This document shows, in pieces, positions 1 to 44,677 of a stretch of DNA of 44,677 bases (its first letter is position 1; each line of letters begins with the position of its first letter). The stretch comes from Candidatus Kuenenia stuttgartensis. GTDB lineage: Bacteria; Planctomycetota; Planctomycetia; Planctomycetales; Planctomycetaceae. The notes below the pieces were generated by a model, which made no database searches, was not told the DNA's origin, and worked only from the letters and a program-made list of their open reading frames with translations. Location: positions 1 through 44,677 of the forward strand of contig CAMDPK010000048.1 in the NCBI GenBank assembly GCA_945904015.1, read 5' to 3'. Position numbers and translations under genes: made by a program.

Positions 1-2021
1 CAGTAAAATCCGGTTTTCAAATGCTTCTCGAACCAATCGAGGTTCGTCTGCATGATCTTGAGAATCATGCGCGGCTCGGTCGGTCCGTGCGGTTGACGTG
101 GCAAGACGAGCATCTCGGCCGGCGTCCCTTGTTGCTTGACCGCGTTGTAGAACTCGTAGCCCTGCGAGACCGGGACACGCACATCCGCCTCGCCGTGTTG
201 GACCAGCGTCGGAGTGGTGACTCCTTTCGCTTGGAACACTGGAGAACGTGCCGCGTACAGCTTCACATCGTCCCACGGTTGACCGCCGAAGTAGTCCGGC
301 AAGAAGCCGGGAATGTCTGCCGTGCCGGTGAAGCTGACGAGGTTCGTCACGGCTGCTCCGACAGATGCGGCCTTGAAGCGCTTCGTCTGCGTGATCGTCC
401 ACGAGGTCATGTAGCCGCCGTAGCTCCAGCCCATCACGCCCATGCGTTCGGGATCGGCCACGCCCATTTCGATGACTCGATCGACTCCGGCCATGATGTC
501 GCGGAAGTCGCCACCGCCCCAATCTTGATAGTTTGCGTAGCGAAACTCTTTGCCGTATCCCGCCGACCCGCGCGGGTTCGGCTGCAACAGCGCGAAGCCG
601 CGCGAGGCAAACGCGGCGTTCGGATAAACACCAGAGGTACCGGCGAACGATTGCACGAATACGCCCATCGGACCGCCATGCACCTGCAGCAACAGCGGCA
701 CGCGTGTGCCGGCCTGATAACCGACGGGGTAGGTCAGCAGTCCTTCGATCTCTTGACCGTCGGTGCTCTTCCACCGCAACAGCTCGACTTTGCCGAGCGG
801 AAATGTTGGCAGGTGCGAATTCGCATGGCTGACCTGCACTGGAGCGAATGTGCCACTCGGTGAGACGCACGCTTCGGGAGCTTTTTGCGGAGACTCGCGC
901 ACGAACCCGAACGCCGAACCTTTCGCGTTCATTTCAAATGCCCGCAGCAACTCACCGCCGGAGATGAGTTCGCCAATCTTTCCGGTCTCGACGTTGATTT
1001 CCGACAAGCGATTCAACGTGCCGCGAGTTTCCACGAAGTACAGGCTTGTTCCGTCGCTCGACCAGCCGATCAGGGTCGGCTGATGATCCGGAGTCTCCGG
1101 CAACAATTTCACTTTTCGATCCGCGACCGAGATGACTTGCAACGAATAGTCTCCGGCCCAGCGCGGCGGGTCATCGCTGGCGATCAGCGCCACCGATTTT
1201 CCGTCGGGTGAGAACAGCGGAGCGAACTCGGAGCGGCCAGTCGTTGCCAGTGGCGTGATTTTGCCGTAGGCGACATCGACCATTGAAACATCCGAGGACG
1301 TCCAGTCATCGGCCTTCGGCGACTTCCGATGTGCAAACACAATCGACTTCCCGTCTGGCGACCAATCGAAACTGCCGCCACCCGGACGCGCCGCCACGCT
1401 GATCGAGAAGTGACCGGTCGTCAGTACTCGAGACACTCGCTGGCTGTTTTTGTCTTTCTCGACCGACACAAGATGCAGCCGGTCCATTTTGAAGTCGCGA
1501 TCAATCCAGCGGAAATCGTCCTTCGCCTTCGCGGCTTTGTCGTCGGCATCGGTCGGTGGATCGGGCATCACGAACGCAAGCTGCTGGCCGTCGGGACTCC
1601 AGGCGAACAACCCGACTCCCGATTTCACATCAGTCAGTTGTTCCGCCTCGCCCCCCGTGACACGCATTCGAAACAGATTCGATTTGCCCGTTCGCTCCGA
1701 GGTGAACGCGATCCACTGGCCGTCCGGCGACCACACCGGATTCGTCGATGACTTCGCCGCGAACGTCAGTTGAGTCGACTCGCTGCCGTCCGCATTCGCG
1801 ACCCAAATCTGCGACACGAATTCGCTGCGGTCCTCGGTCATGACCGCCTCGGCCACGGAGTACACGACACGTATCGCATCCGGCGACGGCCGAACGTGGG
1901 CGACTCGCCGCACCTTGAGCATCAACTCCGGCGTCCAACCCGCAGCAGGTCTTTCGGCTTGGACAGTTTGTGTTTGATCGAACATGACGGCGACCAGCAG
2001 GACAATGAAGAAGCGACGCAT
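1..2021 (-). CDS. S9-family (prolyl oligopeptidase / acylaminoacyl) serine peptidase, C-terminus cut by window edge
   Basis: About 673 codons are visible, reading from an ATG at 2021 to the window edge, and the protein is probably within a few residues of its end. The N-terminus is a signal peptide (RRFFIVLLVAVMF), so it is exported. The first ~400 residues hold WD40/TolB-like propeller repeats (WSPDG occurs several times). The C-terminal alpha/beta hydrolase has the oxyanion HGG motif, the nucleophile motif GWSYGGY (Ser533), Asp613 in HGEADVRVP and His645 in RQPHGP, so the catalytic triad is complete. The family removes dipeptides or acyl-amino acids from oligopeptides. It is followed on the same strand by no visible gene; upstream lies a Gfo/Idh gene on the same strand, separated by a palindrome. 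The family is secure; the substrate is not predictable. Confidence 0.93.
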   Translation of the reverse strand, partial: MRRFFIVLLVAVMFDQTQTVQAERPAAGWTPELMLKVRRVAHVRPSPDAIRVVYSVAEAVMTEDRSEFVSQIWVANADGSESTQLTFAAKSSTNPVWSPDGQWIAFTSERTGKSNLFRMRVTGGEAEQLTDVKSGVGLFAWSPDGQQLAFVMPDPPTDADDKAAKAKDDFRWIDRDFKMDRLHLVSVEKDKNSQRVSRVLTTGHFSISVAARPGGGSFDWSPDGKSIVFAHRKSPKADDWTSSDVSMVDVAYGKITPLATTGRSEFAPLFSPDGKSVALIASDDPPRWAGDYSLQVISVADRKVKLLPETPDHQPTLIGWSSDGTSLYFVETRGTLNRLSEINVETGKIGELISGGELLRAFEMNAKGSAFGFVRESPQKAPEACVSPSGTFAPVQVSHANSHLPTFPLGKVELLRWKSTDGQEIEGLLTYPVGYQAGTRVPLLLQVHGGPMGVFVQSFAGTSGVYPNAAFASRGFALLQPNPRGSAGYGKEFRYANYQDWGGGDFRDIMAGVDRVIEMGVADPERMGVMGWSYGGYMTSWTITQTKRFKAASVGAAVTNLVSFTGTADIPGFLPDYFGGQPWDDVKLYAARSPVFQAKGVTTPTLVQHGEADVRVPVSQGYEFYNAVKQQGTPAEMLVLPRQPHGPTEPRMILKIMQTNLDWFEKHLKTGFY

Positions 2022-2036
2022 TGTGGATCTCCCAAC

Positions 2037-2065
2037 GTGGCCGACGCAGCTTGCGTCGGGTCCAC
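2037..2065. repeat. short palindrome between co-directional genes
   Basis: The 8-bp arms ccgacgca (2041-2048) and tgcgtcgg (2052-2059) are perfect complements around a 3-nt loop, extended by gtgg/ccac on the flanks. It lies between two minus-strand genes and may form a transcript hairpin. It belongs to the general class of intergenic palindromes seen through this window. Confidence 0.7.
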
Positions 2066-2095
2066 CCGCGATTGAATCAAACCCGACCGTGCTCG

Positions 2096-3127
2096 TCACG
2101 TCACACGCTGCGAGTGCCCAGTCTCGGCCGCGCGGTAGCAGGCGAAGACCGTCTTCAGAACATGCAGGCTGTCAGCACCGGTCAGCGGCGGCGGCGCAAG
2201 TCCCATCGCGGCTCGCACGCACTCTTTGACCAGCGGCGTGTAGCTGGCTTGATCAGCCGGACCTTCGTACTTCTTGATCTGCGGCGGCGCGTCCTTCGTG
2301 CTGTACCAGTGCAACGGCTCGCCCCCGTGCGGATCGAGCTGCACCCAGCCGAGCGAGCCCCAAACTTTGATGTGCGAGTGATAGCCGCGATCGAGGTAAT
2401 AGCCGCTCGTCATCGTCCCAAAGCTGCCGTTGTCGAATCGCAACGCCATCGCCGCCGAGTCCTCCGCCTTGAGCGGCTGCCCACCAACGATGCCGGTGAA
2501 CCCGGCCGCCTCGATGATCTTCGAGCCGGTCATGTACATCGCCAAGTCGAGCCAATGAATGCCCAGCCACATCAAATGCCCGCCGCCGGAGCGCGCTTTG
2601 TCGGCGAACCACGACTGATGATAGGTCGGACTCTTCAGCCGTGTTTGATCGGCGACGATGTGCAGTTCGCAACCGTAGATTTTTCCGATCTGCCCAGTCT
2701 GGATCAGCTTCCTCGCCGCTTGCACGGTGCCGAGCAAGCGATTCGCCAACGCCAAAGTCAGATGCCGATGTTTCATATCCGCCAGCCGCGCGAGCGGTTC
2801 AAAATCCTCGGCTCGCACGCACGACGGCTTCTCCGCCAGCACATGGCAGTTGGCCTCCAGCGCCATCTGAATCACGGGCGGAGATTGCACGGCTTCCATC
2901 GTCACCAACGCCAGCATCGGCTTGTGCTCCGCCAGAGCTTTGCCGTGATCGCGCTCGAAACTCTTCAGCTTGGCTCCCAGAGTTTTCTTCGCCGACGCCT
3001 CGCTCGCTCCGCTGGGATCGGCGACAACGACCGCCTCGACTTCTTCGGTCACTGCCAACCCTGCGAGATACGCTTCAAGATGCGCCCCTGCGGTATTTGT
3101 GAGCACGGCAACGGTGATTCCAGGCAT
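2096..3127 (-). CDS. Gfo/Idh/MocA family oxidoreductase (no signal peptide)
   Basis: A 343-aa protein with an N-terminal Rossmann half (MPGITVAVLTNTAG, then VVVADPSG) and the family hallmark AEKPSC, whose Lys-Pro pair contacts the nicotinamide cofactor. The C-terminal half carries the usual substrate domain, including GGGHLMWLGIHWLDLAMY, in which the His is typical of the catalytic region. Family members oxidise or reduce sugars, inositols and related polyols with NAD(P). There is no export signal, unlike the Tat-exported relative at 4758, so it should act in the cytoplasm. The Rossmann glycine motif is not the classic GxGxxG, so cofactor binding could be altered. It is divergent from the PQQ-propeller gene. 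Confidence 0.9.
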   Translation of the reverse strand: MPGITVAVLTNTAGAHLEAYLAGLAVTEEVEAVVVADPSGASEASAKKTLGAKLKSFERDHGKALAEHKPMLALVTMEAVQSPPVIQMALEANCHVLAEKPSCVRAEDFEPLARLADMKHRHLTLALANRLLGTVQAARKLIQTGQIGKIYGCELHIVADQTRLKSPTYHQSWFADKARSGGGHLMWLGIHWLDLAMYMTGSKIIEAAGFTGIVGGQPLKAEDSAAMALRFDNGSFGTMTSGYYLDRGYHSHIKVWGSLGWVQLDPHGGEPLHWYSTKDAPPQIKKYEGPADQASYTPLVKECVRAAMGLAPPPLTGADSLHVLKTVFACYRAAETGHSQRVT

Positions 3128-3165
3128 GGCTGACTCCCGAAAATGAATACGGCAATGAGTCCTTC

Positions 3166-3275
3166 AACGTAGCCGCCTCGCTCCCGCGAGGCGGAGCTAT
3201 GGTGAAACAACCTCCACAACGATTGATCTCGATCAATGGCTGCTGCTCTGCCTCGCGGGAGCGAGGCAGCTACGT
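3166..3275. repeat. long-loop inverted repeat in a divergent intergenic region
   Basis: Arms at 3166-3192 and 3250-3275 are near-perfect complements (aacgtagc-gcctcgctcccgcgaggc type), and each arm contains its own smaller palindrome, gcctcg...cgaggc. It lies between divergent genes (3127 minus, 3381 plus), so it occupies probable promoter space. Confidence 0.8.
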
Positions 3276-3380
3276 TCGCACGATCGAGACGCGACGACCC
3301 GATCGCTGGTCGATAGAGTACCACTCGCCTGTGCGCCGAGCGAACGAGGTCCATTCTCAAGCGTCCAACATGGAGGAACG

Positions 3381-4670
3381 ATGTCTGTCAAAGTTCGACG
3401 ATTCGTCCAGCGAATGCTGGTCCCGGTGGCCTTCGTGGCGATGGTCATGTCGTTGACGGCTGAGCACGCCGCCGCTCAAGTCGATGCCAAAGGGGAGTGG
3501 CCACAGCTTCTGGGCCCGCAACGCAACGGACTGTCTGCGGAGACAGGCCTGCTGGATCGCTGGCCTACTGATGGACCGAAGGAAATCTGGCGTGTCCCTG
3601 GTGGAGTCGGCATGTCGGGCCTTGCGATCAGTCGCGGCCGAGTCCTGACGCTCGTGCAGCGAGACGAGAAACAATGGCTGATCGCACTCGATGCGAAGTC
3701 CGGTGAGTCTGTCTGGCAGTCGCCGCTAGCTCCCGAATATCGCAACCCGATGGGCAACGGCCCGCGCGCGACGCCGGCAATCACCGGCGATCAGGTCTTC
3801 GTTTTCACCGGCGAAGGCATCTTGTCCGCGCATGACTTTCGCGACGGCAAACAACTCTGGTCGCATCACGTCGTCAAAGAACTTTCCGGCAAGGAAGCCG
3901 AGTACGGCATGGCCTGTTCACCGTTGGTTGTTGGCGAGCAAGTGATCGTCACCGCCGGCGCTCCGAAAGGAACTCTCGTGGCATTCGACACGAAGTCCGG
4001 CAAGCAGCTTTGGACAGCCGGCAGCGATCCGGCCGGCTACTCGTCGCCAGCGTTGTTGAACGTGGGAGGCCGCTCGCAGATCGTGGCGTTCACCGGCAAC
4101 TCGGCTCTCGGAGTTGACCCCGCGAAAGGGACCGTATTGTGGCGATATCCGTTCAAAACGAACTACGACTGCAACATCGCCACGCCGCTGGAAATCAAAG
4201 GGCAGGTCTTCCTCTCGTCCGGTGAGAATCACGGCAGCGTGCTGCTCGCGCTGAAACCACAAGCCGACAAATTCACTCTCAGCGAAGTCTGGGATTCTTT
4301 CGGCCCCAAGAGCGTCCTGCGAAACGAGTGGCAGACCTCAATGCTTTTGGACGGCCACTTGTACGGCATGGACAACGTCGGCGGAGCCGGCCCGGTCACG
4401 CATCTGACCTGCATCGACGCAGCAACGGGCGAACGGAAATGGCAAGAAGCTCGCTTCGGCAAAGGCAACCTGATCGCCGCCGACGGCAAGCTGTTCATCA
4501 CCACGATGAAAGGCAAACTCGTCGTCGCGCGAGCAACGCCGGATCGCTACGACGAACTCGGCCGCGCGACGGTTCTGGAGTCGACTCGCCAAGCCCCCGC
4601 ATTGTCGAACGGCCGATTGTTCCTGCGAGACGACAAAGAGATTGTTTGCCTCGATGTTCGCAAGCCATGA
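3381..4670 (+). CDS. secreted PQQ-type beta-propeller repeat protein
   Basis: A 429-aa protein with a signal peptide (about residues 1-33, ending AEHAAAQ) followed by GEWPQLLGPQRNG, the typical opening of planctomycete outer-membrane-assembly (BamB-like)/PQQ propellers. Propeller blades repeat patterns such as LIALDAKSGESVW, LVAFDTKSGKQLW and LTCIDAATGERKW. No catalytic residues for a quinoprotein dehydrogenase were identified, so a structural or sensing role is as likely as an enzyme. The ATG at 3381 is preceded by gaggaa at good spacing. The next gene (4758) lies 87 bp downstream across a palindrome, which suggests joint transcription. Confidence 0.88.
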   Translation: MSVKVRRFVQRMLVPVAFVAMVMSLTAEHAAAQVDAKGEWPQLLGPQRNGLSAETGLLDRWPTDGPKEIWRVPGGVGMSGLAISRGRVLTLVQRDEKQWLIALDAKSGESVWQSPLAPEYRNPMGNGPRATPAITGDQVFVFTGEGILSAHDFRDGKQLWSHHVVKELSGKEAEYGMACSPLVVGEQVIVTAGAPKGTLVAFDTKSGKQLWTAGSDPAGYSSPALLNVGGRSQIVAFTGNSALGVDPAKGTVLWRYPFKTNYDCNIATPLEIKGQVFLSSGENHGSVLLALKPQADKFTLSEVWDSFGPKSVLRNEWQTSMLLDGHLYGMDNVGGAGPVTHLTCIDAATGERKWQEARFGKGNLIAADGKLFITTMKGKLVVARATPDRYDELGRATVLESTRQAPALSNGRLFLRDDKEIVCLDVRKP

Positions 4671-4671
4671 A

Positions 4672-4739
4672 TGGAGGATGGGCACTCTTGCCCGTCCTGC
4701 TTTTCCCACACAAGGGACGGGCAAGAGTGCCCATCCTCC
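4672..4739. repeat. inverted repeat between co-directional genes
   Basis: Arms at about 4672-4699 and 4715-4739 (ggaggatgggcactcttgcc against its complement) begin two bases after the stop codon of the propeller gene. An open frame runs through the repeat into the next gene, which can mislead start prediction. Confidence 0.85.
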
Positions 4740-4757
4740 GCAAACTGGAGTCCAACC

Positions 4758-6071
4758 ATGACCGTGCAACCTAATCGTCGTGAGTTTCTGGAACTGACCT
4801 CGGCTGGCCTGTTGGCCGCGTCGGCGATCGGCTCCGCGCAAGCCGCTCCCAAAAGCGCGAATGACAAGCTGGTCGTCGGACTGATCGGTTGCGGCGGTCG
4901 AGGCAATCACGACGCGGGCTTGTTTCGCAAGACCGCGAACGTCGAAGTTGCCTACGTCAGCGACGTCGACGACAACCGACGAGCCGCCGCCGCGAAGTCC
5001 TTCGAGATTCCCTCGAACAGAGCCGTTGCCGATCTGCGGCGGATGTTGGATGACAAATCGGTCGACGCGGTCGTCATCGCGACGCCGGATCACTGGCACT
5101 CGATCGCCGCGATCCTGGCGTGCGAGGCGGGCAAGCATGTCTACGTCGAGAAGCCGATCTCGCACAACATTCGCGAAGGGAGGTTGCTGGTCGAGGCGTC
5201 CGCTCGCAACAAGACGCTGGTGCAGCACGGGACGCAAAGCCGCAGCACCTCGATGATGATCGAAGCCGTGAAGCTGCTCCGAGACGGGATCATCGGCAAC
5301 GTCATGGTCGCCAAGTGCTGGAACATCCAGCGACGCGGCACGATCGGGCGCGGGCAGGACACCGCCCCTCCGGCCGGCTTCGATTACGACACCTGGGTCG
5401 GGCCGGCCACGATGATTCCGTATCGCACCAATCGAGTCCACAGCCGTTGGACATGGTGGTATCACTTCGGCACCGGCGACATGGGTAACGACGGCGTGCA
5501 TGACATCGACTACACACGCTGGGGCTTGGGAGTCGACACGCACCCGACGAAGGTCGTGGCGCTCGGCGGTAAGTTTCAGTTCGACGACGACCAGGAGTTT
5601 CCAGATACGCAGCAAGTCACGTTCGAGTATCCCGGCGACGGAAAGCCGGGCAACCGCAAGCTGTTCATCTACGAGCAGCGGCTGTGGTCCTCGAACTACC
5701 CGCACAACACCGACAGCGGGGCCGAGTTCTACGGCACTCAAGGCCAGATGTTTCTCAGCCGCCGAGGCAAGATCGAAGTCTTATCCGACCGCAATCAACC
5801 GGTCCCGGTCGCGGTGAAGCCGGAAGCTCAGAACGACGCCGCTCATGTGCAAAATTTCTGCGACGCGATCCGCCTCGGATCGAAACTCAACGCTGACGCA
5901 CTGACTGGCCACCTCTCGACGTCGTTGTGCCACCTCGGCAACATCGCCACTCGCCTCGGCCGCTCGCTGACGTTCGATCCACTGAAAGAGCAGATCGTTG
6001 GCGATGAAGAAGCGAATGCCCTGACTCGTCGCCCATATCGCGACCACTGGGCCAAGCCCAAGAATTCGTAG
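4758..6071 (+). CDS. Tat-exported Gfo/Idh/MocA family oxidoreductase
   Basis: A 437-aa protein. The open frame extends upstream to 4671, but that part is encoded by the inverted repeat; the ATG at 4758 has ggag upstream and directly begins a twin-arginine signal (NRREFLELTSAGLLAASAI). After cleavage comes a Rossmann fold with GLIGCGGRGNHD, then the EKPISHNIREG motif bearing the conserved Lys-Pro, and a C-terminal domain with MGNDGVHDIDYTRWGLG holding the His-Asp pair. This bacterial subfamily uses a tightly bound NAD(P) and acts on glycosides or sugars outside the cytoplasm. It sits between the propeller protein and the large dehydrogenase, consistent with extracytoplasmic carbohydrate oxidation. 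Confidence 0.92.
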   Translation: MTVQPNRREFLELTSAGLLAASAIGSAQAAPKSANDKLVVGLIGCGGRGNHDAGLFRKTANVEVAYVSDVDDNRRAAAAKSFEIPSNRAVADLRRMLDDKSVDAVVIATPDHWHSIAAILACEAGKHVYVEKPISHNIREGRLLVEASARNKTLVQHGTQSRSTSMMIEAVKLLRDGIIGNVMVAKCWNIQRRGTIGRGQDTAPPAGFDYDTWVGPATMIPYRTNRVHSRWTWWYHFGTGDMGNDGVHDIDYTRWGLGVDTHPTKVVALGGKFQFDDDQEFPDTQQVTFEYPGDGKPGNRKLFIYEQRLWSSNYPHNTDSGAEFYGTQGQMFLSRRGKIEVLSDRNQPVPVAVKPEAQNDAAHVQNFCDAIRLGSKLNADALTGHLSTSLCHLGNIATRLGRSLTFDPLKEQIVGDEEANALTRRPYRDHWAKPKNS

Positions 6072-6087
6072 AGGCAGTTTCAAAACC

Positions 6088-6151
6088 AGCACGACGTGCG
6101 AGCGAGTGGTTGTTTTTCCGATGTTTTGGCCACTCGCTCGCGCTTCGTGCT
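6088..6151. repeat. inverted repeat, 'agcacgacg...cgagcgagtgg' family
   Basis: Arms 6088-6109 and 6130-6151 are 22 bp with two mismatches. Weaker pairing continues outwards (agaggcagtttcaaaac against the complement of gttctgcaaccgcttct). The arm sequence is closely related to those at 12662 and 15112. Confidence 0.85.
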
Positions 6152-6236
6152 AGGTTCTGCAACCGCTTCTAGCACAGCACGCATCATGGGCCGATCTGCT
6201 CTGCGTCAATCTGCGAATTGTGGGAGATGAGGAATC

Positions 6237-9200
6237 GTGATTCGGACATGGTCAGTTTTCATCGGCGTGCTGTTGAGCAGCAGTTTGGTTGCGGGTGACG
6301 AATTCCCCACGCCGTACAACAGCGAGAAGGACAATCCGTCGCCGATCTCGCCTCAGGAGGCGTTGGCGGCAATCAAGTTGCCTCCCGGTTTTCGTGCGAC
6401 GCTGTTCGCGGCCGAACCGGACGTACAGAACCCGATTGCGATGAGCTGGGATGCTCGTGGCCGGTTGTGGGTCGCGGAGAATTACACCTACGCTGAGCGG
6501 ACTCAGCGTTTCGATCTGCGGCTGCGCGATCGCATCGTGATCTTCGACGACACCGACGGCGACGGGCGACATGATTCACGCAAAATCTTCACCGATGGCG
6601 TGCAGATGCTGTCCAGCGTCGCGGTCGGGCATGGCGGAGTGTGGGCGATGTGTCCGCCGCAGTTGCTGTTCATCCCCGACAGGAATCGAGACGACGTGCC
6701 GGACGGTCCAGCGGAAGTCGTGCTGGATGGCTTCAACGTCGCGCCAGAGAACTATCACAATTTTGCGAACGGGCTGAAGTGGGGACCGGATGGCTGGCTG
6801 TATGGCCGCTGCGGTGGATCGTGTCCCGGCGAATTGGGTCTGCCCGACACGCCCGCCGAACAGCGAGTGCCGTTGCGCGGCGGTCTGTGGCGGTTTCATC
6901 CGCAACGAAAAGTCGTCGAGGTGCTGACTCACGGCACGACCAATCCGTGGGGCCACGATTGGGACGAGCACGGCGAAGGTTTTTTTATCAACACCGTCAA
7001 CGGGCACTTGTGGCATCTGATTCCCGGCGCACATTTCATGCGGCCACACACGCTCGACTCGAACCCACACAGCTACGCGCTGATCGACCAGCACGCCGAC
7101 CATTGGCACTTCGACACCGGCAAAGGCTGGGCGGCCTCGCGCGACGGCTCGGCGGATGAACTCGGCGGCGGGCATGCTCACTGCGGAGCAATGATTTACC
7201 TCGGCGACAATTGGCCGGACGAGTACCGCGGCAAGCTCTTCACGTTCAACTTTCACGGCCGGCGGTTGAATGTCGAAAAACTGGAGCGGCACGAGTCCGG
7301 CTACATCGGCAAACACGAGCCGGACTTCGCGCACTTCGGCGACTCATGGTTTCGTGGCATGGATTTGACCTACGGCCCCGACGGCGGTGTGTATGTCCTC
7401 GACTGGAGCGACACCGGCGAATGCCACGAAAACACCGGCGTGCATCGCACCAGCGGCCGCATCTTCAAGATCACATTTGGAAAGCCAGGGCAACCAGCAC
7501 GCGATCTCACGAAGATGACGAATGTCGAACTCGGCGCACTGCATCGACACAACAATGAGTGGTTCGTGCGAGCCGCACGATTGGAGTTGTCCGAGCGGCA
7601 TCGTTCCGGTCAGCCGCTGGCGGACGCCGTACAGTTGCTTCGCGAACAATTTGCGAAAGGAACGGATTCCGTCGTGCGGCTGCGAGCGTTATGGACGCTT
7701 CGATTGATCGGCGGTGCTGATGATGAAACGTTAATGTCGCTGTTGGGGGATCGCAGCGAGCATCTTCGCGTTTGGGCGATTCGATTGCTGACCGATTCTT
7801 GGCCAATCGATACGAGTGTCGGCCAGCGACCGGCTCGCGCTGAAGCTCGGCCGAACGGGCTGAGTGGCGCGATGAACCACATGGCAGACATCGGCGAATC
7901 CGCTCTTGTGCGACTGACGCTGGCATCGACGTTGCGGCGGATGCCGGCCGATCGGCGAGTCGATCTGGCGGCGCGACTGATGGCGAGGTTCGAGGACGCC
8001 GACGATCACAATCTGCCGTTGCTCGTGTGGTACGGCCTGACTCCGCTGGCTGATTCCAATCTGCCGGCACTCGCCCAACTGGCGAAAATGTGCCGCTGGT
8101 CGACGACGCGGCGGTTCATCGCGCGGCGAATCGCTGGTGAGGTCGAGAAGCAACCCAAGGTGTTGAATTCGCTGCTCGAATTCGCGGCGGCTCGTTCTTC
8201 GGAATTTCAGGCAGATGTGTTGGCCGGCATGAGCGAGGCATTCGTCGGTTGGCGAAAAGCTCCGCAGCCGTCGGCATGGGAAGCATTTCACGCGCGAGTC
8301 ACGACCGGCGACGATGTGAAGCTGCGCGACAAGGCCCGCGATCTGAGTGCGCTGTTCGGCGATGGGCGGGCATTTGATGAACTGAAGCAAGTCGCGATCG
8401 ACAAGGATGCGGATCTCGCGGCCCGCAAGGTCGCGCTGCAAACATTGATTGATGCGGATGCTCCCGAAGTCCGGAAACTCTGCGAGGAATTGCTCGGCAC
8501 GCGGTTCTTGAACACGATCGCGGTGCGCGGATTGGCGAGCGAGAATGATCCGAAGTTCGGCGCGAAGCTCGTCAAAGCCTATCGCTCGTTTCACGCGTTG
8601 GAACGACCGCAGGTTCTAGCGGTGCTGGTGACTCGCGTGGCTTGGGCGAACGCGCTGCTCGATGCGGTCGCCGAGGGAAAACTTCCACGCGACGATGTGT
8701 CGGCGTTTCATGCCCGACAGATTCGCAGTCTCAACGATGAAAAATTGAAGCAGCGGCTCAGCCAAGTCTGGGGTGAGCTGCGCGACAGCCCGGCGGACAA
8801 GCGCGAACTCATTGCGAAGCTGAAGGGCGAACTGACGCCGCAGACGCTGAGCCGCGCCGATCCGTCACGCGGCCGAGCCGTGTTTGTCAAAACCTGCGCG
8901 GCCTGTCACACGCTGTACGGCGAAGGCGGCCGGCGCGGGCCGGACCTGACCGGCTCGCAGCGGCAGAACATCGACTACTTGCTGGAAAACATCGTCGATC
9001 CCAGTGCGGTCGTGACCGCCGACTTCCGCGTGTCGATTCTGGAACTGACCGACGGCCGCGTGCTCACCGGAGTCATCACGGCTCGAAGCGAGAAGACCGT
9101 GACGCTCATCACGCAAACCGACACGCTGACCATCGAGCGCGATCGGATCGAGGCTCAAAAAGAATCCAAGCAGTCCCTGATGGCAGATGGTTTGTTGCAG

Positions 9201-9284
9201 CCGCTGTCGGCCGAGCAAGTGCGCGATCTGTTTGCGTATCTGATGACGCGCCACCAAGTGCCGCTGCCTGAACCCATGAAATAG
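6237..9284 (+). CDS. PVC-type membrane-bound dehydrogenase with HEAT repeats and C-terminal heme-binding CxxCH domain
   Basis: A 1015-aa exported protein starting at GTG 6237 (gagg upstream), with signal peptide VFIGVLLSSSLVAG. Residues ~45-410 form the glucose/sorbosone-dehydrogenase-like propeller of the 'putative membrane-bound dehydrogenase' family (AMSWDARGRLWVAENYTY; YGPDGGVYVLDWSDTGECH). Residues ~430-850 are helical HEAT-type repeats. The end is the Pirellula/Verrucomicrobium-type heme domain: Cys887-Ala-Ala-Cys890-His891, then a GPDLTG motif and a DGRVLTGVI segment. It is expected to oxidise a sugar-like substrate and hand electrons to the c-type heme in the periplasm. The ABM gene starts 6 bp downstream. 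Confidence 0.93.
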   Translation: MIRTWSVFIGVLLSSSLVAGDEFPTPYNSEKDNPSPISPQEALAAIKLPPGFRATLFAAEPDVQNPIAMSWDARGRLWVAENYTYAERTQRFDLRLRDRIVIFDDTDGDGRHDSRKIFTDGVQMLSSVAVGHGGVWAMCPPQLLFIPDRNRDDVPDGPAEVVLDGFNVAPENYHNFANGLKWGPDGWLYGRCGGSCPGELGLPDTPAEQRVPLRGGLWRFHPQRKVVEVLTHGTTNPWGHDWDEHGEGFFINTVNGHLWHLIPGAHFMRPHTLDSNPHSYALIDQHADHWHFDTGKGWAASRDGSADELGGGHAHCGAMIYLGDNWPDEYRGKLFTFNFHGRRLNVEKLERHESGYIGKHEPDFAHFGDSWFRGMDLTYGPDGGVYVLDWSDTGECHENTGVHRTSGRIFKITFGKPGQPARDLTKMTNVELGALHRHNNEWFVRAARLELSERHRSGQPLADAVQLLREQFAKGTDSVVRLRALWTLRLIGGADDETLMSLLGDRSEHLRVWAIRLLTDSWPIDTSVGQRPARAEARPNGLSGAMNHMADIGESALVRLTLASTLRRMPADRRVDLAARLMARFEDADDHNLPLLVWYGLTPLADSNLPALAQLAKMCRWSTTRRFIARRIAGEVEKQPKVLNSLLEFAAARSSEFQADVLAGMSEAFVGWRKAPQPSAWEAFHARVTTGDDVKLRDKARDLSALFGDGRAFDELKQVAIDKDADLAARKVALQTLIDADAPEVRKLCEELLGTRFLNTIAVRGLASENDPKFGAKLVKAYRSFHALERPQVLAVLVTRVAWANALLDAVAEGKLPRDDVSAFHARQIRSLNDEKLKQRLSQVWGELRDSPADKRELIAKLKGELTPQTLSRADPSRGRAVFVKTCAACHTLYGEGGRRGPDLTGSQRQNIDYLLENIVDPSAVVTADFRVSILELTDGRVLTGVITARSEKTVTLITQTDTLTIERDRIEAQKESKQSLMADGLLQPLSAEQVRDLFAYLMTRHQVPLPEPMK

Positions 9285-9289
9285 CACCC

Positions 9290-9622
9290 ATGAACAGCGA
9301 TCTCGCCAACACCCCAGCGCCGCCGTACTTCGCCGTGATCTTCACGTCTCGCCGCGCGGCAGGTGACGACGGCTACTCGGCGATGGCCGAGCGGATGCAG
9401 GAATTGGCCTCGCAGCAAGCGGGATTCCTCGGTGTCGAGAGCGTGCGCGGAACGGATGGCGTCGGCATCACCGTTTCATACTGGTCATCGCTGGAATCGA
9501 TCCGAGCGTGGAAGGCCGTCAGCGAACATCGCGCTGCTCAAGAACTCGGCCGGTCGCAGTGGTACGAGTCGTACCGAGTCCGCGTCTGCCGCGTCGAACG
9601 TGAGTACGGTTTGGACGGCTAG
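9290..9622 (+). CDS. antibiotic biosynthesis monooxygenase (ABM) domain protein
   Basis: A 110-aa protein made of one ferredoxin-like ABM domain: PPYFAVIFTSRRA, ASQQAGFLGVESVRG and ITVSYWSSLESIRAWKA, ending in an SQWYESYRVRVCRVER strand. Relatives include cofactor-free monooxygenases, heme-degrading enzymes and simple stress proteins, so the reaction cannot be named. Its start is 6 bp after the stop of the heme-domain dehydrogenase, so the two are almost surely one transcript. No export signal is present. Confidence 0.88.
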   Translation: MNSDLANTPAPPYFAVIFTSRRAAGDDGYSAMAERMQELASQQAGFLGVESVRGTDGVGITVSYWSSLESIRAWKAVSEHRAAQELGRSQWYESYRVRVCRVEREYGLDG

Positions 9623-9639
9623 CGTCTGTCGCGCAAATC

Positions 9640-9698
9640 AGCCGCAGGGCGCTAGCCCCGGTTTGTGCGACGAGAACCGGGGCTAGCGCCCTGCGGCT
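9640..9698. repeat. inverted repeat at a convergent gene junction
   Basis: Arms 9640-9664 and 9674-9698 (agccgcagggcgctagcccc and complement) are near-perfect, with further pairing out to about 9629 and 9710. It lies exactly between converging genes, where it could act as a bidirectional terminator. The core ggcgctagcc is shared with the palindrome inside the gene at 38494. Confidence 0.88.
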
Positions 9699-9721
9699 CA
9701 TTCGCGTGACCGGACAAAAAC

Positions 9722-10975
9722 CTAACGTTCGCGCGCGATGGCGTTGTACGCGCGGTGGAAGTGCGGGACGACGCGGTCGTTGGCGTTCGTGCCGTTGATC
9801 GTCAAGAGCACGCCCAGCGGCATCGCCTCGGGGCCGCGAGCGTAGGTCCGCGCATCCTCGCCCACGTCGCCAACGGTGTGCGTGCCGACGGCGAGTAGCT
9901 CGAACTTCGTGAACGCCTTCGTTCGCGAGTCATAGCTCGCATTGCCCAGCAGTTTGGGCGCGTACGAGCGGCGGCTGTAGCGGTTGTCTGATCGCAGTTC
10001 GGCGTCGCCGCTGAATCGCACTTCGACGATGTTGCCTTTGACCGATGAGACTTCTGAATTCAGCACGGCGCTCCGCACATCTTCCGCGTTCCAGGCGGGA
10101 TTCGGTTGGATGAACGTGCCGAGATTCAAACGCACGAGCAGATTCAGCGCGGGACCACGCACCGAAGTCTTCGCGCCGGACTTCAACTCGGCAGGCAAGA
10201 ATGAACGCGCTTGTTCGCGCGTGAACCAGACGCGGTCCAGCTTGTAGAACGACTCGTGCCGAGTGTCCTGTTCGCTGACTCCGGGAGTCGGCAGTCCTCG
10301 GCTGACCATTCGCAACACCAAGCCGTCGCGCGGCGGTTTCGGATCATCGGTGAGCGTTTCGATTTTGTCGGTTTTCGGATCGGGAGTTCGTGGCAGCAAT
10401 CGTTCGGATTTCGGCATCTGCGAGTACGCCTCCAACCCTTTGCGCATCTCGGCCAAGACGCGCGAGGGATTCGAGTGCTCGGTCGTGCCCGCGATCAACT
10501 TGCCGCTGGGCGTGACGATGTAGAGGCCTTGCGCGCCGCTGATTTGGCGATAGACCGTCTGGCCGAGAATCTGATCGACCAATCGGTATTGCAGCCGGCT
10601 GCGATCGACTTGCACGCCGTAGCCTTCGTAATTGCTGGGGCTGTCCACGACGGGAATGAAGCGGTCGAGCAGGTCGATGATCCTAGAATCGTTGCAGACG
10701 AACTGTCTGCTCTTCACGCCGTTTTGTCAGCAGCCGCCGCGCGGGTCGCCGAAATAGATCCAATAAAAAATCGGGCGGTCCTGTTGTTGAGCCGCGACCA
10801 ACCCATCCCAGAACGGCTGCCACGCCACCTTCTGCCAGCAGAGTTCCTCCGAAGAGACGTCGATCTTCACTCGCAATTGGGAATACGTGGCGGGTGCGAG
10901 TTCTTGGGCCTCGGCCGAGCTGGTCCAACTCGGCAGAGCCTGCCAGCACATCAGAACGAAGAGAAGTCGTCGCAT
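9722..10975 (-). CDS. probable selenoprotein: secreted thioredoxin-like protein with vicinal Cys82-Sec83 (UGA at 10729-10727)
   Basis: Read through one in-frame UGA this is 417 aa. The ATG at 10975 has an aaggag site 6 nt upstream and a signal peptide (MRRLLFVLMCWQALPSWTSS). Residues ~55-105 look like a thioredoxin-fold domain: a helix, then DRPIFYWIYFGDPRGGC-U, then a helix with the spaced 'CNDSRIIDLLDRFIPVVD' pattern typical of thioredoxin-7/DUF255-like proteins, where the redox cysteines normally sit. Sec83 directly follows Cys82. The rest (~110-417) is an unrecognised, conserved-looking domain. An ordinary caller yields a 10727-ending stub and a second ORF starting inside the thioredoxin-like domain. 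A pseudogene is the alternative, but the frame is intact for 334 codons after the UGA, and a hairpin follows it. Confidence 0.78.
10694..10710 (-). promoter_or_regulatory. candidate bacterial SECIS hairpin after the Sec83 codon
   Basis: On the mRNA strand a perfect 6-bp stem gcagac/gtctgc encloses the 5-nt loop aguuc, with the loop starting 23 nt after the UGA. A loop G within the first two bases and this distance agree with published descriptions of bacterial SECIS elements. Folded by eye only. Confidence 0.6.
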
Positions 10976-11232
10976 CGCAATCTCCTTGGAGAATCCGGTC
11001 AGTCGTCGGCGGATTTCGCCGCTCGGCGCGGAAGTTTGGAGAGGTCTCTTAAACGTTGACGGCACCGGCTGAGGAGGTGAGCGAATTCTCACCTTTTTCT
11101 CTGCGACTCGCGCGAACCAGGGCACGATGGGATCGTTAGAGACGAATTGTGTCAACCGCTGACTCAACGCGGGCCGCAGGATGGGGCTGAGCGTCGGTCA
11201 ATTCTCGGCGGTGACGATTGCAAGGATGCAAG

Positions 11233-12663
11233 ATGATGGGCGGGGCAGAGAATGACTCGCACCGCGAGGCCGGGAAGGCCGTTGGCCGCGCTGGCTGGGC
11301 CGCGCGACTGTGCGGTCTGGCCGCTCTGATCAGCCTGGCGGGATGTCATTGTCTGCCGGCCGCGTGTGATCGCGATTGCGTGTCGAGCAAATTGGCGGCT
11401 CGCACCGGTCATGGCTTGCTGAATGAGACCGGCTGCGGACAGATCGTTTATCCAAATGGAACCTCGCTGAGCGATGGGTTGACGGAAGAAGAAGCGGTGC
11501 TGCTCGCGCTCTGGAATAATGCCGCGTTTCAAGAGCAACTTGTCGATTGGAAGATCGCTCACGGTGACTTGGTGCAGGCCGGATTGCTGCCGAACCCAGA
11601 ACTCTTTTACGTGGCCAGCGCGCCGGACAAGCCGTTTCGGTACGCGGTGAATGTTCCGCTCGAAGCGTTGTGGCTGCGGCCGATTCGGATCGCAGCGGCG
11701 GAACGCGAATCGCATCGCGTGTGCGAGCGGCTGACGCAAGCGGGACTCGATCTGATTCGCGACACACGGCAGGCGTATGCCGATCTGCAATTGGCTCGCG
11801 GGCGACTGCGAGTTGCGGATCAAGCGGAAGAATTGCGGCAGCGGATCACCAAGTTCGCCGAAGCTCGGCTGGATGGCGGCGACGCGAGTCCGCAAGAAGT
11901 CGCGACCGCGAAGATCGACGCACTGCAAGCCAAGCAGGATGTCGTGCGCATCCGGCAGGACGTCGCGTTGGCGGAAGAGCGATTACGAAACGTGTTGGGC
12001 CTATCCGATGACCGCACGCCGTTGAATCCGACCGATCCCGCACCGACCGTGCGCGGCGATTTCGATGCGGACGTGCTGTCGGCCGAAGCAGTCGCCTCGC
12101 GACCGGATTTGCTGGCAGTGGCTCAAGCGGCCGACGCGGCGGCCGAGCGGTTGCGGTTGGCTCAGATCGGCTGGTTCCAATTCCTCGGCATCGCCGACGC
12201 AACCAATGGATTTCGCACGGGACACGAGTTCGGCGGCGGCTTCCGCATGACATTGCCGATCTTCAATCACAATGAGGGGGCGATCGCACGAGCCGAAGCC
12301 GAGTGGGAAAAGCTCTGCCGCCAGCGACAGACGATTCACAATCAAATCGTGCTCGATGTGCGGCAGGCTCACCTGCGCTATGTGCAAGCGAAAGCCGAAT
12401 TGGAAGTGCTCGATGGTCAGACTCGCCCGGAAGTCACCGGCGCAATCCAGCGTGCGACTTCGGCGTATCGCGATGGTGACGTCGGATACATCGTCGTCTT
12501 GCAAACGTCGCGGCAGTTGATCGACACAGAATTGCGTCAAGAGCAACTGCACGCCGAACTCCGTCGCGCGTGGGCCGAATTGGAACGCAGTGTTGGCCGG
12601 CATCTGGAAGCTCCGGCCGCAAATTCAGCTCGCCCGATCGAACTACCAGTTGCCCCCAACTAG
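11233..12663 (+). CDS. TolC-family outer membrane efflux lipoprotein
   Basis: A 476-aa protein. The chosen ATG at 11233 has aagga 6 nt upstream; a second ATG follows at 11236. The signal ends in a lipobox (LISLAGC), so it is probably lipidated. Two outer-membrane-efflux repeats follow, with LTEEEAVLLALWNN, long helices rich in Ala/Glu/Arg (ARLDGGDASPQEVATAKIDA and ARAEAEWEKLCRQRQTIHNQ) and PNPELFYV early on, as in metal-efflux CusC/CzcC relatives. It forms the trimeric exit duct for tripartite pumps. The likely partners, an RND adaptor and pump, lie on the same strand at 15325-19870 beyond an opposing ABC operon. Confidence 0.9.
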   Translation: MMGGAENDSHREAGKAVGRAGWAARLCGLAALISLAGCHCLPAACDRDCVSSKLAARTGHGLLNETGCGQIVYPNGTSLSDGLTEEEAVLLALWNNAAFQEQLVDWKIAHGDLVQAGLLPNPELFYVASAPDKPFRYAVNVPLEALWLRPIRIAAAERESHRVCERLTQAGLDLIRDTRQAYADLQLARGRLRVADQAEELRQRITKFAEARLDGGDASPQEVATAKIDALQAKQDVVRIRQDVALAEERLRNVLGLSDDRTPLNPTDPAPTVRGDFDADVLSAEAVASRPDLLAVAQAADAAAERLRLAQIGWFQFLGIADATNGFRTGHEFGGGFRMTLPIFNHNEGAIARAEAEWEKLCRQRQTIHNQIVLDVRQAHLRYVQAKAELEVLDGQTRPEVTGAIQRATSAYRDGDVGYIVVLQTSRQLIDTELRQEQLHAELRRAWAELERSVGRHLEAPAANSARPIELPVAPN

Positions 12664-12720
12664 CACGACGCGCCAGCGAGTGGCCATCCACCTGGCAACC
12701 ACTCGCTGGCGCGTCGTGCT
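12662..12720. repeat. inverted repeat at a convergent gene junction
   Basis: Arms 12662-12683 and 12699-12720 (agcacgacgcgccagcgagtgg and complement) match over 22 bp. It begins inside the TAG stop of the TolC-like gene and ends before the converging ABC permease. Same family as 6088 and 15112. Confidence 0.9.
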
Positions 12721-12737
12721 GGTGTGATGTGCTCCGA

Positions 12738-14087
12738 TCAGCCCTGAATGATCCAGCGGCAGATTTGTTGGAAGCTCGCCCCTTTGCCTTGTGCGAGGAT
12801 TCCCACGCGGAACACTCGGCCCGCCGCCCACACGCTGGCGACGGTCGTGGCGAGCACCAGCACGATGCCGACAATCGGCTGCCACAGCGGGACTCCCGGC
12901 GGCACGCTCTGCCGCAGAATCATCAGCATCGGAGTGGCCGGAGGAAACAGCGAGGCGACCATTGAGAACGTTGAGTTCGGTTCTTTGATCACGTTCATGA
13001 ACACGAACATCGGAGCCATCGTGACGACCATCGCGGGCATGAGCAAACTCTGAGCTTCTTGGGCGTCCGTCACCGCCGCACCGATCGCCGCGAACAGCGC
13101 CCCATTCATCACGACAGACAGCGTCAGAAAAAGGATGAACCACAACAACAGATGCGTCGGGAACAGGTCGGCATATCCCGCGTGCCACAACGCCACATAC
13201 CCGGCTGCCATGTAGATGCCCATGATCGTGATCGACACGCCGACCGTTCCGACCAGCTTGCCCAGCATCAATTGAACTGGCGTTGCCGAGCCGAGCAAAA
13301 CTTCGGCGATGCGTCCCATTTTCTCTTCGAGCACACTTTGCAGCAGCGGCGTTGAGCCGACCATCACGCCGATAAACATCAGCATCATCAGGCCGATCGG
13401 CACGAGAAAGCTGGCGGCCATGTTGACCTTGTCCGCGTCGGTGATGTTGCCGTCTTTGTCCAGCGAGACCAGGCCGAGGCTGTCGATCGCTTCCGGCCGG
13501 TTTGCTCGGCGGACGAGTTTGAGGTCCAGTCCCGCTTGGCCAAGTCGGATTTCCTGAATCTGATTGTTCAACACTCCTTTGAGCCAGTTGGAGAAGTCGC
13601 CATAGGTCGGGCTGTTCGAGTAATACGCAACCTTCGCCGACGGCATCACTGGAGTTGCCACAGCCGAAGCTGGCCCGGCATCCGCTTCGAGCAGATCGGC
13701 AGTGATATCCACGAACGCCAGCAACTCTTCCTTACGAACGCGATCCGACAGTTTGAGCGTCGATTGCGGCGGCGCACCGATCTCGGCCGGATCGACAACT
13801 TCAATGACGAATCGCGGCTTGACTTGCTGTCGCGGGGTGACGCCCGCTTTGAAGATTTCGTTCGAGTTGCGCTGCTCGGCCGCGGCAACGATTAGCGACG
13901 AGAGCTTGCCCGTGCGATCGACGATCGCGACACGCCGGTCAGCCGTGTCCACTTTGTCCTTGAGAAAAATCTGAGCGATCGCGCTGCCGCCCCACAAAAC
14001 CGGCAGAGCCACCAGCGAAATCAAAAACGCTTTGGAAAACACCGCCGCGCGATAATCGCGAGCGGCGATCGTGAGCACTTTACGCAT
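12738..14087 (-). CDS. ABC-2 type exporter permease (NatB-like)
   Basis: A 449-aa membrane protein starting at ATG 14087, whose start overlaps the end of the ATPase gene. It opens with MRKVLTIAARDYRAAVFSKA and a first membrane segment, then a large extracytoplasmic domain (~residues 45-215), then about five further hydrophobic segments from residue ~225 (VPIGLMMLMFIGVMVG, LLLWFILFLTLSVV, LMPAMVVTMAPMFVFMNVI). The PLLQSVLEEKMGRIAEVLL motif is characteristic of the NatB/YhaP sodium-or-drug export permeases. Together with the ATPase it should form an exporter; the substrate is unknown. Confidence 0.9.
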   Translation of the reverse strand: MRKVLTIAARDYRAAVFSKAFLISLVALPVLWGGSAIAQIFLKDKVDTADRRVAIVDRTGKLSSLIVAAAEQRNSNEIFKAGVTPRQQVKPRFVIEVVDPAEIGAPPQSTLKLSDRVRKEELLAFVDITADLLEADAGPASAVATPVMPSAKVAYYSNSPTYGDFSNWLKGVLNNQIQEIRLGQAGLDLKLVRRANRPEAIDSLGLVSLDKDGNITDADKVNMAASFLVPIGLMMLMFIGVMVGSTPLLQSVLEEKMGRIAEVLLGSATPVQLMLGKLVGTVGVSITIMGIYMAAGYVALWHAGYADLFPTHLLLWFILFLTLSVVMNGALFAAIGAAVTDAQEAQSLLMPAMVVTMAPMFVFMNVIKEPNSTFSMVASLFPPATPMLMILRQSVPPGVPLWQPIVGIVLVLATTVASVWAAGRVFRVGILAQGKGASFQQICRWIIQG

Positions 14088-15015
14088 GAGTCGCCTCCAC
14101 AGCATCGGCCCCGGCGATGCGAATAAAAATGTCCTGCAACGAGGGGCTGGACACTTCAAAGTGTCGCACTCGGCCACGCGCGGTGAGTGCCGCCAGCACG
14201 GCCTGCGAGTCCGTGCCACGCCGCACACGCAGTTCTTGAAAACGTCCGAAGTTGTTCACACGCTCGACGCCGGCAATGTCCGACAGATCGAGCATCGACT
14301 CCGTTCCGTCTCCATTCGACTCCAACCGCACGCGCAGGATGTCGGTGCCGTATTGGCCCTGAATCTCTTCGAGCGTCCCGTCGAGCACCTTCTTTCCCTT
14401 GAAGATCATGAAAATGAAGTCGCACATCTTTTCGGCGACGTCCATGTCGTGCGTCGAAAAGATGACGGTCGCCCCGTCACGCTTCAGTCCGAGCACCGCG
14501 TCCTTGAGCACCTCGGCGTTCACCGGATCGAGTCCGCTGAACGGCTCGTCGAGAATGACCAGTTTCGGCTTCGCGATCACGGTGCCGATGAATTGCACCT
14601 TCTGCGCCATGCCTTTGGACAAGGCTTCGACCTTCTTGTTCGCCCAGTCGGTGAGCAGCATGCGTTCCAGCCAGCCGTCGATCTCCACGCGGCAGTCTCG
14701 ATGGTGGACACCCTTGATCTCCGCGTAGAAACGGAGCATCTCGCGGACCGTCATCTTTTTGTAGAGGCCGCGCTCCTCCGGCAAATAGCCGATCTGATCA
14801 TTGGCGGCCTGCGACGATTCCGCTCCGAGCACGCGGATGCGGCCGTTGTCCGGCAGCAAAATGCGCATGATCATCCGCAGCGTCGTCGTCTTGCCAGAAC
14901 CGTTCGGGCCGATGAAGCCGTAAATTGTTCCGCTCGGCACAGCCAGCGTCAGGTCGTCCACCGCGCGGTGAGTGCCAAACATTTTTGACACACTTTCGAG
15001 TTCAACAGCCTGCAT
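14080..15015 (-). CDS. ABC exporter ATPase (NatA-like)
   Basis: A 311-aa cytoplasmic ATPase. ATG 15015 is preceded by a strong ggagg. Walker A is GPNGSGKTTT, followed by the Q-loop region IGYLPEERGLYKKM, signature ALSKGMAQKVQ, Walker B LVILDEPFSGLDP and the H-loop STHD. The GYLPEERGLY stretch and C-terminal extension resemble NatA/YhaQ family ATPases. The stop overlaps the permease start, so the pair is translationally coupled. It is divergent from the RND adaptor gene. Confidence 0.93.
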   Translation of the reverse strand: MQAVELESVSKMFGTHRAVDDLTLAVPSGTIYGFIGPNGSGKTTTLRMIMRILLPDNGRIRVLGAESSQAANDQIGYLPEERGLYKKMTVREMLRFYAEIKGVHHRDCRVEIDGWLERMLLTDWANKKVEALSKGMAQKVQFIGTVIAKPKLVILDEPFSGLDPVNAEVLKDAVLGLKRDGATVIFSTHDMDVAEKMCDFIFMIFKGKKVLDGTLEEIQGQYGTDILRVRLESNGDGTESMLDLSDIAGVERVNNFGRFQELRVRRGTDSQAVLAALTARGRVRHFEVSSPSLQDIFIRIAGADAVEATHA

Positions 15016-15324
15016 GGTGCCTCCGAGTTTTCCAAACGATAACCGCAATGGCCGAGGAAGTTCGCCTCACGCGGCGAAATATTGACCGAGGGAGCACGCG
15101 ACTGTCCTCACTAACCCGACGCGCCAGCGAGGAGTGTTGCGATCCGACCCCTCGCTGGCGCGTCGGGCTAGTTTCGGCGGATACTCCTGCGCGCTGCGAC
15201 TGGAACTGCCGAGGTCGCGGGACTGGTTCGATGAATTCTTCCTCAGTGTCGTCCAGGGGTCTTCGCGGCACCCAGCGATGCGGCTACTGTTTTCGTTTCC
15301 GACCAAGACGAAGGAAACGACGCG
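15016..15324. other. 309-bp divergent intergenic region holding an inverted repeat
   Basis: No coding frame is convincing here. It must contain the promoters of the ABC exporter (minus) and RND adaptor (plus) operons. The inverted repeat 15112-15132 / 15150-15170 (cccgacgcgccagcgagg and complement) sits near its centre. An aagga site precedes the adaptor ATG at 15325. No clear operator beyond the repeat was seen. Confidence 0.7.
15112..15170. repeat. inverted repeat within divergent promoter region
   Basis: The 21-bp arms (taacccgacgcgccagcgagg and near-complement) differ at a single base. The arm core cgacgcgccagcgag is identical to that of the repeat at 12662, showing a dispersed family. 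Confidence 0.88.
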
Positions 15325-16575
15325 ATGAGTTACCGATCCGGCGTGATGACAGGAGTGCTTGGTTCGCTGTTTTGTGGCGGCGTGTGCGTCGCTGCATGGT
15401 GGGTCGCGAATTCAAAGACGGCGGCCGCGAAAACCGAGAAGCCTGAACCACCTGCCAAAGTCGAGAAAGTTGTCTTGAAAGAGGAGGAGATCAACGTCCT
15501 CAAGCTGACGCCGGAAGCGGATCAGCGACTCGGAATCGAAACGGCCGCCGTTGAACGGCGCAACATTCGACAATTGCGGACCTACGGCGGCGAAGTGATG
15601 GTGCCGTTCGGCCAGTCGGTGCTCGTCGCCGCTCCGCTGGGAGGCGAGTTGCAAGTCACCGACAAAGGGCTGCCGCGTCCCGGTGCGCGAGTTCGCAAAG
15701 GGCAGCCGATCTTGTCGCTGTTTCCGCTGCTGACTCCCGAAGCGCGGACGACGCTGGCGGCGGCGCGAGTCGATGCCGAAGGACAAATCAAAAATGCACG
15801 CACGCAAGTCGAGGGAACGCGCATCGCCTTTGAACGCGCGAAGAAACTTCTGCGCGGTGATGTCGGCAGCCAGCGCAACGTCGACGAAACGGAAGCGCTG
15901 TACGAGTTCGCTCAGAAGACACTCGAAGCGGCCGAGGCGCGACGCGACTTGTTGATCAAAGCCCTCGGCGAATTCGAGCGAGGCACCGGTGCGCCGTTGA
16001 CGATTGAAGCTCCGACCGACGGACTGCTGCGAGCGTTGAACGCTCAGCCGGGACAAGCCGTGCCGGCCGGTGCGGCGCTGTTTGAGATCGTGGACCTGTC
16101 GCGAGTGTGGGTACGTGTGCCGGTCTACGTCGGCGATCAAAGCGATCTCGCCGCAAGCGAAGACGCGGATGTCGTGCCGCTGACGTCTCGGCCGGGAGCA
16201 ACCTCGAAGCGAGCGCGGCCGGTTGAGGCTCCCCCGTCCGCGAATCTGTTGGCTGGCACCGTCGATCTGTACTACGAACTCGCGAATGCCGAGGGAACGC
16301 TCGCACCCGGCCAGCGCGTCGGCGTCAACATTCCGTTGATCGGCGAGGCCGAGAGTTTGACACTGCCGTGGTCGGCGGTGATTCACGACATCCACGGAGG
16401 CACGTGGATCTACGAGAAGATGCCCGCCGTTCACACATTCAGGCGTCAGCGCGTCGTCGTGCGATTCGCTCGCGAAGGTGTTGCAGTGTTGGCCAGCGGC
16501 CCGGACGTCGGAACGAAAGTCGTTACGGCCGGTGCAGTGGAATTGTTCGGGATTGAAGTGGGATTCAGCAAGTGA
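15325..16575 (+). CDS. RND efflux periplasmic adaptor (membrane fusion protein)
   Basis: A 416-aa protein with an N-terminal membrane anchor/signal (VLGSLFCGGVCVAAWWVAN). The barrel-sandwich halves flank a coiled hairpin (residues ~140-215): VLVAAPLGGELQV before it and APTDGLLRALNAQPGQAVPAG after it. A beta-barrel follows (ALFEIVDLSRVWVRVPVYVGD), and the membrane-proximal end is IEVGFSK. This is the CusB/CzcB-like layout. It bridges the RND pump encoded 184 bp downstream with an outer-membrane factor, most likely the TolC-like lipoprotein at 11233. There is no CusB-type metal-binding Met cluster, so metal specificity is unproven. Confidence 0.9.
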   Translation: MSYRSGVMTGVLGSLFCGGVCVAAWWVANSKTAAAKTEKPEPPAKVEKVVLKEEEINVLKLTPEADQRLGIETAAVERRNIRQLRTYGGEVMVPFGQSVLVAAPLGGELQVTDKGLPRPGARVRKGQPILSLFPLLTPEARTTLAAARVDAEGQIKNARTQVEGTRIAFERAKKLLRGDVGSQRNVDETEALYEFAQKTLEAAEARRDLLIKALGEFERGTGAPLTIEAPTDGLLRALNAQPGQAVPAGAALFEIVDLSRVWVRVPVYVGDQSDLAASEDADVVPLTSRPGATSKRARPVEAPPSANLLAGTVDLYYELANAEGTLAPGQRVGVNIPLIGEAESLTLPWSAVIHDIHGGTWIYEKMPAVHTFRRQRVVVRFAREGVAVLASGPDVGTKVVTAGAVELFGIEVGFSK

Positions 16576-16578
16576 GGG

Positions 16579-16702
16579 AGTGCAAAGTGCAGAGTGCAGA
16601 GTGCAGAGTGCAAAGTGAACTTCCGGAGTCGCAAGACCTCCGTTTCACGGGCGCGATTTCGACCAGTTTTCACTTTGCACTCTGCAGTCTGCACTTTGCA
16701 CT
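16579..16702. repeat. inverted repeat built of 'gtgcaaagtgcagagtg' units
   Basis: The left arm (16579-16617) is a tandem run of agtgca(a/g)agtgcagagtgc-like units and the right arm (16671-16702) carries the complementary units. It lies between the adaptor and pump genes. The same units form the repeat at 19852. Confidence 0.88.
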
Positions 16703-16759
16703 GTTCTCGGTTGGGAGACATCGACTCGATGAAAGCCCCCTCGCAACCGGAGCCTCACC

Positions 16760-19700
16760 GTGCTGAGTTGGCTCGTCTCGACAGCCTTGCGTCTCCGCGT
16801 TGTCGTCCTCGCGGCGAGCGTGTTGCTGCTCGTCGTCGGCTTCCGAACATTGCGGCACGCGCCGATGGATGTCTTCCCGGAGTTCGCGCCGCCTTATGTC
16901 GAGATTCAAACCGAAGCGCCCGGACTCTCAACGCAGGAGGTCGAGTCGCTCGTGTCGATGCCGTTGGAGAACGCGCTCAACGGGACGGCGGGGGTGAAGA
17001 CGATCCGATCGAAGTCGGTGCTCGGTCTTTCGTCGATCGTGTTGATTTTCAATGCGGGGACTGACCTGATCAAAGCTCGGCAATTGGTGCAGGAGCGATT
17101 GACCGTCGAGGCGACTCGGTTGCCGACGGTGGCTCGGCCGCCGGTGATTTTGCAGCCGCTGTCTTCGATGAGCCGGCTGCTGAAAATCGGCGTTTGGTCA
17201 AAGGACCAAAAGCTGTCGCAGCGCGATTTGACAGTGCTGGCGTTGTGGACGATTCGGCCGCGGCTGATGGCGATTCCCGGCGTCGCGAATGTCGCGATCT
17301 GGGGTCAGCGCGATCGGCAGTTTCAAGTTCTGGTCGATCCCGAACGGCTGCGTGCGAACGGCGTGACGTTGGACGCGGTGCTCCGCGCGGCGGGGGATGC
17401 GACGGTGCTCGATACGGGCGGGTTTGTCGATACGCCGAATCAACGATTGGCCATTCGGCATCTGTCGCCGATTCTCGAACCGGACGACCTCGCGCGGACG
17501 GTGGTTGATTTCCGAGGGGGCGCGCCGGTGCGATTGGGGGACGTGGCCGAAGTCGTAATCGGTTCGCCGCCGCCGATTGGAGATGCCGTCATCAATGACC
17601 AGCCGGGCCTGCTGCTAATCGTCGAGAAGCAACCGCAAAGCAACACGCTGGAAGTCACTCGGCAAGTCGAGGCGGCACTCGAAGCACTCAGGCCGGGACT
17701 CAAGGATGTCGAGATGGACCCGAAGATCTTTCGCCCGGCGACGTTCATCGAACGCGCGCTCGACAACTTGTCGCATTCGCTGCTGATTGGCTGCGGGCTT
17801 GTGGCGATCATCTTGATCGCGTTCCTGTTCGATTGGCGGACGGCGATCATCAGCCTGACGGCGATTCCCTTGTCGCTGGTCGCGGCGGTGCTGGTGCTGA
17901 CGTGGTGGGGCGCGTCGATCAACACGATGGTGCTCGCCGGGCTGGTCATCGCGCTGGGCGAGGTCGTCGATGACGCGATCATCGACGTCGAAAACATCGT
18001 GCGTCGGCTGCGGCTCAATCGCGACTTGCCGTCGCCGCTACCGGCTTATCAAGTCGTGCTCGATGCTTCGCTCGAAGTTCGCAGCAGCGTGGTCTATGCC
18101 AGCTTGATCGTGACGTTGGTTTTCCTGCCGATCTTCTTTCTCGGCGGGCTGGCCGGCTCGTTCTTCCGGCCGCTGGCGATGTCGTACATCCTGGCGATTC
18201 TCGCGTCGTTACTCACCGCACTGACAGTGACTCCCGCGCTGTCGCTGATGCTGCTGTCGCACCGCAAGGGCGGCCAACACGAAGCTCCGCTGAGTCGCGT
18301 GCTGCGGGCGATGTATCGCAGGGTGTTGCCGCCGCTGATCGATCGGCCGCTGCTTTCGATGGGGGTGTTGTTCACGGCATTCACTCTGGCCGGAGCCGCG
18401 TACACGCGACTGGGTCAGGAATTCCTGCCGAACTTCCGCGAGACTGATTTCCTGATGCACTTTTACAATCGGCCGAGCACGTCGATCGAGGCGATGCACC
18501 GCATCACCGCGCGAGCCAGCCGCGAGTTGCGAAGTATCGACGGAGTGCTCAACTTCGGTTCGCACATCGGCCGGGCGGAAGTCGCTGACGAAGTTTACGG
18601 CCCGTACTTCACCGAACTGTGGATCAGCATCGACCCGAACGTCGATTACGACGCGACGCTGCTCAAGATTCAGACCGCCGTCGATGGCTACCCCGGCCTG
18701 TACCGCGACGTGCAGACGTACCTGAAAGAGCGAATCAAAGAAGTGCTGACCGGCGCGGGAGCGAGCGTCGTCGTCCGCGTCTACGGCCCGGAACTCGCCG
18801 TGTTGCGAGCAAAAGGCAAAGAGATCGAGAAAGTGATCGCCGACGTGCCGGGCGTCGTGAACCTGAAGGTCGAACCGCAAGTGCTCGTCCCGCAGATCGA
18901 AGTCCGTCTGCGTCCCGGTGCGGCTGAGCGATTCGGCCTGACCTCCGGCTACGTGCGCCGCGCGACAACGACGCTGATGAAAGGCGCGAAGGTCGGCGAA
19001 GTCTTCGAAGGACAAAAGAAGTTCGACGTCGTCGTCTGGAGCACCGAAGAAACTCGGCACGATCTGACCGCATTGCAGCAACTGGTGATCGACACGCCGT
19101 CCGGCACGCAGTTGCGATTGGGTGACGTCGCTGAGGTGAACGTCGTCCCGACCCCGAACGAAATCAAACGTGAAGGTGCCTCACGCCGGCTGGACATTAC
19201 TTGCAACGTGCAAGGCAGTGACCTCGGTTCAGTCGCAAAGGAAATTCAAAAGCGGGTCGTCGAGCGGATTTCGTTCGACCGCGAATATCACCCGGAATTC
19301 TTGGGCGAATATGCCGCTCGGCAAGAATCGAGCGAGCGGTTGTTGTCGCTGTCAGCCCTCGCGCTCATCGGCATCGTGCTAATTTTGTACGTCGATTTCC
19401 AATCGTGGCGGCTGACCGCGCTGGTGACGCTGACGCTGCCGTTCGCGCTGATCGGCGGCGTGGCCGGCGTGCTGCTGACCGGTGGCGTGCTGAGCCTCGG
19501 CTCGCTGGTCGGATTCGTGACGGTGCTGGGCATCGCGGCTCGCAACGGCATCATGCTCGTCAGCCATTACCGGCATCTGGAAGAAGTCGAGGGCGTGCCG
19601 TTCAGCCGCGAGTTGGTTCTGCGCGGAGCCGAAGAACGCCTCGCGCCGATCCTGATGACTGCGCTGGCGACCGGTCTCGCGCTGGTGCCGATCATTCTCG

Positions 19701-19870
19701 GCGGCATCAAACCGGGGCAGGAGATCGAACACCCGCTGGCAGTTGTGATTCTCGGCGGACTTGTGACTTCGACGCTGCTCAACGTGTTTTTGCTGCCGCC
19801 GTTGTATGCGAGGTTTGGGCGGCGTGATACGACGCGACTCGCAACAGAAACAGTGCAAAGTGCCGAGTGA
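16760..19870 (+). CDS. RND family efflux pump (CusA/CzcA-like heavy-metal-efflux branch)
   Basis: A 1036-aa inner-membrane transporter starting at GTG 16760 with ggag upstream. It has the standard RND duplication: TM1, a large periplasmic loop ([21 protein letters not shown], then [15 protein letters not shown]), TM2-6 with the TM4 motif [19 protein letters not shown], then a second TM7, loop and TM8-12 ([20 protein letters not shown]). TM4 has two adjacent Asp plus Glu for proton relay. Only the family is clear, because the TM4 motif is neither classical CzcA nor CusA. Its last five codons and stop fall inside an inverted repeat, so the C-terminus (TVQSAE) is repeat-derived. Confidence 0.92.
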
Positions 19871-19952
19871 AGAGTGCAAAGTGTCGAGTGACAGGCACGA
19901 AACATCTGCCGTCATTTTGCACTTTGCAGTTTTCACTCGGCACTTTGCACTG
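19852..19952. repeat. inverted repeat of 'gtgcaaagtg' type at a convergent junction, overlapping a gene end
   Basis: Arms at about 19852-19898 and 19912-19952 (cagtgcaaagtgccgagtga and complement). The stop codon of the RND pump (19868-19870) is contributed by the left arm. It separates convergent genes and shares units with the repeat at 16579. Confidence 0.88.
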
Positions 19953-19987
19953 CCTGTCCGAATGCAGCCAGCGCCAAGTCGTGAACC

Positions 19988-20539
19988 TCACGGCGCTTCG
20001 CGAAAGCGAGTGCCATAACCTTTTGTCGCCAGCCGCTGGCCGATCGCCTCATAGACGGCTGGGTCGTGAGGCGTCCACGTCGCCAGACCATCGACGTACC
20101 GATTGAACATCGAAAACATCGCGGCGATCAGCACCGTGTCGTGAATCGCTTTGTCGTCCGCGCCTGCCTCACGAGCGATTCGCACGTCGTCGTCCGTGAC
20201 GAGCCGGCCGTCGCGGCGGACTTTCTCCGCAATCGCCAACAAGGCTCGCAGCTTGTCGTCGATCTGGGCGGTGGTCACGTCCGCGAAGACTTCGGCCACT
20301 AAACTGGACTGCTCGCCGAGCAGTTGCCGCGCCGCGGCTCCGTGGGCCTGCATTCAGAAAACACAGTCGTTGCCGGCGGAAACGTAGGCCGCGATGACTT
20401 CGCGCTCCGCCTCGGTCAGCGACGACGGGCCGCGCATCGCGGCTTGTGTGAGACTGTTGATGTGCTGTTCGGTGTCGCGATAGGTGACGAGCAGTCCAGA
20501 GATCCCTGGCTCGCCTTCGGGCAGTTTGATGTGTGCCAT
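19988..20539 (-). CDS. probable selenoprotein: AhpD-like/carboxymuconolactone-decarboxylase family protein with Cys59-x-x-Sec62 (UGA at 20356-20354)
   Basis: 183 aa when UGA is read as Sec. The family active site is ExxCxxCxxxH; here the sequence is AGNDCVF-U-MQAH, so Sec replaces exactly the second (resolving or peroxidatic) Cys and the His is kept. The N-terminal half has LTEAEREVIAAYVSA and the C-terminal half has FADVTTAQIDDKLRALLAIAEKV, both typical of AhpD/CMD proteins. AhpD-like CxxU selenoproteins are established in other bacteria. The start lies 10 bp after the ABC ATPase stop, so it is the last gene of the importer operon. It also terminates at UGA (19988-19990). A gene caller would give two fragments (20354-20539 and 19988-20353). 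Confidence 0.88.
20309..20338 (-). promoter_or_regulatory. candidate SECIS region after the Sec62 codon
   Basis: Two adjacent perfect hairpins on the mRNA: gccgc-ggc-gcggc (20326-20338, loop beginning 21 nt after UGA, first loop base G) and ctgctc-ggc-gagcag (20309-20323). The first fits the reported bacterial SECIS distance; the second is stronger but farther away. By-eye folding only. Confidence 0.45.
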
Positions 20540-20549
20540 TGTTTTCTCC

Positions 20550-21386
20550 TCAATCGCCTGCGTCAGGAGGAATGCCGTTTTGCAGGCTCATGCCCAAGGC
20601 ATGCAGAATGCGATCGCGCGTGTCGAGATAATCGCGAGAGTTCAAGTCGCGCGGCCGGGGCAGCGACACGGACAGGATGAGTCGAATCGTCGACGGCCGC
20701 GAACTGAGCACCACGACGCGGTCGGCTAATTGGATGGCTTCGTCGATGTCGTGCGTGACAAACAAGATGGTCTTCTTCTCTTGTTGCCAGATGCGCACGA
20801 GGTCGGCTCGCATTTTGAAGCGCGTGAAATAATCGAGCGCTCCGAATGGCTCGTCCATGTAGAGGACTTCCGGGTTCGCGGCCAGTGCTCGCGCAATTTC
20901 GACGCGCTGACGCATACCTCCCGACAACTGCCGGAGATAGGCGGACTCAAAACCGGTGAGACCGACCATGTCGATGTAGTGTTGGACGATTTGGTTGCGC
21001 TCGGCCGCTGTCTTGCGAGAGAGCGCGAAGCCGACGTTCGCCGAAACGGTGAGCCAGGGAAATACGGAGCCTTCCTGAAAGATGACGATTCGGCGCGGGT
21101 CCGGTCCGTGGACTGGCTCCCCTTCCACCTGCACTTCGCCGCGCGACGCATTCAGAAATCCGGCGATGATGTTGAGCAGTGTCGTTTTCCCGCAGCCTGA
21201 TGGGCCGACAACGCAGACGAACTCGCCGCGTTGGATCTCGACGTTGATCCGTTCGAGGACGGGGACGGCCTGGCTTCCCTGTTTGACCGGAAAGTCCATC
21301 CACACGTCGCGAACGAGAACCGCCGCAGGCCCAGTTCGTTCGGTCGGCAGGTTCTGTGCGGGTGGCTCAATCATGCAGAGTCCCAT
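20550..21386 (-). CDS. ABC importer ATPase, nitrate/sulfonate/taurine family (SsuB/TauB/NrtD-like)
   Basis: A 278-aa ATPase with Walker A GPSGCGKTTLL, signature LSGGMRQRVEIARAL, Walker B EVLYMDEPFGALD and switch His in FVTHDIDEA. The LDYFTRFKMR stretch after Walker B is typical of this importer family. It starts at ATG 21386, 20 bp inside the permease gene; ATG 21374 is an alternative. With the permease and binding protein it forms a complete importer. The substrate within the family (nitrate, sulfonate, taurine, bicarbonate, others) cannot be read from the ATPase. Confidence 0.93.
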   Translation of the reverse strand: MGLCMIEPPAQNLPTERTGPAAVLVRDVWMDFPVKQGSQAVPVLERINVEIQRGEFVCVVGPSGCGKTTLLNIIAGFLNASRGEVQVEGEPVHGPDPRRIVIFQEGSVFPWLTVSANVGFALSRKTAAERNQIVQHYIDMVGLTGFESAYLRQLSGGMRQRVEIARALAANPEVLYMDEPFGALDYFTRFKMRADLVRIWQQEKKTILFVTHDIDEAIQLADRVVVLSSRPSTIRLILSVSLPRPRDLNSRDYLDTRDRILHALGMSLQNGIPPDAGD

Positions 21387-22182
21387 ACGCCCACTTCACC
21401 GTCTGAAAGCGTTCGACTTGTCGCATCAACAAATCCAGCAACCAACCGATCACACCAATCAGGACCATGCCGGCCACCACGAGGTCATATCGCTTGCCGG
21501 CATTCCGCGCGTCGATGATGAGATAGCCCAGACCAGAGTTGACGGCGATCATCTCGGCCGCCACGACGACTAGCCACGCGATGCCCAGGCCGATCCGCAA
21601 TCCGGTGACGATCTGCGGCAGGCTCGCCGGGAAGATGACTCGGCTAAACAACTGGAACTTCGTCAGGCCGAAGTTGTCGGCCGCTCGCAGATAAACCGAC
21701 TGCACGCTTTTGACGGCCGCCGCAGTGGAGACGGTGATCGGGAACACGCTCGCCAGAAAAATCAGGAACACCGGTGCCGCGTCGGAGACTCCGAACCACA
21801 GAATGGAGACCGGAATCCAGGCGATCGGCGAGATGGGTCGAAAGCCCTGGATCAACGGATTAAATGCCTCTTGCACCAGCTTGTTGGAGCCCATCAAGAG
21901 TCCAAACGGGATGCCCACGATCACCGCCAGAGTGAAGCCCCACGTCACTCGAAACAGCGAAGCCACGACGTACTTGATGAGCAATCCTTTTTGGGCGAGT
22001 TCCACCAGCCCCCACAGCACGTCGAGCGGTTTGGGAAACAACTGGCTGCCCGACAACCGCACCGCCCCGTCCCAGAAGAGCAGAAACATCACGGCGACGA
22101 TCGACGGCAAGATGATCGCCCTGGCGGAAACGAACGGCGGCTCTTGCCCGATCACTTCGGTGGGTTGTGCTGCGGATGTCAT
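21367..22182 (-). CDS. ABC importer permease, nitrate/sulfonate/taurine family (SsuC/NrtB-like)
   Basis: A 271-aa membrane protein with about six hydrophobic segments (IVAVMFLLFWDGAV, VTWGFTLAVIVGIPFGLLMG, APVFLIFLASVFPITVS and so on). The EAA loop is AADNFGLTKFQLFSRVIFPAS-, the coupling helix that contacts the ATPase. The end IIDARNAGKRYDLVVAGMVL is characteristic of SsuC/TauC/NrtB. Its ATG overlaps the binding-protein stop (atga), and its stop overlaps the ATPase start, so the three are tightly coupled. Confidence 0.94.
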   Translation of the reverse strand: MTSAAQPTEVIGQEPPFVSARAIILPSIVAVMFLLFWDGAVRLSGSQLFPKPLDVLWGLVELAQKGLLIKYVVASLFRVTWGFTLAVIVGIPFGLLMGSNKLVQEAFNPLIQGFRPISPIAWIPVSILWFGVSDAAPVFLIFLASVFPITVSTAAAVKSVQSVYLRAADNFGLTKFQLFSRVIFPASLPQIVTGLRIGLGIAWLVVVAAEMIAVNSGLGYLIIDARNAGKRYDLVVAGMVLIGVIGWLLDLLMRQVERFQTVKWAYGTLHD

Positions 22183-23225
22183 GGCGTGTCTTCCCAGAGA
22201 TAAGGTTGGATCGCAGACTCATCCGTGACAAACGAGGGATCGGCGTAGTCCTCGAAGTGAGCCGTGCCTTGCAGCGTGCCTGACTCGCGGCCGACTAGTT
22301 CGATCTCTTCGAAATCCTTGCGCCGCACCGCGAGGTTGGTGTACTTCACGCGATCCGGCGGTTTGCTGAGCACAAACTCCAACAGCTTGGGATCCTGGTT
22401 GTAGTAGTTCTGCCCGGTGAACTTCGCCGCTTGCATGCGGTGATCCATCGTCGTGTCGAGCCACTTGCCACTGCGTGCGATGCCATCGACCAGTTGCTGC
22501 ACCTCGGCGCGATGGTCGCGGATGACGTCTTCGTGGACCGCCAGCACGCACGAGATGAATTCCGGCCAGACGTCCTTCGTCAGAAAGAGCACGCGGCCGT
22601 AGCCATCCATTTCGGACTGAGCCATGAATGGTTCGCCGGAGATGATGGCATCGACCGCACGAACATGCAGCGCGGCCGGCATGTCCGGAGGGGGCATCTC
22701 CAAGAGCGTCACATCGTCTATGTTCAGACCACGCTCCTTGAACGCTCGGAAAATGATGAGCCGTTGATTGGAGAAGCGATTGGGCACCGCAACTTTTTTC
22801 CCGCGCAGATCCTCGATGCGATGAATGTCCGAGTCCTTGTGAACCATCATCGTCGTGCCGTCGCGATGCCCCAGGTAGACGATCTTGATCGGCACACCTT
22901 GCTCGCGCAGAGCCATCGCCATCGGGGCCAGAATGAAACTCGCTTGCAGATGCTGCGACAGGAACGCCTCTTTCAATTCCGGCCAGCCGTTGAACCGCAC
23001 GGGTTCAAAAGTCCCGGAACCAGTCATGCTCTTGTTGATGAAATGGGTCACGGGACACGTCAGGTGTCAGGTGACTGGCAGGAAACCGACCCGAAATTGC
23101 TTGCCGGTCTGTCCCGTGGAAACGGTTCTCTTCTCGAACGCCGACGTGTTGAGCCACAGGTGCAACAAAGTCACCGTGCCCAACCAGCCGATCGCCGCCA
23201 GCAGAACTCTGCGCTGTAGAGACAT
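22179..23225 (-). CDS. probable selenoprotein: ABC substrate-binding protein (NMT1/NrtA-like) with Sec53-x3-Cys57 (UGA at 23069-23067)
   Basis: 348 aa when UGA is read as Sec. It starts at ATG 23225 with an N-terminal membrane anchor/signal (RVLLAAIGWLGTVTLLHLWL). Residues ~45-60 read KQFRVGFLPVT-U-HLTCPVTHF; the VGFLPVT strand is the canonical first beta-strand of NMT1/NrtA-type binding proteins, so the true N-terminal domain lies upstream of the UGA and the two parts form one fold. The body has HLQASFILAPMAMALREQGV, LRGKKVAVPNRFS and AVDAIISGEPFM, all typical of the family. Sec53 sits beside the expected ligand cleft and is 4 residues from Cys57. It overlaps the permease start. The weakest of the five Sec calls, since I recall no established Sec-containing member of this family. 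Confidence 0.78.
23011..23056 (-). promoter_or_regulatory. possible extended SECIS-like stem after the Sec53 codon
   Basis: On the mRNA, gucccg (from 11 nt after the UGA) can pair with cgggac about 35 nt later; an inner gaccca/ugguuc stem with one mismatch and a ucau/auga stem could stack below a 10-nt loop. The loop lacks an early G, so the match to known SECIS elements is poor. Confidence 0.3.
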
Positions 23226-23265
23226 GGAGTCTTTGTCCGGAATAGGCGTTGTTTGCACGCAAGAT

Positions 23266-23323
23266 GTAGGTTGGGACTCTGTCCCGACCCGAATCGAATG
23301 GTCGGGACGGAGTCCCAACCTAC
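23266..23323. repeat. inverted repeat 'gtaggttgggactc(t/c)gtcccgacc'
   Basis: The 24-bp arms 23266-23289 and 23300-23323 differ at one base around a 10-nt loop. It lies in the 118-bp gap between the coiled-coil gene and the binding-protein gene, the largest break within the eight-gene minus-strand array, and could divide it into two transcripts. Confidence 0.9.
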
Positions 23324-23343
23324 TTTGGTGCGGCTTCGCCTCC

Positions 23344-23619
23344 CTACTTGCTCAGAATCTTTTTCTGGTTGGCCAGAATCTTGGTCTGGTTGGCCTCAAT
23401 GCGTTTCTGATTCTTGAGGATCGCGCCTTGGTTGCTGAGGACTTTGTCGAGCTTGGCCTGGTTGGCCTGAATCTTTTTCTGATTCGCCAAGATTGCCGTC
23501 TGGTTGCCGACCACTTTGTCGAGCTTCGACTGGTTCTCTTCGATCTTGGCTTGGTTGGCGAGGATCTGCGCTTGATTGCTCAGGATCGATTGCTGATTGC
23601 TGATGACTTCGTCGGCCAT
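23344..23619 (-). CDS. small coiled-coil protein of NQ-heptad repeats
   Basis: A 91-aa protein starting at ATG 23619 with aggag 8 nt upstream; a GTG at 23628 overlaps the ribosome site and is less likely. Nearly the whole chain is repeats of the form N-Q-x-x-I-L-A, with eleven NQ pairs, twice lengthened by three residues (NQSKLDKVVG, NQAKLDKVLS). If Ile/Leu occupies position a, Asn occupies d in almost every heptad, a pattern known from Asn-at-d trimeric coiled coils. No signal peptide or membrane segment. It begins 5 bp after the deiodinase-like gene ends, so it is co-transcribed with it. Function unknown; an oligomerising scaffold is an inference. Confidence 0.85.
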   Translation of the reverse strand: MADEVISNQQSILSNQAQILANQAKIEENQSKLDKVVGNQTAILANQKKIQANQAKLDKVLSNQGAILKNQKRIEANQTKILANQKKILSK

Positions 23620-23624
23620 GTTCG

Positions 23625-25148
23625 TCACTCCTGGTTTGGGGTTTCAATGGTCTTGTCCGTTGGTTGCTTCGTGCTCGGTTCGCTGGTCGTGGGCATTTTC
23701 GACTGTGCTTCGTCCAGCAGCAGCATGATCAATGCTTGTTCCAGCTCGCGCGGCTTGTAGCCATACGGGCCTCGGCCTCCTTTGTAGGCCACGCGGCCTT
23801 CGCGGTCGATCAAGTACAGCCGCTCCGGGAAGCCGCTGTATTCACGGCCGACCGCGTCGTCGATGCCATCGACCAGCATGGGCAGAGACATTTTGAGCGA
23901 ATCGTTGCACTGGATCGCCACGCTGGTCCGTTCGGCGGCGGTCTTCGGTTGCGTGATGTTGATCCCAACTCGTTTGTTGGATGCCATGCTCCAGCCGTCC
24001 GAGGGATGTGCTTCGCGAATGTAAACGGAATAGAAGTCGGCTCGGTCTTTGAACCGAGCGAACAGCTTGTCGATGACCCCAGACTGGGATCGATAGGGGC
24101 CTCAGGTGAAACTGCCGAACACGAGCACCACCGGCCGCTTTCCGAACGAGTCGGACAGCGTGACGTTGGCGGTGCCATCGTGTTTCGGCAGCGTGAAATC
24201 CGGGGCGACATCGCCCACTTGAGGACCAGAAGTCAACCAACCCATATCGCCGCGCAGAAACATTTTGAGAGCGGCGGCTGGAGTGGACGGATCAATGGAA
24301 GGGGGACTGTTGTCCGGTTCGCTGGCAGGTTTCTTGGCTGGCGGAGGGTCCATCGCGAACCGCAGGTCTTCCGGGGTGAGGAATTCGAGTTCCTCCTTGT
24401 CGCCGTAGCGGAAGAACTCGGCCAGTTCTTCCATCGTGACGCGACCGTTCGAGTCCTTGTCGAGTCGGCCGAAGAGCTGATTGGACATCATGTTCTTCAT
24501 CGCCGGCACGTTCATGAACATCGTCGCCGGGTTCGGGTCGGTGAAGTCGAAATCCGCAGGCATGACTTTGCCGTCGCCGTCACGATCCAGCCGCTCGAAC
24601 AGTTGATCGGCCTTGGCCACTTCGCCGGGAAGCTCGTCCCGCTCGACCTTGCCGTCTTTGTTCGCATCCAAACGTTCGCTCAGCCAATTCCAGTCGTAGC
24701 GTTTCGCACTTGGCTTCCACCAACCGGCACCGGGCCGCATGAAGTCGTTTTTCAGGATCGCGACCGCCATCTCGCCCCACTCAGGCCGGTCCTTCCAGTC
24801 TTGCTCCAGCATCTGGCCGAGCGACTTCATGTGTTCGGGGCTGAGGTTGCCAAGCAGCTCTTTGGTCAGAGCAAACTCGGTCGGAGAAGTGTCGGACTTG
24901 GGACTTGAGCTTTGAGGTTCCGGGCTTGCTGGTTCCGAGGACTCGGCCTTCGGCGTTTGGTCGGACTTCTTTGCCTTGCCCTTCCGCTTCGTTTTCAAGG
25001 CCGGCTTCGAATCGTCGTTGACCGACAAGGCGTTGCCGTTTGTCACCGGAGGATCGTCACTCGCCCCCCGCAATGGGACTCCCAGCAGGCTGCCGACACC
25101 GACAGTCGCGCCACAGGCGAAGACTCGAAGCCACGGGTTTGTTTTCAT
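23625..25148 (-). CDS. probable selenoprotein: secreted EF-hand + deiodinase-like protein (Sec349, UGA at 24104-24102)
   Basis: 507 aa when UGA is Sec. ATG 25148 (aggag upstream) starts a signal peptide (VFACGATVGVGSLLG). A low-complexity Lys/Ser/Pro linker follows, then three EF-hand loops: 161-172 DANKDGKVERDE, 188-199 DRDGDGKVMPAD, 230-241 DKDSNGRVTMEE. From ~309 an AhpC/TSA-thioredoxin fold (VGDVAPDFTLPKHDG) leads to VLVFGSFT-U-GPYRSQ, matching the iodothyronine deiodinase site (GSxT-U-P), and then SVYIREAHPSDGW, the deiodinase hallmark following the active site. The C-terminus is LYLIDREGRVAYKGGRGPYG. Deiodinases use Sec for reductive dehalogenation, but bacterial homologues may be peroxiredoxin-like. 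Also ends in UGA. A caller would stop at 24102. Confidence 0.9.
24075..24091 (-). promoter_or_regulatory. candidate SECIS hairpin after the Sec349 codon
   Basis: On the mRNA a 6-bp stem gauccc/ggggucc-type (one U-G wobble) encloses the loop agucu, starting 17 nt after the UGA. The wobble exists only on the coding strand, and the loop resembles aguuc at 10694 and the agg(u)cu loop recalled for E. coli fdhF. By-eye folding only. Confidence 0.6.
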
Positions 25149-25224
25149 GGGAATCACTCCTGGTGCGATGCACGGTTGATGTTGGTATCGCTGACCCAGC
25201 AAACATACGACGCATTTCCGTCCC

Positions 25225-26565
25225 TCATTGACGCTTCTTTGAGTTTGCTGGCGCGGAGCCGGGTTGGTGGTGATGGTTCAGCCAATCCGAGATCGCATTC
25301 AATTCCTTTCGATCCAGCAGGCCATCCTTGTCGATGTCGAGCGAATCGAACTGCGGCAGGATCAGCCCCCGCGCCTCGCTCTTGCTGAGCTTGCCGTCGC
25401 CGTCTTTATCGCCAGACAGCATTTGACGAGTGAACTCCTTCGGATCCCAGTAGCCTGCGCCTTCGCCTCGCGCGCCGCCGCCGTCGTTGTCACGCTTGCG
25501 ATGCAGAACGTACTCTTGCTTGACCGTGTGACAACTCTCTTCGCCGACGCACGCGGAATAGGTCACAATCAGGCGAAGAGGTTCGCCGTCGGGCCAAGCC
25601 TCGACGTTCAACAGGAACTCACGCGGGTCCGTATCACTGACGGCCTCGACCTTCGGCGCGACATCCGTCAGCTTGTCAACCTTGACTCCTTCGCAAATCT
25701 CCAGCTTGAACGACAGCGGTTTCGTCAGGTTGTTCCAGTGGCCATTGTGGAATGGATCGAGATGAAAGCCGAAGTAGAGCCGGCCGGCTCCGTTCCGAAT
25801 CAAGTCGGCATCGGCCTCAGCCCGCAGCTTGGCGAAGAACGGCAGTCCCTTCGGTTCGATGTGCGGTTCCATGACGATGGGTTGCATCTGCGGGCGGCTG
25901 ATGCGCGGCACGACTCCGCGAGCGGCCGGCGCTTTGATCGGCAATTCGAGTTTGAGATGCACGTCCTCTTCTCGCGTGATCTGTTCGACGGGGCCAACCA
26001 GTTCTTCCAGGTCTTTGCGAACCTGATCCGGATGACTCCACGCGCGCTTGCGAACGATGATTCCGTCTGGGTTCACAAGGAACTCCGAGTTGGGCCGATC
26101 ACCGAGTGCGTGCTTGAGCCGGTTATCCATCGCGTCCACGACCCAGGGGATCGTGGCTCCGAGTTGCTTGTCGGCTTGCCGAGCGTGGGCCAATCGTTCG
26201 GCGAGCGTAAATGGTTGCACGTAGTTGCCGGCGAGTTCGGGATGAGCCAGCGTCTTGTAGATGAAAAAGAACTTCACCCCTTTGGGACCGTAGTCCCGAT
26301 GCACCGCCTCCAGACCGGAGACGTTCCACAGGAATGGCGGTCAGGTCAGACAGCCGAAGGTGAGCACCGTGTAATGCCCTCGCAAGTCGGCGGTTTTGAA
26401 CGCCATTCCATCGGACGAGTAGACGGTCACATCCGGCAACGGGTCGTCAACCAGAGGTTTGGATTTGAGAAACTCTTCCTCTCGTTCTTGCATCCTCTGA
26501 GCTTGGATGTCCGCCGGCCATGCGACGAATGCCATCACGAGCACAAGCAGTGAGGCAAAACGCAT
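25225..26565 (-). CDS. probable selenoprotein: secreted deiodinase-like protein with C-terminal EF-hands (Sec75, UGA at 26343-26341)
   Basis: 446 aa when UGA is Sec. ATG 26565 has ggag upstream and begins a signal peptide (FASLLVLVMAFVAWPADIQA). A thioredoxin-fold domain follows directly: LRGHYTVLTFGCLT-U-PPFLWN, almost identical in pattern to the deiodinase site GSCT-U-PPF, then FFFIYKTLAHPELAG in the place of the deiodinase YxxEAH stretch. Residues ~160-370 form an unassigned domain with the pair CVGEESC, similar in spacing to DsbD-like modules. Two EF-hand loops close the protein: 386-397 DKDGDGKLSKSE and 410-421 DIDKDGLLDRKE. Paralogous in plan to the neighbour at 23625 but with the domain order reversed. 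Terminates at UGA; a caller would leave a 101-aa stub. Confidence 0.9.
26304..26340 (-). promoter_or_regulatory. candidate SECIS structure after the Sec75 codon
   Basis: Immediately after the UGA, ccgcc pairs with ggcgg 28 nt later; inner ucc/gga and gga/ucc stems lead to a 5-nt apical loop (acguc) 17 nt after the UGA, the same distance as at 24075. The loop lacks an early G, so the match is partial. Confidence 0.45.
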
Positions 26566-26632
26566 GACAGTCTCCAATCTTTCAAATCGAGGCGATTGAG
26601 ATCGCGGGGCAAAACTTCCATCCAATGACCAA

Positions 26633-27055
26633 TTAAAGAATGGCATGAAACACTGTCAGGACCGGGGCGGTCCCGACAACGTAGGTGACGTTCTTCTTTT
26701 TTGGCTCACCGCCATCAGCAGGGATCAGTGTGAGTTCCACTTCGCAGTACCAATTGGCATCTTCGGCTCGGCCGTCTCCGATGACCTGAAACTCTTGCAG
26801 CTTCACACCGTTGGTCCATTGAGCTTCCTGCACGACGATTTCAGGCGATCGCTTGCGCAAGTCCTCCATGTTCCCGCCGCTCTTCCAATGTTCGAGCACT
26901 TGGTTCAACGTGGCTTTCGCCAAATCCACTTTCACCGGCTGATTGCGTGGACCACCGCATCCCGACAGCGAGAGACACACGACGACACACTTCAGCACGG
27001 CTACGCCTTGTCGAACAGGCGTGTCGAACGAGTTCCGGAAAAATGCGGAGAACAT
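26633..27055 (-). CDS. small secreted lipoprotein of unknown function
   Basis: A 140-aa protein; ATG 27055 is chosen over an upstream in-frame start lying in the inverted repeat. The lipobox is VCLSLSGCGG, so it should be lipid-anchored. The mature part has no recognised domain: KATLNQVLEHWKSGG, then an alternating strand region (DANWYCEVELTLIPADG) ending VTYVVGTAPVLTVF. Such proteins often sit beside DUF1559 genes in planctomycetes, as here. It lies 67 bp before the EF-hand deiodinase-like gene and may head that transcript. Confidence 0.85.
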   Translation of the reverse strand: MFSAFFRNSFDTPVRQGVAVLKCVVVCLSLSGCGGPRNQPVKVDLAKATLNQVLEHWKSGGNMEDLRKRSPEIVVQEAQWTNGVKLQEFQVIGDGRAEDANWYCEVELTLIPADGGEPKKKNVTYVVGTAPVLTVFHAIL

Positions 27056-27071
27056 AATTGACCTTCGTAAG

Positions 27072-27135
27072 TGGGGCAGGTTTTCAATCTGCCCGTCAGA
27101 GTGCATTAGTCGGGCAGGTTGAAAACCTGCCCCAC
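27072..27135. repeat. inverted repeat 'gtggggcaggttttcaa-ctgcccg'
   Basis: Arms 27072-27096 and 27112-27135, ~24 bp with one or two mismatches around a 15-nt loop. The arm sequence recurs almost identically at 33129-33217. Confidence 0.92.
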
Positions 27136-27157
27136 GAGAATCGACTTTCCTTGAAGA

Positions 27158-28093
27158 TTAGAATTCGCCCACGACTTCCCCACCCCGACGAGTTCCGATG
27201 GCTCGCCAAGTGGCGATGTTGATGCTGCTGTTTGCGAATCGCACGGCTCCATCACCCATCAACACATGCACCCCACCGGCGTGCCGACTACTCGCGGTCA
27301 TCGCTGCCTTTTGGGCGGGTTGAAAACCACAGGAGCGAGAATTCGGAGGGCCGATGTGCTGATAGGCGTGCTTGCCGTCCATCCACGGCGCGCCCATGAA
27401 CTGCGGGAATTGATTCGCCAAGTTGGTGACGTTGACTGCGGCGCACATCTGCACGGCGTCATTCGGAGTCAGTGGATTCGCGGCACTCAAGTAGGTGTCC
27501 GCATCGGGAGTGGAAATCCCGTTGGAACCGTCTGTCAGATTTCGCTCGCTAAACACGGCCGTCTGACTGGAGCCATCCTTGAGATCCGCGATCTTGGTGG
27601 AGCTAGAGTAATAGATCACTCCGTCCCCGGCCGGGTCATTCCACAAGACGCTGGTTCCCTTATTGGGGTTGTAGTTCGTCGCGCCTCCTGACGCCGGAAG
27701 TGGATTCAGCAAATCAGACGGACAAAGAAACTGCGGCAATATCGCCAGGCCAGCCGCCACATTCGCGGGGTCCGTGATCAGCTTTTTGAAATCAATCTTC
27801 TTGAACAAGGGAGCCTGATCGAGGTGCGGCAAGAGCTGGCTGAGCGCCGAATATTTATTCCCGGTTCCGCCAAGCGCGAACGGGAAGCACCTGGCTGTAT
27901 CGAGGTAGTTGTGCAAGGCCAAGCCGATTTGCTTGAGGTTGTTCTTGCACTGCGATCGCCGAGCCGCTTCTCGAGCCGCCTGCACGGCGGGCAAAAGCAG
28001 CGCGATCAAAACCGCGATGATGGCGATGACGACCAAGAGTTCGATCAGCGTAAAACCACGACGAACCGATGAGGAATGCAGAGTTCGAGACAT
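27158..28093 (-). CDS. DUF1559 prepilin-like protein
   Basis: A 311-aa protein. ATG 28093 (gggag upstream) precedes a type IV pilin-like leader: [20 protein letters not shown], where prepilin peptidase would cleave between Gly and Phe and methylate the new N-terminus. The following [21 protein letters not shown] is characteristic of DUF1559. The C-terminal [12 protein letters not shown] is the H-X9-DG motif of planctomycete pilin-like proteins. These expanded families are thought to be surface or pseudopilus components; individual roles are unknown. Confidence 0.95.
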
Positions 28094-28378
28094 CACACCA
28101 CTCCCGAAAATGAAGTTCAGAGAAAAAATCACAGAGCCAAAACTCCAGCGAAATTTCCGCACGGAGCTTGAATGACTGTCGAACTCGCGGCTTTTCAGCG
28201 GCGAGAAGTTCACGACTCAATCCAACAAAGCATTTCGCGCGTGCGCAGAGCGGACGCGCCACATTGATCCGTCTGAAACGCGAGCCACAGCGATCACGAC
28301 GCAATACGCTCTCGTCGCTTGGACGAGGACGCGCAGGGACATGCCCAACGTCGGTGCGGGACTCCGGACGAACCGGAT

Positions 28379-28783
28379 TTACCCTCGCGGAGGGCGATCC
28401 AGCAGTTGGCTCGTGTGCCGAGCCATGCGCGGTGCAGACTCCAGCGACCGGCGATTGCAACCATCGTCCTGGCCACGAATCTGTTCGATCACGCAGAGCC
28501 ACTCCACGGAAGAAGTCGTCTCGACCGTCGGCCGAGTCGGGAGGGGCGGAGTCTCGGAACGGCGGGAGCAGTTGGCTCCGCGGCACGGGGTCGTCGGCAT
28601 TTGGTGCTGGGTGCCGGAACCATCAGTCGGCAGCAGCGAGTGGGCCAGATCCCCGTGATGCTGCAAGTAGTCGCCACAGCTCGCTTGGCACGTCTGTTCG
28701 CCACCAAACCAAAAACCGAGCACGATCGCAACAAGTGCGAATCGGCTGGCGCGGCGCAGTGAGTAGGTCTGGACGTGCGACAT
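28379..28783 (-). CDS. small secreted Cys/His-rich hypothetical protein
   Basis: A 134-aa protein when started at ATG 28783, which directly precedes a basic region and hydrophobic signal (FALVAIVLGFWFGG). The mature part is rich in Cys and His: QTCQASCGDYLQHHGDLAHS, then PCRGANCSRR. The PCxGxxCS spacing is of a kind I associate with small planctomycete secreted proteins near outer-membrane porins. It sits beside an alginate-export-type porin on the same strand, 194 bp away. Metal binding is a guess from composition only. The frame could be longer upstream but without a signal peptide. Confidence 0.6.
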   Translation of the reverse strand: MSHVQTYSLRRASRFALVAIVLGFWFGGEQTCQASCGDYLQHHGDLAHSLLPTDGSGTQHQMPTTPCRGANCSRRSETPPLPTRPTVETTSSVEWLCVIEQIRGQDDGCNRRSLESAPRMARHTSQLLDRPPRG

Positions 28784-28977
28784 CGGTGGGGAGAGTAGCG
28801 TCGCGATGCTCAATTTGTGAAACAAGAAATCTGTGAAATTCAGGTTTTCTTCAGGTTGGAGACGACCGTTGGTTCTACGGGGATCGAATCGACCACTCCG
28901 TGCCGGACTCTTCAAACGCAATCGCTCCGGCCGAGGCGACCGGAGCGTTTGCAAAGAGATTGACGATCCGAGGCCGG

Positions 28978-30723
28978 TTAGTACCGCAGCGACGTTTGAA
29001 TGTAGAGTTGCGTGGCGTCGTTTGCTCCGAGTGGGCCGTTGACCGGACCGCTGAAGTGCGAGCCATACCAGAACCAACTGTAGCCGAACTGCACGTCGAA
29101 GTTCGGGTTGTGGGCGTACGTCGCGATCAAATCAAGTTCTTGCCCGACGTCTGTGCCTGTTCCCGCCGCGCCAACCGGCGCACCGGCGACGTTGTAGACC
29201 CTGTCGGAATTGCTCGCGAGCGTGAACCAATGCATTGCCGCCAGTCCGGTCAGCTTCGCGTGCGGTTTGATCGTGCCTTGCAGTGCAACGTCATTGAGGT
29301 TTTGCCCCGAGAGATTGTCGATGATGCCCCAGTAGGCGTGATTCAAGGGGACCAAGACGTCGTAGGTCGTGTTCTTGCCGTCGCCGGGATTGGAGTCGCC
29401 CGAACCCCAGTAGTAGATGAACGACAATTGCGGGGTCCACGTCACCTGCGAAAACGTCGTGCCCAGTTTCGTCGTGAAGAAACCCGCCTGCACATTCAGG
29501 CCATTGTCCTTGCCGAACTGGTACGCCCCTTCCGTGTCCGAGGCGAAGACGATCCAGGGTTGATCACACTCATCTTTGATCGGCTTCGTCATCGTCCATC
29601 GCAGGCCAAGCGTGTGTCGATCACCGTCCGCCCAGCCGAGGACATGTTGAGCGGAATCCGTTTGCAGCCAGACGTAATACGGCTCGATCGTGTTGTCCTT
29701 GATCCCTTTGTAGACCGAGTAGACGCCGCTGTACCAACGGGAGTAATCGGCCGTGTCGTGATGCGTGCCAAAGAAGTTGACAGCAGCCGGGCTGATTCCC
29801 GTCGTGGCTGCTGGACGCCCGCCGATTGGTCCCGTGGGGTTAGCGGTGTTGACCGGGCGGACGGCGAACAGGTCGATGTCCCAGGTGTCGCCTTTGCTGA
29901 ACAGCTTGAAGCCCTCAAAATTTCGGCGAGTGTTCGCCCAATCGAGCGGTGAGATCAATTGCTGACCAGGGCTGACACCGCTCGGCGTTCCGTAGAGCAA
30001 CTCTTGGCGACCGGCTCGAAAATAGACTGGCTTGTCGTCTCGTTCCGCGATTTTCAGATCGAAGAACGCGTTCTGAATGTCCCAGCGGTTCTTGTCGATG
30101 CCGGTGACGGCGAGTTCGTTGTTGAAGATCGAAGCGTCGATGCCCTCGACGTAGACTCGGAAGTCGTTGCCCCACTTCAGATCGACGTACTGACGCCAGC
30201 GAAGCAAGTCGTAGGTGCTTCGCCCCGGCCCACCCGGACGCAGACGATTGTTTTCGTCCATGTAGCGATGCCGAATCTCGCCGCCGTAGGAGAGCGTGAG
30301 TCCGCTCGGCTCGCAGTCGTCGCCGAAGAGCGGCATGTTCTTCAACTCTTCGCCGAGAAAGTGCGGGGGGTTCGGCTTGGTTTTGTACGAAAAGTCGTTG
30401 TCGAAATAGAGCGGCTTCCACGGCAAGACCGGTGCAGCCGGCTTTGCAGCGGGAGCCGGATTGCAAATCGGGCAATCAGGACGTCCGCACGGCCCCGATT
30501 GCGGAGCGTTCAGATGCTCGCGAAATGCCACCGTCAGCGGAGCCTCTTGCGCGGGAGCGTCTTTGACATTCTCGAGCGCTGTCGCTTCGGAAGCGGCAGT
30601 CTCCGCCGGTTGAACCGGTGGCACGAGAGCCTCTTGAGCAGGAACAACCTGCGGGACGAACCATGTCGCGGTGGACAGGGCCACCACGGACAAACAACGA
30701 AATCGCCAACTCATTCGGAGCAT
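28978..30723 (-). CDS. alginate-export (AlgE)-type outer membrane porin
   Basis: A 581-aa protein starting at ATG 30723, with signal peptide SVVALSTATWFVPQVVPAQ. After a Pro/Ala-rich spacer and a four-Cys motif (CGRPDCPIC, preceded by a Gly-Pro), the chain becomes an amphipathic beta-strand protein: GLTLSYGGEIRHRYMDEN, RWRQYVDLKWGNDFRVYVEG, FRAGRQELLYGTPSG and WDIDLFAVRPV. It ends in an aromatic LYIQTSLRY, typical of an outer-membrane barrel. The family exports or imports anionic polysaccharide. The N-terminal Cys cluster before the barrel is unusual and could be a small metal site. Confidence 0.88.
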   Translation of the reverse strand: MLRMSWRFRCLSVVALSTATWFVPQVVPAQEALVPPVQPAETAASEATALENVKDAPAQEAPLTVAFREHLNAPQSGPCGRPDCPICNPAPAAKPAAPVLPWKPLYFDNDFSYKTKPNPPHFLGEELKNMPLFGDDCEPSGLTLSYGGEIRHRYMDENNRLRPGGPGRSTYDLLRWRQYVDLKWGNDFRVYVEGIDASIFNNELAVTGIDKNRWDIQNAFFDLKIAERDDKPVYFRAGRQELLYGTPSGVSPGQQLISPLDWANTRRNFEGFKLFSKGDTWDIDLFAVRPVNTANPTGPIGGRPAATTGISPAAVNFFGTHHDTADYSRWYSGVYSVYKGIKDNTIEPYYVWLQTDSAQHVLGWADGDRHTLGLRWTMTKPIKDECDQPWIVFASDTEGAYQFGKDNGLNVQAGFFTTKLGTTFSQVTWTPQLSFIYYWGSGDSNPGDGKNTTYDVLVPLNHAYWGIIDNLSGQNLNDVALQGTIKPHAKLTGLAAMHWFTLASNSDRVYNVAGAPVGAAGTGTDVGQELDLIATYAHNPNFDVQFGYSWFWYGSHFSGPVNGPLGANDATQLYIQTSLRY

Positions 30724-30965
30724 GATTGCAAAGACCTTTGGGGCTTGGGGAGAAAAGAGCGAGCGCTCTGATCTGCTCTCTCGTGTCGGAAAGGACGACG
30801 ATGCCGAATCAGCGTCGTCCGCACTCAAGCCAGGTCGAATTCCAGCGGCTTGTCCCGCGCAAGCAATGTTTCGCCAACCGTGAAAGTCGGTCTGTGGTTT
30901 TCGCTCGTGGTGGATGCGTCTCGCATCCAAGATGCCCGGTTTTTCAAAATGTGGGCATCTGAACG

Positions 30966-32054
30966 TCACGCTCGCGAGTACGGGCCAGTGGCTGAGCCTT
31001 TGAACTGACGGAATCCCGCTTGGACGGTCTGTCGCATGACATCGGCCGCTTTCAACACGTCGTCGCGGCTGACATCGAGGTGCGTGCAGCCGCGAAGTCG
31101 CTGCGCACCGGAGGCTCCGACCTTCACGCCTCGCTCCAACAAAGCGGCCGCGAACTGCGCAGCGTTGCCGAGTTTCGGATCGACCTCGAAAAACACGAGG
31201 TTCGTTTCGACGTCGTCCACTTGGATCGACAGGCCGTCGATCTTGGTGATCTCGCGAGCGAGCGTCTTCGCGTTGTCGTGGTCAATCGCGAGCCGCTTGA
31301 CGTTGTTCTCCATCGCGTAGACTGCCGCTGCCGCAACGATGCCCGCTTGACGCAACGCGCCGCCGAACAGTTTGCGGGCGCGACGTGCCTTGCGAATGTC
31401 GTCGGTACTGCCGACGAGGACCGAACCCATCGGACAGCCAAGCCCCTTCGAGAAACAGATCGAGATCGTGTCGAAGTGCTGCCCGACATCGGCCGCTGAG
31501 TAGCCGTTCGCGACACAAGCATTGAAGAGCCGCGCTCCGTCGAGATGTGTCTTCAAGCCGTTGTCGTGCGCCCAACCGCAGACGCGCGCGAGTTGATCGA
31601 GCGGCCAGGCTCGGCCACCACCGACGTTGGTCGTGTTCTCCAAACACAGCAACCGCGTGACGCAGAGATGCTGGTTGTCCGCTCGCACTTTGCCTTCAAG
31701 GTCCGCGACGTCCAACATGCCCACCCGGCCGGGGATCGTTCGGCATGTGACTCCGCTGAGCACGGCGGGGCCGCCCGCTTCGAAACAGGCGATGTGACCG
31801 GTCGTTTCGATCAGCAATTCGTCACCGGGCAAGCAGTGTGTCTTCACACCCATCTGATTGGACTGCGTTCCCGAACAGGCGAAGACGGCGGCCTCTTTGC
31901 CCAGGGTCTTGGCCATCAACGCTTCGAGCCGATTCACGGTGGGATCCTCGCCCGACATGTCGTCGCCGACTTCCGCGCGAGCGATCGCCTCTCGCATTGC
32001 GGCCGTGGGCTTCGTCACCGTGTCGCTGTAAAGATTGATGAGCACGTCGGGCAT
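30966..32054 (-). CDS. low-specificity threonine aldolase
   Basis: A 362-aa PLP enzyme of fold type I that splits threonine/allo-threonine into glycine and acetaldehyde. ATG 32054 has ggag 8 nt upstream; longer in-frame starts lack a site. Seen: LYSDTVTKPTAAMREAIA at the N-terminus, the GDDMSGEDPTVNRLE glycine-rich stretch, HLDGARLFNA with the PLP-contacting Asp, and ICFSKGLGCPMGS with the Schiff-base Lys203. Length and motifs match the family fully. It is a stand-alone gene between the porin and a divergent aminotransferase. Confidence 0.95.
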   Translation of the reverse strand: MPDVLINLYSDTVTKPTAAMREAIARAEVGDDMSGEDPTVNRLEALMAKTLGKEAAVFACSGTQSNQMGVKTHCLPGDELLIETTGHIACFEAGGPAVLSGVTCRTIPGRVGMLDVADLEGKVRADNQHLCVTRLLCLENTTNVGGGRAWPLDQLARVCGWAHDNGLKTHLDGARLFNACVANGYSAADVGQHFDTISICFSKGLGCPMGSVLVGSTDDIRKARRARKLFGGALRQAGIVAAAAVYAMENNVKRLAIDHDNAKTLAREITKIDGLSIQVDDVETNLVFFEVDPKLGNAAQFAAALLERGVKVGASGAQRLRGCTHLDVSRDDVLKAADVMRQTVQAGFRQFKGSATGPYSRA

Positions 32055-32263
32055 CGGAGTCACTCCAGAGATTGAACTTGGCATGCGCATGTCGTGGTAA
32101 AACGTGGGCAAGCGTAGTGCCGTGCAGCGGTCAGCATCAAGCGGATGCGACGGGCTGTTCGCTGGTCGCGACGCTGCGCGGGCTTTCATTTCTTTCTGCC
32201 GGTTTCTAACTTCGCCCACCCACAAGCTCGTGGCGAAAACCCAACTTGGACAGGTGCAGGACG

Positions 32264-33124
32264 ATGAAGATTTATTTGAATGGCCAGCTTGTCGGCAAAG
32301 AGCAAGCGGTGGTCAGCGTGTTCGATCACGGTCTGTTGTACGGCGACGGTGTCTTCGAGGGGATTCGGGTCTACGGCGGGAAGGTGTTCCTGCTGAAAGA
32401 GCACATCGACCGGCTGTACGAGAGCGCGAAGGCGATCCGGCTGGAAATTCCGATCTCGCCCGCGGCCATGATCCAAGCGACCAAAGACACCGTCGTGGCC
32501 AACGGCATCGGCGACGGGTACGTCCGGCTGGTCGTGACTCGCGGCGCTGGATCGCTCGGATTGGACATTCGCCGCACGAGCAATCCGCAAATCATCATCA
32601 TCGCCGACACGATCACGCTCTATCCGGCCGAGATTTACGAGAACGGCATGAACCTGATCACGGCCAGCACGATCCGTAATCATCCAGCCGCGTGTCCGGC
32701 GCGAATCAAGTCGTTGAATTACCTCAACAACATCCTGGCCAAGATCGAGGGCACCGATGCCGGCACCGTTGAAGCGCTGATGCTCAACCACAAAGGGGAG
32801 GTCGCGGAATGCACCGGCGACAACATTTTCATTCTCAAGAACGGCGTGCTGAAAACTCCGTCGCCGGACGCGGGCATCCTGGAAGGGATCACGCGGAACG
32901 CGGTGCTGCACCTCGCTCGTGAGGCGGGCCTCCCGACTCAGGAGACGACGTTGATCCGTCACGATTTGTACGTCGCCGACGAAATGTTTCTGACCGGCAC
33001 CGCTGCTGAGGTCGTGCCTGTCGTGAGCCTCGATGGCCGTAAGATCGGAGACGGCCAGCCCGGCCCGATCACGCGCCGGCTGTTGGAATTATTCCACGAG
33101 TTCACTCGGCGGGCGGATGCGTGA
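32264..33124 (+). CDS. class IV aminotransferase (branched-chain / D-amino-acid type)
   Basis: A 286-aa PLP enzyme beginning MKIYLNGQLV. Motifs: DHGLLYGDGVFEGIRVYGG near the N-terminus, PPLP-binding IKSLNYLNNILAKIEG with the Schiff-base Lys, AECTGDNIFILKNG and FLTGTAAEVVPV. This set is shared by branched-chain aminotransferases, D-alanine aminotransferases and aminodeoxychorismate lyases; the RVYGG and ARIKSLNYL details favour the branched-chain type. The start at 32264 rather than 32246 follows the canonical MKIYLNG opening. It is transcribed away from the threonine aldolase. Confidence 0.9.
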   Translation: MKIYLNGQLVGKEQAVVSVFDHGLLYGDGVFEGIRVYGGKVFLLKEHIDRLYESAKAIRLEIPISPAAMIQATKDTVVANGIGDGYVRLVVTRGAGSLGLDIRRTSNPQIIIIADTITLYPAEIYENGMNLITASTIRNHPAACPARIKSLNYLNNILAKIEGTDAGTVEALMLNHKGEVAECTGDNIFILKNGVLKTPSPDAGILEGITRNAVLHLAREAGLPTQETTLIRHDLYVADEMFLTGTAAEVVPVVSLDGRKIGDGQPGPITRRLLELFHEFTRRADA

Positions 33125-33128
33125 CGTC

Positions 33129-33217
33129 GTGGGGCAGGTTTTCAACCTGCCCGGCGGTTGACGCACATTTCCCGGCAACAAATTCCAGTTCACGGGCAGG
33201 TTGAAAACCTGCCCCAC
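33129..33217. repeat. inverted repeat, same family as 27072
   Basis: Arms 33129-33153 and 33193-33217 (gtggggcaggttttcaacct and complement) match over 25 bp around a 39-nt loop. It starts 5 bp after the aminotransferase stop and could terminate transcription. Confidence 0.93.
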
Positions 33218-33391
33218 GGTCGACCGGCAGAATTTTCCGATCGCCGGGCGGACCTCCGCGAAGAGTCTCGGTAACTGTCGGAAACGGTAAGAAGTGCCGT
33301 TCCTCGTTCCTTTCCGAAGCGACTAAAAGCCTGCCCGCACCACAGGGATTTGCGGTGCGCAGCATGGGCCGCCAAGGAAGGACGCATTCGG

Positions 33392-36300
33392 ATGAAATTC
33401 TCATCGTGGTTGTCGAGTTGGACTCGACGCTCGGGTTGGTTGAAGAACACACGTCGTACTGCTGGCCGCGGGAATTCGGTCGCTCAGTTCGGTCTCGCCA
33501 CAGTCAGTCTGTCGGCGGAGCCGTTGGAGCCGCGCTTGGTGCTCGATGCGAGCACGCCGGTCGATGACGCCGCCGCGTTTGCCAAGGCTTTGAAGAGTGG
33601 CGGAGTGACGCTGTACGGTGCGGCGTGGGACGCGACCACCACAGCGCAGAGGCAACTCTTCGGCGACGGATCGCAATTTCTGAATTTCGTGGATGTGACG
33701 AACTCCGATCACACATTCAACTTGACCGCCACCAGTCTGAACATTTCAACGACCTCACCAACTTGGATCTTCTCGGACGCGAACCAATCACGATTGGCCG
33801 GTCTGCAATCGCTCGCGGACTTGGCGTGGCAGGCGGGGATCGCGATTCCGAAGGGATTCACTCCAGGAATGGCTCCCCTCGCGAACCAAACGGTGCTGAG
33901 CGGTTCGCCGTTAATGTTGCCGTTGGATGGCTTCGATCCGAACAACGACAACCTGACCTACACGGTGACGCTGTCTGCCAACACGGCCGGGCTGACGGTG
34001 ACGCAGCAGCCGCGCAACGGAGCGTTGAAGATCTCCGTCGCCGGCTACGGCGACATGCTGATCGACACGTTCGACGATCTGGCCCCGCGTGCGACAGAGC
34101 AAATCAAGCAGCTCGCCAGCGACGGCTTTTACGACGACCTCACGTTTCATCGAATCATCAACAGCTTCATGATTCAGGGAGGCGATCCGAACGGCAATGG
34201 CACCGGCGGTTCGACGCTGGGCGATTTCAACGATCAATTCAATTTCGATTTGCAGCACAATCGAACCGGCTTGATCTCGATGGCCAAGTCCACCGACGAC
34301 ACAAACGACTCGCAGTTCTTCATCACCGAAGGACCGCAGCGGAGTCTCGACTTCCAGCATTCGATCTTCGGCCTGGTCGTCGAAGGCGATTCCGTTCGGG
34401 ACGCGATCAGCAACACGGCGACCTATTCCAACGGCCTGCCAATTTTCGCCGTCACGATGCAGTCGGTGGATGTCGTCGTGGACAACGAGAACGCCGTGCT
34501 GATGCTCAAGGCTGCTGCGGGGACGACTGGTTCCGCGCATGTGAAGATTCGCGTGTCGGACCCCAACGGGAACTATTCCGAGCAGGAATTTGATGTCACG
34601 GTGACTACAGACACGGTCAATAGCGATCCATTTTTGTCGGACGTGCCCGCGATTCGCACGCTCCGAAACACGGCGATCAACTTTCCGCTGACGGCGAACG
34701 ATCCCGACCCGAATCCGTCGGCAATTGTGTTTCTGGACCAATCGAGTCTCGCCAGCAACACGATTGACGTGCCTTATACCGCTAACTCAAACAAGCTGAC
34801 CTACAGCGCGAATTTCAACACTGGCGTGGTGACGGTGACTCCGGCCACCAATTTTGTCGGCACCGAGCTCATCACAGTCGCGACCGCGTTCCGCAAAGGC
34901 GGGGACACTGATGGCGATTTCATCGTCTCCGCTGAAGAGGCTGCGACGACGGTCGACTATCAAATCGCTCCGATAGAGGTCGTCAGCGCCGCCACCGATC
35001 TGACGCTCACGGCCAGCAACGATCCGGCGCATGACTCTGCCAACGACGGTCAAGCGGACGCATTCGTCGTGCGGCTGGTGAATTTGGGGACGGCTCAGAC
35101 CCCGATTTCTGGCATCGAGGTTTCGATCAACGGACATGTCGCTCAATACGCCGCGCTCAGCAGCGTGGACACGTTGATCATCAACGGCTCGGACGACACC
35201 GACACACTGACCGTCGATTTCGTGAACGGAAATCCGATTCCGGCCGGCGGGTTGGAATTCAACGGCGGCTCTCAGGCGATCGGCGGTCAGGATCAGATGA
35301 TCTTGAAGAACGGCTTCGCCACCTCGTTCGAGTACGCGCTGACCGGCGCTCAAGCTGGCACGTTCGGCTCGGTCGGCATCAACTACATCACGTTCACGGG
35401 ATTGGAAGCGATCAATGACTCGTTGACTGCAGCCACCAACAGCGGGATGAACCGCACCGTGCAATACTCGCCCGACGGGCAAAGCGCAGTCCTCTCCGTC
35501 GATACCGCGGCCGGGAACGGCAGACTCAAAATGGAGTTCGGCACGGACCTGAGCCTCAGCTTCGTCGCACCAATTCGATCGGCGAATGGTTCGGTCGTTG
35601 GTTCGCTGACAGTCATCGGCGGTATCGGGACCGACACACTGGCGATCAGCTATGCCAACGGAATTCCGATTCCCCCCGGCCGAGTGAACTTCCAGGGGGG
35701 CACGCAACCCGACGGCCTGCGCGACAAGCTGGTCGTGACGGGGGGCACGGTCACGTCGGTGTTTCATTCGGTGACGAGCGCTGCGGACGGCTTGATCTCG
35801 GTCGAGGGTGCTCAATCAATCGGGTACACTGGCCTCGAAAATGTGACGGATGAACTCACTGCCGCGCATCGCGGATTTCAATTCAATGGCACCGACGATG
35901 CCGTCACTCTGTCGGATGATGGCATTGCCGAGAACGGCCGGTCGAAACTGACCTACGGCACGAAAGAGTTCCTGTTCACGAACGCCACCAGTCAGTTGGA
36001 CTCGAACAACGCAGTGGTCTCGACCGGATCGCTGGTGATTCTCGGCGGCGGCGGTGACGACACGCTGACGGCGACGGGACTCGATGCGAGCTTTCCGGCG
36101 GATGCGGTCTTCTTCCTTCAAGGTGAGGTTGGGAACGACACGATTGACACTTCAACCGCCAACCGCGCGTTTGACATGCGAGGCGGCGATGGCAACGACT
36201 CCATCACCGGCAACTCCAGCGACGACTCGATCCTGATGGACGCCGGCAACGACACGATCAATGGAAACGGTGGAGTTGATCGGATCGTAGCTTCCAATTT

Positions 36301-38287
36301 ACGCGGTGTGGTCACGCTCAACGACACGTTGCTCAGCGGCCTGGGACTCGACAGCCTGACCAGCATCGAGCAAGCCAACTTGGCCGCAGGTGCCAGTGCG
36401 GCGCAGATCAATGCCAGCGCATTCACAGGTGTGGTCACACTGTTTGGCGGAGCCGGCAGCGATTCGCTGGTCGGCACGGTCGGAGCGGATTCGATCGACG
36501 GTGGCGCGGGTAGCGACACGATCCAATCCGGTGACGGCAACGACACAATCACTGGCGGCCAGGGCAACGATTCGTTGGATGGCGGACTCGGCAGCGATGT
36601 GGTCAGTGAGTTCACCAATGGCAGCGTCACGGTCACGGCAACTCAGGTGCAAGGTGGCACGCCGCTCGGCACGGACAAGTATCTCAATATCGAGTCGATG
36701 CAATTCACCGGCGGTGCGGTGGCGAACAAATTCGACACGAAACTCTTCACCGGCAACGTGACGCTGCTCGGTGGCGATGGGAACGACACGTTGATCGGCG
36801 GCAGCGGCAACGACAGCCTGCAAGGTCAAGGGGACAACGACGTCCTGACTGGCGGAGCGGGTGAAGATCTTCTTGACGGCGGTGATGGTGTCGATCGACT
36901 CCTCGAAACTGCGGACACAAATTGGACGCTGACCGACGCGGCGTTGACGGGGCTTGGCAACGACATCCTCAACTCGTTCGAGCAAGCCTCCCTGGCTGGC
37001 GGGGCTGGCAACAACACGCTCAACGCGACGACGTACACCGGCAACGCGACGCTCGACGGAGCCGCTGGCAATGACACACTCCTCGGCGGTAACGCCGCGA
37101 GTTCGCTGCTCGGCAACGCGGGGAACGACTCGCTCGTCGGCGGCACCGGAGCCGACACGCTGCTCGGTGGCGACGGCACCGACACGCTCATCGGCGGCGA
37201 CGGCAACGACAGTCTCGATGGCGGAGCCGGCATCAACGATCGTCTGACCGGCGGGCTGGGCAATGACAAGCTCAATGGCGGCAAGGGCCTCGGCGACATG
37301 CTGATCGAATCGAGCAACGCCTCGTTGATCACGCTCACAACGTCCGCGTTGAGCGGCGTCGGAGCGGACACGGCCACTGGCTTCGAGATCGCGATCCTCA
37401 CTGGCGGTGACGGCGACAACACGATCGACGCTCATCTGTTCGCAGGCACGACCAGCCTGACGGGCGGAGGCGGCAATGATTCGCTGTGGGGTGGTGCAGG
37501 AGCCACGACCATCGACGGTGGAACCGGCAACGACACGCTGGCGGGTGGCAAAGGCAACGACGTGCTCACCGGCGGCGCGGACAGCGATCAAATCATCGAG
37601 ACGGGCAACGGTAGCATCACCGCGGTGATCAACGTCGCCGGGACTCAGCTTGTCGGCGGCAGCGTGTTCGGCACGGACACCTACATCGAGATCGAAGGTA
37701 TCCAACTGACCGGCGGAGCCTCCGGAAATAAGTTCGACATGACGCTGTTCACCGGGCCGGTGACGCTGGCCGGTGCCGTGGGAAATGACACGCTGATCGG
37801 CACGATCAACAACGATGTGCTCGACGGGAAGCTCGGCAACGACTCGCTGGTCGGCCTCGCGGGCAATGACATACTGATTGGCGACGGCGGCAACGACACG
37901 CTGAAAGGTGGTCTGGGCAATGACTCGCTGACGGGAGACGCCGGCAACGACACACTCAATGGTGGAGATGGCGATGACACGCTCGACGGCGGCGTCGGCA
38001 ACGATGCTCTCTCTGGTTACCTCGGCAACGATCAACTGTCTGGCGGCGCGGGCCTCGACGCGCTCGTTGGCGGCGACGGCAACGACACGTTGCTGGGCGG
38101 AGCCGACAAGGACTCGCTGGTCGGTGGACTCAGTGCGGACAGCGTCGATGGAGAAGCGGGCGACGATTCCGTCACCGGCGGAGCGGGCAACAACGCCACG
38201 CCGCAAATCGACGACACGGTGATCGGGTCCGCGACCGAGATCAACAACGCACTGTCAATCGTCGGCGTGTGGATCGACGCGATCTGA
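33392..38287 (+). CDS. giant surface protein: LEPR-XLL, thioredoxin-like, cyclophilin and RTX calcium-binding repeats
   Basis: A 1631-aa protein starting at ATG 33392 (aaggaagg upstream). Near the N-terminus lies the LEPR-XLL-type motif (LSAEPLEPRLVLDAS), which follows a translocation signal in planctomycete giant proteins. Residues ~65-140 resemble a thioredoxin-like module (VTLYGAAWD, then SPTWIFSD and AGIAIPKG), but the Cys pair is absent. Residues ~215-365 are a cyclophilin-type peptidyl-prolyl isomerase (FYDDLTFHRIINSFMIQGGDP, then ISMAKSTDDTNDSQFFIT). The middle (~370-920) has beta-sandwich repeats. From ~930 to the end come RTX nonapeptides (GGxGNDxL) forming calcium-binding beta-rolls. 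It ends VWIDAI. Probably secreted or surface-attached. Confidence 0.9.
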   Translation: MKFSSWLSSWTRRSGWLKNTRRTAGRGNSVAQFGLATVSLSAEPLEPRLVLDASTPVDDAAAFAKALKSGGVTLYGAAWDATTTAQRQLFGDGSQFLNFVDVTNSDHTFNLTATSLNISTTSPTWIFSDANQSRLAGLQSLADLAWQAGIAIPKGFTPGMAPLANQTVLSGSPLMLPLDGFDPNNDNLTYTVTLSANTAGLTVTQQPRNGALKISVAGYGDMLIDTFDDLAPRATEQIKQLASDGFYDDLTFHRIINSFMIQGGDPNGNGTGGSTLGDFNDQFNFDLQHNRTGLISMAKSTDDTNDSQFFITEGPQRSLDFQHSIFGLVVEGDSVRDAISNTATYSNGLPIFAVTMQSVDVVVDNENAVLMLKAAAGTTGSAHVKIRVSDPNGNYSEQEFDVTVTTDTVNSDPFLSDVPAIRTLRNTAINFPLTANDPDPNPSAIVFLDQSSLASNTIDVPYTANSNKLTYSANFNTGVVTVTPATNFVGTELITVATAFRKGGDTDGDFIVSAEEAATTVDYQIAPIEVVSAATDLTLTASNDPAHDSANDGQADAFVVRLVNLGTAQTPISGIEVSINGHVAQYAALSSVDTLIINGSDDTDTLTVDFVNGNPIPAGGLEFNGGSQAIGGQDQMILKNGFATSFEYALTGAQAGTFGSVGINYITFTGLEAINDSLTAATNSGMNRTVQYSPDGQSAVLSVDTAAGNGRLKMEFGTDLSLSFVAPIRSANGSVVGSLTVIGGIGTDTLAISYANGIPIPPGRVNFQGGTQPDGLRDKLVVTGGTVTSVFHSVTSAADGLISVEGAQSIGYTGLENVTDELTAAHRGFQFNGTDDAVTLSDDGIAENGRSKLTYGTKEFLFTNATSQLDSNNAVVSTGSLVILGGGGDDTLTATGLDASFPADAVFFLQGEVGNDTIDTSTANRAFDMRGGDGNDSITGNSSDDSILMDAGNDTINGNGGVDRIVASNLRGVVTLNDTLLSGLGLDSLTSIEQANLAAGASAAQINASAFTGVVTLFGGAGSDSLVGTVGADSIDGGAGSDTIQSGDGNDTITGGQGNDSLDGGLGSDVVSEFTNGSVTVTATQVQGGTPLGTDKYLNIESMQFTGGAVANKFDTKLFTGNVTLLGGDGNDTLIGGSGNDSLQGQGDNDVLTGGAGEDLLDGGDGVDRLLETADTNWTLTDAALTGLGNDILNSFEQASLAGGAGNNTLNATTYTGNATLDGAAGNDTLLGGNAASSLLGNAGNDSLVGGTGADTLLGGDGTDTLIGGDGNDSLDGGAGINDRLTGGLGNDKLNGGKGLGDMLIESSNASLITLTTSALSGVGADTATGFEIAILTGGDGDNTIDAHLFAGTTSLTGGGGNDSLWGGAGATTIDGGTGNDTLAGGKGNDVLTGGADSDQIIETGNGSITAVINVAGTQLVGGSVFGTDTYIEIEGIQLTGGASGNKFDMTLFTGPVTLAGAVGNDTLIGTINNDVLDGKLGNDSLVGLAGNDILIGDGGNDTLKGGLGNDSLTGDAGNDTLNGGDGDDTLDGGVGNDALSGYLGNDQLSGGAGLDALVGGDGNDTLLGGADKDSLVGGLSADSVDGEAGDDSVTGGAGNNATPQIDDTVIGSATEINNALSIVGVWIDAI
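36160..38200 (+). repeat. RTX nonapeptide array with five interspersed non-RTX modules
   Basis: Coding repeats of GGxGxDxLxG units. The array is interrupted by five ~55-60-residue modules at about 36288, 36598, 36900, 37300 and 37595, each ending in (F/Y)xGxVTLxG(G/A). DNA identity between modules is modest, so they are not recent duplicates. Confidence 0.8.
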
Positions 38288-38318
38288 TGGAATTCGTCCG
38301 CCACCCTGCTCGCCAGGG

Positions 38319-38386
38319 TGGTTCCCGCGCTCTGCAGCTACCAACTTTCCTTGGACGGAGCAAGTAGCCGCAGACCGCGGGAACCA
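38319..38386. repeat. inverted repeat after the giant surface protein
   Basis: Arms 38319-38341 and 38364-38386 (tggttcccgcgctctgcagc against complement, two mismatches in 23). It follows the RTX gene stop and may act as its terminator. The rest of the 206-bp gap also contains a short gcccaggc-type hairpin. Confidence 0.75.
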
Positions 38387-38493
38387 CTGGCACGAGGCCA
38401 GAGGCGGGTCAATCACCCAGGCCACAAGGGCCTGGGCTACAGCCGACACTCCGTCAGCCTCTACAATCCTGCGAGCCATCAAAGGAGTGAGAG

Positions 38494-41400
38494 ATGACGA
38501 CTACCTTGCCGATTCTGCGAACCGTTGACATCGAACACGAACAGGCCTCGCACGTCGCTGGGTTGAGCAACCTCGAAGCCTTGCACGCCGACGGCATCGT
38601 GCCGGGCGGGTGGTGGCATCGCGACGGCGATCGCATCGCGTGCGATCTCTGCCCGCGCCGCTGCGTGATGAAAGACGGCGACCGCGGGTTCTGTTTCGTG
38701 CGGCAGAATCTCGGCGGGCAGATGATGCTGACGACCTACGGCCGCAGCACCGGGTTCTGCATCGATCCGATCGAGAAGAAGCCGCTGAATCATTTTCTAC
38801 CGGGGACCAGCGTGCTGAGCTTCGGCACGGCTGGCTGCAATCTGGGCTGCAAGTTTTGTCAGAACTGGGACATCTCGAAGTCTCGCGAAACCGAACGGCT
38901 CAGCCAGCGAGCATTGCCCGACGAGATCGCTCGCGCCGCCCTGGAGCTTGGCTGTGCCAGCGTCGCCTACACCTACAACGACCCGGTCATCTGGGCCGAG
39001 TACGCGATCGACACGGCGCTCGCCTGCAAAGAACTCGGCATCAAGTCGGTCGCGGTGACGGCGGGGTACATCACTCCGGAGGCTCGCGAGGCGTTCTATC
39101 AATTCATGGACGCCGCGAACGTCGATCTCAAAGCGTTCACCGAAGAGTTCTACTATCGCACGACTCTGTCACATTTGCAGCCGGTGCTCGACACGCTGCG
39201 CTGGCTAAAACACGAGACCAACGTCTGGTTTGAAATCACGAACCTCGTCATCCCGCAAGCAAACGACAGCTTGGACGAAATTCAGCAGATGAGCGATTGG
39301 ATTCTGGAAGCGGTCGGTGACGAAGTCCCGCTGCACTTCTCGGCGTTTCATCCCGATTTCCGAATGCTCGACCGCCCGCGCACGCCGCACGAGACGCTGA
39401 TCGCCGCACGCGAGGTCGCGATGAAAGCCGGGCTGAAATACGTCTACGTCGGGAACGTCGATGACGCGACGCGGCAGAGCACCTACTGCCCGAACTGCGA
39501 AAAATTACTGATCGAACGCAACTGGTACGAACTCGGTGAGTACGCGCTCGACCGCGACCGCTGCCGGCACTGCGGCACGCACATCGCTGGAGTGTTCGCC
39601 ACTCGTCCCGGTAACTGGGGCCGCAAGCGGCAGCCGGTTGATATGAAGCAGTTCCATTCGCCGGATCGCGAGCAACCGCTCGTATTGCCGGAGCGTCCTC
39701 GCAGCGGTGCCGCCTTGGGGTCTTCGGCGGCTCCGATCCTGGTGCAATCACCACTTCTTCGTCCCGCGCAGCCAAAGTCCGATGCCAAAGGAATCACCGT
39801 GCAAATTCCCAAGACTGCTCCGAACCTCTCACCGACGCAGCGGCAGATTCTGTTCGCGACTGCTGCCGAATTGGTGCGAGCCGCCGCCGAAGGACGAGCA
39901 CCGGAAACCTCCGCTTTCGATCGCAGCGGCATGAGATTGAACATCGTGTCGGGGACGTTCGTCAGTCTGAAACGTCGCGGGCGATTGCGTTCCTGCTGCG
40001 GATCGTTCGGCCAGGCCATGCAGTTGAATCAGTGCTTGAGAGAAGCGGCGAATCGCACGGCAACGAATGATCCACGCTTTCCGAATGTCTCCGTGAGTGA
40101 GTTACCGCATCTCGATCTGGATGTCTGGCTGCTGTTCGCGCCGGAGCAAGTCAACGAGCGGGGACTCGATCGCATCAACACGGTCACGATCGGGAAACAC
40201 GGATTGCAGATCATTCGCGGCCAGCAGCGCGGGCTGTTGCTGCCCGGAGTTGCAACCGACAACGGCTGGGACAGTGAAGAGTTTTTGAATCAAGTCTGCG
40301 TGAAGGCCGGCCTGCCACCGACCGCGTGGAAGTCCGACGACACGACGTTGTTTCGCTTCGAGGGGGACGTCATTCACGGCCCGATGTCGAGCGCCGGCCC
40401 GATGAGCGTCAGCGTGCCACCGCGACCGCTGCTGACTGCGTCTGAATTCGAGCAGCTCACGAATTTCGCTCGACAGTCAGTCTTGTCTCTGCTGAGCGGC
40501 ATGACGCCGCTCTATTTCTGCCCCGGAGTTCCCGACGCCGACATTCACGGTGTCGCGGTGATGATCACTCAACCGGGGACGAGTTTTTGGCTGTCGGTCT
40601 CGCGTTTGTCGCCCAAAGAAAAATCCCCTCTGCAAACGACGCTGTTCACGCAGTGCGAGACGCTGGCGAAGGCTTTGTCGAATCGCAAGCTGCCGCTCGA
40701 TCAACTGCGGGTCGATATTCTCGCTCTCGACGACACGGCGCTGCACGGGACGGTCGCAGAGCCGGACCTGAACGGCATCGACTCGGCGACGCGCGGGGTG
40801 CTCGTCACCGAACGCAACAAGCACGGCTTCGTGTTCGACCGCACGCTGTCGCCAGAACAACTCCTGCGCGACGCCAGCCAACTGGCGCAAGTCGTGGCTC
40901 CCGAATGGTCGCAACTCTTCAGCTTGCGAGCGTTGAGTTCATGCGACCGTTTCACGGTCGAGATGACTCCGAAGCCAGCGAGCGGCGCAGGTGAACGGCC
41001 TGCGGCGGTGGCAGGCAAGTTCTATCCGGGTGATGCGGCGGGAGTGGCGGCAGAGTTGGATCGGATGTTGGGCGATGACGTGAGCGGCACGGCGCTAGCC
41101 GCCGGTTCCGATTCCGTGGCGATCAACAATACACCGGCGGCTAGCGCCGTGCCGCTCCGTTGTGCGGCCGCGATGGTGCCTCATGCCGGTTGGCGGTTCT
41201 CCGGCAGGCTGGCGGCTGATGTGCTCAAGCAAATCGAGTTGCCGCGCACGGTGATCGTCATCGGGCCGAAGCACACACCGAATGGTCTCGATTGGGCCGT
41301 CGCTCCGAATCGCGTCTGGTCGTTTCCAGGCGGACAACTCGAATCCGATCTCGAACTGGCTCGCGCGTTGGTCGCGGCGATCCCCGGCCTGCAATTCGAC

Positions 41401-41865
41401 GCAGCCGCACATCAGCAAGAGCACGGCATCGAAGTCGAACTGCCGATCATTCATCGGCTCGCGCCGCAAACGAAAGTCGTCGGCATCTGCATCAGCGGCG
41501 CAACGCTCGCTCGCTGCGAGGACTTCTCGCGCGGACTGGCGTCGGTGCTGGAAAACTTCCTGCTCGATCCACCGCTGCTGCTGATCTCCAGCGACATGAA
41601 TCACTACGCCAACAATGCCGAAACGCGGCGGCTCGACACACTGGCCCTCGCCGAGTTCGACCGGCTCAACGAAGACGCCCTCTTCGAGGTTTGCCAAGCG
41701 AACCACATCAGCATGTGCGGCCTCGTCCCGGCGGTGATCGTGATGAAGACGCTGAAGAAGCTCGGCCGCTTGAGTCGGTCGGTCGACGTCGGCTACGCAA
41801 CCTCCGCCGAAACGAGCGGCGACACGTCCCGCTGCGTCGGCTACGCTGGGCGGTTGTTGGTGTGA
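38494..41865 (+). CDS. AmmeMemoRadiSam fusion: radical SAM + AMMECR1 (two copies, second divergent) + Memo
   Basis: A 1123-aa cytoplasmic protein; ATG 38494 has aaggag 6 nt upstream. Residues ~1-370 are an AmmeMemoRadiSam radical SAM enzyme: an N-terminal Cys set (CDLCPRRC), the 4Fe-4S motif Cys115-x3-Cys119-x2-Cys122 (CNLGCKFCQNWD), and a C-terminal Cys set (CPNCEKLL...CRHCGTH). Residues ~443-635 are an AMMECR1 domain (RRGRLRSCCGSFGQ, DPRFPNVSVSEL, LLLPGVATDNGWD). ~645-828 looks like a second, degenerate AMMECR1. ~836-1123 is Memo, keeping VPHAGWRFSG, IGPKHTPNG and MCGLVPAV, which hold the metal-site His/His/Cys. The three families normally occur as separate neighbours, and their joint role is unknown. 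A palindrome is inserted in the Memo linker (41082-41157). Confidence 0.92.
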   Translation: MTTTLPILRTVDIEHEQASHVAGLSNLEALHADGIVPGGWWHRDGDRIACDLCPRRCVMKDGDRGFCFVRQNLGGQMMLTTYGRSTGFCIDPIEKKPLNHFLPGTSVLSFGTAGCNLGCKFCQNWDISKSRETERLSQRALPDEIARAALELGCASVAYTYNDPVIWAEYAIDTALACKELGIKSVAVTAGYITPEAREAFYQFMDAANVDLKAFTEEFYYRTTLSHLQPVLDTLRWLKHETNVWFEITNLVIPQANDSLDEIQQMSDWILEAVGDEVPLHFSAFHPDFRMLDRPRTPHETLIAAREVAMKAGLKYVYVGNVDDATRQSTYCPNCEKLLIERNWYELGEYALDRDRCRHCGTHIAGVFATRPGNWGRKRQPVDMKQFHSPDREQPLVLPERPRSGAALGSSAAPILVQSPLLRPAQPKSDAKGITVQIPKTAPNLSPTQRQILFATAAELVRAAAEGRAPETSAFDRSGMRLNIVSGTFVSLKRRGRLRSCCGSFGQAMQLNQCLREAANRTATNDPRFPNVSVSELPHLDLDVWLLFAPEQVNERGLDRINTVTIGKHGLQIIRGQQRGLLLPGVATDNGWDSEEFLNQVCVKAGLPPTAWKSDDTTLFRFEGDVIHGPMSSAGPMSVSVPPRPLLTASEFEQLTNFARQSVLSLLSGMTPLYFCPGVPDADIHGVAVMITQPGTSFWLSVSRLSPKEKSPLQTTLFTQCETLAKALSNRKLPLDQLRVDILALDDTALHGTVAEPDLNGIDSATRGVLVTERNKHGFVFDRTLSPEQLLRDASQLAQVVAPEWSQLFSLRALSSCDRFTVEMTPKPASGAGERPAAVAGKFYPGDAAGVAAELDRMLGDDVSGTALAAGSDSVAINNTPAASAVPLRCAAAMVPHAGWRFSGRLAADVLKQIELPRTVIVIGPKHTPNGLDWAVAPNRVWSFPGGQLESDLELARALVAAIPGLQFDAAAHQQEHGIEVELPIIHRLAPQTKVVGICISGATLARCEDFSRGLASVLENFLLDPPLLLISSDMNHYANNAETRRLDTLALAEFDRLNEDALFEVCQANHISMCGLVPAVIVMKTLKKLGRLSRSVDVGYATSAETSGDTSRCVGYAGRLLV
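41082..41157. repeat. perfect palindrome inserted in frame inside the Memo domain
   Basis: The 25-bp arms 41082-41106 and 41133-41157 are exact complements around a 26-nt loop. It encodes roughly GTALAAGSDSVAINNTPAA in the linker between the FYPGD and VPHAG motifs of Memo. The core ggcgctagcc matches the intergenic repeat at 9640. Confidence 0.92.
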
Positions 41866-41883
41866 CCCACGAATGAGGGCGGC

Positions 41884-44325
41884 ATGCGCATCGCCGGTTT
41901 GATCGTCTGCGTGTTTGCAATCGCGAGCGACGATGCGCGAGCAGAGACTCCGCCAGCCATCGAATTCGCGCGCGACGTGCGGCCGATCCTCGCGGACTTT
42001 TGCATTCGCTGTCACGGCCCTGACGCGAAGCAGCGGCAAGCAGGTGTCCGATTCGATTCGCGGGACGAGGCGATTCGCGCGGCGAAGTCCGGCCGCACGC
42101 CGATCGTGCCGGGAAAGCCAGAAGCCAGTGAACTCGTGCGGCGCATTTTCGCGGACGACGATGACGTCATGCCGCCGAAAGAGACTCAGCAATCGCTGAA
42201 GCCGGCTCAGAAGGAGACGCTCAAACGCTGGATCGCGGAGGGGGCGAACTTTCAGACACATTGGGCGTTCGTCGCGCCGCAGTTCGTAGTCCCGCCTTCA
42301 GGCGGAATCAAATCACCGCCTGAAGGCGGAACTACAAACAATCCGATCGACCGCTTCGTGTTTGCTCGCATCGAAGTAGCCGGACTGCGGCCATCGCCCG
42401 CAGCGGACCGTGTCACGTTATTGCGACGAGTAACGCTCGATCTCACCGGCTTGCCGCCGTCGCTGGATGAGGTCGATGAATTCCTCGCGGACACGCAACC
42501 GACTGCGTTCGAGCGGGTCGTCGATCGGCTGCTCGCCTCGCCCCGCTACGGCGAGCATCAGGCGCGGGATTGGCTCGATCAAGCGAGGTACGCCGACACA
42601 CACGGCTACTTCACGGACCACGAGCGGTTCATGTGGCGGTGGCGCGATTGGGTCATCCATGCCTTCAACGCCGACATGCCATTCGATCAATTCACCATCG
42701 AGCAACTCGCCGGCGACTTGCTGCCCAACGCGACCATCGAGCAGCGGATCGCGACCGGGTTCAATCGCAATCACATGATTACCGAAGAGACCGGTGTTAC
42801 TCCCGAAGAGTACCGCACCGAGTACGTCGCCGACCGAGTCCGCACGACCTCGGCCGTGTGGATGGGGCTAACCGCTGGATGTGCTCAGTGCCACGATCAC
42901 AAGTTCGACCCGCTGACGCAGCGCGAGTTCTATCAGCTCTTCGCGTACTTCAATCAACTGCCAGAACAAGGGATCGCCGGCGGCAAGCAAAAGAACGCCG
43001 CTCCCGAACTGTGGCTGCCGACAGCCGAGCAAACCGTTCGGCAGGAAGAGTTGCAGCGTCGCATTCGCGAGGCACAAGCAAAGTTGTCCGCGCTGCCGAA
43101 GGAAGCGGATGCCGCCGCGAAGAAGACGCTCGACGCCGAACTCAAACAACTTCGTGATGACGAGTCGAAATTGCTCGCGACGATTCCGACGACGATGGTC
43201 ATGAAGGATCAAGCTCAACCGCGCGACACATTCATCCTCGAACGTGGCCAGTACGATCAGCCGCGAGAGAAGGTCACTCCCGGAGTTCCGCCATTCCTGC
43301 TCGCGTTGCCAAACGACGCACCACCGAATCGGCTGACGTTCGCGAGATGGCTCGTCGATCCGCGACATCCACTGACCGCGCGCGTTGCCGTGAATCGACA
43401 CTGGCGGCAACTCTTCGGACGCGGCTTGGTCGCGACGACCGAGGACTTCGGCGTGCAAGGCGAGCTGCCATCGCATCCGGAGTTGCTCGATTGGCTGGCG
43501 GTGGAATTCGTAGGTTCGGCCGAAAGCCGAGAGCCGATGGCCGATGGCCGTGATACCGTTTTCCCCAATTGGAACATCAAACGCCTTCTCCACGATCTCG
43601 TCACTTCGGCGACCTACCGGCAGTCGTCCTCAATCACGGCCGATCATCGCCGCGTTGATCCGCAGAATCGTCTACTGGCTCGCGCGCCGCGGTATCGGCT
43701 GGATGCGGAGACGCTTCGCGATTCCGCGCTCTTCGCCAGCGGCTTGTTGGCTGAACGAATCGGCGGGCCGAGCGTGAAGCCGTATCAGCCGGCCGATCTG
43801 TGGAAGGCAATCACTTACGACACGAAGAGCACTCAGGAGTATGTGCTTTCGACCGGTGACGGACTGTATCGGCGCGGGTTCTACACCTATTGGAAACGAC
43901 AAGTGCCGCCGCCGAGCATGTTGCAGCTCGACGCGCCGACGCGCGAGACCTGCACCCTGCGCCGTCAGCGAACAAACACCCCGCTGCAAGCGCTCGCGCT
44001 GCTCAACGACACGCAGTTCGTCGAAGCCGCGCGTGTGCTGGCTCAGCGAGTGCTGTCTTCAATGCCGGCTTCGGATCACGCTGGAATCACGGCTGCGTTT
44101 CGCCGAGCGGTCGCTCGCGAGCCGTCGGATTTGGAATCGCAATCGCTGCTGCGGCTGCTGTCCGCCGAGCGACTTCGATTTCAGCAAGATCGTGCGGGAG
44201 CCGATGCGTTGTTGTCCGTCGGCGAATGGCCGGTCTCGGCGGAGATGAATCGCTCTGAACTGGCTGCGTGGACGGTGCTCGCCAACGTGCTGCTGAATCT
44301 CGACGAAGCGCTGTGCCGCGAGTGA
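41884..44325 (+). CDS. PSCyt1/DUF1549/DUF1553 planctomycete cytochrome-type protein
   Basis: An 813-aa exported protein with a short signal ([15 protein letters not shown]). Residues ~25-115 are a planctomycete c-type cytochrome domain with Cys40-Ile-Arg-Cys43-His44 and MPPKETQ near its end. Residues ~150-380 are DUF1549 ([30 protein letters not shown]), including a second heme-like Cys333-x2-Cys336-His337 in [11 protein letters not shown]. Residues ~475-750 are DUF1553 ([49 protein letters not shown]). These proteins are abundant in planctomycetes and linked to polysaccharide or sulfated-compound degradation, but their reaction is unproven. Two repeat-derived insertions lie in the frame (42286, 43519). 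Confidence 0.94.
42286..42335. repeat. palindrome inserted in frame in the PSD1-type gene
   Basis: The 20-bp arms 42286-42305 and 42316-42335 (gtagtcccgccttcaggcgg against complement, one mismatch) with a 10-nt loop encode [18 protein letters not shown] between the cytochrome domain and DUF1549. Confidence 0.92.
43519..43552 (+). repeat. in-frame heptamer tandem repeat
   Basis: Five consecutive 7-bp units starting gccga (gccgaaa, gccgaga, gccgatg, gccgatg, gccgtga) encode about [11 protein letters not shown] inside the DUF1553 region. The low-complexity run differs from its surroundings and appears added to the coding frame. Confidence 0.75.
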
Positions 44326-44328
44326 TCA

Positions 44329-44442
44329 ACGTAGCCGTCATCGCTCCGCGTGACGAGCCTTTTGCCGCTGACGTTCGAATGCTTCGAGACGTTCGTTGCT
44401 GCATCGCGTAAGGCTCGTCACGCGGAGCGATGACGGCTACGT
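44329..44442. repeat. long inverted repeat at a convergent junction
   Basis: The 33-bp arms 44329-44361 and 44410-44442 (acgtagccgtcatcgctccg and exact complement) surround a 48-nt loop. The right arm contains the stop codon of the arsenate reductase gene (44439-44437). Placed between converging genes. Confidence 0.93.
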
Positions 44443-44677
44443 AACGGCAACGAGGCTGCTTTCAATCCTCGCCCTGATTTCGTCACGCACGCGGCGGAAC
44501 TCGGCGAGCCGTTCTTCGTCGGAGCCGCCCGCGTGAAACGGATCGTCGAAGGGCCAGTGCCAGCGTTCGACGCGGGCGGGGAACAGCGGACATTCCTTCT
44601 CGGCGTGGCCGCAGACGCTGATGATCAGATCGGGCGGAGTTCCCTCCGGCGGCAAGAATTGGCGGATGTGTTTGCTC
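44437..44677 (-). CDS. arsC: arsenate reductase, low-molecular-weight phosphatase type, N-terminal part outside window
   Basis: About 79 C-terminal residues are visible, and the frame is open to the window edge. Seen: the [20 protein letters not shown] stretch and [10 protein letters not shown], where the two Cys match the redox-shuttle pair of thioredoxin-linked ArsC, then HWPFDDP, the family hallmark. The nucleophilic N-terminal Cys lies beyond the window. ArsC reduces arsenate to arsenite for export. The frame enters from the right, so no start can be given. Its stop lies within an inverted repeat. Confidence 0.85.

What the first reader, a model, noticed from the sequence alone, without database searches (positions are those of the whole stretch)
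19988..27055. Selenoprotein island: four Sec codons in eight co-directional genes
On the minus strand a lipoprotein, two EF-hand deiodinase-like proteins, a coiled-coil protein, a complete ABC importer and an AhpD-like protein follow each other with small gaps or overlaps. Four of the eight reading frames are interrupted by a UGA and continue in the same frame with obvious homology (24102, 26341, 23067, 20354). In three cases the UGA sits at a known redox residue. All four also end in a UGA, so UGA is both sense and stop in the same mRNA, as for selenocysteine. Inference: an extracytoplasmic, partly calcium-binding selenium redox system tied to import of a nitrate/sulfonate-family solute. A deiodinase-like pair coupled to such an importer is, as far as I know, undescribed.
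Basis: partly seen in the sequence, partly recalled or inferred. Interest (0 to 1): 0.95.

Follow-up and report, generated by a model that had tools for sequence, protein, structure and literature searches.

The report
Selenoprotein gene island with ABC importer
In a planctomycete-like bacterium, four neighbouring genes appear to use the stop codon UGA to insert the rare amino acid selenocysteine, and one of them is the substrate-catching part of a membrane importer, a selenoprotein type that we did not find in the lists we read.

Summary
On the minus strand, four frames are interrupted by UGA at the stated places and continue with homology. Selenocysteine (Sec) is well supported. In the importer's substrate-binding protein (SBP), that codon is TGA in 30 and TGC/TGT in 51 of 81 matches from 80 loci. 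For the larger deiodinase-like protein it is TGA in 26 and TGC in 3 of 29 loci. dN is below dS on both sides of every UGA. tRNA-Sec, SelB and SelA are in the genome. SelD is missing from this draft but present in its three nearest relatives. Three of the four resemble known selenoprotein types, one of them weakly. The SBP (LPVT[U/C]HLTCPVT) is not in a 119-family review table and passes no NCBIfam cut-off; Sec and Cys forms switch 7 times on a tree. Its nearest solved relative was crystallised with zinc, so I favour a soft-metal or metal-like ligand over nitrate or sulfonate (about 0.4). Deiodinase-like neighbours are kept in 7 of 80 loci, all planctomycete relatives; the others show none in the stretch held.

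The parts
26633..27106 (-). lipoprotein-like small protein; also beside the island in relatives
   Evidence: matches in L064-L067, L078, L079, L115
25225..26646 (-). deiodinase-like selenoprotein 1 (thioredoxin-fold domain GCLTUPPF plus C-terminal EF-hands); probable start at 26565
   Evidence: UGA also in L065 and L180
26341..26343 (-). UGA Sec codon of deiodinase-like 1
23625..25202 (-). deiodinase-like selenoprotein 2 (EF-hands, then deiodinase domain GSFTUGPYR and EAHPSDGW); probable start at 25148
   Evidence: (NF038285, 424.9 bits over cut-off 250)
24102..24104 (-). UGA Sec codon of deiodinase-like 2
23344..23628 (-). small repetitive coiled-coil protein, before the SBP in 9 of 80 loci
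22179..23318 (-). ABC substrate-binding selenoprotein (N-terminal helix, NMT1_2 domain, motif LPVTUHLTCPVT); probable start at 23225
23067..23069 (-). UGA Sec codon of the SBP (U53 counted from the start at 23225)
21367..22182 (-). ABC permease (PF00528)
20550..21386 (-). ABC ATPase (PF00005)
19988..20539 (-). AhpD-like peroxidase-related selenoprotein (CVFU)
   Evidence: (TIGR01926, 90.3 bits over cut-off 81.8)
20354..20356 (-). UGA Sec codon of the AhpD-like protein

Best explanation
This is a genuine selenoprotein island. The four internal UGAs are read as Sec. Two exported deiodinase-like thioredoxin-fold proteins, a membrane-anchored ABC substrate-binding protein with a Sec/Cys pair (U53 and C57) in its ligand-binding region, and a probably cytoplasmic AhpD-like CxxU protein are encoded together with the importer's permease and ATPase. 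The Sec decoding rests on comparative evidence. Inferred, about 0.4: U53, with C57, C226 and H120, holds a soft metal ion or another selenol-binding ligand that the ABC importer takes up. Inferred, about 0.3: the deiodinase-like proteins keep the binding site or the ligand reduced outside the membrane, and the AhpD-like protein deals with it or with peroxide inside. The confidence given is for the Sec decoding and for U53 lying in the ligand-binding region of an importer SBP, not for the ligand.
Against: No SelD over cut-off in this draft: the two weak hits read as ThiL-like and HypE-like proteins (my reading of sequence and neighbours). At the tRNA-Sec family's own cut-off (47 bits) the U/C contrast vanishes: 24 of 27 U-type and 23 of 25 C-type genomes pass, and so do 5 of 14 control genomes, so it rests on my 60-bit line; four U-type genomes stay under that line. 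No short SECIS-like hairpin with a G in the loop was found after the window's SBP UGA, nor in L064-L067, L070, L087, L108, L112; a longer imperfect stem is there. For the AhpD-like UGA 22% of synonymous shuffles score as well. For the metal: column 53 is Thr or Ser in five of the 16 distant loci where I could read it (L160-L164), the zinc of 3un6 may be adventitious, no metal gene showed up as a conserved neighbour (only some clusters were annotated), and distances in the model could not be measured.
Confidence: 0.88

Rival explanations
1. The Sec/Cys pair of the SBP is a redox or nucleophilic site: it forms a selenylsulfide or attacks the bound solute, so that the protein captures a disulfide, persulfide or other thiol-reactive solute, and the deiodinase-like proteins are its reductants.
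For: U53 and C57 lie four residues apart; C57 is present only in the U/C rows of A3; deiodinase-like and AhpD-like partners beside it; DszB, whose C27S mutant was solved with a sulfinate substrate, shares the fold (that C27 is a nucleophile is recalled).
Against: In 73 of 80 loci no deiodinase-like match lies beside the importer. L159 has Cys at column 53 without C57 and L153 has Asp with C57.
Confidence: 0.3
2. [quoted passage not shown]
For: The best NCBIfam matches of permease and ATPase are SaoP (184.9 bits) and SaoA (242.9 bits). A true SaoX (L210, 480 bits) has NCDHMT where the window has VTUHLT and keeps the columns of H120 and C226. The review lists CUxxT for SaoB, which resembles UHLT.
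Against: All Sao cut-offs are missed: SaoX 51.1 of 300, SaoB 13.9 of 140, SaoP 184.9 of 295, SaoA 242.9 of 360. None of the eight island proteins matched a SaoC, SaoL or SaoT model at E 1e-3.
Confidence: 0.2
3. The importer carries nitrate, bicarbonate, sulfonate or another anion or vitamin of its fold family, and Sec only tunes the site.
For: Fold family of NrtA, CmpA, SsuA, TauA.
Against: Those NCBIfam models are under cut-off; an almost invariant soft U/C residue is unusual for an oxyanion site (general knowledge); 3un6 is closer than any of them.
Confidence: 0.2
4. The deiodinase-like and AhpD-like genes only happen to sit beside the importer; Sec genes gathered in one place without a shared task.
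For: Linkage in 7 of 80 loci only, all planctomycete relatives; none in 20 other planctomycete loci, 5 of them shared with the 80; deiodinase-like genes are in 72 of 294 genomes against 25 with the SBP.
Against: The order coil-SBP-permease-ATPase with deiodinase-like genes persists although members switch between Sec and Cys (L065, L067, L078, L079, L115).
Confidence: 0.35
5. The UGAs are sequencing errors, pseudogene stops or a reassigned UGA code.
For: Draft genome; no SelD in it.
Against: Same UGAs in independent assemblies L064-L066; never TAA or TAG in its place in 81 matches; all four genes also end in UGA; dN below dS.
Confidence: 0.02

Closest known systems
SAO (Sec-assisted organometallic) operon with SBPs SaoX and SaoB
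   Same: Sec-containing SBPs of a NitT/TauT-like importer in a multi-selenoprotein operon; related permease and ATPase; possibly the same Sec column as SaoB (motif shape only)
   Different: All curated cut-offs missed; no SaoC, SaoL or SaoT match; deiodinase-like and AhpD-like partners instead; U53 is followed by HxTC
3un6, S. aureus ABC substrate-binding protein solved with zinc
   Same: Fold, LPIT motif, columns of H120 and C226
   Different: His at column 53, no Sec, no C57; cargo unknown
NitT/TauT importer linked to clade B Ni-CODH (PMC6344411, passages seen)
   Same: By that paper its SBP is homologous to 3un6 and is guessed to bring metal
   Different: No Ni-CODH match among the island proteins; Sec/Cys at the site
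Deiodinase-like proteins (PF00837, NF038285)
   Same: Deiodinase-like 2 passes both cut-offs and keeps EAHPSDGW
   Different: Long EF-hand region; thyroid hormones are not expected in bacteria (PMC1088965); deiodinase-like 1 misses both cut-offs
AhpD-like / peroxidase-related selenoproteins (TIGR01926)
   Same: CxxU, passes the cut-off
   Different: Only the neighbourhood
Tso operon and other selenoprotein operons (review PMC13188914)
   Same: Several selenoprotein genes in one operon
   Different: Gene content, as far as the review's table tells

Membership tests
Sec-encoding genes | In-frame UGA aligned with Cys or Sec of homologues | tested here: met
   SBP 30 U and 51 C of 81; deiodinase-like 2: 26 U and 3 C of 29; AhpD-like: UGA in L065, L066, L078, L079 and Cys in L182; deiodinase-like 1: UGA in L065 and L180, Cys in more distant matches L182, L183
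Sec-encoding genes | selA, selB, selC in the genome | tested here: met
   selA in two contig-end pieces that overlap by 357 bases at 94%
Sec-encoding genes | selD in the genome | tested here: not met
   No hit over cut-off in G000; present in the genomes of L064, L065, L066, so a gap in a 91.7% complete draft is likely
Sec-encoding genes | SECIS-like hairpin after the UGA | tested here: inconclusive
   Deiodinase-like 1 and 2: 2.4% and 3.6% of 2000 synonymous shuffles reach the score; AhpD-like 22%; SBP none by the short rule
Sec-encoding genes | Selenium shown in the protein | not testable with these tools
   needs 75Se labelling or mass spectrometry
SAO system | SaoX and SaoB cut-offs | tested here: not met
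   51.1 of 300 and 13.9 of 140 bits
SAO system | SaoP and SaoA cut-offs | tested here: not met
   184.9 of 295 and 242.9 of 360 bits
Deiodinase family NF038285 | Score over 250 bits | tested here: met
   Deiodinase-like 2: 424.9 bits; deiodinase-like 1 only 61.2, not met
Iodothyronine deiodinase activity | Reductive deiodination | not testable with these tools
   no assay
TIGR01926 peroxidase-related | Score over 81.8 bits | tested here: met
   90.3 bits
NMT1_2 substrate-binding proteins (PF13379) | Score over 24.7 bits | tested here: met
   125.2 bits
SsuA sulfonate SBPs (TIGR01728) | Score over 163.5 bits | tested here: not met
   114.2 bits
3un6-like SBPs | Same fold | tested here: met
3un6-like SBPs | Metal bound at the cleft | not testable with these tools
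   no coordinates or binding data on hand

The most novel reading that the evidence does not exclude
A Sec-dependent uptake pathway of the cell envelope: exported Sec deiodinase homologues act reductively on an extracellular compound (a halogenated, chalcogen- or metal-carrying one), the Sec/Cys pair of the anchored binding protein captures the soft product, and the importer hands it to a Sec AhpD-like enzyme inside. The Sec/Cys importer itself would then be a widespread transport class of its own, with Sec forms in at least two phyla and Cys forms in more.
Probability: 0.15. Interest if true: 0.88.

Novelty: new variant of a known kind. Interest (0 to 1): 0.68.

Why it matters
Sec in a transport protein is rare in the review's table: SaoX, SaoB, SaoP and BtuF are the entries there that I recognise as ABC transport. 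Here is an importer family with Sec forms in records labelled Planctomycetota and Acidobacteriota and Cys forms also in Verrucomicrobiota, Ignavibacteriota, Myxococcota and Bdellovibrionota. Its repeated swaps offer a natural experiment on what Sec adds to ligand capture rather than to catalysis. It also gives bacterial deiodinase-like proteins, reported in 2005 with an unknown redox role (PMC1088965, passages seen), a possible partner that can be tested. Gene callers that take UGA as a stop would cut all four proteins short (general knowledge).

Tried and rejected
Rejected: sequencing error or pseudogenes (UGA shared by independent assemblies, dN below dS); a UGA-sense genetic code (all four genes end in UGA); direct membership in SAO (cut-offs missed). 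A scan of viral contigs with the SBP gave no relative. Conserved neighbours of the importer outside the near relatives gave no functional clue: the largest such cluster is in 14 of 80 loci, and it and the next (9 loci) have no Pfam match and may not be genes; most smaller clusters were not annotated. Plasmid records hold only distant SBPs (492 records, all under 60% identity). The paper that defined SAO is not held; I know it only through the review and through a citation. Paper searches. Among the titles and abstract starts listed I saw none on this SBP or on an importer beside deiodinase-like genes; the listed papers were not read in full for this, passages or sections of seven were seen, one of which held none of the terms. 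A first count of SBP types in the 294 genomes (16 with TGA) was wrong: a TGA upstream of the site in L031 had been counted; one search gives 15 TGA, 6 Cys, 4 Asp of 25.
Full report
What is in the window. The window is contig C48 of a 7.43 Mb draft genome in 286 contigs, 91.7% complete and 2.65% contaminated. Its nearest loci by SBP come from metagenome bins labelled Planctomyces sp. (L064-L066, two of them SH-PL62), and L070, further off, is labelled Isosphaeraceae. That the genome belongs to that family is my inference. On the minus strand from 27106 to 19988 lie, in order, a lipoprotein-like frame, deiodinase-like 1, deiodinase-like 2, a small coiled-coil frame, the SBP, the permease, the ATPase and an AhpD-like protein.

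Are the UGAs read as Sec? (1) Codon swaps: the genome-contig scan returned 226 relatives of the SBP, of which the best 80 were kept. In 81 matches from those 80 loci the codon is TGA 30 times, TGC 37 times and TGT 14 times, with no other codon. Of 294 Planctomycetota genomes 25 hold a match at E 1e-20: 15 with TGA at the site, 6 with Cys, and the 4 most distant with Asp. On a quick tree of 81 rows (80 loci and the window) with the column masked, U and C need 7 changes, of which starred branches force 5 (LG+G4, long branches flagged). (2) Deiodinase-like 2 matches 72 of 294 Planctomycetota genomes; 87 of the 93 matches contain a TGA somewhere. In the 29 loci fetched for it the Sec place itself is TGA in 26 and TGC in 3. 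Deiodinase-like 1 is rarer: 2 of 294 genomes including its own, both with TGA. (3) Against L064-L066, dN is below dS before and after each UGA in every pair that could be compared, ratio about 0.04 to 0.48; deiodinase-like 1 could be compared with L065 only. (4) Machinery: tRNA-Sec 73 bits over a cut-off of 47, SelB 348.5, SelA 424.4 and 271 bits on two contig ends. SelD is not found over its cut-off; the weak hits look like ThiL and HypE by sequence and neighbours. The genomes of L064, L065 and L066 all have SelD (288-292 bits), so a gap in the draft is the likely cause. Among the 53 genomes I chose, a tRNA-Sec of at least 60 bits (my line, in a gap between 53.8 and 61.3) is in 23 of 27 U-type, 11 of 25 C-type and 0 of 1 D-type genomes. 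At the family's own cut-off of 47 bits 47 of 53 pass (24 U-type, 23 C-type), and so do 5 of 14 control genomes, so that cut-off does not separate tRNA-Sec from its likenesses. SelD passes its cut-off in 17 of 19 U-type and 3 of 9 C-type genomes of the 28 chosen. Fisher tests give p 0.003 and 0.005 without correction for kinship.

SECIS. Of 31 U-type SBP rows, 19 read PVTSWVT after the Sec; in all 19 a hairpin of 6-7 pairs with loop AGTTG follows, and L132 and L137 change both sides of pairs. The only C-type row with that peptide (L143) keeps 6 pairs but has the loop AGCTG. The other 12 U-type rows, the window among them, keep only 1-3 of those 7 pairs. In the window, hairpins with a G-bearing loop follow the UGAs of deiodinase-like 1 and 2 (2.4% and 3.6% of synonymous shuffles reach the score). 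The AhpD-like one is unremarkable (22%), and the SBP has none by that rule. The SBP does have a longer imperfect stem that begins 10 bases after the UGA and is also predicted in L064-L066. This is the weakest part of the Sec case.

Relation to SAO. The review's table of 119 families (PMC13188914; section 7 parts 1 and 2 read) lists SaoX (UxP), SaoB (CUxxT), SaoP and BtuF (CxxU), and no entry with this motif. NCBIfam gives the window's SBP 51.1 of 300 bits for SaoX and 13.9 of 140 for SaoB. A true SaoX found in 1 of 297 genomes (L210, 480 bits, no Sec) reads NCDHMT at the window's Sec site and TCDPW further on, while keeping the columns of H120 and C226. So the Sec of SaoX (UxP) may lie at the second place, whereas the CUxxT of SaoB resembles the window's UHLT. 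Both points are inferences from motif shape. The window's SBP is therefore not a Sao protein by curated tests, but it looks like a cousin.

The partners. Deiodinase-like 2 passes the NF038285 cut-off (424.9 of 250), aligns to type III and type II deiodinase chains with the UGA at their FGSxTC cysteine, and keeps EAHPSDGW. Deiodinase-like 1 is a distant relative (61.2 bits) with C-terminal EF-hands. The AhpD-like protein passes TIGR01926 (90.3 of 81.8). Bacterial deiodinase-like and AhpD-like selenoproteins have been known since the Sargasso Sea study (PMC1088965, passages).

Is the island a unit? In the 80 loci the permease follows the SBP in 77 and the ATPase in 75; of the five loci with a miss all but L080 end there. 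The coiled-coil frame precedes the SBP in 9 (L064-L068, L070, L078, L079, L115), deiodinase-like 2 homologues lie nearby in 7 of those 9 (not L068, L070), and AhpD-like matches in 4 (L065, L066, L078, L079). Some members are Cys forms (L065, L067, L078, L079, L115). In L064, L066 and L067 further CMD/AhpD-like frames carry an in-frame TGA after a CxY motif, and L115 has Cys there. In the other 71 loci, and in 20 loci from other planctomycete genomes (5 of them the same contigs), none of these partners was matched at E 1e-6 in the stretch held; many of these stretches are cut by contig ends. So the grouping is real and somewhat old in this lineage, but elsewhere the importer seems to stand without it.

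Most likely working. Supported by comparison: four Sec proteins, three of them like known families; an importer whose SBP carries Sec or Cys in the ligand-binding region. Inferred: the Sec holds a soft metal or similar ligand (about 0.4); the Sec/Cys pair is redox-active or nucleophilic (about 0.3); an anion is the cargo (about 0.2); organometal uptake like SAO (about 0.2, overlapping with the first). The role of the deiodinase-like proteins as reductants for this site is a guess (about 0.3).

Noticed in passing
Planctomycetota genomes; loci L184-L209: Deiodinase-like proteins are common in this phylum (72 of 294 genomes) and 87 of 93 matches hold an in-frame TGA; in the loci read it sits mostly in FGSYT-TGA-PPFR.
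   Followed up: partly
L064 3952-5457, L066 5210-6664, L067 9860-11269, L115 2682-4205: Further CMD/AhpD-like frames beside the island with TGA (Cys in L115) after a CxY motif; they look like more Sec proteins.
   Followed up: partly
L112, L118: L118 carries two SBP copies in tandem, both with UGA; L112 has two ATPase matches in tandem.
   Followed up: no
L165-L174: In another phylum, distant SBPs of this clade lie in frames of 645-692 residues behind what reads like a response-regulator domain (not tested), with HPCC at the C226 column.
   Followed up: no
window 16578-16702 and 19849-19952: Inverted repeats made of GAGTGCA/AAGTGCA-like units on both sides of the CusA/CzcA-like RND gene at 16760-19870 (TIGR00914 632.9 bits, under its cut-off of 701.45).
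   Followed up: no
window 36219-38168: Repeats with a 27-base period that would encode a GGxGNDTL-type pattern like RTX calcium-binding repeats (pattern name recalled).
   Followed up: no
G000 C254 and C172 (L014, L015): selA lies in two contig-end pieces whose overlap of 357 bases is only 94% identical, which hints at two copies or strain mixing.
   Followed up: no
window 27158-30969: A DUF1559 pilin-like frame and an alginate-export-type porin upstream of the island also lie upstream in L064-L066.
   Followed up: no
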